From: Paludibacteraceae bacterium
Lineage (GTDB): Bacteria; Bacteroidota; Bacteroidia; Bacteroidales; Paludibacteraceae
DNA length: 64,000 bases
NCBI GenBank assembly: GCA_024693065.1
Contig: JAILLP010000033.1
Coordinates: 1 to 64,000 of the forward strand
Direction: 5' to 3'
Each line of letters opens with the position of its first letter. The first letter of the stretch is position 1. The notes beneath the pieces were generated by a model. That model saw nothing but the letters and a program-made list of their open reading frames with translations, made no database searches and was not told the origin of the DNA. This document shows, in pieces, positions 1 to 64,000 of this stretch. The position numbers and the translations under genes were made by a program.

Positions 1-140
1 TATTAGGAATCCTTCTCCGAGAGGATCTGTTTTCCTCATGGAGGCACGGAGGACACGGAGTTTTGTTGTGGTATTAGGGAATACTTCTCCGTGTACTTCT
101 ATTCTCCGAGAGGATCTGTTTTCCTCATGGAGGCACGGAG
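1..140. repeat. Imperfect tandem repeat with an identical 39-base core
   Basis: A 39-base core (begins ttctccgagag, ends gaggcacggag) occurs identically at 13-51 and 102-140, 89 bases apart. A flanking tattagg-aat-cttctccg segment is also repeated (1-19 and 72-91), so the unit is a partly scrambled duplication. The first copy starts at the window edge, so more copies may lie to the left. A short reading frame crosses it but has no protein-like features. The rest of the stretch up to 359 shows only the promoter of the next gene. Confidence 0.85.
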
Positions 141-272
141 ATTTCTGCGGGATAGGGTGTATTCTTCCTTTTTTGTGGATTGTTGTTGGAAATCGTGTTT
201 GGTTGTACGTTGTCTGTCAAGCTGGAGGTGAAATGTTTTTCTACTTCGCTCCATTGTTTCCTGCTTTAAATA

Positions 273-303
273 TTGTTTTATAAATTAAAAATGTGTATAT
301 TTG
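273..303 (+). promoter_or_regulatory. Bacteroidetes-type promoter of the first gene
   Basis: A -33 element TTG at 273-275 is followed after 20 bases by a -7 element TATATTTG at 296-303, matching TAnnTTTG. It lies about 55 bases before the ATG at 360. Confidence 0.7.
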
Positions 304-359
304 CCGTAAATATTAATGTTAAATTACCTAATTGTTTAATTGCTGAAATTTTATAAACT

Positions 360-1850
360 ATGGAAGATAAAATTAAATCGGCCTCGGATTGGCAAGGGTG
401 TGACATGTACCCTGGTATTGATAAGTATGAAAAAGTTGAATTGAAGCCTGGTCATGAACTTTGTTCCCTTGTTTTGATTGACGGAAAAGGTAGGGCTCGT
501 CCCTGTGAGTTCATGTTCCCGACGAGAGCATTGAAAATGATTGGTGATGACGCTGCGGAATTGAATCGTATGCTGCAATTGGCGCCTACTCGTTCGGATG
601 ATACGATGGAATGTAGGTATAAGGCTGTTTTGGCTTCGTTCAGATTGCGTGAGAATGTCGTGTTTGAGAAAAGTGTTTCGTCTGAGAATCCTGCGTATGG
701 TAAGGGTGGTTTGCCCCGTTATTATCTTCCCTTGAATCGGTTTCAAGAACTTATAGAAAGTGGTGGGCTGAAACGTGCGAAGTTTGAGAATGAGAGTATC
801 TCTAAGGTCCTGAATCATTACGAGGTTAAACCGAGAGATTATGTCAGAATCATTTCTCGTGTTAAACAGTTACAGTATCGTCGTAACTTGTTTTGTGCGC
901 AGAAAGCCAAACTGGATACTTTGGATATTATTCAGAATTCTCCACGGAGCGAAGATGTGGATAGAGCACTAAAAAATTTGAAGAAGTTGGATGAGAATAT
1001 CCTAAGTTTCAAGGAAAGGATTAAAGACTCCGTTCGTCGGCATGGTAGTGTTCCTTCTCCTCTATATGATGAGTTGAATCGTAGACTCGACTCGGAGATA
1101 AAAAATAGGGAAAGTGAAGACAATGTGTTAGTTTTGGGGAATGTGCATACGGAAATTTCTTCTACAAATGCCTTTGGATTATTGGAGCATGCTAACCTCA
1201 ATGTTTTGTCATTCTCTGAGTTGGATAAACAGGAGAGTGTACCACATAATCTTTTCCGTAAGATTGACGACTTTTCCAAGCGGAATCCGCATAATGAAAT
1301 CGATGTGAAGGATCAGGATTTGGTGGAAGTGATGAACATCAACCGCATCAACAAAGAGTGTCAATTTGTGATGGCAACGGAAGATTTGAAGCCTCGTAGT
1401 TTTCAATCGTTGGATCTTATCGCTTTGTCTACTTCGGGTGGGAAGCATATGTTGTACCATTTGGACGATGTCTTCACGGAACAATCTGTCCGAAAAATCC
1501 GTTCGTCTTTGAATGGAAAACTGACGGATCCGTTGCAGATGAAGGACGGGCGGATGGCTAAACTCATGATGTTGGGGAACAAGGCGAATTTGTTCCTTGC
1601 CCAGCCTAAAGAGAACCTTGCCGCTGTATTGGATCAGATGAATTTAGGTGATTCGGAGCGGAAACGTCTCCTGGATGGCGAGATTATTGCTTATAAGCAT
1701 ACTCATGTGAAGGTGGATAAAGACCTGAACTGTGTTGTGTCGGGTGCGGTGGGGAGGCTTTCCCCTTCGTCTCCATCTCAGAAACAACTTCAGCTTTTAT
1801 CTGCTCATAGGTCGCAGGAACGGATGAAGAAGAGGGGTTTCTCTTTGTGA
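360..1850 (+). CDS. Hypothetical protein, paralog A of a local gene pair
   Basis: A 496-residue protein without signal peptide or membrane segment, so probably cytoplasmic. It is homologous along its length to the product of 2554-4032. Shared landmarks are KIKSAS-WQG at the start, a block containing RRNLFCAQKAKLDTLDIIQ near residue 175, VPSPLYD, ENVLVLGN, MNINRINKECQ and a C-terminal stretch with KLMMLGNKA, QPKENLA and DKDLNCVV. From memory, the last 90 residues resemble DUF3945-type modules of Bacteroidetes accessory proteins; I could not verify this. The middle is charged and probably helical. Codon use is richer in T-ending codons than in its paralog, suggesting different histories. Function unknown. 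It has its own promoter at 273-303 and no clear terminator before 1930. Confidence 0.8.
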   Translation: MEDKIKSASDWQGCDMYPGIDKYEKVELKPGHELCSLVLIDGKGRARPCEFMFPTRALKMIGDDAAELNRMLQLAPTRSDDTMECRYKAVLASFRLRENVVFEKSVSSENPAYGKGGLPRYYLPLNRFQELIESGGLKRAKFENESISKVLNHYEVKPRDYVRIISRVKQLQYRRNLFCAQKAKLDTLDIIQNSPRSEDVDRALKNLKKLDENILSFKERIKDSVRRHGSVPSPLYDELNRRLDSEIKNRESEDNVLVLGNVHTEISSTNAFGLLEHANLNVLSFSELDKQESVPHNLFRKIDDFSKRNPHNEIDVKDQDLVEVMNINRINKECQFVMATEDLKPRSFQSLDLIALSTSGGKHMLYHLDDVFTEQSVRKIRSSLNGKLTDPLQMKDGRMAKLMMLGNKANLFLAQPKENLAAVLDQMNLGDSERKRLLDGEIIAYKHTHVKVDKDLNCVVSGAVGRLSPSSPSQKQLQLLSAHRSQERMKKRGFSL

Positions 1851-1929
1851 TTTCTCCGGAAGAATGTGGGATAATATGAATTGCGATTTTTATTATTGTT
1901 ATTTAAATTGTAAAATTAACACAAAAGTA

Positions 1930-1959
1930 TTGTCATTTCGGAAATAATGGTTATTTTTG
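1930..1959 (+). promoter_or_regulatory. Promoter of the 180-residue protein and paralog C
   Basis: TTG at 1930-1932, exactly 19 bases, then TATTTTTG at 1952-1959. This is a close match to the Bacteroidetes promoter, 37 bases before the ATG at 1997. It gives the downstream pair its own transcript. Confidence 0.75.
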
Positions 1960-1996
1960 TGTAAAATATATTTATGAATTAAAAAAAGGAGGCATT

Positions 1997-2539
1997 ATGT
2001 TAGACTTAAAGACCGGCAAATTCGTGATCGACGCCGAAAAAGGGTGGGAAGTGCACCCGTTCATGACCAGAGAGGAATTCCAAAAGTCGGGGTTATTTAA
2101 CTCGGAGTATCAAATAATCGACAAGGATTTCAAACTAAGCGACCCATTTTTCAGTTTTAGACCCATTCTAATGAATGGCTGCAACATGTACATGACCATT
2201 TTTGTGGGTGGCAGCCATGATTGTGTCAAAAGGATAGTTCTGACATCCAAGGAGGCGTACGAACTCCACGAAGGAGCTTACGGCGAAAACTGGAGGGAAG
2301 CGGCGCACGACATCAAACGTATGCACGACGAGTTCCTGATGCGCGAAGTGGGCTTAGACAAGGGGAATATAGACTCCGAAAAGAGCGAAAATTGGTTTAC
2401 CGTAGAATGGGGAGATTTCCATTCCAGTATGAGTTTAAGGTATGAACCCGTTATCGATATTACAATAAGTTATGATAATTTAACGGAAGAAGATAAAAAA
2501 AGATTAGACGAAATACCTGACGATATTTGTTGGAGTTAA
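1997..2539 (+). CDS. Hypothetical 180-residue cytoplasmic protein
   Basis: A 180-residue acidic protein with no signal peptide or membrane segment. The start follows an AAAAAAAGGAGG stretch, which is unusual for this phylum and supports the ATG at 1997. I recognise no family with certainty. The C-terminal part has the pattern WFTVEWGDFHSSMSLRY followed by a strand (DITISYD), reminiscent of small mixed alpha/beta proteins often annotated as immunity-like; this is weak. Its stop lies 14 bases before the start of paralog C, so the two are probably co-transcribed and may act together. Paralog A lies upstream on a separate promoter. Confidence 0.75.
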   Translation: MLDLKTGKFVIDAEKGWEVHPFMTREEFQKSGLFNSEYQIIDKDFKLSDPFFSFRPILMNGCNMYMTIFVGGSHDCVKRIVLTSKEAYELHEGAYGENWREAAHDIKRMHDEFLMREVGLDKGNIDSEKSENWFTVEWGDFHSSMSLRYEPVIDITISYDNLTEEDKKRLDEIPDDICWS

Positions 2540-2553
2540 AAAGACGAATGACT

Positions 2554-4032
2554 ATGAAAGAAAAAATAAAATCCGCCTCGGAATGGCAAGGCGGAGACCT
2601 GTATGCTGGCATAGACTCGTATGAGAAGATAAATTTAAAGGCCGGAACAGAGCTCTATGCACTTATCGCCTATAACAAGGCGGGGAAGATGAACACATGC
2701 GAATATTTCTTCCCTAAGAATGAACTGGGAATGGCAGAAGAAGATGCGACAAAGCTGAGTAGAATGCTGCAAATCGCCCCTTGGGAAAATCCCGAGACAA
2801 AAGAGTGTTCGTATAAAAAAGAGTTGATCGTCTTCAAACTGAAGAGTGAGACCGAGGTGGAGACGGGAAAAACGGCAGAAAACACCGCATATGGGGAAGG
2901 TGGCATGACGCAGTATTACATTCCAAGCGAAGGGAAAACGTTCAACGACATACTAACCATGTCCAAATTTGGGGATGGAGGAAACAGCAAGACCCTATCT
3001 AACAACAAGATGAAAAAAGAAGACTATGGCTATGTCATGGAACGGTTGTCTCAATTACAACTCCGTCGCAATCTATTCTGTGCACAAAAGGCAAAATTAG
3101 ACACATTAGACATCATACAAAATTCCGCAAAGAAAGATGATGTGGATTTAGCCCAAAAGAATCTCACAAAATTAGACAAAGACATTTTCGAATTCAGTCG
3201 TAAAATCAAGGAATCTATCGAGGTGATCGGCAAAGTCCCCTCCCCACTCTACGATAGCCTCAACAAGCAATCAGCAGAGGAGATTAAATTGCGGGAGGGC
3301 AAGGAGAACGTGTTGGTGCTGGGGAATGCGAAGGTGGAGCAATCCTTCAAAGAGACGTCAGAAGTGGTGTTAGGTAATGCAAGCCTCAACGTGGTGACCC
3401 TCGAAGAGGACAAGGCGCAAGCAGTGGCACAAAACCTCTTCAAGAAAATCGACGAGTATGACCCGGAAAAGAATTGGAACGATATAGACGTGAAGAATCA
3501 GGGGTTGGTGGACGTCATGAACATCAACCGCATCAACAAAGAATGTCAGAAGGTGATGGCGGAGGAGGCGCTGAGGCCTCGTGACTTCCAATCACTGGAG
3601 CGCATCGCCCTACCAACTTTCGACGGGAAGGCCAAGGAATATCGCCTATCCGAACTCTTCGACGAGAAGTCCGTGCAGAAGATACGCTCGGCGCAGAACG
3701 GTCAGTTGACAGAACCGCTCCAGATGAAGAACGGACAGACGGCAAAACTGATGATGCTCGGCAACAAGGCGCACCTCTTCCTCGGTCAACCGAAAGAGAA
3801 CCTCGCCCCAACATTGGACAAAATGAGCCTAGGCGACACGGAGCGCAAACGGCTCCTCAAAGGAGAGACCATCGCACACAACCAGACGCACGTGAAACTG
3901 GACAAGGACCTCAACTGCGTCGTGGCAGGCACGGCGGGAAGGCTTTCCCCTCCGAAGGAAAACCAATCGCAGAAAATGGATTCGCCGGAAGTAAAGCGAT
4001 CGAAGAAGAAAAAAGGAGGCATATCGCTGTAA
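2554..4032 (+). CDS. Hypothetical protein, paralog C of a local gene pair
   Basis: A 492-residue soluble protein, homologous end to end to the product of 360-1850. ATG at 2554 is preferred because the translation then aligns with the paralog start (MKEKIKSAS versus MEDKIKSAS); ATG at 2548 is two codons earlier and equally close to the GGAG at 2532. Conserved blocks are the LRRNLFCAQKAKLDTLDIIQ region, GKVPSPLYD, ENVLVLGNA, the MNINRINKECQ motif and the C-terminal KLMMLGNKA / QPKENLAPTLDKM / ERKRLL-GE-IA segment, DUF3945-like from memory. It ends in a basic tail rich in Lys. Codon use is richer in C, G and A endings than in paralog A. Probably an operon with the 180-residue protein. Function unknown. 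Confidence 0.8.
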   Translation: MKEKIKSASEWQGGDLYAGIDSYEKINLKAGTELYALIAYNKAGKMNTCEYFFPKNELGMAEEDATKLSRMLQIAPWENPETKECSYKKELIVFKLKSETEVETGKTAENTAYGEGGMTQYYIPSEGKTFNDILTMSKFGDGGNSKTLSNNKMKKEDYGYVMERLSQLQLRRNLFCAQKAKLDTLDIIQNSAKKDDVDLAQKNLTKLDKDIFEFSRKIKESIEVIGKVPSPLYDSLNKQSAEEIKLREGKENVLVLGNAKVEQSFKETSEVVLGNASLNVVTLEEDKAQAVAQNLFKKIDEYDPEKNWNDIDVKNQGLVDVMNINRINKECQKVMAEEALRPRDFQSLERIALPTFDGKAKEYRLSELFDEKSVQKIRSAQNGQLTEPLQMKNGQTAKLMMLGNKAHLFLGQPKENLAPTLDKMSLGDTERKRLLKGETIAHNQTHVKLDKDLNCVVAGTAGRLSPPKENQSQKMDSPEVKRSKKKKGGISL

Positions 4033-4051
4033 TGATTCTATCATATTTAGG

Positions 4052-4090
4052 GAAGGAGGCATATCGCTTTTGATATGCCTCCTTCTTCTT
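4052..4090 (+). terminator. Intrinsic terminator after paralog C
   Basis: A perfect 14-bp stem (4052-4065 with 4072-4085) and 6-base loop, followed by ttcttg. The left arm repeats the last codons of paralog C: aggaggcatatcgct occurs at 4015-4029 and again at 4056-4070. The stem lies between convergent genes and could also serve the giant gene from the other side. Confidence 0.75.
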
Positions 4091-4234
4091 GCATCACACT
4101 TTCAACAGGAATCAGGCATCGCCACCCCACACGACAGAAAGGAGAGTAACTGCAAAGAACGTCCCTCCCATACGACAAACGCCTCCAATCCTCTCGGACT
4201 GAAGACGCTCTCTTATGCAAAGAAAAAAGTAATT

Positions 4235-7200
4235 CTACATTTTGATGACCTTGAAGATCATACCATTCACGTTCACGATATACACACCGCTTCGCCATGC
4301 GGTCGCATCAATCCGCTCTGTTTTGGAAAGGATACCCTCCTTCACCTTCAGGCCAACCTCGTCGGTCACTTCATAAGGAAGCCCTTCTTCCATATTGGTG
4401 AAAACTTCGAAAGAGGTCTTCACAAGGGTTGGTGTCACATCCACATAGAGCGGACCATCAACTGCTTCGTTCTCAAATACATCATCCTCATCAGCGAATG
4501 CGGCGGCAACCTCGTAGGAACGCACCGTGCTCTTGTCGATGTACAGAGCAGAGTCTGACATTGTGGATTTACATATACCGTCCGTCACTTCCAGCCTTAT
4601 TTTGTAAGTGCCAGCATTGTAGAAGTAGCATGATGGGGATTGCGACTTGCTGGTCAGACCCTCTATACCTACACTTCCACCAAATGTACTGTAGTAATTA
4701 AGATTGAGTGGCTCTATCAGGTGCCACTTGTATGAGATGTCAGAACTGTTTTTAACGTCACTCGTCGCCTCCGCAATGAATGACACCTTGCTTCCCTGAT
4801 TGAGTCGCACGCTGTTTTCTGCCTTCCCCATTGGGTACTCGCTGGCTCCATCCACAATGTATTTGAACGAAGATGAGAAATGATCAACCACAAAATGCAC
4901 CACCTTCTTGGATGTCGCCCCTGTTGCAATAACATGTCTCGTGATGGTAACATCGAATGATTCTCTAGGGTAAAATATTGCTAAACCATCTTCAATTAGA
5001 GACTCGTCATTTTCTATGACGGATCCTTTTCCTATCAATTGGTCGTTTGACACAGAACTTTTCACGGCATAAAGCGATATGAAATTTTGTGTGTTTAACG
5101 AATAAGAGTATCTGTAGACGTCCGACCTCGGATTTTTATAGGCAATTCTGGCGAATTTATCTCCGTCGCAGATTGTGTCAAGCAGTACTAACTCGTCGTC
5201 GGTGATAAGTGGTGCGATATCAGTTTTCACTGTAAAGACTTTACTGGTGTCCGCACCGCAGTCATTCAATCCAATAACTCGATAGTAAACGATGAGCGCA
5301 GTGTCGGAGATTCTCATCTCATACAAATTCGTGGAGTTGCGCTCCATTGTCTCCACCGTATTCCATTCGTTAAGGTCATGGCTTTTCTGCCACAGCACTC
5401 TATCCGCATTGAAGACGCTGTCCTGCAGGTACATAGGAAGACTCGCAGTTTTCAAGACGCTTGTTTGCGAGTGGTCTAACCCGAAATCATCCAACTCCGA
5501 ATCGCTGTAGTTTGTAGTGATACCAGTCATGGTCACCAAAGATTTAATGGTGATGGTCAGTTCATTGCTTATGGACATGTATTGCTTGTTTTTGGTATAA
5601 GCCAATCTCCTATAGGTCGTCGGAATATCTATCACAGAAGGCGTATAATATTTGCCGGTAGCATTATCGATGTTGATGAAGTCCCCAGTACGTTCATTTT
5701 TATATTGCCAACGGTAGGAGATTAATCCAACGTATTCTAATCCGTCTTCCAATTCCGTCGCCACAATCGGAGAGATCTTGGACCCGCCACAAAGTACAGT
5801 GTCTCCATCAATGCTAATCACACCACCCCTCAATGGATTGACAACAAAAGGTTCGACACAATATGATTGTTTGGCGTATATCTCAAGGATGCTGTCCTTG
5901 TATACGTCGTATTTGTAAGGCAAAAGTATGCTATTCGAACTTGCGACAGGCAATTCGCCATCTCCGGAGAAATAATAGTTTTCGTCAAAACTTCTTGAGC
6001 CTTGAATGTTCAGCACGACACTGCTGTCACTAACATTACTTTCGATCGACATCGATAATTCTTTGCTGTAGTCAAAATCATATACCGATTGTCCTTCAAG
6101 TTTAAGTGTGTTGCTTGAATCCTTAATGCAACCGTTGTCCGCCACTCTGAATATTGACATTGTTAATTTAGCAGTAGTCCGCAGATTAGACCCGAATTCA
6201 CCTATTTGCTCATTGCCGTTCACATACCATGTGTATTTGACTTGCTCCGGATATAAACCTCCTAACACTGATCCGTTGATCCTGATTGTGCTTCCTATAC
6301 AAGGCTTGTAGTTCTCCGTTGTAATGATGTTCGTGTTCTCAATAATGGCTGGTTTATTATGGGCTGTGACGTAGATAACGTCACTTTGGCAAGTCAGGCC
6401 CGTCGAATCCGTCACAAAGTGGGTGAAAGGATAACTCATGCTGTCACCTTCAAATCCCTCCATTTGGATACTCTTGCCGATGACGGAGATTGTATCGTCG
6501 CCAAGCGTCCAATATTCCGAAGATGCGATGGAATCCATCTCGGCCACCACTTTGACGGAGAAGATGCCAAGCGGACATTTGAAATCATCGAAAGACAAAT
6601 CCTCCGGACTTACATTAGCCTTGGAGCGGATGTTGACGAGCACAATGTCCGAGGTATCCGCATCACACATGTCTGTCACAATTCTTCTAAAATAGGAAGC
6701 CGTTTTGATGAACCTCGATGAAAGTTGGAGGTCTTCCATCGTGCCATCTACAATGTCCGAAAAGTCCTCCTCATTGTCTGTGAGGCTAATTTGCCACTGG
6801 AAGTTCTTTTCTCCGTTGCCGCCGGAAAGTGTTCCACCCTTGATCTCCAAGTCGGTGTTCGGACAAATCGCTATAGGTGCGATTGGTGCAGACTGATCCA
6901 ATTTAGGAAGACTATCTACATAGAAATAATAGAAATCGCTGAAACATCCTGTCTCCATATCCTCGCTTTGTACACCATAATAGTCTGCCGGCATACTAGA
7001 GAACCTTCTTATTATATTTTCATCTCCTTCTCGGTGCCAATACTTTTCTTCTGTGATAGAAGTGCTATCCACACTGAAAAGGACTGAAATGGCATACCAA
7101 TGGTAAGTCTTCTCATACTCGTCCTTATAGATGGTGAGTCTCACCTCCTCCGCATTGCAGCTGTCGCTGTTCTGGTATATGCTTGGAATGCCGTTCGTGC

Positions 7201-10200
7201 GATATAGGGTAACCTGCACCGGTTCACTTGTCACCTCCTCGCACTCGTCCGCATACTTGCATCTGACGTTGATGGTGTTATTGACAGTTCTATCAAGACT
7301 GTCGGTCAGCCATCCCACATACAAGCTATCGATTGCATAGGCTGTTTCCCATTCTCCTCCGTTAATATTGTACTGCCATGTCACATTATATGCTCCATAG
7401 ACTTTACCACCGCTTGCAGGAAGATCCTTTTTCACGTATGGCAAGGTGTCGTAAGCACAGAACTTATCCTTTGTTCCATTCAAGGATATTGTACCAGGAG
7501 CAAGTCTCTTGTAATGTGTCAGTGCAAGCACATTACTGTAGCGAACCCTGCCCTTGTCGTTCGTCGCCACACGACGGATCAGCAACGGCGTGCTATCGGT
7601 GATGGTGATGGAGGAAATATCGTTGATGATATCTGCGGAGAGTCCCGTTCCCGTCTCTCCTTCTATTTTGCTCCATCCAGTTCTGCTGTCACTACTACGT
7701 TTATACTGCCAGGTATATGTCCATTTCATCTGTCCATATACAGGAGAAACGTATGTTCCGCTGGCAGGTGACTCGTTGATGATGTCGGAGTAGATGCCGT
7801 TGTGGCAAATGATCGAATCCGAGATATAGATGGTTCCACCGTTCGACTCCGTACCATACTCGAACGGAATGGCCACCGCTTCGCCGATACACTCCTCGCG
7901 TTTCGCCTTCGCATAGATGTACGCTCCTTCTCCCGCTTTCTGCTCCGCAATCTCACTTGTCAGCGTAAAGGAGCACCTACTACTACCGTCAGCAAGCACT
8001 TCTGTGCATTCCGGATCCAAATACCAGATAAGATCCACATACTGATCATTACAGAGGAAGAAAATCGAATCCCCAATCTCATATCCACTTCTGATGGCAT
8101 CTTCTTTTACCCTATAAGAAGTCACCTCAGGTGTGAACGCATATGTCGTTACCGTATCGGGGTCCAGTTTTTTGTTGAACAAAGAGAGAACAAGCTCGTT
8201 GCTCGCAAGCGATGAACATCCGTCGTCCAACACCCTTCTCACCCTGTACGTGCCATCCAATTCTCCATACTCTGTTTTTACCTTGTAAGGATCACTACCC
8301 GCAAACTGATTCTGAGAGTAATCATACTCCATATCCTTGACCCAATCCCCATTGTCCTTCTGGTATTCGTAATAGGTCTTGAATCCTCCAGGATAACTCT
8401 TATCATACAACCATGGTCCTATGTAATCTTTATATTTAGTCCAATAGTCGGGCAACGGATTTTCGAGATACCCAAGTATTTGATTCGGCATCTCCCCAAG
8501 ACAATAATTCTTCTTGCCACCCTCTACCGTGATATCTCCGGCCAATCCTCCAGGGTTGGTTAAGCCATCGGCGTATAAAGCATCGCTGACACTCTCAAGT
8601 GTAGGCACGACATATATGGTGACGGTGTCACTGTACAGAAAGTTCTCTATGCCACCTGCCACTACGCTCGTCCTTCTATATATTCGGACGGGCTGTCGCT
8701 CTCCCGATCTATTAATCAGACTCAGCGCCGCATTGGTTGTGTCGAGACGCACCTCAGGGGTTGTCACGTTTACCGATGTTCCTCCATCAACTTTTCTATT
8801 AATCATCGTGGGTTTGGTGGCATTCTTATTTAAAAAGAACCATGTGAAGGTGGCGTTAGGCGCATAATCGTCACTTGCGATCTGAATATCTTTCGTGCCG
8901 CTGCATATCCAGTAGTTGCCCTTCTCAGGATTGTGATCCTCTATGTAGATATGACCACCCGTCTGGTTGTACACATAGATGTCGATAGGCATCTTGTTCG
9001 CACTTGGACAGCCTCCCCTCACCGATTGCACGTAGTAGGTTTTCAGGAAGCTTTCGTCACCGCTCGGAACATCCAACGGTTCCGTTAAAACCGATATGTT
9101 CACCTCGCTTCTAGCCAATTCCTTATTCTCCGTCTCCCACCAGATGTATTGGATATCGTGCGTTCCGCTTTGACTGAAATCCGTGATACCGGTCAATTCC
9201 GCACGTGAACCTGTTGACACTATTCTGTCACATTGAACATCCTCAGGATGGATATTGAAGCTGTCCCTTACGACCACTTTCTTCACATTGCTGTACAATG
9301 TGTTCTTACATACGTCATCGGTCACCTTGCGACGGAAGTAGGTTGTGGTTTTCAGGTTATATTTCCCGCCCTCGTTGGTTGGTGCGAAGAACGGATCGTT
9401 ATCCTCTCCCTTCACAATCGCACTGAAAACTGTGTCGTTGCTCCACTCCCAAATGTAGGTATATTTCCCGCTTCCTCCTTTTGCCACATAGCCCTTTATC
9501 GTGTCTATGGCCGAGTTGTAGCATATCGTCTTCGTACCGTAGTCTATGCCGTTGTCCTTCAACGGTGCATATACATTCATCGTCACTTCGTTCGATGTGG
9601 CATATCCACCAGAATATCCGCCTCCGCAGGAAACTATCGCACGGAAACTAACGGTTTGAACCAAATTGGTGATTTTTACTGTTTGTCCGTACTCATCAAA
9701 GTTCTTCTCTATTTGTCCAATGTTGGCGGAAAAGAGCTCCATATTATCTCCCTCTTTCACTGCATACCAACTTTCACCGTTCTCCAGCTTATATTGCCAT
9801 GAGGTTTTATAGGTTGCGCTATCTCCTCCTGAAATTTGATCCAAGTGTAAATATCTTGCTCTGGTCTCATTAGGACAGAACGCAGAATCCAATGGGTTCT
9901 TTGTCAATGAAGGTGTCACCAGTCTCTTATAGATGTTGAAGGTGTAGTCGACCGTATCCGATATACATATTTCATCGGATATTTTAGCTTTCTCTCTTCT
10001 CACTACCTTTACGGTGTTTTCTCCAAAATGAGGGGTGTAGTAGACATACTGATATGAGAAATTGCTTGTATTTGACTCGTTTACTCCTATAAAATCATAC
10101 GAATCGGTATGATAATAATAGCGACTGAAAGGAATGATTTCAGGCAATGACTGCTCGTCGAGGAACACCGAGTTGCCTACGTAGCTTACCTGTGGCTTCT

Positions 10201-13200
10201 CCACCTCCTTGAAGTTGACCGAAAGATAGTTGTCGCTTTGGCTGTTTGTGCCGCAGTCATCCGTGGCTACAACACGGAAGAATGTCTTCTTGTTCCCCAA
10301 GTAATCCACTTCCACTGTTATGCTCTTGGCGGCTGTGGAATTGTTGCCGTTCCATTCCGCAGGGACAGGTTCCCAATTATTGCCATCGTTGGAGTATTCC
10401 CACTTCAGGGCCACGTTGTTCGGATCCAGCTTACAGGACATCATGACTTTCTCTTTACTTCCCTTACAGAACTCGTAGAAATTATAATAATATTCGTTGT
10501 CGTTCATGTCGACGAACGAGATTCCGCCGACCTTCATGCCGGAGCCTCCCTTCACGATGATAGGATTACTGCTTATCTTTCTGGTCCTACCACCCTCGTC
10601 CTTGCCGCTGAACACTACCGTGTAGGAATATTTCTTGCCGGCTTCGGCTGTGAACTTATAGGTGACGCCATCCCCCACAGGGCTGTTCCCGTAGTACCAC
10701 TGCCATTTGGCGTCCTTCATATTGAGGATGCTTTCATCCCCGAAGGTTATCCTTTCCGTGTTCTTTACCGAAAGTTCGACCGTCTCCCCTCCGCATATTT
10801 CTGCGGTGTCGCTTTGACCGGTGCTTGTTTCGATAATCGGTGTGCCGGAGAATCCCGTGTTCAGGATGAACGAATAGATGGCTTCGCTCTTACAACTGGT
10901 TGATATGGTTCCTTTGCGGTATACTTCCAAATCCACCCTGCTGGATTCCTCGAATAGGAACGAATCTATTGAAACGGACATTGCGGTTCCATTGTATGTG
11001 ACATCATCCAAGAAGATGAAGTCCCCGCTGCTGGCTGACAAAAAAGGGCTGACCACGTCTCCTTTGTCAACCCCTTTCAGGTTGACGGATACGTTTGTCT
11101 TACCATCCTTGAAGTCTTCAGGTGTGATGATGTTGTTGGTGACGATGATGTCGAAGGATAGATCCTTTTCCACCTTCACTTGGCCAACTCGGCTCTCCGC
11201 CCTGTATATGTTGGTGTTCGTACACTTGTTGTCCGTCACCACGACATAGAATGTGGTGTCGTTTGTCAACTTGACGTTAAATAACACTGAACCCTCTTTG
11301 GAGACGTGTTTGTCTTCTTGGGTTACGTTTCCCGGATAGAGGGCCAAATCGTATGTCGTTCCGCTTCCGCCTCCTTTGGCGATACCCAGCACTTCGAGAT
11401 TCTCCCCATAGCAGAATCTATCCCCGTCGTAGCCCATGGCTGGTGTTGTGAGCGCACCGTAGGTCTTCATGATGATGCTATCCGTCACGGTATAGCACAA
11501 ATCGGTGCCCTCATAGTAGAAACAGTTTCTTTTGACCTTATAGCTTTTGCCCGCCTCAGGGAAGGTAAAATCCATGGATTCTCCTGTTTCACCTGTTTTG
11601 ATGTCCCCGTTGACGCTCCACGAATAGGATGTGTACTCTTCGTCTTTCACTTTGCATGACAACGGTATTGGCGTGCCGGCGCAGACAGTATCCTGGTTAG
11701 GGTCTCCGTTCGGTCCTATGTTGAGGGACTTCTTCCTCTCCTTGATCTCAGATTCCTTGATTGTCTTATGGAGCGTGGTTTGACATCCCGTCTCAGTGTT
11801 CAAGACGATGATATCGTAATTGTAATCTTTCTTCTCCGTCAACTTAATCTTAGCCGTTGATACTCCTTCGACACCCGCGAACGCCTCACTTCCGCGGTGG
11901 ATTTCACAGAGATGTCCGTCTTTAGCCGCCCTGACTGTTATTTCGTTGCCGACCACCCTACATGAGCTGACGGTTGGCGTGACATCTATCTTCTCGTATG
12001 TCTCGACCTCTATTGATTGGCTGGATACGATGGTGTCGCCACAGAACTCCACAGCGGACTGGACCATATAGTTTTGTGTGGCTGGCATTTCATAATCTGT
12101 GGCCTTCTCATTGAATGTCTTCAATGTTCTATATTTTTCTCCGTCATAGTGGAAGTACCAGTATTTGGTTAGACATAGGGAAGCGCCGAATTTACTGGTC
12201 ATCAATGTCTGTTCATCCAGAAGATGGTCGTTGTTCAGGCGCATTGACAACTCGATGGTGTCTCCGTAACATTTCGGATCCGCCGTTAATAATCCGTCGA
12301 CAGTCACTGAAGGCTTCGGTTTCGAGTAGGTGGTGACCGTCAGGGCGTCGCTCACGTCCTTGCCCAGTTCCGTTCCGTCCGGCATGTAGGACGTGACCAC
12401 ACGTCTTAGATATACCTTCTCGTCCTCGTTGATTTTCCTTTGCCAATTTCCGTCATAGTTCTTACTCTCGAAGTATATGCTTTCGCCGCCAGCGTTTACG
12501 TTGGACATCTTGTACCAACTGCTTCCGTCATTGCTGTATTGCCATTCGTACATGGCGGTGGCTTGACCCGTGATCGCCTCCGGTATGGCGTTGTTTTCGT
12601 TCAATTTTGGCACGGTTGAACCAGGACATACATATATCGTGCTGACAAGGAATCTATTACCAGCCACTTCATCCAGCTTCATGAACTCGACCTTGACAGG
12701 TTCGCTTATGCAGTTTGTTCCAACCGTACGTTTCTTGTAGAAGTAAAGGGCTGGAGGCATGTCATCCGTGAGGTTGGTTTTGTATACCCCTCCCGTCATG
12801 GGTTTCAAATCCGATCCGTCATTCTTTTCGCTATAGAAATATTTATGTGTGCTGTTCTCCTTGTCGGAGATGATCAGCTTGCATTCCCTACCACGGTATC
12901 CCTTTACAACAATATAATTCTCCTCAGAAGAAGTGTTCTTTGTTAGGCTGATGTTATTACTTGTCGTCGTGATATTATCGACCGTGAACGTAGGTAATGG
13001 GTTAACATGCATAACTGCCTCTTTGACGATTGGTTCACTGCTGCATCCGTCCTGCATGCTCACCACAAAACGGACATCGTTTTGTATGTTTGGATAATTT
13101 CTTGTCGTGTTCACCTCGTTGTCGGAGGTGAACTCCTCCACATCGTCGCCATTGATGATTTTACAGTTGAAAGAGAACTTCTCCATCTTGTAATCGGACG

Positions 13201-14887
13201 GGTTCTCCCCCTCTTTGTATTTCGCTGTGAATTGCACATCCTCCAAGTTGTCACCCATGCACACTTCGGGTTGGCTTACCTCTACTGTCAAGTCATCTGT
13301 CTTAACCTTTTTGCTTATCTTAATCGTGTAATATACATCGTCAGGGGCATATATCTCCGCATCCTCGAAGGCCTCCAATATGGCACACTGCCTGAATTTG
13401 TATGTCACGCCTTCCTCAAGTGACGAGAGAGGTATTCTCAAATCAGGATCGTTATCTGGATTATATGTAAAAAGTTCATTGGTTCTTCTTATCTTATCCT
13501 CTTTACCCTTCGTTTCCAAGAGCCTTTCAGATGTTTTGTCTGTAGAGTATTTCCAAAGGTATTTTACGCCGTATGCGGATGCATATTTTGAGAATTCTCC
13601 GAAATCACATTTGTTCCCTGAATATATTTTATAATCATTTTCGTAATTGCTAGCAGTATTGCCGACTACTAATTGTGTGGTCGCAGGACATTCTACTCTG
13701 TCCGGTTTTTCATAGATTCCATCCAATGATGGAGAAGGAAGCACTAAGAACTCAATCTTATTGCTCTCGCATTTTGTAGAACCAACAAAATTAGAGTTGT
13801 CATACTCTACAGATCTGTAAACCTCGAACTTTTGTCCTGGCTTAAATTCTCGCCCATTGTTGCTTGCTTTGAATGTTCCAGTACTAATATTATCCACATA
13901 AATGTCATTTGACAAAGAAACGTTTGAGGTCTTGGGAGTAAACATTTCACCTCCTGATCCTGTCGGATTTGTTATGCTTACATAATCTTTTACTGTACAT
14001 TCCACGCCACCGTAAGATGGAGATACTTTATTTACGGTTGATGATAATCCAATATTACTCTCTGTCTGGCTTTCGTATATTGCATATAAATTAGCCTTTA
14101 ATTGAGGATTATATTCACTGTTAACGGCTAAATCTCCGACACCACATTTGAATATTCGAATTTGTAAAACATTTTCACCTGAAGTGTGAGCGTATCCAAG
14201 AAAAGTCTTGTCTTCATGTATCCAACCCTTCTCATCTGTATAATTCCACTTGCAATAATAAACATTTCTAAGAAATATGTCTATATATCCGTATTTGTTG
14301 TAATAATACAAATTATCAGCATTCCGTTTTATTTCTTCCCATAATTTATTTGTATTTAGGCTAAAAACTTTCCCTGGTATAAGATAGTTATAACCATAAT
14401 TTTTATTGGTCTTTAGAACATGTTCATCCTCTGGTTGCGTTGTGCAACCATAATAAACAGCATTGCTCCATGTTGACGTTTTATTTATTGTTGTCCATTC
14501 AAGATTATATATAACGAATAAATCTTTTGGATAGTCCATTCCTTTATTGTAATCATGCCACAATCTATGAGTTGCAACAAATGCTGTACTGCTAATGTCA
14601 ATGAACTTCTCTATGAAGTATGATTCTGTCATATATACAGTTCTTTTCCCTTGGTAAAGGCATTTCATTTCTTCTTTTTTGTCAGGAAAATCAAACTCCG
14701 TGTGTTCTAGTTTGCCTTTGTGATGATGGTCTTCGATTCGTTCAACACCGGGAACTTCATGCCAATCTGAGTGTGCATATTCTATGCCTGTGTCGCCAAA
14801 GCGCTGTCCCAAAACGGCTATGTTATTTAGGAATCCGATCAATATTAAGGTGATTCTCTTTACTATACTAAAATTTGCTTTTTTCAT
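4235..14887 (-). CDS. Giant T9SS-secreted multidomain surface protein
   Basis: A 3550-residue exported protein. The ATG at 14887 starts a good signal peptide (Lys-rich, hydrophobic, ending VLG before Gln28); an ATG 24 bases upstream would only add a hydrophilic leader. After a unique N-terminal region of about 400 residues, most of the chain consists of Ig/PKD-like beta modules of roughly 90-120 residues. Recurring features are a Cys near each module start (C-G-x-V or CPN/CYN), WQYS/WQY cores, and YYRRVVT or YFRRIVT strands ending in a Cys. Just before the end is a PKD-like module (GTYKIRLEVTDG). The last 80 residues form a type A T9SS sorting domain ending SGVYIVNVNGMIFKVIKM. It is probably a surface-anchored adhesin or scaffold. 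It is the third gene of a minus-strand operon with a lipoprotein and a barrel protein. No catalytic motif was recognised. Confidence 0.88.
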   Translation of the reverse strand: MKKANFSIVKRITLILIGFLNNIAVLGQRFGDTGIEYAHSDWHEVPGVERIEDHHHKGKLEHTEFDFPDKKEEMKCLYQGKRTVYMTESYFIEKFIDISSTAFVATHRLWHDYNKGMDYPKDLFVIYNLEWTTINKTSTWSNAVYYGCTTQPEDEHVLKTNKNYGYNYLIPGKVFSLNTNKLWEEIKRNADNLYYYNKYGYIDIFLRNVYYCKWNYTDEKGWIHEDKTFLGYAHTSGENVLQIRIFKCGVGDLAVNSEYNPQLKANLYAIYESQTESNIGLSSTVNKVSPSYGGVECTVKDYVSITNPTGSGGEMFTPKTSNVSLSNDIYVDNISTGTFKASNNGREFKPGQKFEVYRSVEYDNSNFVGSTKCESNKIEFLVLPSPSLDGIYEKPDRVECPATTQLVVGNTASNYENDYKIYSGNKCDFGEFSKYASAYGVKYLWKYSTDKTSERLLETKGKEDKIRRTNELFTYNPDNDPDLRIPLSSLEEGVTYKFRQCAILEAFEDAEIYAPDDVYYTIKISKKVKTDDLTVEVSQPEVCMGDNLEDVQFTAKYKEGENPSDYKMEKFSFNCKIINGDDVEEFTSDNEVNTTRNYPNIQNDVRFVVSMQDGCSSEPIVKEAVMHVNPLPTFTVDNITTTSNNISLTKNTSSEENYIVVKGYRGRECKLIISDKENSTHKYFYSEKNDGSDLKPMTGGVYKTNLTDDMPPALYFYKKRTVGTNCISEPVKVEFMKLDEVAGNRFLVSTIYVCPGSTVPKLNENNAIPEAITGQATAMYEWQYSNDGSSWYKMSNVNAGGESIYFESKNYDGNWQRKINEDEKVYLRRVVTSYMPDGTELGKDVSDALTVTTYSKPKPSVTVDGLLTADPKCYGDTIELSMRLNNDHLLDEQTLMTSKFGASLCLTKYWYFHYDGEKYRTLKTFNEKATDYEMPATQNYMVQSAVEFCGDTIVSSQSIEVETYEKIDVTPTVSSCRVVGNEITVRAAKDGHLCEIHRGSEAFAGVEGVSTAKIKLTEKKDYNYDIIVLNTETGCQTTLHKTIKESEIKERKKSLNIGPNGDPNQDTVCAGTPIPLSCKVKDEEYTSYSWSVNGDIKTGETGESMDFTFPEAGKSYKVKRNCFYYEGTDLCYTVTDSIIMKTYGALTTPAMGYDGDRFCYGENLEVLGIAKGGGSGTTYDLALYPGNVTQEDKHVSKEGSVLFNVKLTNDTTFYVVVTDNKCTNTNIYRAESRVGQVKVEKDLSFDIIVTNNIITPEDFKDGKTNVSVNLKGVDKGDVVSPFLSASSGDFIFLDDVTYNGTAMSVSIDSFLFEESSRVDLEVYRKGTISTSCKSEAIYSFILNTGFSGTPIIETSTGQSDTAEICGGETVELSVKNTERITFGDESILNMKDAKWQWYYGNSPVGDGVTYKFTAEAGKKYSYTVVFSGKDEGGRTRKISSNPIIVKGGSGMKVGGISFVDMNDNEYYYNFYEFCKGSKEKVMMSCKLDPNNVALKWEYSNDGNNWEPVPAEWNGNNSTAAKSITVEVDYLGNKKTFFRVVATDDCGTNSQSDNYLSVNFKEVEKPQVSYVGNSVFLDEQSLPEIIPFSRYYYHTDSYDFIGVNESNTSNFSYQYVYYTPHFGENTVKVVRREKAKISDEICISDTVDYTFNIYKRLVTPSLTKNPLDSAFCPNETRARYLHLDQISGGDSATYKTSWQYKLENGESWYAVKEGDNMELFSANIGQIEKNFDEYGQTVKITNLVQTVSFRAIVSCGGGYSGGYATSNEVTMNVYAPLKDNGIDYGTKTICYNSAIDTIKGYVAKGGSGKYTYIWEWSNDTVFSAIVKGEDNDPFFAPTNEGGKYNLKTTTYFRRKVTDDVCKNTLYSNVKKVVVRDSFNIHPEDVQCDRIVSTGSRAELTGITDFSQSGTHDIQYIWWETENKELARSEVNISVLTEPLDVPSGDESFLKTYYVQSVRGGCPSANKMPIDIYVYNQTGGHIYIEDHNPEKGNYWICSGTKDIQIASDDYAPNATFTWFFLNKNATKPTMINRKVDGGTSVNVTTPEVRLDTTNAALSLINRSGERQPVRIYRRTSVVAGGIENFLYSDTVTIYVVPTLESVSDALYADGLTNPGGLAGDITVEGGKKNYCLGEMPNQILGYLENPLPDYWTKYKDYIGPWLYDKSYPGGFKTYYEYQKDNGDWVKDMEYDYSQNQFAGSDPYKVKTEYGELDGTYRVRRVLDDGCSSLASNELVLSLFNKKLDPDTVTTYAFTPEVTSYRVKEDAIRSGYEIGDSIFFLCNDQYVDLIWYLDPECTEVLADGSSRCSFTLTSEIAEQKAGEGAYIYAKAKREECIGEAVAIPFEYGTESNGGTIYISDSIICHNGIYSDIINESPASGTYVSPVYGQMKWTYTWQYKRSSDSRTGWSKIEGETGTGLSADIINDISSITITDSTPLLIRRVATNDKGRVRYSNVLALTHYKRLAPGTISLNGTKDKFCAYDTLPYVKKDLPASGGKVYGAYNVTWQYNINGGEWETAYAIDSLYVGWLTDSLDRTVNNTINVRCKYADECEEVTSEPVQVTLYRTNGIPSIYQNSDSCNAEEVRLTIYKDEYEKTYHWYAISVLFSVDSTSITEEKYWHREGDENIIRRFSSMPADYYGVQSEDMETGCFSDFYYFYVDSLPKLDQSAPIAPIAICPNTDLEIKGGTLSGGNGEKNFQWQISLTDNEEDFSDIVDGTMEDLQLSSRFIKTASYFRRIVTDMCDADTSDIVLVNIRSKANVSPEDLSFDDFKCPLGIFSVKVVAEMDSIASSEYWTLGDDTISVIGKSIQMEGFEGDSMSYPFTHFVTDSTGLTCQSDVIYVTAHNKPAIIENTNIITTENYKPCIGSTIRINGSVLGGLYPEQVKYTWYVNGNEQIGEFGSNLRTTAKLTMSIFRVADNGCIKDSSNTLKLEGQSVYDFDYSKELSMSIESNVSDSSVVLNIQGSRSFDENYYFSGDGELPVASSNSILLPYKYDVYKDSILEIYAKQSYCVEPFVVNPLRGGVISIDGDTVLCGGSKISPIVATELEDGLEYVGLISYRWQYKNERTGDFINIDNATGKYYTPSVIDIPTTYRRLAYTKNKQYMSISNELTITIKSLVTMTGITTNYSDSELDDFGLDHSQTSVLKTASLPMYLQDSVFNADRVLWQKSHDLNEWNTVETMERNSTNLYEMRISDTALIVYYRVIGLNDCGADTSKVFTVKTDIAPLITDDELVLLDTICDGDKFARIAYKNPRSDVYRYSYSLNTQNFISLYAVKSSVSNDQLIGKGSVIENDESLIEDGLAIFYPRESFDVTITRHVIATGATSKKVVHFVVDHFSSSFKYIVDGASEYPMGKAENSVRLNQGSKVSFIAEATSDVKNSSDISYKWHLIEPLNLNYYSTFGGSVGIEGLTSKSQSPSCYFYNAGTYKIRLEVTDGICKSTMSDSALYIDKSTVRSYEVAAAFADEDDVFENEAVDGPLYVDVTPTLVKTSFEVFTNMEEGLPYEVTDEVGLKVKEGILSKTERIDATAWRSGVYIVNVNGMIFKVIKM

Positions 14888-14933
14888 GTGCTTAAATTTT
14901 TGAAATTTCACATGGAGGGGTCACTTTTTATTA

Positions 14934-15794
14934 TTATTTGTCAATTGTGATTATCTCTTTTTTCCATGTGCTCCAAGCCCCTTCGTTGTCCATACAACGA
15001 TAGTAGATGGTGTGCTTACCTGGCTCTTGAAATATGTGGTTGAAAACATTTATGGATGTGGCGGTGATGTAAACTCCTCCGTATGCGGCTTTGCCTCCTT
15101 GCCAATATCCTTCTCTTTGTTCGTAACGATTTTCGTTTTTCCTGTATTCTATGATATTTCCGTCAATACATACTTCGTATTTGCTTACGCTACCATCTTT
15201 GTCGTAACTGTTTCCTAAATCGATTTTCCTTTCCATGCCTTCTCCTGATATTGCTATTACTGGAATGGGTGCTATATTCCCAATTATATTGACCTTCACT
15301 TTTACTGGATATTCATTCCAAAAGTGGTCTCCATATACTAATATGAAATAACGATATCCCAATAGCCTTGCAGATGTGTCTGAATCGAACAATTGAACTT
15401 CGTCATGGGTTATTCCACCGATCAATGTGTAGTCGTTTTCTTTGTACTCAACCGAACTTCCAATGTTAAATTTTTGAGCGTCTCCAGTCCCAGGGTTTTG
15501 GGGATCTAGATACTCACTCCATGGCCTGATATATTCACTTTTCCCATACATCTCACGGTATACTCTGAATCCGCTTCTATCAGTTTCAACAGATTTGCTA
15601 AATACTTTCTCAGTACGAATTGTGACTTCTTGCATTTTGGGGTAATGGGCATCTACCGTATCGATGTGATCCGGATAGTTTATGTAGAATGTGATCTCGG
15701 AACTTTTTTCTTTGAACCAGTCATCTCGAGTGTCGCAAGATACGCAGACAATTGCACATGCGATAATTCCTAAAACATATATTGTTTTTTTCAT
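14934..15794 (-). CDS. PKD-like outer-surface lipoprotein
   Basis: A 286-residue lipoprotein. ATG at 15794 is chosen; the frame extends to a TTG three codons earlier, but MKKTIYVLG followed by a lipobox ending VSC at Cys20 is the natural start. The mature protein starts with DTRDDW. Its last 90 residues look like a PKD fold (ISGEGMERKIDLGNSYDKDGS, then HTIYYRCMDNEGAWS), as found in Bacteroidetes surface proteins. It sits 12 bases after the barrel gene stop and 46 bases before the giant protein gene on the same strand, so it may help anchor or present the giant protein. That role is inferred from position. No close named family recognised. Confidence 0.8.
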   Translation of the reverse strand: MKKTIYVLGIIACAIVCVSCDTRDDWFKEKSSEITFYINYPDHIDTVDAHYPKMQEVTIRTEKVFSKSVETDRSGFRVYREMYGKSEYIRPWSEYLDPQNPGTGDAQKFNIGSSVEYKENDYTLIGGITHDEVQLFDSDTSARLLGYRYFILVYGDHFWNEYPVKVKVNIIGNIAPIPVIAISGEGMERKIDLGNSYDKDGSVSKYEVCIDGNIIEYRKNENRYEQREGYWQGGKAAYGGVYITATSINVFNHIFQEPGKHTIYYRCMDNEGAWSTWKKEIITIDK

Positions 15795-15806
15795 GTCCTT
15801 CAATTT

Positions 15807-16385
15807 TTATCTGTGGAAGTTAAACCTAACTGCTAAAGAGAAGTTGGGCTTCAAGTAGTTCTCTGCTTTGCTGAACAGTGCGTATTGCTGCGCTTTCAGT
15901 ACGAATGACACCTTCGTCCATGGGATAAACTCCACACCTGTGCCTACTTGCGCACCGAAGCATAGACCTTTCTCTTGCACATCGACTAGGTCGCAAAGCC
16001 ATTTGTCATATCCGACGGCTGGACCTAACCCCCAGTGCCAATAAAACCATCTGGTGGAGTTTATCAGGTTGTGTTCAAAGCCTGGTGACACGAGTAAAGT
16101 GTTTATGAATTCAGTGTAACCGAAAAAGGCTCTCTCATGATCCAATTCCACCAGGAACGACATCCTGGTGTTGAAACAGTAGGCGTAGGTTAGTCCGAAG
16201 TCGATTATGTTCTTCGTTCCGTGACCGGCTCTGAGGCCAACTGATTGGCATCCTTTTACGTGCGAGAGTGTCACTGCCGCATATTGGTTGAGGCGTTCTT
16301 CCGCCATGCCCGTTGCCCCGAGCATTAGTGCGACTGACAGACAGATCAACTTGTGTGCCATCTTTCTTTTAAATGTATTTTTCAT
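15807..16385 (-). CDS. Outer-membrane beta-barrel protein (PorT/TraO-like size)
   Basis: A 192-residue protein with a signal peptide (hydrophobic CLSVALMLGATGMA, cleavage probably before EERLNQ). It then has alternating amphipathic strands and ends with a typical outer-membrane signature, FSLAVRFNFHR, with a terminal aromatic residue. The layout resembles small eight-stranded barrels of the PorT or conjugal TraO type, but no other conjugation genes are present. First gene of the operon encoding a lipoprotein and the giant T9SS protein. The order barrel-lipoprotein-adhesin suggests a role in placing the giant protein on the surface, by analogy with SprF-SprB pairs; sequence similarity to SprF is not evident. 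A second in-frame ATG is 8 codons in. Confidence 0.75.
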   Translation of the reverse strand: MKNTFKRKMAHKLICLSVALMLGATGMAEERLNQYAAVTLSHVKGCQSVGLRAGHGTKNIIDFGLTYAYCFNTRMSFLVELDHERAFFGYTEFINTLLVSPGFEHNLINSTRWFYWHWGLGPAVGYDKWLCDLVDVQEKGLCFGAQVGTGVEFIPWTKVSFVLKAQQYALFSKAENYLKPNFSLAVRFNFHR

Positions 16386-16530
16386 TTTCTACTGTTAATT
16401 ATCACTTAAACACTTCCGAATGTCCTTCATGGCTCTCTTTCTCCATGTCTTTCCGTTCGTGTGCTACGTCAATAAACCACAACTTACGCCCGAATGGGCA
16501 ATATCTATGTGTTTTTATTTAAATTCTCTG

Positions 16531-16562
16531 CAAAAATAATATTTTAATTAATATGAAACAAT
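16531..16562 (-). promoter_or_regulatory. Promoter of the giant-protein operon
   Basis: On the minus strand the -7 element is TATTTTTG (complement of 16531-16538). Twenty bases upstream is ATTG (complement of 16559-16562). It lies about 145 bases before the ATG at 16385, leaving a long leader in which I see no clear structure. Confidence 0.65.
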
Positions 16563-16744
16563 AGTGAAGTGTTTTTTACACAAAAATAATTGTATCTATT
16601 TGTAAATAAAATAAATAGAAATTTACAAATGAGAATATTTCTACAAAATAGTACCGTTTTGTTCCTTTTGCGTAAGATTCATGTGATATGTGTCTGATGA
16701 AGGTGTCATGTTGGGCTTGAAGTCTGGCATGCTCGTGATCGATG

Positions 16745-16780
16745 CCCCCCCCCCAAAAAAAAAGAACGGGAAGCCCATTC
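16745..16780 (-). terminator. Orphan intrinsic terminator next to a 10-base C tract
   Basis: Read on the minus strand, a 7-bp stem (GAATGGG with CCCGTTC, loop CTT) is followed at once by nine T and then ten G (plus strand: ten C at 16745-16754, nine A at 16755-16763). It has the form of a rho-independent terminator, but no minus-strand gene lies upstream of it before rplT. It could end a small RNA starting between 16800 and 17150, or be a relic. Confidence 0.5.
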
Positions 16781-16990
16781 TTTCCTGCCACAGTGTTTTT
16801 AGTTTTGAAGGAATAGCTGGTATGTGATTTTGTCCGCCTCCGGAATGTGTGCGGGGTGTTTTACAATATCGTCCGGTTTTGAAGATACATATTTGTTTCT
16901 ATTGAGGAATCGCCATGTTTCACGCCTTGAAAATGTCAATATTTTTGACCCGTGCTAACTTTCTAAGGGATTCTTTTGCGAAAAGAATGT

Positions 16991-17030
16991 TAATTTTATA
17001 TAAAATTACGAACGGATAAAATATCCGTTC
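16991..17030. promoter_or_regulatory. Two adjacent perfect palindromes, possible operator
   Basis: The first palindrome is an 18-base perfect dyad (16991-17008, taattttat and its complement). The second is a 9-bp inverted repeat with 3-base spacer (17010-17030, gaacggata / tatccgttc). One base separates them. They end 25 bases upstream of the -33 element of the peptide gene, a normal place for an activator or repressor site. The second has no T run, so it is not a terminator. Confidence 0.55.
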
Positions 17031-17055
17031 AATATGGAAAAAACAACTCGAAGGG

Positions 17056-17087
17056 TTTGGATTATGAAGAAATAAATGCTAAGTTTG
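17056..17087 (+). promoter_or_regulatory. Promoter of the small NVEALA-like gene
   Basis: TTTG at 17056-17059, 20 bases, then TAAGTTTG at 17080-17087, a full match to the Bacteroidetes pattern. The ATG follows at 17155. Confidence 0.7.
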
Positions 17088-17154
17088 GTATGTGACGGTT
17101 GAAAAATCTCACGTTTATTATTAATGTGTATGTCGAACTAAAAATTCTACGGCC

Positions 17155-17385
17155 ATGAAAAAAGGAATCGCAATTTTCGCAGTGTTGGGTGTTTGCGCCG
17201 CCGCTGCAGTAATCTATCAAAACCACTTGAACAATACTTGTGAGTTGAGTGCTGCTAACGTTGAGCCAGAGCCTGACATGGTGCTTCAGGAGCCTGTCGA
17301 AGAGAATCTTGGGTCAGAACAATTGTTCTCTGACATGAGGAGTAAGTTCACATCCACGGAGGAACAACAAAACTTTTACGAGTGA
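17155..17385 (+). CDS. Small exported NVEALA-like peptide
   Basis: A 76-residue protein. It starts MKKGIAIFAVLGVCAAAAVI, a short hydrophobic segment, then YQNHLNNTCELSAANVEPEP and an acidic tail. The arrangement (Lys-Lys start, one hydrophobic helix, a short spacer, then ELS-x-ANVE) is that of the NVEALA family of small Bacteroidetes proteins, though here the motif reads NVEPE rather than NVEAL. Such peptides are exported or membrane-anchored; their role is mostly unknown, with some proposed as secreted signals. It is a single-gene unit with its own promoter (17056-17087), terminator (17457-17493) and possible operator (16991-17030). Confidence 0.75.
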   Translation: MKKGIAIFAVLGVCAAAAVIYQNHLNNTCELSAANVEPEPDMVLQEPVEENLGSEQLFSDMRSKFTSTEEQQNFYE

Positions 17386-17456
17386 TATGCGTTTGTTCTT
17401 ACGTGGGTAAGTTAATAACAAGTTAGTGTTTCGCCTATAAGGTATGGCGCAAACGA

Positions 17457-17493
17457 AACAGGAGGCTCCCTATAGGCCTCCTGTTCTGTTTTT
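17457..17493 (+). terminator. Terminator of the peptide gene
   Basis: A perfect 10-bp stem AACAGGAGGC (17457-17466) with GCCTCCTGTT (17476-17485), then CTGTTTTT. Confidence 0.85.
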
Positions 17494-17530
17494 ATGTGGG
17501 TCCGTGATGCGCCTGCTTATGTGCATGCGC

Positions 17531-17563
17531 AAAAAAAAAGAGGCTACCCGAAGGTAACCTCTT
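17531..17563 (-). terminator. Terminator of the infC-rpmI-rplT transcript
   Basis: On the minus strand, GAGGTTACC (complement of 17553-17561) pairs with GGTAGCCTC (complement of 17540-17548) with one wobble, loop TTCG, then nine T. It lies 22 bases after the rplT stop. Confidence 0.85.
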
Positions 17564-17584
17564 CCGTTATGCGAGTGGAACGGC

Positions 17585-17935
17585 TTAAGCGTTCTTTACT
17601 TTCTCTACCACTGCCTTGAACGCCTCAGGTTGGTTCATGGCTAAGTCAGCCAACACCTTACGGTTCATTTCAATACCTGATTTGTGAATAGCGCCCATCA
17701 ATTGAGAGTAGGACATACCTTCCAAGCGAGCTGCGGCGTTGATACGTTGGATCCACAATGCGCGGAAGTTACGTTTCTTATTTCTACGATCGCGGAAAGC
17801 ATACAAAAGACCCTTCTCCCAAGTGTTCTTTGCAACTGTCCAAACGTTCTTTCTTGCACCATAGTAACCTCTGGTGAGTTTCAAAATTTTCTTTCTCTTT
17901 GCTCTTGAAGCAACGTGATTTACTGATCTTGGCAT
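17585..17935 (-). CDS. rplT: 50S ribosomal protein L20
   Basis: 116 residues, the usual length for bL20. It begins [16 protein letters not shown] and contains the family pattern [12 protein letters not shown] and [14 protein letters not shown]. It binds 23S rRNA and is needed early in 50S assembly. Last gene of infC-rpmI-rplT, followed by a strong terminator. In other bacteria L20 represses this operon; no repressor site could be assigned here. Confidence 0.98.
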
Positions 17936-18013
17936 TTTCTTAAAAATTTGTGACCGTTAGCGCCTCAATTGAATGAGAACTTCATGCTAAACAATCGATT
18001 AATACTAAGTTTC

Positions 18014-18211
18014 TTAACGTAAGCAAAGCAAGCTTCTTACACTCTTCATGTCAGCTGTTGAAACAAGCCCCATGTGGGTCAATCCCAACTTCTGCTTCTT
18101 CGTCTTCTTCGTCAAAATGTGACGTTTGAATGCATGCTTTCTTTTAATCTTTCCTGATCCGGTAAGGGCAAACCTCTTTTTGGCACCGGAATTAGTCTTT
18201 ACTTTTGGCAT
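18014..18211 (-). CDS. rpmI: 50S ribosomal protein L35
   Basis: 65 residues, normal for bL35. It starts [20 protein letters not shown] and contains [11 protein letters not shown], with the very basic composition of the family. A structural protein of the 50S subunit. It lies 41 bases after infC and 78 bases before rplT, the conserved order. Confidence 0.98.
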
Positions 18212-18252
18212 TGTTTTGTAAATTAAATTAAACTGTGTATTAAGAAAATTTC

Positions 18253-18840
18253 TTACTTCTTTTTCTTAGGTGAGAGTTGGATGATCATCCTCTTTCCTTC
18301 CAATTGAGGGAGTTGGTCCACCTTCGCGTACTCCTCAAGGTCGTTGGCGAATCTCAGCAATAGAACCTCGCCTTGCTCCTTGAATAGGATGGAACGGCCT
18401 TTGAAGAAGACGTACGCCTTTAATTTGGCACCGTCTTGGAGGAATCCGATGGCGTGCTTCAACTTAAACTCGTAGTCGTGGTCGTCGGTCTGCGGCCCGA
18501 AACGGATCTCCTTCACCACCACCTTGGTGGCCTTGGCCTTCATTTCCTTCTCCTTCTTCTTCTGTTGATATAGGAATTTCTGATAGTCGGCTATCCTGCA
18601 AACGGGAGGAACCGCATTCGGAGAAATTTCAATCAAATCCAACTCTAAATCGTCGGCGATACGAAGAGCCTCCTCAATTGGATAGACTCCTTGTTCCACA
18701 TTGTCTCCCACGAGACGAACTTCGCTCTCTCGGATTCGATCATTGATGCGATGTTGCTCTCTGCCTGTTCCGCCATTGTTGGTGTTGGCGTTTGTCTTCG
18801 CATCCGTTCTCTTGATGAATGGTTTTGTTGTTGCGATAAT
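18253..18840 (-). CDS. infC: Translation initiation factor IF-3, non-AUG (AUU) start
   Basis: 195 residues if started at the ATT at 18840. No ATG lies in frame upstream of the conserved region, and a GTG at 18711 would remove the conserved N-terminal motif. The upstream sequence encodes [20 protein letters not shown], the hallmark IF-3 N-terminus, preceded by a low-complexity [19 protein letters not shown] leader. A perfect AGGAGG (18846-18851) sits 5 bases before ATT, rare in this phylum. The C-terminal domain includes [21 protein letters not shown] and ends in Lys residues. IF-3 binds the 30S subunit and rejects non-AUG start codons, so an AUU start allows self-control as known in E. coli. 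ATC, the next codon, is an alternative start. Confidence 0.93.
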
Positions 18841-18851
18841 TGTTTCCTCCT
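18838..18851 (-). promoter_or_regulatory. infC: Strong ribosome-binding site and AUU start of infC
   Basis: Complement of 18846-18851 is AGGAGG, then 5 bases, then ATT (18838-18840). It decides the start of infC and is a plausible autoregulatory element because IF-3 discriminates against AUU. Confidence 0.8.
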
Positions 18852-18943
18852 ATTAATTAGTTAAACTTATGACTATCAGAAAATTGGCTCATTCAAAAGG
18901 TTTTGATGCCTTTCTCATTCAGCCATTCCTTCAAAATCGACTG

Positions 18944-18951
18944 CAAATTTA
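18944..18951 (-). promoter_or_regulatory. Candidate -7 element of infC
   Basis: Complement reads TAAATTTG, a TAnnTTTG match, about 100 bases before the infC start. No good -33 element was found at the expected spacing. If real, infC is transcribed separately from thrS. Confidence 0.45.
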
Positions 18952-19106
18952 GTTAATTTTATGATATTATGTATTTTTCCTCAATTATTTTTTCCTGTTG
19001 ACTTCCACATTTTTTTTCATCGCTGTCCGCTATAAACGATTGGCCCAAAAATCCTTTCCTTGAAGTCTCATCCCTCGTTTGTGCACCTGCCGTTGGCGTG
19101 TGTCGC

Positions 19107-20306
19107 TTATGGCTCGGGGTTTAAACGTGGCAGTTCCCCTTTCGTGTATTCCACTGATTTGCATTCGAGGAGGACGTATGGCGCAAAGTCTATGAATCCT
19201 TCTGCCTGATCAATCACGAGCGTGAGTTTGTCACATCCGCGGAATGCCCAACCCCTAATCTTGGTCACGTTTTGGGATAGCTCCAATCTTGTCAGGCTCT
19301 TGCACCCGTCGAATGTGTAGGGCTCAATCAATGTTACTCCTGAAGGAATATTTATCTCCTTCAAATTGACACATCCCATAAATGCCCCGAACTCGATGGA
19401 TGTGACACTCGTTGGTATCTTTATGCTTTTTAAACTGATACATCCTGCAAATGCTTCGCTTGAGATGGATGTGACGCTCGTCGGTATCTTCACGTCTGTT
19501 AGGCTTTCACAACCGGTAAATGCTCCATATCCTATCTCGGTCACGCTTGTGGGAATCTCAATGCTTTTTAGCTTTTTACACCCCTTAAATGCGTAATCTT
19601 CGATGCTGGTTATGCTCTCTGGCAGCTTTATGCCTGCCAATTCTTCGCATTCGTAGAAGCAGTGGTCTTTGATGGACGTGACGCTGGAGGGTAGGGTGAT
19701 GATCCCTTTTGTTTTGCTGGGAACGTGAATAATATTTGTCTTCTGATAATCGTATAATATTCCCCCTTCATTCGCGAAGTATGGATTGTCGGCGGCGACA
19801 TTGATGCTAGACAACTCCTTGCACATAAGGAATGACAGGGTCCCGATTTTTGCTACACTTGCGGGTATGTTGATGCTAGTCAGTTCTTTGCAATTGGTAA
19901 AAGCGTATTCTCCAATTGTGGTTACACGGGAAGGTATGGTTATCTTTTTCAGCCCAATGCATGATGAAAATGCGCTCATGCCAATGTCGGTTAGTGTCGA
20001 TGGCAGCTCTATGTTGGTCAATCCTTCACATCCGGTGAATGATTCGGGGCCGATGGCTGTGACCGTATATACTTTGTCGTCTATTCTTACCCTGTCGGGG
20101 ATTGAAATGGATTGGAACCTCTTGTATGATTCGTCTTTGTGCACATAAGCCGTACTGTCTGATAGAATCCTGAATTTCAACGGTGTGGACGATTGATTCA
20201 CCACCTCTGATGTTTTTCTTTCCTCTTCTCCTCGCATATCGTTGGTGGCCTCCATCGGTAGCCATAGTGCGGATATGATCATCAAAAGGAACACTCTCTT
20301 TTTCAT
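19107..20306 (-). CDS. BspA-like leucine-rich repeat exported protein
   Basis: 399 residues with a signal peptide (MKKRVFLLMIISALWLPMEA). Residues 75-380 are about twelve LRR_5 repeats of 23 residues with the pattern L-x-x-I-x-I-P-x-S-V-T-x-I-G-x-x-A-F-x-G-C (for example TSVTEIGYGAFTGCESLTD). The array is interrupted once near residue 190 by NPYFANEGGILYDYQKTN, an insert common in this family. There is no T9SS sorting domain and no lipobox, so its anchoring is unclear. BspA-type proteins bind host or matrix proteins. It lies between thrS and infC on the same strand, after the thrS terminator, where most genomes have nothing. Confidence 0.88.
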   Translation of the reverse strand: MKKRVFLLMIISALWLPMEATNDMRGEEERKTSEVVNQSSTPLKFRILSDSTAYVHKDESYKRFQSISIPDRVRIDDKVYTVTAIGPESFTGCEGLTNIELPSTLTDIGMSAFSSCIGLKKITIPSRVTTIGEYAFTNCKELTSINIPASVAKIGTLSFLMCKELSSINVAADNPYFANEGGILYDYQKTNIIHVPSKTKGIITLPSSVTSIKDHCFYECEELAGIKLPESITSIEDYAFKGCKKLKSIEIPTSVTEIGYGAFTGCESLTDVKIPTSVTSISSEAFAGCISLKSIKIPTSVTSIEFGAFMGCVNLKEINIPSGVTLIEPYTFDGCKSLTRLELSQNVTKIRGWAFRGCDKLTLVIDQAEGFIDFAPYVLLECKSVEYTKGELPRLNPEP

Positions 20307-20405
20307 ATTTGTCGGTTGAATTGGTTCTGAAATGTTTATGCTTGACAGCCTTGTTTAGGTGATTGCTAATCAATCGTTTGCCTTGTGGATTTGTGAGTCT
20401 CTATC

Positions 20406-20440
20406 AAAAAAAATCGAAGGCTATTCACCTCCGATTTTTT
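20406..20440 (-). terminator. Terminator of thrS
   Basis: On the minus strand, a stem AAAAAATCGGAGG / CCTTCGATTTTTT with one wobble and a 7-base loop ends in eight T, 32 bases after the thrS stop. The stem is nearly symmetric and could work in both directions. Confidence 0.85.
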
Positions 20441-20471
20441 ATAGATATTGAATCTGCTTGCTTGGGGGCTT

Positions 20472-22424
20472 TTATTCGCCCTTCTGCCAGCTGTTCATCA
20501 TCGCTTCCACTTCCTCGTTGATCTTGGCAGCGAAATCCTCCAACTTGAGCGAACCCATGTCTCCTTCGCCTTGCTTCCTGACGGATACCTCTCCGTTCTC
20601 AGCCTCTTTCTCTCCGACGATGAGCATGTAAGGGATTCTCTTCACCTCGTTGTCGCGGATCTTACGTCCGATCTTCTCGTTCCTGTCGTCCAAGATGGCG
20701 CGGATGTTGTTCTCGTCGAGGTAAGCCATCACCTTCTTCGCATAGTCGTTGTACTTCTCGCTGATTGGCAACACGACCACTTGGTCTGGCGTCAACCAGA
20801 GCGGGAATTTACCGCCGGTGTGCTCGATCAACACTGCCACGAAACGCTCCATGGAGCCGAAAGGTGCACGGTGGATCATGACAGGACGGTGTCTTTGGTT
20901 GTCCTCACCCACATATTCCAAGCCGAAACGCTCCGGCAGATTGTAGTCTACTTGGATGGTACCCAGCTGCCATCTTCTTCCGATGGCGTCCTTCACCATG
21001 AAGTCCAGCTTAGGTCCGTAGAATGCGGCTTCACCGTATTCCACCTTGGCTGGCATGTTTTTCTCCTTGCAGGCCTCGACGATGGCGGCTTCCGCCTTTG
21101 CCCAGTTCTCGTCCGTTCCGACGTACTTGGTCTTGTTGTTAGGGTCGCGCAAAGAGATCTGCGCCTCGAAATTGTCGAAGTTCAAAGCCTTGAAGATGAT
21201 GGAGATGATGTCCATCACGCGGATGAACTCGTCCTTCACTTGGTCAGGACGGCAGTAGATGTGCGCGTCGTCTTGTGTGAACGAACGGACACGGGTCAAT
21301 CCGTGCAACTCGCCGCTCTGCTCGTAGCGGTAAACCGTTCCGAACTCCGCCAGACGCAAAGGAAGGTCACGGTAGGAGCGTGGTTGCCACTTGTAAATCA
21401 TACAGTGGTGAGGGCAGTTCATTGGCTTAAGCAAGTATACTTCACCCTCCTCAGGCGTGGTGATAGGGCGGAAGCTGTCCTCTCCGTAGTGGTCCCAGTG
21501 ACCGGAAGTGACGTAGAGTTCCTTGTTTCCAATGTGAGGAGTCATCACCTGTTGGTAACCGAACTTCTTCTGGATCCTCTTGAGGAAATCCTCCAGGCGG
21601 AGACGAAGGGCGGTACCCTTAGGCAACCACATCGGGAGACCCTTTCCGACCATGTCGGTGAACATGAAAAGCTCCAGCTCTTTGCCGATCTTTCTGTGGT
21701 CACGTTTCTTCGCCTCTTCCAACAATGCCAAGTACTCGTCCAGCATCTTCTTCTTAGGGAAGGTGATGGCGTAGAGACGGGTCAACTGCTTGCGTTTCTC
21801 GTCGCCTCTCCAGTAGGCGCCCGCCAATGAGGTGATCTTGATGGCCTTGATTGGGGTTACGTCAGGCAAGTGTGGACCGCGACAGAGGTCTGTGAAGGAC
21901 CCCTGCTCGTAGAGTGTGATCTTGCCGTCTTCGAGCTCGCTGATGAGCTCGGTCTTATATGTTTCTCCTCTGTCGCCGAACATCTTCAATGCGTCCGCCT
22001 TGGAAATGTCCACTCTCGTGAGGGTTTGTTTCTGTGCGACGATCTCCGCCATTTTTTTCTCGATAGCGGCGAAATCCGCCTCTTTTAGGATGGTCTCTCC
22101 GAAATCGATATCGTAGTAGAACCCGTTTTCGATGGCCGGACCGATACCGAACTTTGCGTTAGGGTAGAGCATCTGGATCGCCTGCGCCATCAAGTGCGCC
22201 GAGGTGTGCCAGAAGGTGTGCTTGCCCTCTTCATCCTCAAACTTGTGCAATTTCACTGAGCAATCCTCGTCGATCGGACGGTTCAGGTCGCGCACTTCAC
22301 CATTTACACTAATTGAAAGCACCTCTTGTGCCAAGCGGGAGCTGATGCTCTCCGCAATCTGCATGCCAGTGGTTCCCTTCTCATACTCACGCACGGAACC
22401 GTCTGGAAATGTAACTTTTATCAT
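20472..22424 (-). CDS. thrS: Threonyl-tRNA synthetase
   Basis: 650 residues, normal length. N-terminal TGS domain (1-62), then the editing domain with [10 protein letters not shown] near residue 73 and a CRGPHLPD segment. The class II catalytic core has [11 protein letters not shown], the zinc-ligand MNCPHHC region and motif 2 around [21 protein letters not shown]. The C-terminal anticodon-binding domain contains [14 protein letters not shown]. It charges tRNA-Thr. It has its own promoter and terminator and heads the thrS-infC-rpmI-rplT neighbourhood, here split by a BspA-like gene. Confidence 0.98.
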
Positions 22425-22479
22425 ATCTTTAATTTTAGTTGATGGCCTACAAACGCCACCAGTTATTGAAAATAGTTTG

Positions 22480-22511
22480 CAAATATAATAAAACTATCGC
22501 GCAATTGACAA
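22480..22511 (-). promoter_or_regulatory. Promoter of thrS
   Basis: Complement reads TATATTTG at 22480-22487 (-7) with TTG at 22509-22511, spacing 21, slightly long. It lies 56 bases before the thrS ATG. Confidence 0.6.
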
Positions 22512-22555
22512 GGCGTGGATGGTAATCCTACCATGAATTTTTAGTTGAAACAGGG

Positions 22556-22598
22556 AAAGCCCTCCAAGTCAGGTTCGATTCCTGAGAAGGAGGGCTTT
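22556..22598 (-). terminator. Hairpin with tRNA T-arm-like tip, probable terminator
   Basis: A 10-bp stem (22556-22565 with 22589-22598) encloses a second stem-loop, TCAGG-TTCGATT-CCTGA (22569-22585), which on the plus strand matches a tRNA T arm. It lies 55 bases beyond the stop of the minus-strand gene ending at 22653. The T run is poor (TTTCCC), so termination is uncertain. No D arm or anticodon arm accompanies it. Confidence 0.45.
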
Positions 22599-22652
22599 GC
22601 TAGCTGCTAATTCTCCATGTCACAATTGTTCTATTGCCAAATTAGCGGGATG

Positions 22653-24986
22653 TTACTTTTTGACATCGCGGACGAGGCGGATGGAACATTGATCCCTAGG
22701 ATTTGTAGAGCCGAATTGTACTTCGGTTGAAACAGTGTACTCGGGTTCGTAATTGCGAACTATAAATCCTTTATTCGGTGATGTGGACCAATATGCACAG
22801 CCATACCAAGCTGATCGCTCTATTTGATAACCCGTATAATAAGGATGGTAAGGGTACATTCCGTCGCTTGGCAAGAAAACAGCACCTAATTCCTCCATGC
22901 GATTCCATTGTTCACATGTATAAACGGCGCGTTTATAGAAATCCAAATCAATGTCAAACGTGTCAGCAAATGACAATTCGTTGTTGAAATCCCAGTCGTC
23001 CGGCAAAAGGACTATGCCTTTCTTTTCGCAGACTGTGGCGTAAGAGGAAAGCTCTCTTCCGTTCTTCTTCCTTTTGGTTATGAGGTATTCCCACTCTTCT
23101 ATTGTAAGGGTACGCCAGAGATTCGGGGTGTTACCACCATTTGAAATCGGATTATATACTCCCCAATCGTATTTTGTGCCTGCGTTGCTTCCGCTAGGGG
23201 CGTAGCCAGGATAGGTCTCATCCCTTACGAAATTTTTCATGGGGTCACATGAATAACCAGACGTGCCGAATCTGAATTGGTTAATCCATTCTTGGTCATA
23301 GCTTGAATACTGGTTGTCAGCGAAACGCCAAATCTTTGTGTCTTGATTGTATTGGAGATTTCCCTGGGAGAAGTTCACTTGCTTGGTTTCCGAAACGGAG
23401 AATCTTCCGTTAAGTAGGCCTTCACTCATGTTCACGTTCGAGAGGTCAACCAGGCTGTCAGGAAGGTAATTGTTTGGTGCGTCTTCATCTTCACCGTCAA
23501 AATCCTCATTCTCTATCGCCTCTCCGTTCATTATTTCCGTTGTCTTCCCTTCTGACACAACTAGGCGATAATGCGTTGGGGTTTCTCCCGAGATAGCATG
23601 TATAAAGTCATTGTCACATTCAATAAGAAATTCCCCCAATTCTCCATAGTTGCAGTTGGGGTATGCATGGTCTGCAGTTAGTTGCAATGCGACGGGTTCA
23701 TAGTCCGCATATCCCCAAGTCCAATAGGATGTGCATGGCATGAATACCGCTCCCAAGGATTCCATTTTTTCCCAAGCTTTTTTGTCATAGACATTCGCTG
23801 CGCAATTTTCTGCTTTTGGAGTAAAGGATGAATCTGTAGTGAATGACCAATCATCTGGCAAGAAGATATATCCGTCTATTCCATTTACTTTGCCTTTCGA
23901 AAAAAGGCTGTCGGCTCTATTCCTCATGGTCATGAGGTATCGCCAATCCTCAGCAGATGGAGTTTCCCAGAGATCCCTTTTGTTCCCTCCATTGTGAATT
24001 GCATGCTTGCCAGCCACTTGAGCGAGTTCCATGTAATTATAAAAAGGAGCACCAAGAGGTTGTTCGTAGTAATAGTATGGACACTCTGGGTCGTCTACAC
24101 TGCCAGCGCCGTGCTCAAATTTGTCGGCCCAACCTTTAGCAGGGTACATCCAATATTCATGAAAACTTTTGTCGATGATGTCGTATTGGTTTTTTGCGAA
24201 TCTCCATACATCCTTGTATGCGAGGTATTGCAACATGCCCTTGGAGAAACGTACTTGGTAATTCTCCCCCATGGAGAATTTGCCCGGCAACACTCCGTGG
24301 ATGGCGGCTGATTTGAAGGTTGTGTCTGCATGTGTTGTGTCTGTGGAAACGGTGTCTGTAGGAATAGTATCCGTGGGAATGGTGTCGCTAGGAACCGTGT
24401 CAACCGGCGGAACGGACATTTGTGCGGAGATGGAGTCCAAGGCTGCCTCAAGCTTGCTTTGCCATATTGCGTCCCGCTCATCCATCGCGCTTTGCATCTT
24501 GCTCTCCCACGCCGCATCCCGCTCGTCCATCGCACTTTGGATTTTGGCTGCGATGATATCCTCCAGGAATTGCTCGTTCACCTTGTCCGCCATGAATGCT
24601 CTATGTGCATACAAAGAGTAAGGAACGCTCAGCAATTGAGAGGTGACGGAGATGCTCTTCCCGTTCAGCTCGGCTGAGGAGCGGATGTAGAACGGCCCGT
24701 TGCTCCAATCGATGGCGGTGAAGTCGTACGAAGTCAATCCTCCTCCGACCTCGAGTGTGATGACTCCATTGACGGTGGTGGCGGTGGTGTGGTTCTCCAA
24801 GTATACTGCTGGACCCTCAATGGAACCTTGCAGGATGGTGATCTGAACCGCCAAGTCCTGGTTGTTGACTACGTTACCTGCGGCATCGCGTATGACTGCC
24901 TGGTAAGTGAGTTTTTGTGGAACTTGCGCCGACAACGACACAAACCACAACATTGTCATTGCGACAATCGTAATAATTTTTTTCAT
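22653..24986 (-). CDS. Exported protein with two FSV...FSxGNLQY modules
   Basis: 777 residues. Signal peptide to residue 20 with Gln21 as predicted first residue. Residues 22-125 form a Bacteroidetes N-terminal domain (KLTYQAVIRDAAGNVV, then GVITLEVGGG). Residues 135-190 are helical with two copies of QSAMDERDA-W-SK. Residues 196-223 are a Thr/Asp/Pro linker of DTIPTD-type repeats. Two related modules follow (about 232-505 and 525-777). Each starts GKFSM/GRFSV-V-FS-G-LQY-WRFA-NQY and contains LWET or LWRTLT, W-YL-T-R and LPDDW; the second ends SIRLVRD. These look like C-type-lectin or FGE-like folds seen in gut Bacteroidales surface proteins. Function unknown. Probably co-transcribed after the sorting-domain protein at 25063-25524. 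Confidence 0.8.
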   Translation of the reverse strand: MKKIITIVAMTMLWFVSLSAQVPQKLTYQAVIRDAAGNVVNNQDLAVQITILQGSIEGPAVYLENHTTATTVNGVITLEVGGGLTSYDFTAIDWSNGPFYIRSSAELNGKSISVTSQLLSVPYSLYAHRAFMADKVNEQFLEDIIAAKIQSAMDERDAAWESKMQSAMDERDAIWQSKLEAALDSISAQMSVPPVDTVPSDTIPTDTIPTDTVSTDTTHADTTFKSAAIHGVLPGKFSMGENYQVRFSKGMLQYLAYKDVWRFAKNQYDIIDKSFHEYWMYPAKGWADKFEHGAGSVDDPECPYYYYEQPLGAPFYNYMELAQVAGKHAIHNGGNKRDLWETPSAEDWRYLMTMRNRADSLFSKGKVNGIDGYIFLPDDWSFTTDSSFTPKAENCAANVYDKKAWEKMESLGAVFMPCTSYWTWGYADYEPVALQLTADHAYPNCNYGELGEFLIECDNDFIHAISGETPTHYRLVVSEGKTTEIMNGEAIENEDFDGEDEDAPNNYLPDSLVDLSNVNMSEGLLNGRFSVSETKQVNFSQGNLQYNQDTKIWRFADNQYSSYDQEWINQFRFGTSGYSCDPMKNFVRDETYPGYAPSGSNAGTKYDWGVYNPISNGGNTPNLWRTLTIEEWEYLITKRKKNGRELSSYATVCEKKGIVLLPDDWDFNNELSFADTFDIDLDFYKRAVYTCEQWNRMEELGAVFLPSDGMYPYHPYYTGYQIERSAWYGCAYWSTSPNKGFIVRNYEPEYTVSTEVQFGSTNPRDQCSIRLVRDVKK

Positions 24987-25062
24987 GTGTGATGATAAAG
25001 TTAATAATTGTTGTTTTTCAAAGTATGTCTGAGGCCAAGCCTTTATCTATGTGTTTGACCCG

Positions 25063-25524
25063 TTATTTTTTGACGATGCTGAATGACTTGACGATAGTTT
25101 CGCCTTGTGCCAGTGTAAGGTGATAGAGTCCTGATGCATAGCGGGAGAAGTCGATTCGTGTCTCGCTGTCCCTTACCTGTGCGGACAACAGTTGTTGCCC
25201 CTCCGCATTGGTTAGGGTCATCGTTAGGTTCTTTAACTCGCCCGTCGTGAGTACGAGCACATCCTTCGTGGGGTTCGGATAGACCGTGAGGAGGGAGACG
25301 TCGGTAAGGTCCAACCCTGTGGTGGTCGCCACGCTGTACGGAATGAGGTTGCCCGTCGAAAGTGCTCCGTCTTCCGATTCCAAGGCCGCCATATTCCCCA
25401 CTACATGATAGAGTGTCATACCATCCTCCGAACGCTCGTTCGCCGAGCTGTAGATGTTAGACTGGGAATGACATAGCACCGGCACTCCCGCCAGCGTCGT
25501 CAGCAATAATAGTTGCTTCAGCAT
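25063..25524 (-). CDS. Small T9SS sorting-domain protein
   Basis: 153 residues. Signal peptide to about residue 20, predicted mature start QSNIYSS. Residues 20-70 are hydrophilic with little structure. Residues 75-153 are a type A T9SS sorting domain with the classic start LLTVYPNPTKD and end SGLYHLTLAQGETIVKSFSIVKK. Almost half the protein is thus the sorting signal, with hardly any passenger. It is 76 bases upstream of the 777-residue protein gene on the same strand and has a strong promoter. It could be a minimal cargo or a surface partner of the downstream protein; that is inference. Confidence 0.85.
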   Translation of the reverse strand: MLKQLLLLTTLAGVPVLCHSQSNIYSSANERSEDGMTLYHVVGNMAALESEDGALSTGNLIPYSVATTTGLDLTDVSLLTVYPNPTKDVLVLTTGELKNLTMTLTNAEGQQLLSAQVRDSETRIDFSRYASGLYHLTLAQGETIVKSFSIVKK

Positions 25525-25849
25525 AATGTTGGTTAATATATTTTACACAAAATTCACGAATGTCTTCGATAAAAATACAATAAGGAGAAAGCCAGCGTGA
25601 AAATGCAGGAAAAACATACACAATAAACAACAATAACACTCTCTTCGATTTCCTTTCAGGACGCATTCTCTGATACACACCAAGCATGTCTTCTGATTTT
25701 TGAGCAAAGATAATGGAAAACATATTTGGAGTCAATATGTAATCGTACAAAAAATATTAGAACGATTTCTTCTTTGATATAATACGGGTAGATTCATTGT
25801 GTTTTTGTGCCTCGTGCCATGAAATGGGCGCTGGTTCGGATTGTTCCAT
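25525..25849. other. Intergenic leader region
   Basis: About 325 bases without a gene. It holds the minus-strand promoter at 25705-25735 and, upstream of it, an inverted repeat AATCGT...ACGATT (25741-25770). Nothing else is recognised before the tRNA terminator. Confidence 0.6.
25705..25735 (-). promoter_or_regulatory. Promoter of the 153- and 777-residue protein genes
   Basis: Complement gives TATCTTTG at 25705-25712 and TTG at 25733-25735 with 20 bases between. The leader to the ATG at 25524 is about 175 bases and otherwise shows no gene or clear structure. Confidence 0.7.
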
Positions 25850-25876
25850 AAAAAAAGAGACCTCATTGAGATCTCT
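25850..25876 (-). terminator. Terminator of tRNA-Glu
   Basis: On the minus strand AGAGATCTC pairs with GAGGTCTCT (one wobble, loop AAT), followed by six to seven T, directly after the tRNA 3' end. Confidence 0.8.
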
Positions 25877-25880
25877 TTCG

Positions 25881-25952
25881 TAGCGGATAGCAGAATCGAA
25901 CTGCTCTTTGATGCGTGAGAGGCATCCGTCCTAGCCGATAGACGAATCCGCC
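25881..25952 (-). tRNA. tRNA-Glu (anticodon CTC)
   Basis: A complete 72-base cloverleaf on the minus strand. Acceptor stem GGCGGAT with ATCCGCT (first pair G-T) and discriminator A; D arm GTCT...GGAC; anticodon stem GATGC/GCATC with loop CTCTCAC, giving anticodon CTC (reads GAG); T arm AGCAG-TTCGATT-CTGCT. CCA is not encoded. A perfect promoter lies 36 bases upstream and a terminator directly downstream, so it is a single-gene unit. Confidence 0.93.
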
Positions 25953-25987
25953 ATTTGTTTGAAACGCTCTTGTTTCGTTTTGCGATG

Positions 25988-26018
25988 CAAAGGTACGCTT
26001 ATTTTGGGAACTTCCAAA
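25988..26018 (-). promoter_or_regulatory. Promoter of tRNA-Glu
   Basis: Complement reads TACCTTTG (25988-25995), 19 bases, then TTTG (26015-26018). This is a full consensus match. Confidence 0.85.
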
Positions 26019-26082
26019 AAAAATAGGTGTTTTTTTATGGAATGTGCCTGATTTTTTTTGACAGGCAATCCTGGTTTGTGCG

Positions 26083-27069
26083 TTATTCACTGAAAATCAC
26101 CTTGGTAACAACCTTTCCGACCATTCCGAGTGTCTCTTTGCTTATGTTCTCCGGCGTGTCATGTGCCGTATGCCAGGTGGCAGGGAAGCCTCTTTCCTGT
26201 GAATAGTCGATGATATCGATGGTAGGGATGCCGGTGATCATGTTCACGAAGACATGGTCGTCGATGAGTTGCCCGCTGATTTCGTTCTTGAATTGTTGGT
26301 AACCCAATGAGTGGGCGGTGTTCCATACTTTGCTGGCCACGCTCTGCGCCAGTTGTTGGGAGGTGATGTCTATGCCGAACGAAGGGGATGAAGCTCCGAC
26401 CATGTCCAGCAGGATGCCGTACTGTGGCTTTGTCTTGTAATGGGGTTGCTTAGCCCAATATTGCGAGCCGAGGCACCAACTTTCCGCAGCCCCTCTGGCG
26501 TCGCCATAGTCTTCCACGTCCAACAACACGATGTCGATGCCCACGTTAGGCTCGTTGCTCTTGAGGATCCTGGCAATCTCCAGGAGAATCGCCACACCGC
26601 TGGCTCCGTCGTTGGCTCCCATCACCGCCTTCTGGATGTCCTGTGGGGCTCCCTGGTCGCAGAATGGTCTGGAATCCCAGTGGGAGAAGAGGATGATTCT
26701 CTCGCTTTTCTCAGGGTAGAAGGTGCCGATGATGTTGGTGGCTTTCAGCTCCGTCCCATCGAAGGCGGTTGTGATGAATGCCTGCTTGGTGACCTCCGCG
26801 CCAAAGGCCGCCATCTGTTGGCTGAGGTAGGCCGCACATTGCTCGTGTGCGTCTGTGTTGGGTACGCGTGGACCGAATTCGCACTGCCTCACAACATATT
26901 GGTAGGCTGAATCTTCCGAGAAGTTCGGAACGGCTATGTCTGTAGCGGACTTCTCCTTTCCCTTCTGTTCCGTTTCCGGGGCAATCTTTGTTGTGTTGGC
27001 TTCTGCGGTGCAGGAGGAAAAGATCACGGTAGTGGCCAGTAGGCTGGCGAATACGAGACTCTTTTGCAT
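26083..27069 (-). CDS. Glutaminyl-peptide cyclotransferase, M28-fold lipoprotein
   Basis: 328 residues. Lipobox FSSC with Cys20 places it at a membrane facing the periplasm. The catalytic domain has the bacterial type II QC layout: CEFGPRVPNT, then FSHWDSRPF, GANDGASG (zinc-binding Asp154), LLDVEDYGD (Glu186 and Asp187 as catalytic and zinc residues) and TAHDTPENI (His303). These residues fit M28-fold glutaminyl cyclases of oral Bacteroidales rather than aminopeptidases. It converts N-terminal Gln of exported proteins to pyroglutamate. It is 23 bases behind lptB and probably co-transcribed. Six exported proteins in this window are predicted to start with Gln, which fits its role. An M28 aminopeptidase is the main alternative. 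Confidence 0.88.
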   Translation of the reverse strand: MQKSLVFASLLATTVIFSSCTAEANTTKIAPETEQKGKEKSATDIAVPNFSEDSAYQYVVRQCEFGPRVPNTDAHEQCAAYLSQQMAAFGAEVTKQAFITTAFDGTELKATNIIGTFYPEKSERIILFSHWDSRPFCDQGAPQDIQKAVMGANDGASGVAILLEIARILKSNEPNVGIDIVLLDVEDYGDARGAAESWCLGSQYWAKQPHYKTKPQYGILLDMVGASSPSFGIDITSQQLAQSVASKVWNTAHSLGYQQFKNEISGQLIDDHVFVNMITGIPTIDIIDYSQERGFPATWHTAHDTPENISKETLGMVGKVVTKVIFSE

Positions 27070-27092
27070 ATGATGCGTTTTAACTATGTTTC

Positions 27093-28004
27093 TTATGAGA
27101 TAGGCTTTCTCTTCTTCAGTTCGAAGTCGCGGCCCAAGTATTTCTCCTTAACGATAGGGTTCGCCGCCAGCTCTTCGGATGTTCCTTGGAAGAGGATCCT
27201 TCCGTCGAACAGAAGGTAGGCGCGGTCTGTGATGGAGAGCGTCTCGTCCACGTTGTGGTCGGTGATGAGGATGCCGATGTTTTTGCTTTTCAGCTTCCAT
27301 ACGATATCCTGGATGTCTTGTACCGCAATCGGGTCGACACCTGCGAAAGGCTCGTCCAACATAATGAACTTAGGCTCGATGGCGAGGCAACGGGCGATCT
27401 CCGTACGACGACGTTCACCTCCCGAAAGACGGTCACCGAGGTTCTTGCGGACATGTCCCAGATTGAACTCTGAGATGAGGCTTTCCAGTTTTTCCTTTTG
27501 GTATTCCTTGGTGAAGTTTGTCATCTCCAATACGGAAAGGATGTTGTCCTCCACCGTCATCTTCCTGAATACGGAAGGCTCCTGGGCGAGGTATCCGATG
27601 CCTGCCTGCGCGCGTTTGTAGACGGGGTACTTCGTGATGTCCACGTCATTGAGGTATATTCTTCCCGCATTGGGTACGATCAGACCCGTCGTCATGTAGA
27701 ATGTGGTGGTCTTGCCGGCGCCGTTCGGACCGAGCAACCCGACGATCTCTCCCTGTTTCACGTTGATGGAGACGTTGTTGGCCACGATTCTCTGCCCGTA
27801 TTGCTTCACCAAACCCTCCGTGCGGAGCACCATCGAATCCCCTTGAAAGCGGCTGTCTTTGTTTTGAAAACTAACTTCTTCGAATTCGTTCGGTGTATTG
27901 GGCTTGGATGGGGCCTCATTCGTTTTTACGTTCTCCTGAATGCGTTTCACATCCTTTTCGGAACTGTTTTTCTCTTCAATGATTTTTATTTCTTTTTTGG
28001 ACAT
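27093..28004 (-). CDS. lptB: LPS export ABC transporter ATP-binding protein LptB
   Basis: 303 residues with a charged N-terminal extension of about 57 residues before [13 protein letters not shown], where most LptB proteins start. Walker [10 protein letters not shown] (92-100), signature LSGGE (193-197), Walker B FIMLDEP (213-219) and switch His in ITDHNV. The [15 protein letters not shown] and [14 protein letters not shown] segments are typical of LptB. It powers transfer of LPS to the outer membrane with LptFG. The extension is Lys/Glu-rich; the true start could be Met58. It shares a divergent promoter region with miaB and is followed by the QC gene. Confidence 0.93.
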
Positions 28005-28026
28005 ATGCCTTTTTCTTTGTCTTCCG

Positions 28027-28057
28027 CAAAAGTAACGTAACTTGTCGATTTATACAA
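28027..28057 (-). promoter_or_regulatory. Promoter of lptB and glutaminyl cyclase
   Basis: Complement reads TACTTTTG (28027-28034), 20 bases, then TTG (28055-28057). It starts 23 bases before the lptB ATG. Confidence 0.7.
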
Positions 28058-28096
28058 CTTATCGAGTGGATTCTTAAAAAATGGCGTATTAATTTG

Positions 28097-28104
28097 TATC
28101 TTTG
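28097..28104 (+). promoter_or_regulatory. -7 element of miaB
   Basis: TATCTTTG, a full TAnnTTTG match, 18 bases before the miaB ATG. The -33 region is poor (TTAA). Divergent to the lptB promoter. Confidence 0.55.
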
Positions 28105-28121
28105 CCAACGATATAAAAGGC

Positions 28122-29456
28122 ATGATAAAGATGAAGAAATTGTTCTTGGAGACGTATGGCTGTCAGATGAATGTGGCTGACAGTGAGGTGGTTGCGGCTA
28201 TTATGGATACGGCCGGTTATGAGGTGACACAGGTGGAGGACGAAGCGGACGCTGTTTTCGTGAATACCTGTTCCATCCGAGATAATGCGGAGCAGAAGAT
28301 CCATGGCAGATTGCAGGTCTTCCGCCAGCGTAAGCAGAAACGTCCCGATATGATCGTGGGCGTGCTCGGTTGCATGGCGGAGCGTATGAAGGATGAACTG
28401 CTGGCCACGGGTGTTGTCGATTTGGTGGTCGGACCGGATGCGTACTTGGATCTGCCGAACCTGGTGGGCGCTGTGGAGCAGGGCGAGAAGTCCATCAATG
28501 TGGATCTCTCCACCACGGAGACTTACAAGGATGTCATTCCCCAGCGATTATGCGGCGCCGCGATATCCGGTTTCGTCTCCATCATGCGCGGATGTAACAA
28601 TTTCTGCTCTTATTGTATCGTGCCTTACACGAGGGGTAGGGAGCGTAGCCGTGAGGTGCGTAGCATCCTGAACGAGATCGAGGATCTGAAAAAACGTGGC
28701 TACAAGGAGGTGGTCCTGATCGGACAGAACGTGAACTCCTACGCCTACAAAGGGGAGGACGGAACCGTCGTCTCCTTTGCTGACCTGCTGAAGATCGTGG
28801 CGGAGGCCTATCCGACGATGCGCGTGCGTTTCACCACTTCCCACCCGAAAGATATGAACGATGATGTGTTGATGGTGATGGCGGCCTACCCGAACATCTG
28901 CCGTCACATCCACTTGCCTGTGCAATCGGGCAGTAACAAGATATTGAAATCCATGAACCGTAAGTATACGAGGGAGTGGTACTTGGACCGTATCGCCGCC
29001 ATCCGTCGTATCGTGCCTGACTGTGGCATCACGACGGACGTGTTCTGCGGGTTCCATGACGAGACGGAGGAGGACCAGCAACTGACGTTGAGCCTGATGG
29101 AGGAAGTTGTCTTCGACTCCGCCTTCATGTTCAAATACTCGGAAAGACCGGGCACTTTCGCCGCCAAGAACTTGCCGGATAACATCTCGGAGGAGGTGAA
29201 GATCGCCCGTTTGAATGAGATCATCGCCTTGCAGACCCGCATGTCCGCCTTGAGCAACGAGCGTGATGTCAATAAGACGTTCGAGGTGCTGGTGGAAGGC
29301 TTCTCGAAGCGTTCACGCGAGCAATTGTTCGGCCGCACTTCGCAAAATAAGGTGGTCGTTTTCCCTAAAGGCAATCATAGAATTGGCGATTTCGTGAAGG
29401 TGAAGGTGCTTAGCGCCACATCCGCCACGTTAATCGGTGAGGAGGTGTTCGAGTGA
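28122..29456 (+). CDS. miaB: tRNA-2-methylthio-N6-dimethylallyladenosine synthase
   Basis: 444 residues. N-terminal UPF0004 domain with three cluster cysteines Cys14 (ETYGCQMN), Cys50 (NTCSIRDNA) and Cys84 (LGCMAER). Radical SAM domain with the CNNFCSYC triad (158, 162, 165) followed by PYTRGRERSR, and a C-terminal TRAM domain. NTCSIRDNAEQK fits MiaB rather than RimO. It adds the methylthio group to i6A37 of tRNAs reading codons that start with U. A second ATG three codons in is possible. The stop overlaps the start of the next gene (TGATG), indicating translational coupling. Confidence 0.96.
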   Translation: MIKMKKLFLETYGCQMNVADSEVVAAIMDTAGYEVTQVEDEADAVFVNTCSIRDNAEQKIHGRLQVFRQRKQKRPDMIVGVLGCMAERMKDELLATGVVDLVVGPDAYLDLPNLVGAVEQGEKSINVDLSTTETYKDVIPQRLCGAAISGFVSIMRGCNNFCSYCIVPYTRGRERSREVRSILNEIEDLKKRGYKEVVLIGQNVNSYAYKGEDGTVVSFADLLKIVAEAYPTMRVRFTTSHPKDMNDDVLMVMAAYPNICRHIHLPVQSGSNKILKSMNRKYTREWYLDRIAAIRRIVPDCGITTDVFCGFHDETEEDQQLTLSLMEEVVFDSAFMFKYSERPGTFAAKNLPDNISEEVKIARLNEIIALQTRMSALSNERDVNKTFEVLVEGFSKRSREQLFGRTSQNKVVVFPKGNHRIGDFVKVKVLSATSATLIGEEVFE

Positions 29457-31417
29457 TGGGGACCTTTTGGAACAGGTTGCGGAAGAGCCCGATCTTTGTG
29501 ATGCTCGTCAATTTTCTGTTGGCGATGGGGGTGATGTCCGTTTGCCGGTTCGCGTTTTACATGGTCAATAGCTCCTCTTTCCCGGAGGTGAATTCTTCCC
29601 GCCTCTTAGGCTTGATGGTGGCGGGCCTGCGGTTCGACCTCTCCGCTTGCATCTACCTGAATGCGCTCTATCTGGTGATGATGGCCATTCCTTTCCCGTT
29701 TAGGGAGAACAATACTTACCAGAAGGTCGCCAAGTGGGTCTTCTGTGTGCCTAATATCTTGGGGGCGTTCATGAACTCGGCCGACATGGTCTATTATCAG
29801 TTCACGAACCGCCGCACCAATCTCTCCATCTTCTCCGAGTTCTCGAACGATGGGAATATCGGAAAGGTCATCCTTACGGGTTTGGTTAATTATTGGTACG
29901 CCACGTTATTCTTCCTGCTGATGGTTTTCATATTGGTGATGTGCTATTATCGCCCTGACCAACAGCGCAAAAAACAATCGAACGGATGGCTCTATTATGC
30001 CTTGAACGTGCCGTTGTTTGCCGTGGTGGCTTACATGGCGGTCATCGGCATCCGGGGCGGATTCGGCAAGTATACCCGTCCGTTGGCGGTCTCGAACTCC
30101 ATGCAGTATGTGAAGAAACCGGAGGAGACAGCTATTGTCCTAAACACACCTTTCTGTGTCATCCGCACGGCGAAAAGCCCGTCGTTCGTTGTTCCTTCCT
30201 ATTTTGCTTCGATGGAGGATGCGGAGCGTTTCTATACGCCGGTGGTTGATCCTCACCCGCGGGAGGCTTTCCGCCCGATGAATGTGGTGGTGATCATCAT
30301 GGAGAGTTTTGGCAAGGAGTACATGGGCTTGTTCAACCGTGACTTGGACGATGGCACCTACAAGGGATACACGCCTTTCCTGGACTCTCTGTTCCAACAA
30401 GGCTATACGTTCAACTATTCCTACGCCAATGGCCGGAAGTCGATTGATGCCATGCCTTCTATTTTGGCGAGCATCCCGATGTTTGTGGCGCCTTATATCA
30501 CTACGCCTTATGCGGTGAACACCGTGTCGGGTTTGCCGGGTCTGCTGAAGGAGAAGGGCTACTATTCCGCCTTCTTCCATGGTGCGCCGAACGGCTCCAT
30601 GGGATTCCAATCGTTCGCCAAGTCCATCGGTTTTGACGATTATTTCGGGAAGACGGAGTTCGGGGATGACAGCTGTTTCGATGGTATATGGGCGATTTGG
30701 GACGAACCCTTCTTCCAGTTCTTCGCCGAGACGATGGATACCTTTCCGCAGCCTTTCATGACGGCTATATTCTCCGCGTCTTCGCATGATCCGTTCCGTG
30801 TGCCAGAGCAGTATGCGGACAAGTTTCCGAAGGGGAAAGAGCCTATTCATCAGTGTATTGGCTATTCTGACATGGCGCTTCGCCACTTCTTCGGGAGGGC
30901 TTCGAAGATGGATTGGTACAAGAACACGCTTTTCGTCTTTACGGCCGACCATACCAACCAGACCACGCACGAGGAGTATATGACGCAGTTGGGGAGGTAT
31001 GAGGTGCCGATTCTTTTCTACTGCCCGAGCGATAGCTTGTTGAAGGGTAGGAGCCAGACGTTGGCGCAGCAGATCGACATCATGCCTACGGTCTTGTCGT
31101 ATCTGAATTATGACAAGCCGTACGTCGCCTTTGGACAGAATTGTCTCTCACCAGACTCGACGAAGAGTGTGGTGATGTACAACGCTCCATTTTATCAGTA
31201 TTTGCACAACTCCATGATGCTCTCGTTCGATGGGGATAGTGTACGGTCGGTCTATGATTTCCAATCTGACCGCCTGCTTTCCAATGACTTACTGAACCGT
31301 GCGGTGAAGGTGGATACAATGGAAAATCGGTTGAAGGCGATTATCCAGCAGTATATGCATAGAATGGTGAATGATGAAATGACGATTCAGTCTTCGTCGG
31401 ATAAGGAAGAAAAGTGA
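29456..31417 (+). CDS. LtaS/sulfatase-family membrane enzyme
   Basis: 653 residues. About five transmembrane helices in residues 12-200, then an extracytoplasmic alkaline-phosphatase-superfamily domain. Expected metal and active-site residues are present: IIMESFG (Glu283), nucleophile candidate Ser329 in NGRKSIDAMPS, SSHDPF and FTADHTN. This matches LtaS-like phosphoglycerol or phosphoethanolamine transferase families common in Bacteroidetes, where the substrate is usually unknown; lipid A or glycan modification is plausible. The ATG at 29456 overlaps the miaB stop by one base; a GTG one codon earlier is also possible. Confidence 0.88.
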   Translation: MGTFWNRLRKSPIFVMLVNFLLAMGVMSVCRFAFYMVNSSSFPEVNSSRLLGLMVAGLRFDLSACIYLNALYLVMMAIPFPFRENNTYQKVAKWVFCVPNILGAFMNSADMVYYQFTNRRTNLSIFSEFSNDGNIGKVILTGLVNYWYATLFFLLMVFILVMCYYRPDQQRKKQSNGWLYYALNVPLFAVVAYMAVIGIRGGFGKYTRPLAVSNSMQYVKKPEETAIVLNTPFCVIRTAKSPSFVVPSYFASMEDAERFYTPVVDPHPREAFRPMNVVVIIMESFGKEYMGLFNRDLDDGTYKGYTPFLDSLFQQGYTFNYSYANGRKSIDAMPSILASIPMFVAPYITTPYAVNTVSGLPGLLKEKGYYSAFFHGAPNGSMGFQSFAKSIGFDDYFGKTEFGDDSCFDGIWAIWDEPFFQFFAETMDTFPQPFMTAIFSASSHDPFRVPEQYADKFPKGKEPIHQCIGYSDMALRHFFGRASKMDWYKNTLFVFTADHTNQTTHEEYMTQLGRYEVPILFYCPSDSLLKGRSQTLAQQIDIMPTVLSYLNYDKPYVAFGQNCLSPDSTKSVVMYNAPFYQYLHNSMMLSFDGDSVRSVYDFQSDRLLSNDLLNRAVKVDTMENRLKAIIQQYMHRMVNDEMTIQSSSDKEEK

Positions 31418-31427
31418 GCGAAAGTGA

Positions 31428-31457
31428 TTTGTTTTTTATAAAAATTAACTAAATTCG
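31428..31457 (+). promoter_or_regulatory. Promoter of the 220-residue barrel protein
   Basis: TTTG at 31428-31431, 18 bases, then TAAATTCG at 31450-31457 (one mismatch to TAnnTTTG). ATG at 31497. Confidence 0.5.
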
Positions 31458-31496
31458 CACCCGTCATTTGTTAACGATTTTAGTGTACAGATCAAT

Positions 31497-32159
31497 ATGA
31501 AGAAGATTTTCGCGGTGGTAATCACCGCATTATGTGCGTTCGGAGCAAGTGCTCAGATTAGTCCTTACAAGCAGTTCTCTCCGTTTGACGGGAACCATTT
31601 CATCATCGATGGAGGTGTGACGTATAGTACCATCAGCGAGAAATCGGCGCAATACAAGCCGTTGTTCCGCGCAGGTGCGGGTGCTGATATCCCGTTGTTT
31701 TATGCATGGACATCCTTCTGTCCTTCGTTGACGTTCGAGAGCAAGGGTTTCACCTATACCGCTTATGATGGATATGTATGGGACTATGACGTGACAGCCA
31801 TGTCCATAGAGGCTCCGTTGGAGTTCGCTTTCAACATCACTTTCTCGCGTAAAGCGGGTATGCAGATATTGGGCGGTCCGTATTTCGGTTATGGTATTGC
31901 GGGTAAATATTCCCAGTCTTCAGACTTGTACGAACAGGAAAATGGCTTTAGTACGCTGGAATATAACACCTATGGTGGAGACAATCCACGTTTGAACCGT
32001 TTCGATTTCGGTTTGTGTGGTGGAATTCGTTTCATCTATGACTTCATGGTGTTGAAATTGAATGCGGAAATCGGTTGTACGAACATGAATGCGAATGTGA
32101 AACAACCCGCCTATAAGGGTCGTTCCTTCTCCGCTTGCTTCGGTTTAAGGCTTCCTTAA
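31497..32159 (+). CDS. Outer-membrane beta-barrel protein (PorT family-like)
   Basis: 220 residues. Signal peptide MKKIFAVVITALCAFGASA with Gln20 as predicted mature start. The rest alternates amphipathic strands and turns (FRAGAGADIPLFY, FSRKAGMQILGGPYFGYGI, RFDFGLCGGIRF) and ends FSACFGLRLP, the pattern of porin-family barrels annotated as PorT-like. Its function cannot be given. It has its own promoter and a strong terminator. Confidence 0.82.
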   Translation: MKKIFAVVITALCAFGASAQISPYKQFSPFDGNHFIIDGGVTYSTISEKSAQYKPLFRAGAGADIPLFYAWTSFCPSLTFESKGFTYTAYDGYVWDYDVTAMSIEAPLEFAFNITFSRKAGMQILGGPYFGYGIAGKYSQSSDLYEQENGFSTLEYNTYGGDNPRLNRFDFGLCGGIRFIYDFMVLKLNAEIGCTNMNANVKQPAYKGRSFSACFGLRLP

Positions 32160-32179
32160 GGCTTTGGAAAGATACGGGG

Positions 32180-32213
32180 TCGGGATCTCCCTATGGGGGT
32201 CCCGATTTTTTTT
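32180..32213 (+). terminator. Terminator of the barrel gene
   Basis: CGGGATCTCCC and GGGGGTCCCG pair around TAT, followed by ATTTTTTTT, 20 bases after the stop. Confidence 0.85.
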
Positions 32214-32420
32214 GCATGCATTTCCAACGATGTGCCTTACGACGGTTTCACTTGCCGCATTGGTATAATACAACATTTACTATTTTACGTTTTACTATTA
32301 TTGCTGATGGATAATATCGCGTCAAACTCCGTGAGCATTTCCTTCGTGAGGAATAGTGGTCCTCTGTCTCGTCTGTGTGAAAAAACAAGTGATGTTTGTG
32401 TGTTGAATTTGTTTGTTTCG
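32214..32420. other. Intergenic spacer without recognised features
   Basis: Together with the terminator and promoter that flank it, this makes a 333-base gap. I see no gene, RNA or repeat in it. Confidence 0.6.
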
Positions 32421-32450
32421 TTGTTTTTCTTGATTATTACCGTATCTTTG
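32421..32450 (+). promoter_or_regulatory. Promoter of the 256-residue secreted protein
   Basis: TTG at 32421-32423, 19 bases, then TATCTTTG at 32443-32450. ATG at 32493. Confidence 0.75.
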
Positions 32451-32492
32451 TGAAACATATTGTTGAATTATTTCTCATAAAAACAACTGCTT

Positions 32493-33263
32493 ATGGAAAA
32501 ACGTTTATTCATTTTAGGGCTATTTTGCTTCTTGTGTGGCGAGGGTATGTTTGCACAGGGGGAACAAGATGTTGACCTTGTCGCCGCAGCTGGTGATTCT
32601 GTGACGGCAGGCGCATCAGAAGGTGCGGTTAAGACGCGAATTTTGAGGAATCTTGGAGCTGTTCCGAGTCTCAGTGATTTGGATTTCTCGAAAAGCGAAA
32701 GGAATGGTCGCTTTACAACTGCGGACGAGTATTGTGATGATTTACCCGATGATTATTCGGTTTATCGAAACATCATTGAATATAGTGTTATGGTTGGAGA
32801 TACCGTGTGGTTCGGTGTTAGTGATCCAGGTTCTGGATATGCTTATTGTTCCACGACGACTCTTCCCGTGTGCGTGATGGCAATGAGCCGCTATTCTAGT
32901 GAGTATCTGTTGGTGCAGGAGGCGTGGGAGGCGGAAATCCAACAATATAGTGTGGACTGTGAATGGGGTCCTTCTCCTCTACCGCCTTGTCGTAAATATT
33001 TTATTATGCCGGATGCAGATGTTGTGTTCGTTCAAAATTGGGCGGTGCCGATGTCTGTTTCGAAGACTGCGCAGGTTAGTGGCCCTCGCGTTTATGCGGG
33101 TCCATCCACGTTGATGGTCGAGTGTGACGATGTGAGTTATTCTGTCTTTACGGAGAATGGATCGTTAGTCTATGCGGGCAGTGACTATGCCGTGTCGCTG
33201 AATCCGGGAGTTTACTTTGTGAAGTTAGGCGACGGGTCGTCCGTCAAGGTGTTGGTTCCGTAA
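32493..33263 (+). CDS. Small secreted protein with sorting-domain-like C-terminus
   Basis: 256 residues. Signal peptide MEKRLFILGLFCFLCGEGMFA, predicted mature start Gln22. The centre has no recognised domain; it contains several Cys and a PLPPCRKYFIMPDADVVF strand region. The last 60 residues (GPSTLMVECDDVSYSVFTENGS through LNPGVYFVKLGDGSSVKVLVP) look like a short T9SS type A sorting domain, though the usual YPNP start is absent. A decayed copy of this gene lies downstream at 33574-33800. Own promoter and terminator. Function unknown. Confidence 0.78.
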   Translation: MEKRLFILGLFCFLCGEGMFAQGEQDVDLVAAAGDSVTAGASEGAVKTRILRNLGAVPSLSDLDFSKSERNGRFTTADEYCDDLPDDYSVYRNIIEYSVMVGDTVWFGVSDPGSGYAYCSTTTLPVCVMAMSRYSSEYLLVQEAWEAEIQQYSVDCEWGPSPLPPCRKYFIMPDADVVFVQNWAVPMSVSKTAQVSGPRVYAGPSTLMVECDDVSYSVFTENGSLVYAGSDYAVSLNPGVYFVKLGDGSSVKVLVP

Positions 33264-33289
33264 AATGTTCAGAGAATATGTTTTTGAGG

Positions 33290-33317
33290 AAGGGGAGTCG
33301 TCGCGATTCCCCTTTTT
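33290..33317 (+). terminator. Terminator of the 256-residue protein gene
   Basis: AAGGGGAGTCG (33290-33300) pairs with CGATTCCCCTT (33304-33314, one wobble), then a T run. Confidence 0.8.
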
Positions 33318-33573
33318 TATTGCTTGAGCCTCTTGGTAGTGCTGATTTTACGATTTACTATTCCAAAAACGCAGAACGAATAATTCCCCTCTGCCTCATC
33401 TACATGAAAGACTCGTGATGTGTATATTGTATTTTTTATAAATTTTCATTCAAAAAAATCTGAATTTTCTTTTGTTTAATTTATTTTTTGTTAACTTTGT
33501 GAGTGGAGTTTGTGCGCAATGTTATATAGAACAATTTTTGTATAGACAATATATAGGACAATGATTAAAGCGT
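33318..33573. other. Intergenic stretch with a topB-tail-like remnant and a promoter
   Basis: On the minus strand 33316-33335 reads K-R-L-K-Q-stop, close to the topB end R-A-L-K-Q-stop, directly abutting the terminator T run just as at topB. Further right, TTTG (33471-33474), 17 bases, and TAACTTTG (33492-33499) form a promoter ahead of the decayed gene. The rest is AT-rich and featureless. Confidence 0.45.
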
Positions 33574-33800
33574 ATGGGGAAAAAGGTTATTCATATTTAC
33601 GTGCCCCCTCATGGTAGGGGTTGGCGACTTGTATCCGAAGGCTTGTCTATCGGACGAGGATGCTGTTTCTGTGCCGGTAGGTTCGTCTGAAGGTACGTTT
33701 AAGATGCATAATGGGAGATGACCGTGTCGTGTCGTTTCCTTCCCCGGTGTATCCATCATGAATTTGGACAATGGGAGATTTCCCGTAAAGATATAGGTTC
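33574..33800 (+). pseudogene. Decayed copy of the 256-residue secreted protein gene
   Basis: The start region (ATGGGGAAAAAGGTTATTCAT) matches the start of the gene at 32493 (ATGGAAAAACGTTTATTCAT). In another frame, EDAVSVPVGSSEGTFK parallels GDSVTAGASEGAVK of the intact protein, and further on LDNGRFPVK parallels ERNGRFTTA. The matches fall in different frames with stops between them, so it is frameshifted and non-functional. The remaining two thirds of the gene are missing. A promoter-like site (33471-33499) precedes it. Identified by eye, not alignment. Confidence 0.6.
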
Positions 33801-33942
33801 TGTTGTGTTTAGAAGGTTTTAATTGGTTTTAGGTTTTTGTTCGTTTAAAAGTTCGTTTATTTAAAGGTTTGTTTGTTTAAAGTTGATGATTCTTCTGACA
33901 GTGGAGAGAGGGGGGGGAGTGATTCTCTCCCTCTTTGCTTTT

Positions 33943-36048
33943 TTATTGTTTGAGAGCCCTCAGTTGTTTTAGTAGCTCCTCTGTGGTTTGTTCTTTCCCG
34001 TCCACTTCAATGGGTAGCCGGAGTGCGCAGCCTGCTTTCCATTCGGAACATCCGTAGGCGGTTCGTCCCTTGACGATGGTCCCTTTCCCGCAGAGTGGGC
34101 AGGTCATGCCGACGATTGTGGCGGGTAGGGGAGCGGCTTGTTGTGGCTGTGGTTGAGGTTGTGCCTGTTTCGCTTCCGTGGCGGGTTGAGGCTCACCCGT
34201 ATTCTCCTTCTTTGGCGCTTTGGCGCGTGGCTTTGGCGTTTTTTTCTTCTCCTCTTCCGCTTTTTTCTCTTCGATGGTGATGGTGCGTTGGGTGTCGTAT
34301 TTCACGCTTTGCACGATCTCCGTCACCATGGTCTTCAGCTCCGTCATGAAGGTGGCGCTGTCGTAGGTGCTCTTCTCGATCATGCGTAGGCGCTTCTCCC
34401 ACTGACCGGTCAGTTCGGCGGATTTCAGCAACTCCTGTTGGATGGTGTTGATGAGGTCGATGCCTGTTTGCGTCGCATATATGTTCTTCTTCTCCTTGCG
34501 CATGTAGTTGCGCTTGAAGAGGGTCTCGATGATGTTGGCGCGGGTGGAAGGCCGACCGATACCGTTCTCCTTCAGCAGGTCGCGCAGTTCGCCGTCCTCC
34601 ATCTGCTTGCCTGCCGTCTCCATGGCGCGGAGCAGGGTGGCTTCCGTGTAAGGTTTCGGGGCGGTGGTCCATTTCTCCGCCAGATCTGGGGTATGCGGAC
34701 CATGCTCCCCTTTCGTGAAGGCGGGCAGTGTTTTCTCCTCGTCGTTGGCTTCTTCGCTCTTTTCCTTGTCGTAGACCATGCGCCAGCCTGGCGAGAGGAT
34801 CTGTTTGCCGTTCGCCTTAAACTCGATCTTCTCCACCTCTCCCATGACGGCTGTGGTGGAGATTTGGCAGTCGGGGTAGAAGTTGGCGATGAAACGTTTC
34901 GCCACGAGGTCGTACACCTTCCATTCGTCGGCCGTGAGGTTCGTCGGGTTGACGCCTGTCGGGATGATGGCGTGGTGGTCGGTCACCTTGCTATTGTCGA
35001 ACACCCGTTTGGTCTTCGGTATCTTATTCGCCAGGACGCTTTGCGTGAGCGCCTCATACTTTGTCATGCCCCGCATGATGTTCGGGATCTTAGGGTATAT
35101 GTCGTCGCTCAGGTAGGTGTTGTCCACACGAGGGTAGGTGGTGACCTTTTTCTCGTAGAGCGATTGGATCAGCTTGAGCGTCTCCTCGGCCGAGAAGGCG
35201 TATTTCTTGTTGCACTCCACTTGGAGCGAGGTGAGGTCGAACAGCCGTGGAGCGAATTCCACACCCTTCTTGGTGGTCACGTCGGTGACAGTGAACTCGC
35301 TGTTTTGTACCTCCTGCAGGAATTTCCTTCCCTCCTCTTCGGTGGTGAATTTACCCTTTGTGGCGGCGAAGGTGGTGTCACGGTAGACGGTCTTCAGCTC
35401 CCAATACTGCTCCGGCTTGAAGTTGGCGATCTCCAGGTGTCTTTTCACGACCAAGGCGAGGGTAGGCGTTTGCACCCTTCCGATGGAGAGCACCTGCTTG
35501 TTGCCACCGTACTTCATGGTGTAGAGGCGTGTGGCGTTCATGCCTAGGAGCCAATCGCCTATGGCGCGCATGGCCCCGGCTTCGTATAGTTTGTCGTAGT
35601 CCGATTGCGGGTGGAGGTTGTTGAAGCCCTCCTTGAGCGCTTCTTCTGTAAGGGAGGAGGTCCAGAGCCGTTTGACGGGGCATTTGCATCCCGCCATCTG
35701 CATCACCCAACGTTGGATGAGCTCGCCCTCTTGCCCGGCATCCCCGCAGTTGATGATCTCCTCCGCGTTCTTGATGAGGCTTTCGATGATGTGGAATTGC
35801 TTGATGGAGCCCTCGTCGTTGATGAGTTTGATGCCGAACTTCTGGGGAATCATCGGCAGGCTGTAGATGTCCCACCGTTTCCATGCCGGGTTGTATTCGT
35901 GGGGTTCCTTCAGGGTGCAGAGATGTCCGAATACCCAGGTGACCTGGTATCCGTTCCCTTCGATGTAGCCGTCCCGGCGGGTGGTAGCCCCCAAAACGGC
36001 CGCTATATCCCTTGCTACGCTAGGTTTCTCCGCAATGCAAACCTTCAT
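33943..36048 (-). CDS. topB: DNA topoisomerase III (type IA)
   Basis: 701 residues. TOPRIM domain with CIAEKPSVA at the start and the acidic CGDAGQEGE motif near residue 103. Catalytic Tyr305 lies in TTYPRVDNTYLS. The IA core includes GRVQTPTLALV and the ENGIGRPSTRA motif. A charged linker rich in Lys, Pro and Gln (about 600-645) leads to a C-terminal zinc-ribbon, TCPLCGKGTIV...CSEWKAGC. It relaxes and decatenates DNA. TopB copies occur both in chromosomes and in conjugative elements of this phylum; nothing else here suggests an element. Its ATG overlaps the stop of the upstream lipoprotein gene (ATGA). Confidence 0.95.
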   Translation of the reverse strand: MKVCIAEKPSVARDIAAVLGATTRRDGYIEGNGYQVTWVFGHLCTLKEPHEYNPAWKRWDIYSLPMIPQKFGIKLINDEGSIKQFHIIESLIKNAEEIINCGDAGQEGELIQRWVMQMAGCKCPVKRLWTSSLTEEALKEGFNNLHPQSDYDKLYEAGAMRAIGDWLLGMNATRLYTMKYGGNKQVLSIGRVQTPTLALVVKRHLEIANFKPEQYWELKTVYRDTTFAATKGKFTTEEEGRKFLQEVQNSEFTVTDVTTKKGVEFAPRLFDLTSLQVECNKKYAFSAEETLKLIQSLYEKKVTTYPRVDNTYLSDDIYPKIPNIMRGMTKYEALTQSVLANKIPKTKRVFDNSKVTDHHAIIPTGVNPTNLTADEWKVYDLVAKRFIANFYPDCQISTTAVMGEVEKIEFKANGKQILSPGWRMVYDKEKSEEANDEEKTLPAFTKGEHGPHTPDLAEKWTTAPKPYTEATLLRAMETAGKQMEDGELRDLLKENGIGRPSTRANIIETLFKRNYMRKEKKNIYATQTGIDLINTIQQELLKSAELTGQWEKRLRMIEKSTYDSATFMTELKTMVTEIVQSVKYDTQRTITIEEKKAEEEKKKTPKPRAKAPKKENTGEPQPATEAKQAQPQPQPQQAAPLPATIVGMTCPLCGKGTIVKGRTAYGCSEWKAGCALRLPIEVDGKEQTTEELLKQLRALKQ

Positions 36049-36551
36049 TTCTTCACCTTTTCGTAGAACATGGTAGTTTGGTTCGTTTTACTTCTTGACG
36101 CTCCGCTGTAGATCAGGTCCAGGAGTTTCAGCTTGTTGTTAGCCAACTCGAGTTTGTATTTTTTTGGGAAAGTGATGCTTGCGAGCCTTTCGTCGTTCGC
36201 GATGTATCTGTATTCGATGGCGGATGTGTCCGTCATCTCCTTGCCACCCATTTGGATGGGCGAGAAGCAGATACTGTCTCCCACTATGCTGTAATTCCCA
36301 ATGGTGGAGATAATCTCGGCATCCTCAACGATGTAATCCTCCCGATACGTTGAATCCTCGTTGATGAAGAGGGTCGTGCTCTTGGCGGATTCGATGCCGC
36401 TATTGATGAGCTCTGCCGGTATGCCGGTCGTGTCCGCTATGGTGAGGTCATAACATTTCCACTCTCCGAAGAGGGAAGAATCGGTGCAGGATCCCAGCAT
36501 CATGGTCGCCGCGATCCCCATCGAAATAAGCACCCGAGAAAATCTTTTCAT
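36045..36551 (-). CDS. Lipocalin-like small lipoprotein
   Basis: 168 residues with lipobox LGSC at Cys22. The mature part begins FGEWKCYDL and consists of beta strands such as TTLFINEDSTYREDY, IGNYSIVGDSICFSP and KLELANNKLKLLDL. This GxW start and strand order is that of lipocalin-like Bacteroidetes lipoproteins that score calycin-type domains. Role unknown. First gene of a two-gene operon; it overlaps topB by four bases, an odd pairing of an envelope lipoprotein with a DNA enzyme. Confidence 0.78.
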   Translation of the reverse strand: MKRFSRVLISMGIAATMMLGSCTDSSLFGEWKCYDLTIADTTGIPAELINSGIESAKSTTLFINEDSTYREDYIVEDAEIISTIGNYSIVGDSICFSPIQMGGKEMTDTSAIEYRYIANDERLASITFPKKYKLELANNKLKLLDLIYSGASRSKTNQTTMFYEKVKK

Positions 36552-36579
36552 TTTTGTTCCTCCTTGTTTAATTATACCA

Positions 36580-36610
36580 CAAAGGTAACGAATGGAGTTT
36601 AAATGGACAA
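36580..36610 (-). promoter_or_regulatory. Promoter of the lipoprotein-topB operon
   Basis: Complement reads TACCTTTG (36580-36587), 20 bases, then TTG (36608-36610), 29 bases before the ATG. Confidence 0.8.
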
Positions 36611-36626
36611 GATTAGATGTGCTATA

Positions 36627-39176
36627 TCATGCTTGTTGATCCTCCACTTTTTCCTCGGTTTCGTCCTGGAAGAGTACGTTCTTCAGTTTTTGGTACAGGA
36701 ATGACAGCGTCAGCAGAAGGAGTCCGAGCAGGACGAACGTGATGATTTTGCCCAATGAAGGCATGGACCACAAATCCACGGCGATCAATTTGCCAAGCAC
36801 TAATCCAAAGGTGCATAGGCTGATGATACGCATGATCTTCATGTGCAGTTTCATGCCAAGGCACATCTGGATGAAGCCAATCACGCCCATGGTGATCGAG
36901 AAGACGATGGAGAAGTTACCGCAACCCATTTGCGTGGCGATGAGGTATACCATTGTGACAATCTGAGTCATGGCCAGAATGTTGAGGTAGATGGTGAATG
37001 ACTTATCCGATGGTTTGCGTTTGTAGAAATCCTTGGCGACCAGATATAGGCAAAGGGCTCCCACAATGCCGTTTATCAGCAAAAAGACGAATGGCAAGGA
37101 ATCTGTTGGTAATTCCGCGAAACTTATGCTCAGCGGGAACGACAGGACTGGCAAGCCCATCATGGCCACGTAGCAACCCGCATGCTTCTCGTAGGAGAAC
37201 CTGTGCCTGAAACAGAAGCATATCAGCAGGATCATGGCCGATGTGAATAGCCCGATCGAAGCTGCGCTCAAAGCGCTTGATTCGATTGAAACCGACAGCT
37301 CGACGCAGGTGGATATGTATGCCGTCAGAACCGCTGAGATGTAGAGGAACGGATTGAATAATTTGTAATTCAACAGCTGCGATTGGGTGGATATATCCTT
37401 GTACTTCTCCATCAACAGGGCCATTGCGAGGTAGGCGATCGATGTGAATATGTTGGACACGAAGTATTGGTTCGCAAAGAGCCTAGTCGGTATCGAGTGG
37501 TAGTCTGTATCCATGATGCATAGGACGAAGCAGATGATTGTTACCAGCAACAATCCCAATGCGCCGAACTCGTAGGAACGTGCCTTTGAATGTGTGAAAA
37601 GCCAGTATGACAGCACCATTTCCGCCGCCCATGTTAGGAACACGACCTTCCCGTCGAATTGTATCGGCACGAACAACGTGATGAATATGATGATTAACGC
37701 AAGCGTGAATTCCTTCAGGAATTTGTGTCCGGCCTTGCGCATCCAAATGTGTATTCCCAGGTTGACCAATGCGGTGAAGATGCAGAGTAGTGCGCTAGGA
37801 TGGATGGCCCAGTCGTATAGCTGGTCTGCGTCCATTTGGGAAAGCAAAAATTGGCCTAGCGAGAAGTAGGTGATATTGTTGGATAGGATGGTTGACGTCA
37901 GTGCCGTGTTCATCTTCCCTGATTCTTGTCCTCTCAGTATCTGGAAAATAGGGAGCTGGAATACAAGATAGAAGATGGAGAAGAAGAGAACCATCGTCGT
38001 CTCGTGTCCGGATACATTTGCGATGAGGAGAATCGAGATGATTGTCGTCGCACCAAAGGATATGATAGGTAACTCGCTCCACTTCTTGTACATGGAAAGG
38101 GCGAACATGCCAATGTTCAACACTAAAATGTAGGTGAGCAGACCTGCCACATTCCCGTCACTACCTCTGACGATGAAAGGTGCCAAAAAGCCTCCTATCA
38201 GGGCGATGATGGCCAACTCACGCCGGTCGTATAGAATCGAAAGCGTGACCATGAGTAGCATGGTGACCAAGAGGATCGTGAATGCGACTGGCTGGGTGTA
38301 AAGTCCGTAATAATGGTAGGCGATCACGTCCGTCAGGAAGAAGACCGCGAAGCATCCACCCACGAGCAGGGAGCTGAACGTGCGGTATTTTTCCCGTAGT
38401 TTGTGCCCTATGGCGAACAAACCCGCACCGATGCCGAACCCTAAGACTGTCCGCATGGTCTCGTTGATCCAGTTCTTGTCTATCGCATATTTCACGAAGA
38501 ATCCGATGCCTATGACGAATATCAGTATGCCAATCTTTCCGAAGAGGTTCTCTCCGATGAATTGCTCGTAGTTCGTTTTCTTCTCCTTGCCCTCCTTCTT
38601 CTGGGTTGCGGCTGATATAGGCTTGCCCAAATCGAACGGTTTGTTCTTTGTAATGCTTGATTGAGGGGAGACTGACGCTTTCGCGATGGGTTGCTCCGTC
38701 TTGATGTTCCCTTCGACGGTCTGTTGGGTCTGGCCAGGGACAGTATCCTTCGGCGTTCCCGTCTGTACGGAGATAGGCTCAGCCTTTGGCTCGGGACTTG
38801 TCTGCTTGATTCCCTCCGGAGCTTTCACTTCTTCATTCTGAGGAATGGTTCTTTCTACAGTGTTGATTTTTTCAACCGTTTCGGCTTTTGGCGTTGGCTC
38901 AACTGTTTCCGTCCTCTTGATTGGCTCAACTCTTTCTGTGACAGGAGTCATTTGTGTAGTCTGTCTCTCTTTGACGTTGACCTCTGTCCGGTTGATTCCT
39001 GCAGGTGGGGTTCCCGCTTTTAGCTGAGCCACCATTTCTCCCAGTTTTTTGATCATCCTGCGGTTTTCTTCTTCCACTTCCATGAGCCGTTGGAATCGAA
39101 TGGTGAACCCGGCTAGCTTGGATTGTATGACCACTGTCGCTATTATGATCGCAATAATAATTAGGAATGTTTCCAT
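36627..39176 (-). CDS. DUF2339-type polytopic membrane protein, copy 1
   Basis: 849 residues. One N-terminal membrane segment (residues 4-24), a short coiled stretch (FQRLMEVEEENRRMIKKLGE), a variable Thr/Glu/Pro-rich linker (about 55-195), then a conserved FIGENLFGKIGILIFVIGIG and about 20 further membrane helices to the end. This is the architecture of DUF2339 membrane proteins, whose function is unknown. It is a paralog of the protein at 41340-43889, almost the same in the N-terminal helix, the region after the linker and the last 100 residues, and more divergent in the middle helices. A -7-like TATATTTG (complement of 39294-39301) lies upstream without a clear -33. Confidence 0.85.
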   Translation of the reverse strand: METFLIIIAIIIATVVIQSKLAGFTIRFQRLMEVEEENRRMIKKLGEMVAQLKAGTPPAGINRTEVNVKERQTTQMTPVTERVEPIKRTETVEPTPKAETVEKINTVERTIPQNEEVKAPEGIKQTSPEPKAEPISVQTGTPKDTVPGQTQQTVEGNIKTEQPIAKASVSPQSSITKNKPFDLGKPISAATQKKEGKEKKTNYEQFIGENLFGKIGILIFVIGIGFFVKYAIDKNWINETMRTVLGFGIGAGLFAIGHKLREKYRTFSSLLVGGCFAVFFLTDVIAYHYYGLYTQPVAFTILLVTMLLMVTLSILYDRRELAIIALIGGFLAPFIVRGSDGNVAGLLTYILVLNIGMFALSMYKKWSELPIISFGATTIISILLIANVSGHETTMVLFFSIFYLVFQLPIFQILRGQESGKMNTALTSTILSNNITYFSLGQFLLSQMDADQLYDWAIHPSALLCIFTALVNLGIHIWMRKAGHKFLKEFTLALIIIFITLFVPIQFDGKVVFLTWAAEMVLSYWLFTHSKARSYEFGALGLLLVTIICFVLCIMDTDYHSIPTRLFANQYFVSNIFTSIAYLAMALLMEKYKDISTQSQLLNYKLFNPFLYISAVLTAYISTCVELSVSIESSALSAASIGLFTSAMILLICFCFRHRFSYEKHAGCYVAMMGLPVLSFPLSISFAELPTDSLPFVFLLINGIVGALCLYLVAKDFYKRKPSDKSFTIYLNILAMTQIVTMVYLIATQMGCGNFSIVFSITMGVIGFIQMCLGMKLHMKIMRIISLCTFGLVLGKLIAVDLWSMPSLGKIITFVLLGLLLLTLSFLYQKLKNVLFQDETEEKVEDQQA

Positions 39177-39656
39177 AATGTAATTTATTTGTTATGGCTT
39201 CCCCAGGAAAGCGGTGTGGAATCGTTGCTCGTCACTACCCGCATATTTAGGCTTGCCTAGTTATTTTTCTATTTTCTGTGTGTTAAATAATAACAAATAT
39301 AGCAATTTATTTCATCAATAACGATTCCTCTCCGAATATTTTAGGGGAAGGTGTATCTCCCTGAAAGTGGAGAATCCGCGAAAAATGGAGAGAAAGTTAG
39401 CTCTTTTTAGATTCATCCGAGAGGATTAGTTCTTAATAACTTGAAAGAATTACTTGCCACTTTTTGTTACTTTCTTCTTTAAAAAAATGTTGTATGTCAA
39501 GTTATTATGTGTTATTATGTCTATAAAATAGTGTTAAAGTTAATATAAAATGTGTATGTAGGTGATTATAATAAAAAAACACGCTTGCAAATAGTTGTTA
39601 ATCAATTCGCAAGAGAATAAAATACACTATATCTAATGATAATTTTAAAATAAACC
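39177..39656. other. AT-rich intergenic region
   Basis: Nearly 500 bases of strongly AT-rich DNA between the divergent DUF2339 and C10 protease genes. Apart from a -7-like element for the minus-strand gene at 39294-39301, I see no gene, RNA or clear repeat. Confidence 0.6.
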
Positions 39657-39687
39657 TTTGAAAAGAAATAATAACTCTATATATTTG
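39657..39687 (+). promoter_or_regulatory. Promoter of the C10 protease gene
   Basis: TTTG at 39657-39660, exactly 19 bases, then TATATTTG at 39680-39687. This is a full consensus match with a leader of about 85 bases. Confidence 0.85.
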
Positions 39688-39778
39688 TATTGTTAATCTT
39701 TGCTAAAAAATATTTCAAACAATTGCTTATTTGTTTGTTTGGAATTGTTTATTTATTATAATTTAAAACTTTAATTTT

Positions 39779-41167
39779 ATGTTATCAAAAAAGAGTCAGC
39801 TTTACTTGCGTAGAATGCCTTTTTTCCTCGGAATTATGGCTATGACGCAGTTCGCATCTTGCGAGAAGGATGATGCGATGGATGGATTGAACGGTGATCA
39901 ATCCCAAGAGAAAAAAGAACAACCATTGAATTACAGGGCGTTGTTTTCCACTCACCATACGATTGGGGTGGAAGAGGCGAAGGAGATTGCTCTCGATGCA
40001 TCTTCACTGTTTGATGGAGGAACCAGTGGTCTTAAAGTTGGTAAGGTCCGTGAGATTGGAGAAATCCGCGTGCTGCAATCAGAGGAGACTACCCTTCGTT
40101 CCGGTTCAGGGAAGGAAGTGGTGATTCCTGACACATTGGCTTATCTGTTTAATTTTGCGGACAGCACGGGTTATGCGATTATCTGTGCGGACGATCGTGT
40201 AGGATGTCCTGTGCTGGCGTTTGTGAGCGATGGAACATTAGGTGAAATGGTGGATAATCCTGGACAAGCGATCGTCTTGGCGAACATGGAAGACTATTTG
40301 ATCAACTCGATTCGTGAATTTGAGGAGACGAAGGATTCTTTGCGCCAGGTGGCTGAGACCAGATTTGGAGGTGACACTGTTGCATTGAGAAGTGCGGCGG
40401 CTGCTCCAGTTTATTCATTCACTACTACGGAAAGTGTCTCTCCTCTTATCAGTACGAGGTGGAATCAGAGCCCAAGCCCTTATAACGATTATATGCCTGT
40501 ATGCTCTTCCACGGGACAAAAGATGTATGCGGGTTGTACAATCACTGCGGCTGCACAAGTGATGGCGTATTATCAGTACCCTGCCGCTATCGACGGTTGG
40601 GCATTCAATTGGCCTGGCATGAAGTCTAACCCGGACGGTGCCTCCGTAACGAACTCCTACGACAGAAGCTCCATCGGCGCTTTGATGTATTTTATCGGAC
40701 AGCATGTGGGTGCGGATTACTCTTGCTCTGGAACTGGTGCGTCGCCTGACAAGGTGTTGACTTGGCTGAGAAATTCGTACGGTTATCAGACAGCAACATT
40801 TGATTACTCTTGGGGTAATGTGAAGGCATACTTGGATGCGAGGTTCCCTCTTATGATGAAGGGCTTTAACAAAAGAATCAGAAAGAAATTTTTGGGAATC
40901 ACGTATAGCACGACTTATGATGAGGGTCATACTTGGGTGATTGATGGTTATGTGACCACAACGGTGAACAACTATTCTGCCACTGTAGTCAATGGTACTA
41001 TAACTGGTTACACTTACCTCTCCTCTGACTACTACAACAGCTACCTGCATATCAACTGGGGTTGGGGTGGTGATTCTGACCAATACTATGCGGCTGGATG
41101 TTTCGCCCCTGTTAACCAGAACTACAATTTCTACTACAACCAAAAGGTCTACGTGGCAGTGCATTAA
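39779..41167 (+). CDS. C10-family cysteine protease, lipoprotein precursor
   Basis: 462 residues. Lipobox FASC with Cys28. Residues 50-205 form a Spi-like inhibitory propeptide (EEAKEIALDASSLF, then GYAIICADDRVGCPVLAFV). The mature C10 domain begins near 210 and holds the catalytic Cys253 in MYAGCTITAAAQVMAYYQYP, His384 in DEGHTWVIDGY and the structural INWGWGG. This fits streptopain/PrtT/interpain-type peptidases, activated by removing the propeptide. No T9SS sorting domain is visible, so it is presumably lipid-anchored. It lies between two DUF2339 paralogs on the other strand and has its own promoter and terminator. Confidence 0.92.
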   Translation: MLSKKSQLYLRRMPFFLGIMAMTQFASCEKDDAMDGLNGDQSQEKKEQPLNYRALFSTHHTIGVEEAKEIALDASSLFDGGTSGLKVGKVREIGEIRVLQSEETTLRSGSGKEVVIPDTLAYLFNFADSTGYAIICADDRVGCPVLAFVSDGTLGEMVDNPGQAIVLANMEDYLINSIREFEETKDSLRQVAETRFGGDTVALRSAAAAPVYSFTTTESVSPLISTRWNQSPSPYNDYMPVCSSTGQKMYAGCTITAAAQVMAYYQYPAAIDGWAFNWPGMKSNPDGASVTNSYDRSSIGALMYFIGQHVGADYSCSGTGASPDKVLTWLRNSYGYQTATFDYSWGNVKAYLDARFPLMMKGFNKRIRKKFLGITYSTTYDEGHTWVIDGYVTTTVNNYSATVVNGTITGYTYLSSDYYNSYLHINWGWGGDSDQYYAAGCFAPVNQNYNFYYNQKVYVAVH

Positions 41168-41194
41168 TTGTAGCGATACTCTAATGTCCTAAAT

Positions 41195-41256
41195 AAATAT
41201 CACATTGCGTAATCGGCTTATCTTCCGATAATTTGCGCAATGTGATATTTTATTTT
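41195..41256 (+). terminator. Strong terminator between convergent genes
   Basis: A perfect 15-bp stem (41195-41209 with 41236-41250) around an inner small stem (TCGG/CCGA), followed by TATTTTTAT. It ends the protease transcript and may also stop the opposing DUF2339 transcript. Confidence 0.85.
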
Positions 41257-41339
41257 TATATTGAATAATCCTATATCGCCTGTTTTAAGATCATCAATAT
41301 GTCGTGAAGTGTTCTTCTGTTTGGGGGTCGCACCCGGAT

Positions 41340-43889
41340 CTATGCCTTTGTTCCCTCCTTCTCTTCCTCTTTCTCGTCCTGGAAGAGCACGCTCTTCAAC
41401 TTCTGGTACAGGAATGACAGTATCAGCAGGAGAAGTCCGAGCAGGACGAACGTGACGATCTTACCTAACGAAGGCATGGACCATAGATCCACGGCGATCA
41501 GTTTGCCAAGCACTAGCCCGAAGGTACATAGACTGATGATTCGCATGATTTTCATGTGCAGTTTCATGCCTAGGCACATCTGGATGAAGCCAATCACGCC
41601 CATGGTGATCGAGAAGACGATGGAGAAGTTGCCGCAGCCCATTTGTGTGGCGATGAGGTATGCCATCGTGACGATCTGTACCGTGGCCAGCAGGTTGAGA
41701 TAGATGGTGAATGACTTATCCGATGGTTTGGTCCTGTAAAAACACCTGGCGACCCAATAGAGGCAAAGGGCTCCCGCCACACCGTTTGTCACCGATAAGA
41801 TGAATGGAAGATTCTCCGTAGGTATCTTCACAAAACTTACGCTCAGCGGGAACGCCATGACAGCCAAACTCATCATGGCCAGATAGCATCCCGCGTGCTT
41901 CTCGTAGGTGAACCTCTTCCTGAAACAGATACACAACAGCAACATCATGCCTGATGTGAGCAGTCCGATCGACGCCGCACTCAATGCGCGTGATTCGATT
42001 GAAACCGATAGCTCGATGAAGGTGGTTATGTAGGCCGTCAGGGCTGATGCGATGTAGAACAACGGATTGAATATGTCGTAAATCAACACTTTGGATTGGG
42101 AGGCTCTCTCCTTGTACTTCTCCATCAGCAGTGCCGTAGCGAGGTAGGCGAGCGATGTGAATATGTTGGATATGAAGTATTGGTTCGTGAATAGTTTATT
42201 CGGCCCCATGTGGTAGTCCGAATCCATGGCGCATATGACAAAGCATACGATCGTCACCAAGAAAAGGGTAAGTGCGCCGAACTCGTAGGTGCGGATTTTC
42301 GAACGGATGTGAAGCCAATATAGTAGCACCATTTCCACCGCCCATATTAGGAAGACGAGCTTCCCGTCGAATTGTATCGGCACGAACAGTGTGATGAATG
42401 TGATGGACAACGCCAGTGTGAATTCCTTCAGGAAGTCATGGTTGACCTTCCTCATCCATAGGTGGATCCCTATGTTGACCAGAGCGGTGAAGAGGCAGAG
42501 TAATGCGCTAGGCTGGATCACCCAATCGTATATGTAGCTCGCGTCCATCTGATAAAGCAGGATCTGGCCTAACGTGAAGTAGACGATGTTGTTGGATAGG
42601 ATGGCGGAGATCAACACCGTACTCATCTTCTCTGTGCTTTGGAGTTTCAGTATCTGGAAAATCGGCAGCAGGAATATGATGTAGAAGAGGGTGAAGAAGA
42701 GAAGCATTGTCGACTCATGCTCGGATACGTTCGCGACGAGTAGAATCGATATGGTCGTCGTCGCCACAAAGGAAAGGATCGGCAACTCGCTCCATTTTTT
42801 GTACATGGAGAGTGCGAACATGCCGATGTTCAATACTAAAATGTAGGTTAGCAGGCTCGCCACTTTTTCACCGCCTCCGCTGACGATGAATGGTGCCAGA
42901 AATCCTCCTATCAGGGCTATGATGGCCAATTCACGCCGGTCGTATAGGATCGAAAGCGTGACCATAAGCAAAGTGGAGACCACGAGGATGGTGAATGCGA
43001 TCGGTTGGCTATAGAGTCCGTAGTAGTGGTAAGCGATTGCGTCCGTTATGAAGAAGACAGCGAAGCAACCACCCACGAGCAGGGAACTGAACGTGCGGTA
43101 TTTCTCCCGTAGTTTGTGTCCGATGGCGAACAATCCCGCACCGATGCCGAATCCTAAGACCGTTCGCATGGTTTCGTTGATCCAGTTCTTGTCTATCGCG
43201 TATTTCACGAAGAAGCCGATGCCTATGACGAATATCAGTATACCAATCTTTCCGAAGAGGTTCTCTCCGATGAATTGCTCGTAGTTCGTCTTCTTCTCCT
43301 TGCCATTCTTTTGCTGGGTAGCGGCTGATGATATAGGTTCGCCCAAATCGAACGGTTTGTTCTTTGTGATGCTTGATTGAGGGGAGACTGTCGCTTTGGC
43401 GATGGGTTGCTCCGTCTTGCTGTTCTCTCCGATAGGTTGTTGAGGCGTGGGTGCGGGTTCCTTCGGCGCTTCCGTCTGTATGGTGATAGGCTCGGCCTTT
43501 GGCTCCGGGCTCGTCTGCTTGATCTCCTCCGTTGGCTTCACCTCTACGTTTTGCGGGATGTTTTTTTCTACAGCGTTGATCTTTTCGACCGTTTCGGTTT
43601 TCGGTGTTGATTCAACTGTTTCCGTCTTTCTGACGGGCTCGACCCTTTCTGTGACAGGGGACGTCTGGGTCATCGGTTTCTCCTTGACGGTGCTCTCTGT
43701 GCGGTTGGTTCCTACAGGTGCGGTTCCCGCTTTTAGCTGAGCCACCATTTCGCTCAGTTTTTTGATCATCCTGCGGTTTTCTTCTTCCGTTTCCATAAGT
43801 CGTTGGAATCGAATGGTGAAACCAGCCAGTTTGGATTGGATGACTACTGCCGCTATTATTATCGCGACTATAATTAAGAATGTCTCCAT
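41340..43889 (-). CDS. DUF2339-type polytopic membrane protein, copy 2
   Basis: 849 residues, the same length and layout as the protein at 36627-39176. N-terminal helix, coiled stretch, Thr/Glu/Pro linker with TVEKINAVEKN-type segments, the conserved IGENLFGKIG start of the membrane domain, about 20 helices, and an acidic tail (KEEEKEGTKA). Middle helices differ more from copy 1 than the ends do. A -7-like TACCTTTG (complement of 44008-44015) lies upstream without a convincing -33. Function unknown; a membrane sensor or transporter is conceivable but not shown. Confidence 0.85.
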   Translation of the reverse strand: METFLIIVAIIIAAVVIQSKLAGFTIRFQRLMETEEENRRMIKKLSEMVAQLKAGTAPVGTNRTESTVKEKPMTQTSPVTERVEPVRKTETVESTPKTETVEKINAVEKNIPQNVEVKPTEEIKQTSPEPKAEPITIQTEAPKEPAPTPQQPIGENSKTEQPIAKATVSPQSSITKNKPFDLGEPISSAATQQKNGKEKKTNYEQFIGENLFGKIGILIFVIGIGFFVKYAIDKNWINETMRTVLGFGIGAGLFAIGHKLREKYRTFSSLLVGGCFAVFFITDAIAYHYYGLYSQPIAFTILVVSTLLMVTLSILYDRRELAIIALIGGFLAPFIVSGGGEKVASLLTYILVLNIGMFALSMYKKWSELPILSFVATTTISILLVANVSEHESTMLLFFTLFYIIFLLPIFQILKLQSTEKMSTVLISAILSNNIVYFTLGQILLYQMDASYIYDWVIQPSALLCLFTALVNIGIHLWMRKVNHDFLKEFTLALSITFITLFVPIQFDGKLVFLIWAVEMVLLYWLHIRSKIRTYEFGALTLFLVTIVCFVICAMDSDYHMGPNKLFTNQYFISNIFTSLAYLATALLMEKYKERASQSKVLIYDIFNPLFYIASALTAYITTFIELSVSIESRALSAASIGLLTSGMMLLLCICFRKRFTYEKHAGCYLAMMSLAVMAFPLSVSFVKIPTENLPFILSVTNGVAGALCLYWVARCFYRTKPSDKSFTIYLNLLATVQIVTMAYLIATQMGCGNFSIVFSITMGVIGFIQMCLGMKLHMKIMRIISLCTFGLVLGKLIAVDLWSMPSLGKIVTFVLLGLLLLILSFLYQKLKSVLFQDEKEEEKEGTKA

Positions 43890-44219
43890 AATGTTGGTTT
43901 TTGTGTTTAATGACTATGTTTGTGACTTGCGGTTGCCTATCTGCTTTGCCCGCAAAAATTCTCTGCTTGATTTTGATGGTAGGGGGATAGTCCCTTGCCT
44001 GTTTTTTCAAAGGTAATTAATTGTGTCTGTGAATGATGTTTTTTTTTTTTGTGAAAAAAACTTATTTCTTCTTTCCCGTTAACAGAGATTAACGGAGGAT
44101 TTCCTCCTTGCGGGGATTGACACTATTGTAAATAGTAAATGGTTAAATGGTAAATGTTATATGTTTCATGCTGTAAATGAAACCGCTGTGGTTTTAAGAC
44201 GAAACTTCTTCCTGCGGGA
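43890..44219. other. Intergenic region upstream of hisB
   Basis: It contains the candidate -7 element of the minus-strand DUF2339 gene (44008-44015), a short run of TAAATGG-like repeats (44130-44160) and two small hairpins (TTTCAT-ATGAAA near 44165 and AAACC-GGTTT near 44180). No His-rich leader peptide or attenuator could be recognised for hisB. Confidence 0.5.
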
Positions 44220-44249
44220 TTGCTGAGACTATGAATTTTTGTATTTTTG
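44220..44249 (+). promoter_or_regulatory. Promoter of hisB
   Basis: TTG at 44220-44222, 19 bases, then TATTTTTG at 44242-44249. ATG at 44304. Confidence 0.75.
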
Positions 44250-44303
44250 CGACACATTGGGTGAATGGCCTGATGTCTGGATTTTTAAAGTGTATTGTGT
44301 GAA

Positions 44304-45434
44304 ATGAAGACCGCTCTTTTCATAGACAGGGATGGCACGTTGATCGTGGAGCCGCCTGTCACGTATCAAGTGGACAACTTGGAACAGATGACGTTCCTGC
44401 CGGGTGTCCTCCGTAATCTGTATTTCATCCGTAAGAACTGCTCGTTCGAACTGGTCATGGTGACGAACCAGGACGGTTTGGGTACCGAGGCCTATCCACA
44501 GAAAAACTTCGACTTGGTGCAGTCCAAGATGCTGGAGACGCTGAAGGGGGAGGAAATCGAATTTGATAAGATATTCATCGATAAATCATTTCCGGAGGAT
44601 AACCTCCCGACCCGCAAACCGGGCACCGCTATGCTGACCGCCTACATGGACGGCTCGTACGACATGGCCCACTCTTATGTGATCGGTGACCGTCTGACGG
44701 ACGTGATGTTGGCTAAGAACCTAGGCTGTCGGGCCCTTCTGATCGCTCCTTCCGTGGAGGCTGCGACGAAGGAGTTGGCGGAGGCGCATCTGACGGAGGC
44801 TTGCGCCAAGGTGGTGACGGGCTGGAACCAAATCGCCGAGTTCCTTTTCGCCGGGGAACGTGTGGCGACCGTACAGCGCACGACCAAGGAGACCGATATC
44901 TTCGTGCAAATCAATTTGGATGGTACGGGCAAATGTGACATATCCTCCGGCTTGGGCTTCTTCGACCACATGTTGGAGCAGATCGGCAAACATTCGGGTT
45001 GCGACCTGACCGTGAAGGTGAAGGGCGACCTGAACGTGGACGAGCACCACACGATCGAGGATACCGCCATCGCTTTGGGTGAGGCGATCCTGAAGGCGCT
45101 GGGCGACAAGCGTGGTATCGAACGCTATGGCTACTGCCTGCCGATGGACGACTGTCTCTGCTCCGTGGCGTTGGACTTCGGTGGCCGGCCATGGTTGGTG
45201 TGGGACGCTGAGTTCAAGCGTGAGTACGTGGGTGATATGCCTACGGAGATGTTCCTCCACTTCTTCAAGTCGTTGAGCGATTCGGCTCGTATGAACCTGA
45301 ATATCAAGGCGGAGGGAGAGAATGAGCACCATAAGATCGAAGGAATCTTCAAGGCGCTGGCCCGATCGATCAAGATGGCCATCAAGCGGGACATCTACAA
45401 GTATGAGTTGCCTTCCACGAAGGGAACCCTGTGA
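44304..45434 (+). CDS. hisB: Bifunctional histidinol-phosphatase / imidazoleglycerol-phosphate dehydratase
   Basis: 376 residues from ATG 44304; a TTG three codons earlier is less likely. N-terminal HAD phosphatase with catalytic Asp8 and Asp10 (FIDRDGTL) and a KPGTAM loop. From about residue 190 the IGPD domain has [19 protein letters not shown], the metal-binding [15 protein letters not shown] and [14 protein letters not shown]. The fusion catalyses steps 7 and 9 of histidine synthesis. In many Bacteroidetes hisB follows hisG-hisD-hisC; none of these is near it here. Probably co-transcribed with the BspA-like gene 50 bases downstream. Confidence 0.96.
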
Positions 45435-45484
45435 GAATTATGAATTAGGAATTAGGATTGGTGCGTTAGGTTCGAAGGCTTTAT

Positions 45485-47539
45485 ATGAATATGAGAAGTT
45501 TTATATTGACCATTATTGGCTCTTTTTTGATGTGTCTCGGTGCTGTGGCGTCGGACACATGGGTCGTGAATAGTAACGGCGACACGATTTGGTATGATTT
45601 CCATGAAACATATGCAAATGTAACGTATAAAGGTAAATACAGTAACTCCTATAAAAACGAGTATTCGAAATCTATTGTCATCCCGGAAAAAGTGACTTAC
45701 AAGGACGTGACGTATAACGTGGTGATGATTGGAAGTGATGCGTTCAGTGATTGTGACAAGCTGACCGACATTGTCATCCCTAACAGTGTGAGGCTGATTC
45801 AATCAGACGCTTTTTATAAATGTTTCGCTTTGAAGAACATCTCAATTCCTGATAGCCTTTCGTATATAGAGTCCCGTGCATTTGCGGGATGTACAAGTTT
45901 GACCGACGTGGCTCTCCCCGATGGTGTGAAGATGATCGGATCCTCTGCTTTCCACTCTTGCACCGCCCTGAAAAGCATTACTATACCCAAGAATGTGACA
46001 AAGATTGAAAAAGATGTCTTTAAACAGTGTACATCATTGGTTAACGTGACGATTTCTGATAGTGTGAAACGGATTGACCGTGATGCCTTCTCGGAATGTA
46101 GCAATTTGAGGAACATCACGATTCCCAAGGGGGTGACGGAAATTAAGTCCGACGCTTTTTTCAAGTGCATTAGACTAGAGAACATTTATGTGGAAAAAGA
46201 GAATCCTAATTATAGCTCGGAGGATGGTGTCTTGTTCGATAAGTCAAAAACGAAACTGATTCTATGCCCTTGTGGGAAAAAAGGTTTTTATAGGATTCCG
46301 GAGGGGGTGCAGGAAGTCGAAAGAGGAGCTTTTGTTAATCTCGGGTTGATGGGTATAACCATACCTCAAAGTATGAAAAAGATAGATGGTAAATCTTTTA
46401 ACGCATGCAGCAAGCTTCGAGAATTGTACAACTATTCCGACTCGCTGATAGAATCAGACCAATTTGATGTGTATTCATCCGTCCCTGCCGTTAGTAAGCT
46501 TAAGACAATTGGGGATTATGTTTTCTATGAGCGGAATGATAGTACCATAGAACTGTTGACGTACAATGGTAATGCGACCACCATCGTGTTGCCTTCTGAT
46601 TACAAAGGCAAAAAATACACGATAGCGGCAATGGCGTTTTATGCCAGCGAACTGGTCGACGTGACAATTCCAGGAGGTGTGCGAGAGGTAGATGAGGGCG
46701 CTTTTTCGGAATCCAGAGCGTTGAAAAATGTTGTGATGAAAAATGGTGTGGAGAAAATCAATCTGTTCGCTTTTTCGGCGTGTTCCGCCTTGAAGAATGT
46801 GACAATCCCTAGTACTTTGAACGATATCAGGACGGGTGTATTCGATGAGTGTACCAGTCTCACGAACGTGAATGTGATGAAGGGAAATCCTGATTATAGT
46901 TCGGAAAACGGAGTGCTATTCAATGGGGATAAGACGGAGCTGATTCTTTATCCAAGTGCTAAAAAAGGGGCGTACAAAATCCCTAATAGCGTGACTCGAT
47001 TTGAGTCCAACGCCTTTGAAAATTGTGTCGGGCTGACGAGCGTGACACTTTCTAACAATATGAAAAAAATTAATATCGCCGCATTCAAGAATTGCACAGG
47101 CTTAAAAAGCGTGGTGATTCCTAAGAATGTGACGGGGATTGGATATAAAGCATTTCTCAACTGTAAGAGCTTGACCAATGTGACAATCCCTGACGGCGTG
47201 GATTTTATCGACATGGCTGCGTTCGCCGGTTGTTGCAGTTTGAAAAGCATCACTATCCCTAGTGAGGTGACGGAACTAGACATCTCTGTGTTTGCGGGTT
47301 GCAGTGGCTTGAAAAGCATAACGTGCAAGTGTGTTACCCCGCCTGAAATCACGTGGTGTACCTTTGAAAACGTTGATCTGGACATCCCTGTTTACGTTCC
47401 GGAAAAAAGTGTGGAGAAATACAAGGGCGCAAAATATTGGAACGCTTTCAAAAACATCAAGGGAAAGTCTTTCCCGTCCTCTAATAAGAGGAAAAAGGAA
47501 GAAGAGGCACAAGAATATGTAATTATGCCGTGTGACTAG
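45485..47539 (+). CDS. BspA-like leucine-rich repeat exported protein
   Basis: 684 residues. Signal peptide in MRSFILTIIGSFLMCLGAVA; start at 45485 or the ATG two codons on. Two LRR_5 arrays (about 80-275 and 385-640) with units such as FAGCTSLTDVALPDGVKMIG, each interrupted by an ENPNYSSEDGVLFDKSKT-type insert. A bridging region near 300-385 has no repeats. The C-terminus (VPEKSVEKYKGAKYWNAFKNI) is the usual BspA cap, followed by a basic tail. There is no T9SS sorting domain. Its counterpart is the protein at 19107-20306. Likely roles are adhesion or ligand binding, from family knowledge only. Confidence 0.88.
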   Translation: MNMRSFILTIIGSFLMCLGAVASDTWVVNSNGDTIWYDFHETYANVTYKGKYSNSYKNEYSKSIVIPEKVTYKDVTYNVVMIGSDAFSDCDKLTDIVIPNSVRLIQSDAFYKCFALKNISIPDSLSYIESRAFAGCTSLTDVALPDGVKMIGSSAFHSCTALKSITIPKNVTKIEKDVFKQCTSLVNVTISDSVKRIDRDAFSECSNLRNITIPKGVTEIKSDAFFKCIRLENIYVEKENPNYSSEDGVLFDKSKTKLILCPCGKKGFYRIPEGVQEVERGAFVNLGLMGITIPQSMKKIDGKSFNACSKLRELYNYSDSLIESDQFDVYSSVPAVSKLKTIGDYVFYERNDSTIELLTYNGNATTIVLPSDYKGKKYTIAAMAFYASELVDVTIPGGVREVDEGAFSESRALKNVVMKNGVEKINLFAFSACSALKNVTIPSTLNDIRTGVFDECTSLTNVNVMKGNPDYSSENGVLFNGDKTELILYPSAKKGAYKIPNSVTRFESNAFENCVGLTSVTLSNNMKKINIAAFKNCTGLKSVVIPKNVTGIGYKAFLNCKSLTNVTIPDGVDFIDMAAFAGCCSLKSITIPSEVTELDISVFAGCSGLKSITCKCVTPPEITWCTFENVDLDIPVYVPEKSVEKYKGAKYWNAFKNIKGKSFPSSNKRKKEEEAQEYVIMPCD

Positions 47540-47677
47540 GAGTCGAGTGAGGCTCCGTGTCTGCTCCAAGGATTCCATGATTGAGAGGTCGGCGACATTC
47601 GTGAGTTACGTTTCCGTCGGAAAAATATTATGTGAAGAGAGAATGATTGTCTCGAAAAATATGTAATTTTGCGGGAT

Positions 47678-48319
47678 ATGAATATGTCTGGCGCATCTAT
47701 AGAAGAATATGTGCTTTCGCACATCGACAAGGAGCCGGAGGTGCTCTCTTGGTTGACGAGGGAAACCCATCTGCGCACCTTGAAGCCACGTATGCTCTCC
47801 GGACATCTGCAGGGTAGGATGCTGAAGATGTTCTGCTCGATGATGTCGGCGAAGCGGATTTTGGAGATCGGCACCTTCACGGGCTATTCCGCCCTTTGCA
47901 TGGCGGAGGCGCTACCGGAAGACGGGGAGTTGCATACGCTGGAGATCAATGACGAGATGGAGGAGTTCTTGGACGAGGTGTTTGAGAAGTCCGGGATGGC
48001 GGAGAAGATCCATCTGCACATCGGCGACGCATCCCAGATCATCCCTCAGTTGGACGGCCTTTTCGATGTGGTCTTCATGGATGGTAACAAGCGACACTAC
48101 TCGGAATATTTCGATGTGGTCTTCCCTAAGTTGAGGCTGGGTGGCTTGTTGATCGCAGACAATACTTTGTGGGATGGTCATGTGCTGGAGGATTCTAAAG
48201 ACGCGCAGACTGTCGGCATTCAGAAGTTTAATGATAAGGTGTTTTCCGACGACCGTGTTGAGCGGGTAATCGTTCCCGTACGCGACGGAATGACGCTGAT
48301 AAGAAAAATAAAACAATGA
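47678..48319 (+). CDS. SAM-dependent O-methyltransferase (COG4122 type)
   Basis: 213 residues from ATG 47678; ATG 47684 is also possible. Glycine-rich SAM motif RILEIGTFTGYSALCMAEALP, acidic LHTLEIND, VVFMDGNKRHYSEYFD with the metal-binding Asp, and GGLLIADNTLWDG complete the class I fold of catechol/caffeoyl-CoA-type O-methyltransferases. Substrate unknown. A -7-like TAATTTTG (47664-47671) lies so close to the ATG that a transcript from it would be almost leaderless. Its stop overlaps the next start (ATGA). Confidence 0.9.
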   Translation: MNMSGASIEEYVLSHIDKEPEVLSWLTRETHLRTLKPRMLSGHLQGRMLKMFCSMMSAKRILEIGTFTGYSALCMAEALPEDGELHTLEINDEMEEFLDEVFEKSGMAEKIHLHIGDASQIIPQLDGLFDVVFMDGNKRHYSEYFDVVFPKLRLGGLLIADNTLWDGHVLEDSKDAQTVGIQKFNDKVFSDDRVERVIVPVRDGMTLIRKIKQ

Positions 48320-48831
48320 GAAGATTTTTGTGGTGGGTTATCTCCCTTGTCGTGTTGTGTACGCTCTCCACCTCTTGCAAGGATAAGGAGGAGAGTGAAT
48401 CTGTATCCAATCAGGTGGCTAAAATCCGTAAGAACAAAGAGGCAGGTGAGGCTTATATGAGGGATAAACGCTTGCAGAGTGACGTCATGGAGGACCCGAG
48501 CGGACTGCTCTATTCCATCGTCTCAAAGGGCGAGGGGGTGAGACCGTATGTGGATGATACGGTCAACATCACATATACGGGGAAGACAATCCAGGATTCC
48601 GTGTATGTGTCGAAAACGGAGACTATAGCGATGTCGGACTTGGAGGATGGTCTCCAGATAGGTCTCCGCCATATGCAAGAGGGGGCCAATTACAAACTAT
48701 TTATCCCTTACTATTTAATGTATGGATCAGTGAGCACCCAGTTCTCATATGGAGGGAAGAATGTTACTGTCATGTCATATTCCGCCGTTGTGTACGATAT
48801 GACACTGAACAAGGTTATCAAAGTTGAATAA
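48316..48831 (+). CDS. FKBP-type peptidyl-prolyl isomerase-like lipoprotein
   Basis: 171 residues with lipobox STSC at Cys21. A helical Lys/Glu-rich segment (28-55) precedes an FKBP-like domain: SGLLYSIVSKGEGVRPYVDDTVNITYTG, then GLQIGLRHMQEGANYKLFIPYYLMYG, matching the family order. Several active-site aromatics of FKBPs are not obvious, so catalysis is uncertain. Lipid-anchored FKBPs assist folding of exported proteins; some are linked to gliding/T9SS (GldI), but that identity is not shown. It overlaps the methyltransferase gene and is followed after 27 bases by serS. Confidence 0.83.
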   Translation: MRRFLWWVISLVVLCTLSTSCKDKEESESVSNQVAKIRKNKEAGEAYMRDKRLQSDVMEDPSGLLYSIVSKGEGVRPYVDDTVNITYTGKTIQDSVYVSKTETIAMSDLEDGLQIGLRHMQEGANYKLFIPYYLMYGSVSTQFSYGGKNVTVMSYSAVVYDMTLNKVIKVE

Positions 48832-48858
48832 TAAGTTATAATTCATAATTCAGAGATT

Positions 48859-50130
48859 ATGTTGACGTTGAAGGTTATTACGGAGAATCCTGAGGAGGTG
48901 GTCCGTAAGTTGGCAAAAAAACATTTCGAGGCGAAAGACCTCATTGCGAAGATACTTGAGTTGGACAAGGTAAGACGTTCCTCTCAGGCACAGTTGGATA
49001 CCACATTGGCTGAAATCAATTCGCTCTCCAAGAGCGTGGGCTCCTTGATGAAGGAGGGTAAGAAGGCTGAGGCTGAGGACGTTAAGGCTAAGGTGGCTTC
49101 CTTGAAGGAGACCACTAAGTCCTTGCAGGATAGCATGGACAAATCCCAGGAGGAAATCAACTCTATTCTTTATACCATTCCGAATATGCCTTACGACGAT
49201 GTTCCCGAGGGTAAGACCGCGGAGGACAACGTGGTGGAGAAGATGGGCAACACCATCCCTGAGTTGGGGGATAACGCTTTGCCTCATTGGGAGTTGGCGA
49301 AGAAGTATGATTTGATTGATTTTGAGTTGGGTGTGAAGATCTCCGGCGCTGGTTTCCCTGTCTACAAGGGCTATGGTGCGAGGTTGCAACGTGCGCTCAT
49401 CAACTTCTTCTTGGACGAGGCGCGCAATGCGGGCTACTTGGAGATCATGCCTCCGACTGTCGTCAACCAAGCTTCCGGCTACGGAACGGGCCAATTGCCT
49501 GACAAGGAGGGCCAGATGTACCATTGCGAGGTGGATGACCTCTACCTGATCCCTACCGCCGAGGTGCCTGTCACGAATATCTACCGTGATGTGATCTTGG
49601 ATGAGAAGGATCTCCCTATCAAGAACTGCGCCTACACGCAGTGCTTCCGCCGTGAGGCTGGTTCCTACGGAAAGGATGTGCGTGGATTGAACCGTCTGCA
49701 CGAGTTCTCCAAGATCGAGATCGTGCGCATCGATACGCCTGAGCACTCGAAGGAGTCGCACAAGGAGATGCTGGCCCATGTGGAGGGCTTGCTCAAGAAG
49801 TTGGAACTCCCTTACCGTATCCTGCACTTGTGCGGTGGCGACATGAGTTTCACTGCTGCCACCTGCTACGACTTTGAGGTCTTCTCCGCCGCTCAAAAAC
49901 GCTGGTTGGAAGTCTCTTCCGTATCTAACTTTGACACCTACCAGGCGAACCGCCTGAAGTGCCGCTACAAGGGTGCGGATAAGAAGACGCAGCTTTGCCA
50001 CACGTTGAACGGTAGCGCTTTGGCTCTGCCTCGTATTGTGGCGGCTCTCTTGGAGAACAACCAAACCCCTGAGGGCATCAAGATTCCTAAGGCTTTGGTC
50101 CCTTACATGGGTTGCGATATGATAAAATAA
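48859..50130 (+). CDS. serS: Seryl-tRNA synthetase
   Basis: 423 residues, normal length. N-terminal long antiparallel coiled coil (about 28-105). The class II core has motif 1 near PTVVNQASGYGTGQLP, the TAEVPVTN serine loop, motif 2 FRREAGSYGKDVRGLNRLHEF and motif 3 ending GSALALPRIVAALLENNQ. It charges tRNA-Ser. Last gene of a plus-strand run, followed by a strong terminator. The short AT-rich spacer before it (ttataattcataattc) is a common intergenic pattern in the phylum. Confidence 0.98.
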   Translation: MLTLKVITENPEEVVRKLAKKHFEAKDLIAKILELDKVRRSSQAQLDTTLAEINSLSKSVGSLMKEGKKAEAEDVKAKVASLKETTKSLQDSMDKSQEEINSILYTIPNMPYDDVPEGKTAEDNVVEKMGNTIPELGDNALPHWELAKKYDLIDFELGVKISGAGFPVYKGYGARLQRALINFFLDEARNAGYLEIMPPTVVNQASGYGTGQLPDKEGQMYHCEVDDLYLIPTAEVPVTNIYRDVILDEKDLPIKNCAYTQCFRREAGSYGKDVRGLNRLHEFSKIEIVRIDTPEHSKESHKEMLAHVEGLLKKLELPYRILHLCGGDMSFTAATCYDFEVFSAAQKRWLEVSSVSNFDTYQANRLKCRYKGADKKTQLCHTLNGSALALPRIVAALLENNQTPEGIKIPKALVPYMGCDMIK

Positions 50131-50154
50131 GCCTTGAGGCTCGTAAAAGAATGC

Positions 50155-50188
50155 GGGGCGCTTCGAGTTGTCGGAGCGCCCCTTTTTT
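50155..50188 (+). terminator. Terminator of serS
   Basis: GGGGCGCT (50155-50162) pairs with AGCGCCCC (50175-50182), followed by seven T. Confidence 0.9.
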
Positions 50189-50212
50189 AATTAAGAATTT
50201 TGAATTCATTTT

Positions 50213-50264
50213 GTAGAGACGCAAGATATTGCGTCTCTACCTTCCCCACACATGGCGTCTCTAC
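50213..50264. repeat. REP-like inverted repeat (GTAGAGACGC family)
   Basis: GTAGAGACGCAA (50213-50224) and its exact complement TTGCGTCTCTAC (50229-50240) around GATA, then a third arm GGCGTCTCTAC at 50254-50264. Elements with GTAGAGACGC arms are scattered in many bacterial genomes as REP or MITE-like repeats. Only one copy is in the window. The remaining bases up to the CotH gene at 50545 hold no feature I can name. Confidence 0.65.
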
Positions 50265-50544
50265 TTTCTTGCATTGCGTACCTAAAATCGTTAACCTTAT
50301 GACAGGAATATACACTTGTGTATTTATTCCCCAGAAACCCAAAATATAACTGCCCATTTTAGTTTTCAACCAAAGTTCATGTTTTAGTCAAGAACGGAAC
50401 GATATGTCCGACAAACCGCCGAAAAGAGCCGAGAAACATAGCAAAATATGGGGTTCTAGCCATGTTTTTGTGCTATTGAAGATAACCTTCGTATGGAAAA
50501 AAGAAGTATTTTTATGCGTGAAAAGTATAAATCAAACATCGCTT

Positions 50545-53500
50545 ATGGTAACGAGATATGCAAAAAGAATCGTGGCATTATTTCTCCTGTGTGGGAGTAT
50601 GGCCGGCAACGCTGCCGTTCGGATGAACGAAGTGATGCCTTGTAATTTGTCTACTGTAATGAACACCGACAATTACAATTTTTCAGGCTTCATCGAATTT
50701 ACAAATGATCAGCAACAAAGTGTTAATTTAAGAGGTTACACCCTGATCCATTACAGGAAGACTTCAAAGAAGTATTCCGAAAAGTGGACTTGGCAAATCC
50801 AGAACGATTTCATGGTGGATGCCAGCAGCTATGCGCTGATGTGGTTTGACGAGAGTGAACAACAACCTAAGCATGCGCCTTACAAACTCGATGCCGATGG
50901 TGGTTACCTCTTGTTGAAGAATGGCAACACATTGGTTGACTCTATCGCCTATGGCGCCCAAACCGCTCACATATCGTTCGGACGTTATGGAAACGAGACG
51001 GGTTATATGGAGCCTACTCCAGGCATGGCAAATACCACCGCTTATGCCCAACTGACCCGATGCCAAGCTCCTGAGTTCAGCGAGAAGGGTGGATTGAAAC
51101 ACGGGAATGTGAATCTGCAATTGAGTTGTGCGACAGCTGGTGCAACGATACGTTACACCACCGATGGTAGCGAGCCTACGAAACAGAGCAACGTCTATAA
51201 CTCTTCCATCAACATCAACAGCAATACTAGTATACGCGCGAGGGCCTTTGCCGATGGTATGTTGCCAAGTGCGATCGCGACCCACTCGTACATCTATGCC
51301 GATAATGACCACAACGGTTGCGGAGGCGTTACCATCCCTGTGGTTTCCCTTACTGTAGAGGACCGTTACTTTAACGACAATACCATTGGTATGTATGTGA
51401 CGGGTTCGAACGGTACGCAAGGTGATAAAACTTGTACCATGATGCGGGCCAACTACAACAATGACTGGACCCGTCCTGTCACTTTCGAATACTTCGTCGA
51501 TGGACAACAAGTGCTTTCGCAGGAGTTGGAAGCAGCCATCGAAGGTGGATGTACGAGAACATATACTGTGAAATCGCTTTCGCTGAAAGCCTCGAAAAAG
51601 ACGGGTGTGGATCTCGTCAACTACCGTTTCTTCGGCACAAAACCTGACCTCTACACCCAGACCATTTATTTGAGGAACGGAGGCCAAGGAGCTGATGGCG
51701 GCATGGGCATGTGGGGCGGCGGCTTCGATTTTGGTGGCGGCTTCGGCGGTGACTTTGGTGGCGGTTTTGGACAAGGTGGTATGCCGGGTGGCATGCAAGG
51801 TGGCGGTATGCAGGGCGGACAACAAGGTGGACAGCAAACTGGGCAAAAAACCGACAAGGTGAAGTTCAGAGATGCTTTGATGCAGGCCTACTGTACCAAT
51901 ATGAACATCGACTACCAAGCTTACCAGCCTGTGGCCTATTACCTCAACGGTCAATACCAGGGTCTCATGGCCTTGATGGAACGAACCAATGCGAGCTACG
52001 TAAAGGCGAACCATGGTGTCGATGACGAGGATCTGGATTTGATCACTCTTTCCGACCAAAAAGGTATCGGTGTCTCCAAAGGAACCATCGACGCCTACAA
52101 TGAATTGGTATCGTATCTGGAGAGTACGGACAACTCAACGCATGAATTCTATGCCGGCGCCTGCAAGCGTATGGACATGGACGAATATCTGGAATACCAA
52201 GTCTTCCAACAGTTCATCTGCAATGCCGATTGGCCGGGCAACAACACGAAAATCTGGAGGGAGAGGAAAGATGGCTCCCGCTTCCGTTGGATTGTCTTCG
52301 ACACGGATTATGGTTGCGGACACGATGGCGCATTGAACAGCGCGAGCGATATGATTACTTATTGTAGAGGTGAAGGTAAAACGAACTGGGGTAACCAACA
52401 AACATGGATGACTACCATATTCAAGCACTTGAGCAATAACCCGGAGTTCGCGAAAAAGTTCACGACCAAATACCTTTGCCACTTGTCGACCACCTTCACG
52501 GAGGACCGTATAAGATTCGTCTACGACAGCATCACCAGCCTTGTGAAGGCTGAATATTGTGCCGACATGGGCAAGGATTCGAAAGAGGCCGCAAATACGA
52601 TGCTGACTTTCTTGTTGGAAAGACCGGCGAACATCTTGCAACACCTTCAAACTTATGCGGGAACTGGCGCCGCTGTTGATTTTGAGTTGAAGTCCAGTGT
52701 CGCAGGCGCACACTTCACGATAAACGGAGAAACTGTAACTGGATTCAAAGGCAAGTATTTGGCTGGATTCGCTACCGACTTCATGGCATACCCACCATCT
52801 GGTTACAAATTTGACCATTGGGAGATCCAGAGCGGTTTTGATGAGACTGGGAAGAAAGAGAACTGTTTGACAAACTTGCCTGGCGAACTGAGTGGCTCGC
52901 TGACAAGCTCCTGTACCATAACCGCAGTCTTCACGCCAAGCAAATACGATTATACGCTTGTTATCAACGAGTTGTGCGCAAGCAGCGATAGGAACTCGGG
53001 CAATGCCGACGAGTACGGCAAATATCCTGATTGGATTGAGGTATACAATTATGGAAATGAGCCTCTCGACTTGGCTGGACTCTACTTCTCGGACAAGGTA
53101 CGTAACTTGAAGCTCAGCCAAATTGCCTACGGATACAAGTCGACCATCGTGGAGAGCAAACAGCGTGTTTTGTTATGGGCGAACAGCGACCCTGTTGATG
53201 GTCCTCTCTACCTCAACTTTAATATAAATGTTGACAAACCGAGCACCGTTTATATGAGTGACGATCTTGATGAAATTATATCGGAAGCCCAATACGAATC
53301 GCACAATACCAATGAATCGTACGGTTTTCAGACTGACAACTCAGGCAACTGGGTATTGTTCGGTGTTTGTGATAAGATCACAGCTACTCCGGGCAAGGCG
53401 AACGGTAGTATTACGTGCAGGGGCACTGGCTTGACTGACACTGAAATCTCCGAGTCATCACTGTCAATGTACCCTAATCCTGCATCCTGCGGGGTGACCA

Positions 53501-53682
53501 TAACCTCGAAATCATTGATCGCCAATGTCTCTATCCTCGATGTTGATGGTAGGGCATTGATGGAGTATACTCCTAAAAAGAAGGAAATCAGTATCGATCT
53601 GAACGTAATCCCTCAAGGTGTCTACATCGTTCGCATTGAGTGCGAAGAGGGTGTGTTCAATGAAAAACTGATTAAGCAGTAG
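50545..53682 (+). CDS. CotH-kinase-family secreted protein with T9SS sorting domain
   Basis: 1045 residues from ATG 50545, chosen because it starts the signal peptide (RIVALFLLCGSMAGNAA); the frame extends further upstream without a plausible leader. Order: lamin-tail domain (about 25-140), a chitobiase-like beta segment (ATIRYTTDGSEPT), then a CotH domain with EAAIEGGCTR, YLRNGG, FRDALMQ, YYLNGQYQGLMALMERT and WIVFDTDYG. A second lamin-tail domain follows (INELCASSDRN...DWIEVYNYG), and a type A T9SS sorting domain starts at LSMYPNPAS and ends NEKLIKQ. CotH proteins are atypical protein kinases; here it would act outside the cell, on an unknown target. A Gly/Met/Gln-rich insert splits the CotH domain between LRNGG and FRDAL. 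Confidence 0.9.
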   Translation: MVTRYAKRIVALFLLCGSMAGNAAVRMNEVMPCNLSTVMNTDNYNFSGFIEFTNDQQQSVNLRGYTLIHYRKTSKKYSEKWTWQIQNDFMVDASSYALMWFDESEQQPKHAPYKLDADGGYLLLKNGNTLVDSIAYGAQTAHISFGRYGNETGYMEPTPGMANTTAYAQLTRCQAPEFSEKGGLKHGNVNLQLSCATAGATIRYTTDGSEPTKQSNVYNSSININSNTSIRARAFADGMLPSAIATHSYIYADNDHNGCGGVTIPVVSLTVEDRYFNDNTIGMYVTGSNGTQGDKTCTMMRANYNNDWTRPVTFEYFVDGQQVLSQELEAAIEGGCTRTYTVKSLSLKASKKTGVDLVNYRFFGTKPDLYTQTIYLRNGGQGADGGMGMWGGGFDFGGGFGGDFGGGFGQGGMPGGMQGGGMQGGQQGGQQTGQKTDKVKFRDALMQAYCTNMNIDYQAYQPVAYYLNGQYQGLMALMERTNASYVKANHGVDDEDLDLITLSDQKGIGVSKGTIDAYNELVSYLESTDNSTHEFYAGACKRMDMDEYLEYQVFQQFICNADWPGNNTKIWRERKDGSRFRWIVFDTDYGCGHDGALNSASDMITYCRGEGKTNWGNQQTWMTTIFKHLSNNPEFAKKFTTKYLCHLSTTFTEDRIRFVYDSITSLVKAEYCADMGKDSKEAANTMLTFLLERPANILQHLQTYAGTGAAVDFELKSSVAGAHFTINGETVTGFKGKYLAGFATDFMAYPPSGYKFDHWEIQSGFDETGKKENCLTNLPGELSGSLTSSCTITAVFTPSKYDYTLVINELCASSDRNSGNADEYGKYPDWIEVYNYGNEPLDLAGLYFSDKVRNLKLSQIAYGYKSTIVESKQRVLLWANSDPVDGPLYLNFNINVDKPSTVYMSDDLDEIISEAQYESHNTNESYGFQTDNSGNWVLFGVCDKITATPGKANGSITCRGTGLTDTEISESSLSMYPNPASCGVTITSKSLIANVSILDVDGRALMEYTPKKKEISIDLNVIPQGVYIVRIECEEGVFNEKLIKQ

Positions 53683-53704
53683 GTTTTTGTTTACAAATAG
53701 GTTA

Positions 53705-53747
53705 AGCAAGAGGATGTGTCGGCAACGGCGCATCCTCTTGCTTTTTA
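53705..53747 (+). terminator. Terminator of the CotH gene
   Basis: A perfect 12-bp stem AGCAAGAGGATG (53705-53716) with CATCCTCTTGCT (53731-53742), then TTTTA. Confidence 0.9.
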
Positions 53748-53933
53748 TGCTGCCCGATAAATATTCCTTGCCTGTCGTGACGTTTTTATTGTGGCGCTAA
53801 TTGAATGATTTTCATGGTGGGTTGTGTTGTGTAATATTTTGTCTGCTAGGTTTTTATGCCTATTCTTACTAGTCACGTCGCATAATCGAAGAACTCCTCG
53901 TTTCCCCCTCTTCTTTTTGTTTCGAAAAAATCT

Positions 53934-53941
53934 TATTTTTG
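53934..53941 (+). promoter_or_regulatory. -7 element of the agmatine deiminase operon
   Basis: TATTTTTG, 24 bases before the ATG at 53966. No good -33 element at normal spacing. Confidence 0.5.
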
Positions 53942-53965
53942 TTTGTTGTAAAATAGAGTTGATTT

Positions 53966-54991
53966 ATGACTACATTCTTCCCTTCCGAATGGACGATGCA
54001 GAGCGGTGTGATGATCACATGGCCGCATGAGGATACTGATTGGGCTTACATGCTGGACGAGGCGGTGGCCTGTTTCGTGGAGATTGCCCGTGAAATCTCG
54101 AAGCGGGAACGCCTGCTGATTGTCTGCCGGAACGAACAATCCGTTCGTAAGGATTTGGGTGAGGTGATGAACCCTAACATCCGTTTCCGTGAGTTGCCGA
54201 CCAATGACACGTGGGCGCGCGATCATGGTCCGATTACTGTCTTCGTGGATGGTTCGCCCTATCTGTATGATTTCCAATTTAATGGGTGGGGACTGAAGTT
54301 CCCTGCTAATTATGATAACCAGATCACGAAGAGCCTCTACCTCTCCCGCACCTTCTCCCCGAAGGTGGGCTATATGAGCCTTCTCTACTATGTGCTGGAG
54401 GGTGGAAGCATCGAGTCGGATGGGGCGGGTACGCTCATGACGACCTCCCAATGCCTGCTCTCGCCTAACCGCAACGAACACCTGACGCAGCCTCAGGTGG
54501 AGGAGTTCCTGAAGAGCTCGTTCGGCGTGGAGCGTGTGCTGTGGATCAACCACGGCTATCTGGCGGGAGACGATACGGACAGCCATGTGGATACGTTGGC
54601 GCGCTTCTGCGACGTGGATACGATCGCCTATGTGCAATGTGACGATAAGACGGATGAGCATTACGCCTCCCTGAAACTGATGGAGCGTGAGCTGAAATCG
54701 TTCAAGACGCTGGAGGGAAATCCCTACCGCCTGATTCCTTTGCCGATGGCGGATGCCCGCTACGAAGGGGAGCAACGTTTGCCGGCCACCTACGCTAATT
54801 TCCTGATTGTGAACGGGGCGGTGCTAGTGCCGACCTACCGCTCGCCGAAGGATGAACTGGCTTTGTCCGCCTTGCGTGAGGCCTTCCCGGACCGTGAGGT
54901 GGTGGGCGTGGACTGCTCCGCGCTGATTCATCAGCATGGCTCCTTGCATTGCGTGACGATGCAGTTGCCTTATTATGTATTGGAAGATTAA
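53966..54991 (+). CDS. aguA: Agmatine deiminase
   Basis: 341 residues without signal peptide. Features of the agmatine/peptidylarginine deiminase fold are the MITWPHEDTDW start, NDTWARDHGPI, FNGWG, LEGGSIESDG, the catalytic His region DDTDSHVDTLARF and catalytic Cys329 in GSLHCVTMQLP. It turns agmatine into N-carbamoylputrescine and ammonia. Absence of a signal peptide and adjacency to the amidase argue against secreted peptidylarginine deiminase. The amidase gene starts 26 bases downstream; together they make putrescine. Confidence 0.93.
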   Translation: MTTFFPSEWTMQSGVMITWPHEDTDWAYMLDEAVACFVEIAREISKRERLLIVCRNEQSVRKDLGEVMNPNIRFRELPTNDTWARDHGPITVFVDGSPYLYDFQFNGWGLKFPANYDNQITKSLYLSRTFSPKVGYMSLLYYVLEGGSIESDGAGTLMTTSQCLLSPNRNEHLTQPQVEEFLKSSFGVERVLWINHGYLAGDDTDSHVDTLARFCDVDTIAYVQCDDKTDEHYASLKLMERELKSFKTLEGNPYRLIPLPMADARYEGEQRLPATYANFLIVNGAVLVPTYRSPKDELALSALREAFPDREVVGVDCSALIHQHGSLHCVTMQLPYYVLED

Positions 54992-55017
54992 TTGATTGAT
55001 TATAAAATAAATAGAAT

Positions 55018-55893
55018 ATGAAAGTTGGATTGGTTCAGCAGTGTTGTTCGTCGGATGTGAGGGCGAACGTGGAGAAACTGAAACGCAACGTCACGGAATG
55101 TGTGAAGATGGGCGCCGAATTGGTGGTTTTGCAGGAGTTGCACAACTCGCTCTATTTCTGCCAGACGGAGGATGTCTCATGCTTCGATTTGGCGGAGACG
55201 ATCCCTGGTCCCTCCACGGAGGAGTTCTCGGCCTTGGCGAAGTCCCTGCATGTGGTCATCGTGCTTTCCCTCTTCGAGAAGCGCGCCGTGGGCCTTTACC
55301 ATAACACGGCCGTGGTGATCGACAGTGACGGAAGCATCGCGGGGAAGTACCGCAAGATGCATATCCCTGATGATCCAGCCTATTACGAGAAGTTCTATTT
55401 CACACCGGGTGACCTGGGCTTCCATCCTATACGGACCAGCGTGGGCAACTTGGGTGTGATGGTCTGCTGGGACCAATGGTACCCCGAGGCTGCCCGTCTG
55501 ATGGCGCTCGCCGGTGCGGACCTGCTGATTTACCCGACCGCCATAGGGTGGGAGAGCACGGATACGCCTGACGAGAAGGAACGTCAGCTGAATGCTTGGA
55601 TGACCGTGCAGCGTGGCCATGCCGTGGCGAATGGCTTGCCTGTCGTGACGGTGAACCGCTACGGATTCGAACCGGACCCTTCTGGAGTGACGAATGGTAT
55701 ACAGTTCTGGGGCAATAGCTTTGTCGCTGGTCCTCAGGGCGAATTGTTGGCCCACTTGCCTGCCGACTCGGAGGAGAATAGGGTGGTGGAGGTCTCCATG
55801 ACCCGCTCGGAGGATGTGCGCAGGATCTGGCCTTTCTTGCGTGACCGCCGCATTGAGTATTTCGACGAATTGGCCAAGCGCTTTCGTGATTGA
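55018..55893 (+). CDS. aguB: N-carbamoylputrescine amidase
   Basis: 291 residues, nitrilase superfamily, with the triad Glu40 (LQELHNSLYF), Lys113 (KYRKMHIPDDP) and Cys150 (VMVCWDQWYPEAARL). The PDDPAYYEKFYFTPGD and CWDQWYPE segments are typical of AguB. It hydrolyses N-carbamoylputrescine to putrescine, CO2 and ammonia, completing the pathway begun by the upstream gene. Probably co-transcribed; the phosphatase gene follows after 47 bases. Confidence 0.95.
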   Translation: MKVGLVQQCCSSDVRANVEKLKRNVTECVKMGAELVVLQELHNSLYFCQTEDVSCFDLAETIPGPSTEEFSALAKSLHVVIVLSLFEKRAVGLYHNTAVVIDSDGSIAGKYRKMHIPDDPAYYEKFYFTPGDLGFHPIRTSVGNLGVMVCWDQWYPEAARLMALAGADLLIYPTAIGWESTDTPDEKERQLNAWMTVQRGHAVANGLPVVTVNRYGFEPDPSGVTNGIQFWGNSFVAGPQGELLAHLPADSEENRVVEVSMTRSEDVRRIWPFLRDRRIEYFDELAKRFRD

Positions 55894-55940
55894 GCCTATT
55901 TAAGTGTTTAAATGTTAGTTGTTTATTAGTAGAAAAAATT

Positions 55941-57212
55941 ATGGATTTGAAACGGACAAAACTGATTACGATGGGACTCCTCCTTTGTGCAGGCATAGCC
56001 TCCGCGCAGACGACGAAGGAGTTTATGATGGATCATATCGAGTACACGGCGGGCAACTACACGTCGTACCCTACCACCTTCCCGAAGCAGACGGCTGCCC
56101 CGAAGGGCTATGAACCCTTCTACATCAGCCATTACGGCAGACATGGTTCCCGTTACCACCATACGGCGGCGGACTATCGTAATCTCTATGAGATGTTCGC
56201 CAAGGCGGATTCCGCCAATGCCCTCACGGCTACGGGAAAGAGCGTGAAGGCTCGTTTCGAGACGATGTATCAACGCTATTATGACCGGGCTGGCGACCTG
56301 ACGACGAAGGGCGTGGCGCAGCATCAGGGCATCGCGGATAGGATGTTCCACTCCTTCCCGCAGGTCTTTAAGAAGAACTCGGTGGTCGAGGTAAAGATCT
56401 CCACGTCCGTGCGTTGCGTGATGAGCATGTCCGCCTTCTGCCAGGAGCTGAAGGCACTGCAGCCGTCGTTGGATATCCGTGCGGAGTCCAGCAAACGTCT
56501 GATGTATTACATCTCCAACGATCCGATGGAGGACAAGAACCGTCGCTTGGCGGACACGGCTTGGTCGAAGCCTTTCGGTGACCTCCACTACCGCCTGATC
56601 CACCCTTCCCGCATGGTGAACCAACTCTTCAAGGATATGGATTATGTGGCGAAGAACATCGACACGATAGCCTTCATGCGCAAGTTCTACGAGGTGAAGA
56701 ACAGTTTGGTCTGCGATGACTCGGACATCAATTTCGACGATGTGTGGACGAAGGAGGAGATGTACAACAACTGGGTGGTGCAGAACGCTTGGTGGTACGG
56801 GGCTTACGGTCCGTGTCCGCTGACCCAGAACAAGAGCCGTTTCTTCGCGAAGGACTTGCTGAATATCATGGTCGACGAAGCGGATGTCGCCATCCAAAGC
56901 GGTGCGGTGCAGGCGAACCTGCGCTTCGGGCACGACATCGCCATCCTGCCACTGACCGCCCTGATGGAGCTGCAGGGTTGCCGTGACCAGGTGACCAATG
57001 TGGACTCGATCATGAACTATTGGACGGAGTTCCGCATCATCCCTATGGCGGCGAACGTCCAGATGATTTTCTATCGCTCTAAAAAGTCGCCCGATGTCTT
57101 GGTGAAAATCATGCTCAACGAGCGGGAAGTGGACCTTCCGTTGAAGAGCGATGTGGCCCCTTACTACAAGTGGGACGAGGTGCGGAATTACTACAAGAAT
57201 TTGCTGAAATGA
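55941..57212 (+). CDS. Exported histidine-type acid phosphatase
   Basis: 423 residues from ATG 55941, which begins the signal peptide (LITMGLLLCAGIASA, mature start Gln23). Clade-2 histidine phosphatase motifs: RHGSR with nucleophile His68 (SHYGRHGSRYHH) near the N-terminus and RFGHDIAILPL carrying the distal His-Asp. This is the architecture of periplasmic phytase/MINPP-like and glucose-1-phosphatase-like enzymes of gut Bacteroidetes. Substrate unknown; inositol phosphates are plausible. It follows the putrescine genes closely and may share their transcript. Confidence 0.88.
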   Translation: MDLKRTKLITMGLLLCAGIASAQTTKEFMMDHIEYTAGNYTSYPTTFPKQTAAPKGYEPFYISHYGRHGSRYHHTAADYRNLYEMFAKADSANALTATGKSVKARFETMYQRYYDRAGDLTTKGVAQHQGIADRMFHSFPQVFKKNSVVEVKISTSVRCVMSMSAFCQELKALQPSLDIRAESSKRLMYYISNDPMEDKNRRLADTAWSKPFGDLHYRLIHPSRMVNQLFKDMDYVAKNIDTIAFMRKFYEVKNSLVCDDSDINFDDVWTKEEMYNNWVVQNAWWYGAYGPCPLTQNKSRFFAKDLLNIMVDEADVAIQSGAVQANLRFGHDIAILPLTALMELQGCRDQVTNVDSIMNYWTEFRIIPMAANVQMIFYRSKKSPDVLVKIMLNEREVDLPLKSDVAPYYKWDEVRNYYKNLLK

Positions 57213-57259
57213 GGCTCGTTTTTTGAACTTCATCGATAAATTTTTTGCGGAAATCTTCT

Positions 57260-57267
57260 TATATTTG
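57260..57267 (+). promoter_or_regulatory. -7 element of the GH9 gene
   Basis: TATATTTG, a full -7 match, 72 bases before the ATG at 57339. The -33 region is not convincing. Confidence 0.5.
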
Positions 57268-57338
57268 CACCCTATGCGGATGTGCCTTTGGAAGTGCTCC
57301 GCGGAATGAATGTTAATGTGAAAAAGAATATTTTTGAT

Positions 57339-59111
57339 ATGATAAAGAGAATGGTTTGGGGAGCTTCCCTGCTTCTAGCGGCGGGTTCGGTTGGTGCGTA
57401 TGATTATTCATCCTACCAGGATGGGTTTCCGACGGAGGATTATCGTACTGCATTCAATATGGGACTGAAGTTCTTTGGCGGCCAGCGTTGCGGTGACAGC
57501 CACAACTGGATGCTGGTGGATAACCCGAAGGTTACCACAAAGTCCTGCCACATGATGGATGGAAAGGGTTCCGTCAATGGCGGTGGTAATGGCAACTACG
57601 ACCTGACGGGCGGTTGGCATGATTGTGGCGACCACATCAAGGTGGGCACGACGATGGGCTCTTCTTGTATCTTCCTGCTCGTGGCGTACGATTTGTGGCC
57701 ACAGGCTTTCCAAGACAATTATGACGAGGCGTATGGCGCACCGAATGGAATAGCGGACGTGTTGGACGAGGCTAAATATGCTACGGATTACTTCATGAAA
57801 TGTTTCCCGGACGATAACACGTTCGTCTACTATGTGGGTTCTCCGGCTGACCATAATGTCTGGTGTACCTCCTCGAAACAATCCACCCTCCCTGTGGACC
57901 AAGGTGGTGACCCGCGCCCTGTGTGGACGACGAGCAACTCGGGTGGACCTCAAGCCGCCAACTGCGCTTCCGCACTTGCCCTGATGTCCATGAAATATCC
58001 TGATCAGTCTTACAAGGAGCAATGCAAGGCTGCGGCCATCAAGGCGTATGCCTTCGCAAAGAAAAATAAATCGCAGCATGCGGCTATCCCGAATTTCTAT
58101 GCCAGCCCGAACACGGAGTGGACGGACGAACTTGCCCTTGCCGCTATGTTGCTTTATCGATTGACAGGCGAGGCTTCCTACAAGAAAGAGGCTTTGGGTT
58201 ACCTGCAGGGCAAGTGGGAGTCTAACTACCCGCTGGCGTGGGATACGATGGCGGATTTCGCGTATTACTATATCGTGAAGGATGATGCGGATGCGGACAA
58301 TGGTCAGGGCGGTTATTTCTGTGACCACATGAACAAGAATGTCACCAAGCATCTCGCGAACGGTACGTCCGATCGGAATGGGTTCCCTTATGTGCAAGGG
58401 CAAATGTGGGGTACGAACAAATTGGCTTGTGGCGCGGCCGCCGCAACTTCCTTGCTGGTGAAACTGGCGGAGGATAAGGTGTTCTCCCCTTCGGTGAATA
58501 CCCAGACCGCGAAAAACTTCATCACCCGCGTGGTGGATTATGTCTTGGGTGTGAATGAGTTCAATCATACGTTCCTGCATGGTTTCATGGGCGATACGAC
58601 ATTCAGGATCCACCATCGTAATGCGATGGGAAGGAATGACAACCCAACAACAGCGGATAAGAATAGCTGCGAATTCATGTTCGCGAGCGGTGGTGTGATC
58701 GGTGGTCCTTCCGGTACGGGACAGTTCTCGAACATCATCGAGGGCGGCTCATCCTACACGGAGACGGAGGGCGGCTGCGACTACAACGCACCGTTCGTAT
58801 TCGCCATGGCTCGTATGATGGCGGAGAAGGATCCTTCCTCATTCGGTACGGGTACGCCTGCTGTCTTGACGGACCACTCCTACATGGTTTACCCTACTGA
58901 CTTCTCCGACTACGTGGTCATCGACCTGATCTCGTACGGTGGTGCGAATGTGTCGGCTGACCTGATCACGTTGGACGGCCGTGTCGTGAAGCATCTCGAT
59001 GTGAAGAACGTGCGGGAAGTGATGGAGACGGGCGATGTGGCTTCCGGCATCTACCTCATGCGTGTCTGCAATGGGGAGCAATCGGTAGGCTACAAGTTGA
59101 TTAAGAGATGA
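57339..59111 (+). CDS. GH9 glycoside hydrolase with T9SS sorting domain
   Basis: 590 residues from ATG 57339 (signal peptide VWGASLLLAAGSVGA, mature start near YDYSS); an ATG at 57306 would add 11 residues. GH9 motifs: GGWHDCGDHIK with Asp95 and Asp98 (base), the C-terminal FRIHHRNAMG, and YTETEGGCDYNAP with Glu477 as probable acid. The domain starts directly with catalytic sequence and no Ig-like module. The last 65 residues (VVIDLISYGGANVSADLITL through SGIYLMRVCNGEQ...KLIKR) are a T9SS type A sorting domain. It probably cleaves beta-1,4-glucans outside the cell. It stands alone without SusC/SusD or other glycan genes. Confidence 0.92.
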   Translation: MIKRMVWGASLLLAAGSVGAYDYSSYQDGFPTEDYRTAFNMGLKFFGGQRCGDSHNWMLVDNPKVTTKSCHMMDGKGSVNGGGNGNYDLTGGWHDCGDHIKVGTTMGSSCIFLLVAYDLWPQAFQDNYDEAYGAPNGIADVLDEAKYATDYFMKCFPDDNTFVYYVGSPADHNVWCTSSKQSTLPVDQGGDPRPVWTTSNSGGPQAANCASALALMSMKYPDQSYKEQCKAAAIKAYAFAKKNKSQHAAIPNFYASPNTEWTDELALAAMLLYRLTGEASYKKEALGYLQGKWESNYPLAWDTMADFAYYYIVKDDADADNGQGGYFCDHMNKNVTKHLANGTSDRNGFPYVQGQMWGTNKLACGAAAATSLLVKLAEDKVFSPSVNTQTAKNFITRVVDYVLGVNEFNHTFLHGFMGDTTFRIHHRNAMGRNDNPTTADKNSCEFMFASGGVIGGPSGTGQFSNIIEGGSSYTETEGGCDYNAPFVFAMARMMAEKDPSSFGTGTPAVLTDHSYMVYPTDFSDYVVIDLISYGGANVSADLITLDGRVVKHLDVKNVREVMETGDVASGIYLMRVCNGEQSVGYKLIKR

Positions 59112-59150
59112 TTGTGATTTTTTATTCACCTAATTCGTTGAATTAAAGAT

Positions 59151-60458
59151 ATGAAGGTATTGAAGTATGGAAGTTCCACGTTGACTTCCGCCGCAAAGAT
59201 AAAGGAGGTGGCTAAACAAGTGGCCGCCGAGAAGGGTAACATTGTTGTCCTCTCCTCCATCAACGGTTCTCGCGAGGCGTTGCAGGAGGTGGCGGACTAT
59301 CTCTACATGAAGAATGTCGATGGTGCCATGGAGCTGATGAACAACATGGAGCTCCAGTATGGGAAATTGGTCGATGACCTCTTCCCTGAAGCGAAGAAGA
59401 ACGCTGAGATGAAGAAGGTCGTCGAGTCATACTCCTCGGTCATCCGTGAGACGGCGAAGGAACTCTTTACGAAATATGAGGAGAAAATCATCATCGCACA
59501 GGGCGAGCTGTTGATCTCCGAATTGTTCGTCTCCTATTTGAACACATTGGGCGTCAAGGCGGTCCACCTGAATTCGTTGGATTTCATGAAGACGGACAAA
59601 AATGACGAGCCGGACGCTAAGTTCATCAAAGAGGCGCTCTCCAATCTGATGGAGGAGAACAAGTCGGCGGACACGTTCGTCACGGAGGGCTTTATCTGCC
59701 GCAACGCATATGGCGAGGTGGAGAACTTCGGCGTGGGGGGCAGCGATTATTCCGCCACCCTGATCGGAGTCGCGGCCCAAGCGCAGGAGGTGATCCTCTG
59801 GAGCGACACGTATGGCATCTATGACAGTGACCCTGCTATCGTCCAGAATGCCCGTCCGGTGAAGTCCCTGACGTTCGACGAGACCGCGGAACTCTCCTAT
59901 TTCTTGGACAGGGTGATCCATCCGATGTCCATTCTTCCTGCCAAGCTGGCCAATATGCCTATCCGTCTGAAGAATGTGATGTCGCCTGATAGCGAGGGGA
60001 CGCTCGTCTCTTCCGAGATGCCGAATGGTCAGGTGAAGGCGATTGCCGCCAAGGATGGCATCACGATGATTAAGATTAAGTCTGTCCGCATGCTCTTGGC
60101 GCACGGATTCCTGCGCCGCGTCTTCGAGGTGTTCGAGGGACATAAGACGGCCATAGATATGATCACCACCTCCGAGATTGGTGTCTCGGTGACCATCGAT
60201 AACGACAAGTATCTGGAGGAGATCGTGAATGATCTGAAGACCTTCGGTACCGTCACGGTGAGCAAGAACATGACGATCGTATGCGTCGTGGGCGATATGC
60301 GTTGCGGCGAAGGCGCCTCGAACAAGGTGCTGGATGCGCTCAAGGAGTTGCCTGTGCAGATGATCTCTTACGGAGGAAGTCTGCAGAACATATCGATCTT
60401 GGTCGATGGAAAAGACAAAAAGATGGCTTTGAATCAATTGAACAATAAATTATTTTAA
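59151..60458 (+). CDS. lysC: Aspartate kinase
   Basis: 435 residues. N-terminal kinase domain with MKVLKYGSST (the usual KFGGTS altered to KYGSST), TEGFICRNAYGEVENFGVGGSDYSATLIG and SDTYGIYDSDPAIV. Two C-terminal ACT domains (about 305-435) contain ITMIKIKSVRML and MTIVCVVGDM. It phosphorylates aspartate, the first step to DAP and lysine. The stop directly abuts the lysA ATG, so they form an operon dedicated to lysine/DAP. No lysine riboswitch is possible in the 39-base leader. Confidence 0.95.
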   Translation: MKVLKYGSSTLTSAAKIKEVAKQVAAEKGNIVVLSSINGSREALQEVADYLYMKNVDGAMELMNNMELQYGKLVDDLFPEAKKNAEMKKVVESYSSVIRETAKELFTKYEEKIIIAQGELLISELFVSYLNTLGVKAVHLNSLDFMKTDKNDEPDAKFIKEALSNLMEENKSADTFVTEGFICRNAYGEVENFGVGGSDYSATLIGVAAQAQEVILWSDTYGIYDSDPAIVQNARPVKSLTFDETAELSYFLDRVIHPMSILPAKLANMPIRLKNVMSPDSEGTLVSSEMPNGQVKAIAAKDGITMIKIKSVRMLLAHGFLRRVFEVFEGHKTAIDMITTSEIGVSVTIDNDKYLEEIVNDLKTFGTVTVSKNMTIVCVVGDMRCGEGASNKVLDALKELPVQMISYGGSLQNISILVDGKDKKMALNQLNNKLF

Positions 60459-61625
60459 ATGGCAAACGTAGTTAAGGGGAACTTCCCCATCGATAAATTT
60501 AGGGACGTTGAGACTCCCTTCTATTATTACGATGTTGATGTGTTGAACAGGACGTTGGACTTGGTGAAGAAGGAGTCGGAGGCGAATCATGCCATTGTGC
60601 ATTACGCTATAAAGGCCAATGCGAATCCTAAGGTATTGAAAATCATCGCCCAGAAGGGTTTGGGCGCCGATTGCGTGAGCGGTAATGAGGTGAAGGCCGC
60701 CATCGAGTCCGGTTTCCCGGCCTCCCGTATCGTCTTCGCCGGCGTGGGTAAGACGGACCCTGAGATAAACCTTGCGTTGGACAATGATATCTTCTGCTTT
60801 AACGCTGAGTCTATTCCTGAATTGGAGGTGATCAACGAATTGGCGGGCAAGAAGGGCAAGGTGGCGAACGTGGAGCTCCGCGTGAATCCTAACGTGGACG
60901 CGCACACGCACCATTACATCACGACGGGCTTGAATGAGAACAAGTTCGGTTTCAACATGGATGACTTGGCCGACGTGGTGAAGATGTTCGATTCATTGAA
61001 GAATTTGAAGCTGATAGGCTTGCATTTCCATATCGGTTCGCAGATCACGGACCTTAGCTCATACGAGCATCTATGCGTGAAAATCAACGAGTTGCAGGAT
61101 GCGATGGAGGCTATGGGCGTTCGTCTGGCGAACATTAACATCGGTGGTGGTTTGGGCATCAACTATGAGCATCCGAACCACATGCCTATCGCCGATTTCG
61201 AGGCCTATTTCCGCCTCTTCTCCAAATACCTGAAGCTGCGTCCGGGACAGCAGTTGCATTGCGAGCCGGGCCGTTCCATCGTGGCGCAGTGCGGTAGCCT
61301 GATCACCAAGGTGACTTACGTGAAGAAGGGCAAGGAGAAGCAGTTCGCCATCGTGGACGCGGGCATGACCGACCTGATCCGTCCGGCGTTGTACCAGGCT
61401 TACCACCGTATCGAGAACATCTCTTCGGATGCGGAGGAGGAGAAGTATGACGTGGTGGGCCCTATCTGCGAGTCGTCGGATGTATTCGACAAGGATGTCC
61501 TGTTGAACGGAACGAAACGCGGTGATTACCTGGCTATCCGTTCGGCTGGAGCATACGGCGAGATCATGGCTTCGGGCTACAACCTGAGACGTTTGCCGAA
61601 AGGCTACCTCTCTACCGAATTCTAA
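60459..61625 (+). CDS. lysA: Diaminopimelate decarboxylase
   Basis: 388 residues, fold III PLP enzyme. PLP Lys52 in VHYAIKANANPKV; HFHIGSQ and NIGGGLG of the barrel; EPGRSIVAQCG; and GPICESSDVF with the Cys from the C-terminal domain; then SAGAYG. It makes lysine from meso-DAP. It starts at the base after the lysC stop, implying coupled translation. Confidence 0.96.
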   Translation: MANVVKGNFPIDKFRDVETPFYYYDVDVLNRTLDLVKKESEANHAIVHYAIKANANPKVLKIIAQKGLGADCVSGNEVKAAIESGFPASRIVFAGVGKTDPEINLALDNDIFCFNAESIPELEVINELAGKKGKVANVELRVNPNVDAHTHHYITTGLNENKFGFNMDDLADVVKMFDSLKNLKLIGLHFHIGSQITDLSSYEHLCVKINELQDAMEAMGVRLANINIGGGLGINYEHPNHMPIADFEAYFRLFSKYLKLRPGQQLHCEPGRSIVAQCGSLITKVTYVKKGKEKQFAIVDAGMTDLIRPALYQAYHRIENISSDAEEEKYDVVGPICESSDVFDKDVLLNGTKRGDYLAIRSAGAYGEIMASGYNLRRLPKGYLSTEF

Positions 61626-61674
61626 GTCTTCGGACTTGCTATAAGTATGTGTTAATGGGGGATTGCCCCCGTAA

Positions 61675-62874
61675 ATGTTAGCGAAAATGGAAGATTATTT
61701 GTTGCGTGTGGCTGAATACAAGGAGTATGTGTGGGTGTTGTTGGGCGTTTTCCTATTCGCACTGGTGTTACAACTCTATTTCTATTTCAGGTATTATAGC
61801 GGAATCTTCCGTTTCAAGAATAGGATAGACAAGAACGATGTGCGGCTCTCCACCAATAAACCAGCGGTGTCAGTCATTATTTGCGCGAGGAACGAATCGG
61901 AGAATCTGGCTCGTTTCTTGCCGGCGGTACTGAAACAGAAGTACCCGAAGTTTGAAGTGATCGTGGTCAACGATGGTTCCACGGACGAGAGCACGGACCT
62001 CCTGAAGAAGATGACGGAGCAGTATCCTAACCTCTACCAGACCTTCCTGCCGATGGGTGCGAAGTACATGAGCCGTAAGAAAATGTGCGTGACCGTGGGC
62101 ATCAAGGCTGCTCATTACGACCATCTGCTCTTGATCGATGCGGACTGTGAGCCGGCGAGCGACCAGTGGATCGCCAACATCATGCGCCACTACGCCAGCG
62201 GCACCTCCGTCGTGCTGGGCTATACGGGCTACAAGGGTAATAATGGGTTCCTGGACAATATGATCGCCTACGACATGATGTTCGAGGCGATGCGTTTCAT
62301 GGGGTTCGCCCTGCAAAAGAAGCCGTACCGGGGCGTGAGCGGAAACCTCTCCTACTCGAAGGAGCTCTTCTTCGCGAAGAAAGGCTTCACCTCCCATCTG
62401 ATCCTCTCGTATGGCGACGACGACCTGCTGATCCGTGACATCGCCACCGATCAAAACACGGCGGTGTGTGTGGAGCCGGAGGCTGTCACCTGGTCGCATA
62501 GGGATTTGACGATGAATTCCTTCCTTTATCAGCGTGAGAAGCAGATGGAGACCTATGCGGAGTATCTCCCTTCCACGAAGTTCAGGATCAGTTCGGAAAT
62601 CATCTCCCGCTATATCTTCTATTTATTGGCGCTTGTGTTGCTGGTGATGTTCGCCGTTTGGACCGATTTCATATCGATGGGCATCGTGGCGTTCCTGTTC
62701 CTCATCCGCCTCATCACCCAGCTGGTTGTCTTCACGAAAACCTCCAACGCGTTGACGGAGAGGAAGTTCACATTGTCTATCGTGCTGTACGATATCATCT
62801 TGCCGCTCATCACGCTCCATGTGCGTACCTTTGGCAAGATCGGTGAGAAGAAAAACGCCATGTGGAAGCAGTAG
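61675..62874 (+). CDS. Membrane-bound family 2 glycosyltransferase
   Basis: 399 residues; ATG at 61675 or 61687. One N-terminal membrane helix (about 18-38), then a GT-A domain with VSVIICARNESENL, VVNDGSTDES, the DxD motif in LLIDADCEP, GVSGNLSYSKELF and the acceptor-side GDDDLLIRD. Two to three C-terminal helices follow. It transfers a sugar from a nucleotide-sugar to a lipid or growing glycan at the inner membrane; substrate unknown. It follows lysA after 49 bases, with a small GGGGG-CCCCC hairpin in the leader. mazG follows. Confidence 0.9.
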   Translation: MLAKMEDYLLRVAEYKEYVWVLLGVFLFALVLQLYFYFRYYSGIFRFKNRIDKNDVRLSTNKPAVSVIICARNESENLARFLPAVLKQKYPKFEVIVVNDGSTDESTDLLKKMTEQYPNLYQTFLPMGAKYMSRKKMCVTVGIKAAHYDHLLLIDADCEPASDQWIANIMRHYASGTSVVLGYTGYKGNNGFLDNMIAYDMMFEAMRFMGFALQKKPYRGVSGNLSYSKELFFAKKGFTSHLILSYGDDDLLIRDIATDQNTAVCVEPEAVTWSHRDLTMNSFLYQREKQMETYAEYLPSTKFRISSEIISRYIFYLLALVLLVMFAVWTDFISMGIVAFLFLIRLITQLVVFTKTSNALTERKFTLSIVLYDIILPLITLHVRTFGKIGEKKNAMWKQ

Positions 62875-62907
62875 GCGTATGATAGTTTCGTTTTGAGTAT
62901 TGTTTCT

Positions 62908-63702
62908 ATGAATACGACAGAAGATAAATTGAAGGCTTTCCAACGCTTGTTGGATGTGATGGACGAGTTGAGGCTGAAGTGCCCTTGGGACAAGAAGCAG
63001 ACGTTCGAGTCGTTGCGCGCGAACACGATCGAGGAGACCTACGAGCTCTGCGACGCGATCATGAAGAAGGACATGAAGGAGATCCGCAAGGAGTTGGGGG
63101 ATGTGCTGTTGCATATCGTTTTCTATTCCAAGATAGCCTCCGAAACGAATGATTTCGACATCGCTGATGTGTGCAACTCATTGTGTGATAAGCTGATATT
63201 CCGCCATCCGCATGTCTTCGGCGAAGGTGCGGCGAAGACGGCCGGCGAGGTTGAGCAGACTTGGGAACAGATCAAACGGAAGGAGAAGGATGGTAACAAG
63301 AGTGTCCTTTCGGGCGTGCCGGATGCGCTTCCCGCACTGATCAAGTCTTACCGTATTCAGGACAAGGCCCGCAATGTGGGCTTCGACTGGGAAGAGAAGG
63401 AGCAGGTGTGGGACAAGGTGAAGGAGGAGTTCGACGAGCTCATGACGGAGGTGAAGCACCTCGACGCAGAGAAGATGGAGGAGGAGTTTGGCGACCTGAT
63501 GTTCAGCATGGTGAATGCCGCTCGGTTGTATAAGATAAACCCGGAGAACGCATTGGAGAAGTGCAACCAGAAGTTCATCCGCCGCTTCAATTACGTGGAG
63601 TCGCAGACGTTGGCCAAGGGCAAGGACCTGAAGGAGATGCCTTTGGAGGAGATGGACAGGTATTGGAACGAGGCGAAGGAAATAGAGCGAACGAAGAAAT
63701 AA
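62908..63702 (+). CDS. mazG: Nucleoside triphosphate pyrophosphohydrolase
   Basis: 264 residues from ATG 62908 (a TTG lies 5 codons earlier). Two MazG repeats: LKCPWDKKQTFESLRANTIEETYEL with the EExxE metal site and KELGDVLLHIVFYSKIA; the second around KVKEEFDELMTEVKHLD and EEFGDLMFSMVNAARL. This two-repeat form is the housekeeping MazG that hydrolyses NTPs and clears damaged nucleotides. It follows the glycosyltransferase gene after 33 bases. Confidence 0.95.
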   Translation: MNTTEDKLKAFQRLLDVMDELRLKCPWDKKQTFESLRANTIEETYELCDAIMKKDMKEIRKELGDVLLHIVFYSKIASETNDFDIADVCNSLCDKLIFRHPHVFGEGAAKTAGEVEQTWEQIKRKEKDGNKSVLSGVPDALPALIKSYRIQDKARNVGFDWEEKEQVWDKVKEEFDELMTEVKHLDAEKMEEEFGDLMFSMVNAARLYKINPENALEKCNQKFIRRFNYVESQTLAKGKDLKEMPLEEMDRYWNEAKEIERTKK

Positions 63703-63748
63703 TGTAGGGCTGGTTAAACAGTCTTCGAAGTGGAGGTTTTGTGGTGTG

Positions 63749-64000
63749 TTAGATGGGTTCTGTATATGCACAATATGGATAATTGGTACACCCAATGAAC
63801 CAGTGTCCGTTTTTATTCTTCCTTTTTACTAGGAACCCTCCGCATAAAGGACACTTTATGGGATTGTGCAAAACAGAAATGTTTCGTAATGTGTACTTGC
63901 ACTTAGGAAAGTTTGAACATCCAATGAAAGAAGTTCCGTTGTGTTCCACTTCCAAGAGATCCCCTGTTTTACAATGTGGACATTTTGTTTGATTGTTGTT
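63749..64000 (-). CDS. Zinc-ribbon C-terminus of a partial protein
   Basis: The minus-strand frame is open to the window edge, so only the last 83 residues are seen. They hold two topoisomerase-type C4 zinc ribbons: KCPHCKTGDLLEVEHNG...GCSNFPKC and KCPLCGGFLVKRKNKNG...GCTNYPYC, ending AYTEPI. Such pairs sit at the end of topoisomerases and, in Bacteroidetes, of some UvrD-like helicases. The rest of the protein is outside the window, so the enzyme cannot be named. It is convergent with mazG. Confidence 0.75.
   Translation of the reverse strand, partial: NNNQTKCPHCKTGDLLEVEHNGTSFIGCSNFPKCKYTLRNISVLHNPIKCPLCGGFLVKRKNKNGHWFIGCTNYPYCAYTEPI

Follow-up and report, generated by a model that had tools for sequence, protein, structure and literature searches.

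What task is shared by a small outer-membrane barrel, a lipoprotein and a protein of some 3,550 residues that are encoded side by side on one strand? The question is raised by a stretch of 64,000 nt from the genome of a Paludibacteraceae bacterium (the window), in which an earlier note had described a three-gene operon behind one promoter. The features concerned were as follows.

16531..16561, minus strand: probable promoter of the three-gene operon, TTG-N20-TATTTTTG, ∼145 nt 5' of the barrel ATG
15807..16385, minus strand: gene for the barrel, 192 aa including a signal sequence, TraO-like though divergent
14934..15794, minus strand: lipoprotein gene, 286 aa (ORF 14934-15803, likely ATG at 15794)
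4235..14887, minus strand: giant gene, 3,550 aa (ORF 4235-14911 from a GTG, likely ATG at 14887)
4574..4804, minus strand: PKD domain covering residues 3370-3446 of the giant's GTG ORF (Pfam, 25 versus 23.5 bits)
4238..4432, minus strand: C-terminal T9SS type A sorting domain, covering residues 3494-3558 of the giant's GTG ORF (TIGR04183, sub-threshold in this copy)

The barrel, lipoprotein, and giant ORFs were all open, and the gaps counted from the likely ATGs were 12 nt between the barrel and lipoprotein genes and 46 nt between the lipoprotein and giant genes, confirming the three-gene operon. The single promoter also held up at the level of sequence. Using TTG-N20-TAnnTTTG, which we take to be the Bacteroidetes promoter form, the match at 16561-16531 was the only one within 415 nt upstream of the barrel, this block was kept in all four relatives aligned, and no promoter was seen by eye in the barrel-lipoprotein or lipoprotein-giant gaps. 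A search of window positions 1-20000 for RNA families yielded none reaching gathering scores. On the minus strand 5' of the operon promoter, positions 16745-16763 hold nine T followed by ten G, a possible slippage site. Elsewhere in the window, two 849-aa minus-strand ORFs (36627-39176 and 41340-43889) share a near-identical N-terminus (METFLII.AIIIA.VVIQSKLAGFTIRFQRLM).

The three genes were then traced in related genomes. The labels were assigned with profiles iterated from the window genome's own proteins (E≤1e-3), with the giant profile built from the C-terminal 450 residues only; this profile also matches other T9SS tails, and therefore only same-strand ORFs >900 aa were counted as adjacent giants. 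Across 22 barrel loci in 19 genomes, both a lipoprotein gene and a giant-type gene were present at all 22. The lipoprotein gene lay within 20 nt of the barrel gene or overlapped it at 20 of the loci, the giant gene intervening in G022 and G042. Sixteen of the giants were intact, two were split in two ORFs, and four were incomplete at contig ends. One further arrangement, barrel-giant-lipoprotein with a 919-aa giant, occurred in G363 on a 15 kb contig that has no tra gene. The six nearest named loci were from Bacteroidales or Paludibacteraceae MAGs, with sources that include sheep, yak, buffalo, and horse. The set is not due to chance, because it recurs across species; and the earlier note's own counter-case, that the barrel and lipoprotein families occur mostly apart from giants, was not borne out, since the three stay together at all 22 of the loci examined (six giants being split or incomplete).

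The giant consists of Ig/PKD-like modules, with a variable N-terminal part and a conserved C-terminal part, and one PKD domain scored above the Pfam cut-off. It is probably secreted by the T9SS, as the earlier note had proposed: the window giant's tail reached 15.4 bits with TIGR04183 against a cut-off of 23, yet five of nine orthologous giant tails were above the cut-off (three were below and one was without a match), and the genome encodes SprA of the T9SS (2,408.7 bits). The 14 intact long giants spanned 3,358-3,792 aa as ORF lengths (mean 3,473 aa, SD 109), and two intact giants were short (G022, 1,263 aa; G042, 1,706 aa). The split giants measured 809 + 2605 aa (L040, G004:C58) and 520 + 2887 aa (L041, G014:C56), reflecting either an assembly error or a broken copy. 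Among the incomplete ones, those of G005 and G011:C168 run off the contig end, that of G011:C160 is cut at the contig start and lies upstream of traE, and that of G012 is shared between contigs C31 and C123; the N-terminal ORF on G012:C31 (389 aa) stops 113 nt short of the contig end and was recognised by visual comparison with the G006 giant.

The giants differ from one another mainly towards the N-terminus, by identity figures for which the alignment is unsure within the most divergent parts. Compared with G015 and G009, the first 200 residues of the window giant were 24% and 12% identical and the last 158 were 97% and 94% identical. Compared with G005, identity was 96-100% over residues 1-1000, 54-73% over 1001-1800, and 98% over 1801-1899, where the G005 sequence ends. 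The more remote orthologues, from G008 onwards, shared 8-30% identity over the N-terminal half and 20-48% nearer the C-terminus. No regular motif spacing was found along the giant. The T9SS anchors the C-terminal side of its cargo, and for this reason we read the variable N-terminal end as the cell-distal one. The mosaic fits recombination and diversification at that presumed distal end, and from the constant length and variable N-terminus we predict an outer arm that varies while the base carrying it is conserved.

The barrel looks like a member of the TraO group of the Bacteroidetes (CTnDOT-class) type IV secretion system (T4SS), a machine with which bacteria hand DNA or proteins on to neighbouring cells. 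The window barrel itself scored 15 bits with PF10626 (TraO) against a cut-off of 25, and PF10626 had no match at E≤0.01 in the window's genome. At that same threshold, 15 of 61 genomes had a match, six above the cut-off and nine below. The six comprise canonical TraO proteins in G012, G021, and G055 and barrels of the window's family in G020 (39.3 bits), G002 (26 bits), and G042 (25.1 bits); eight of the nine weaker matches were also barrels of this family, the ninth being in G047. A profile of 20 barrels, with those of G020 and G042 left out, aligned with three canonical TraO sequences at an hhalign probability of 94.3 over the C-terminal 84 columns. When 393 genomes of the order were searched with the 20-barrel profile, 10 had matches, including the window's genome. 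Six of the other nine (G223, G310, G375, G200, G341, and G021) lay directly 3' of traN in tra operons, one was the G363 barrel described above, and those of G312 and G356, for which the fetched stretches showed no tra genes nearby, may be unrelated barrels. The negatives of this search are weak because at most eight candidates were scored per genome and the known G042 barrel was overlooked. The Bacteroides plasmid p5482 has a TraO gene three places past traN, and its product matched the barrel profile iterated from the window's own protein (1.9e-4); the barrel itself had no match among PLSDB plasmids. No NCBIfam model matched the window barrel at E≤1, including that for PorP/SprF (presumably TIGR03519). 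Structures predicted from seven-row alignments were poor (pLDDT 58 and 59); the barrel model has eight strands at low confidence and resembles OmpA/OmpX-type barrels (best E 8.8e-05), a likeness of little weight at such pLDDT.

In the lipoprotein, Cys20 is conserved within a CDTRDD-like stretch at the lipid-attachment site, and the C-terminus is PKD-like but sub-threshold in Pfam. An identity with TraQ was considered and rejected: against two proteins that we take, mainly from their position, to be TraQ-like, the hhalign probability was 6.9 and the signal peptide alone aligned.

The window's genome (G000) carries a Bacteroidetes-class T4SS cluster in which TraG (VirB4), TraJ (VirB6), TraK, TraM, and TraN occur together. 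This cluster (G000:C33:23867-32842) has ten genes, namely those for DUF4134, DUF4133, TraG, TraI-like, TraJ, two TraK, TraL-like, TraM, and TraN proteins, the TraI-like and TraL-like assignments being our assumption from position; it ends at TraN and contains no barrel gene. TraG (TIGR03783, 5e-276), both TraK (TIGR03781, 3e-60 and 1.4e-45), and TraN (TIGR03780, 3.9e-48) were above their cut-offs, with TraJ (TIGR03782, 7.5e-33) and TraM (TIGR03779, 2e-39) below. A lone coupling protein of 891 aa is encoded at G000:C28:30364-33039. The machine thus occupies three loci: tra on C33, the coupling protein on C28, and barrel-lipoprotein-giant in the window.

Relatives link these parts physically. 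The G020 order is traE-F-G-I-J-K-K-L-M-N-barrel-lipo-giant, and tra genes lay within 26.4 kb of the barrel at 9 of the 22 loci. The barrel directly follows traN in G022 (23 nt) and G020 (63 nt), and in G011:C160 and G034:C22 only the lipoprotein gene intervenes; the window lacks this arrangement. The module is upstream of traF in G006 and G013:C1, and it shares a contig with tra genes, within 26.4 kb, in G007, G034:C25, and G042. The parts also co-occur: among the 61 genomes the barrel was present in 18 and the TraN family in 21, both in 17, the barrel alone in 1, TraN alone in 4, and neither in 39 (Fisher 2e-10, uncorrected for relatedness). Outside the genus, TraN was present in 6 of 45 genomes, and these six included all three that have the barrel (p 0.0014, likewise uncorrected). 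We conclude that the operon probably supplies a Bacteroidetes-class T4SS with its components at the outer membrane and cell surface, the inner components being encoded at other loci of this genome, because the barrel is TraO-related, the module is in or linked to tra operons in several relatives, and the genome has a tra cluster of its own without a TraO, as well as a separate coupling protein. Against this stand the low PF10626 score of the window barrel, the absence of any tra gene from the fetched contig stretches at 13 of the 22 barrel loci, including that of the window, the different chromosomal sites of tra and barrel cassettes in several species, the failure to find a promoter or leader shared by tra and barrel operons, the poor structure models, the G363 set, and three genomes that break the barrel-TraN pairing. 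These are G003, which has a barrel and no TraN match; G010, which has TraN and no barrel match, its TraN and one P500 sitting at contig ends; and G014, whose sole TraN match is of the canonical short type.

Three further genes, one of them convergent with the giant gene, bear on what such a system might carry.

2527..4032, plus strand: P500, 501 aa, no known family, tail to tail with the giant gene; candidate substrate of the T4SS
1997..2539, plus strand: P180, 180 aa, just 5' of P500; candidate chaperone or immunity protein (a guess)
360..1850, plus strand: second P500 copy, 54% identical

P180-P500 pairs adjoin the barrel-giant operon or the tra cluster in the window (360-4032) and in G001, G005, G007, G009, G011, G013, and G015. 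The genus has 28 P500 matches, of which 15 are on the fetched stretches. These stretches had been selected for their T4SS parts, and all but one of the 15 matches are within 3.2 kb of such a part. Three of the other 13 share a contig with TraN at ∼9-11 kb (G001:C7, G009:C23, and G011:C23). Of the 16 genus members, nine have the own-type coupling protein, and these nine are also the ones with P500 (p 9e-5). When G013 is credited with its divergent P500, and both G013 and G014 with their element-type coupling proteins, the table becomes 10, 1, 0, 5 (p 0.0014, by hand). G019 has only short P500-like pieces, five consecutive ORFs of ∼95-112 aa at G019:C4:154750-158656 that match the N-terminal part alone (∼residues 11-102). 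Several P500 proteins end in a basic tail (e.g., KKRGFSL, KKKKGGISL), and a P500-like protein of 272 aa with a basic tail, encoded on a Hymenobacter plasmid (L101:18606-19424), adjoins genes of the Fic family and of the VbhA antitoxin family. Pfam, NCBIfam, and PADLOC revealed no known domain in P500, and the idea, formed by eye, that it is DUF3945-like was dropped for want of support in the same three collections. By linkage and co-occurrence P500 is a candidate T4SS cargo.

The relaxase model PF03432 matched in 14 of the 61 genomes, among them G008, G009, G011, G013, and G014 of the genus, whereas no genus member (16 genomes) had a PF01076 match; neither was found in 12 of the 18 barrel genomes, the window's included. 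PF03432 misses the DUF5712 protein of p5482, and DUF5712 was sought on the fetched stretches only (136 kb of 3.48 Mb in the window's genome). Three contigs combine module, coupling protein, and relaxase: G034:C25 and G011:C160, whose relaxases are above the cut-off for PF03432 and below that of the MobB model, and G042:C1, whose relaxase is DUF5712-like.

The apparatus agrees with that of the CTnDOT class in its TraG, TraJ, TraK, TraM, and TraN families and its TraO-like barrel, with identical order in G020 and G022. It differs in a longer TraN (374 aa in the window's genome, with two matched stretches), the two TraK of the window's genome, a lipoprotein unrelated to TraQ, an added giant T9SS-type protein, and the frequent failure to find a PF03432 or PF01076 relaxase. 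The p5482-type Bacteroides plasmids share TraG, TraM, TraO, the coupling protein, and a long TraN, which aligns with that of G022 at 30% identity over 98%; they differ in having a DUF5712 protein (typed MOBB among PLSDB relaxases) and a small PLCC-family protein after TraO, with no giant among the listed genes. The nearest functional parallel comes from the IncHI plasmid R27. Its RSP and RSP2 are large, Ig-like, extracellular, plasmid-encoded proteins needed for conjugation, RSP being encoded in the Tra2 region, and RSP inactivation lowers liquid conjugation to undetectable values (PMC6764697, PMC8730810). RSP differs in being a 155 kDa protein exported by the conjugative-pilus machinery rather than by the T9SS, and the likeness to the giant is drawn for role. 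Among the open-licence literature matches listed, no title dealt with a giant T9SS protein in a T4SS or a relaxase-less Bacteroidetes T4SS.

In gliding Flavobacteria, the SprF barrel gene adjoins the gene for the giant T9SS protein SprB, and the earlier note had likened the operon to such pairs. The barrel would then be a dedicated partner in export or tethering of the giant, unrelated to any T4SS, as the shared operon and the presence of a T9SS would allow; given the failure to match PorP/SprF at E≤1, the TraO profile matches, and the tra linkage, we set this reading aside as very improbable. The operon could instead be a remnant of integrated conjugative elements, its T4SS pieces scattered and no longer cooperating and its giant now an ordinary T9SS adhesin. 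The three separate loci, the differing chromosomal sites of the tra and barrel cassettes in several species, the contigs that join module and relaxase, and the split giants of G004 and G014 are all in its favour. Such decay is nonetheless unlikely. In the window's genome the giant gene, the coupling-protein gene, and every one of the ten tra genes have open frames, and the barrel and tra halves co-occur. Between G000 and four species (G005, G015, G001, and G009), identity is 95-96% for TraG, 94-100% for TraKa, and 84-98% for TraN, although TraM (70-87%), TraJ (64-90%), and traL (54-87%) vary more.

A stronger competitor, possible if still short of an even chance, is a Bacteroidetes-class T4SS devoted to protein delivery, which has lost its relaxase, has kept the coupling protein in one subclade, uses P500 and P180 as effector and partner, and docks by its giant on prey or partner cells. 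Conjugative T4SSs need a relaxase and some protein-secreting T4SSs are without a coupling protein, according to one paper (PMC4793230); as of 2016, it associates protein secretion with MPF_I and MPF_T only (PMC4793230). The relaxase counts, the matching distribution of P500 and the coupling protein, the proximity of P500 to T4SS parts, and the Fic and VbhA-family neighbours in Hymenobacter all point towards delivery, but DUF5712 relaxases escape PF03432, 7 of the 18 barrel genomes have no coupling-protein match, the proximity count covers 15 of the 28 P500 matches, and P500 has no known domain. The more specific proposal of a contact-dependent, protein-delivering MPF_B T4SS, in which a T9SS-exported, length-fixed, tip-variable giant chooses the target and P500/P180 form the cargo pair, is somewhat less likely again.

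We return to the operon as the probable outer part of a T4SS. The giant would be exported through the T9SS and its C-terminal end would stay fixed at the cell surface, so that the variable N-terminal modules would point outwards. It would then serve as a long contact arm whose N-terminal modules recognise or hold a target cell, with the barrel and lipoprotein joining the base of the arm to the TraN/TraM outer-membrane complex. By analogy, we infer for the giant a role as contact arm of the T4SS like that of the RSP proteins of IncHI plasmids. The "surface-display module" of the earlier note keeps its surface location and would more aptly be seen as the outer, surface-exposed part of a T4SS. 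In relaxase-bearing relatives the module would serve conjugation; in the genus, where mostly no relaxase was found, its role may be protein delivery, that of a helper, or that of a decayed conjugation system.

If this reading is correct, a T9SS substrate acting as the surface part of a T4SS joins two secretion systems that are usually studied separately. The constant length and variable distal end of the giant would be a mark, open to testing, of a recognition arm with limited reach. The module provides a candidate for protein delivery within a T4SS class that is known for conjugation, and hints at ways in which Bacteroidetes T4SSs may form and select their cell contacts.
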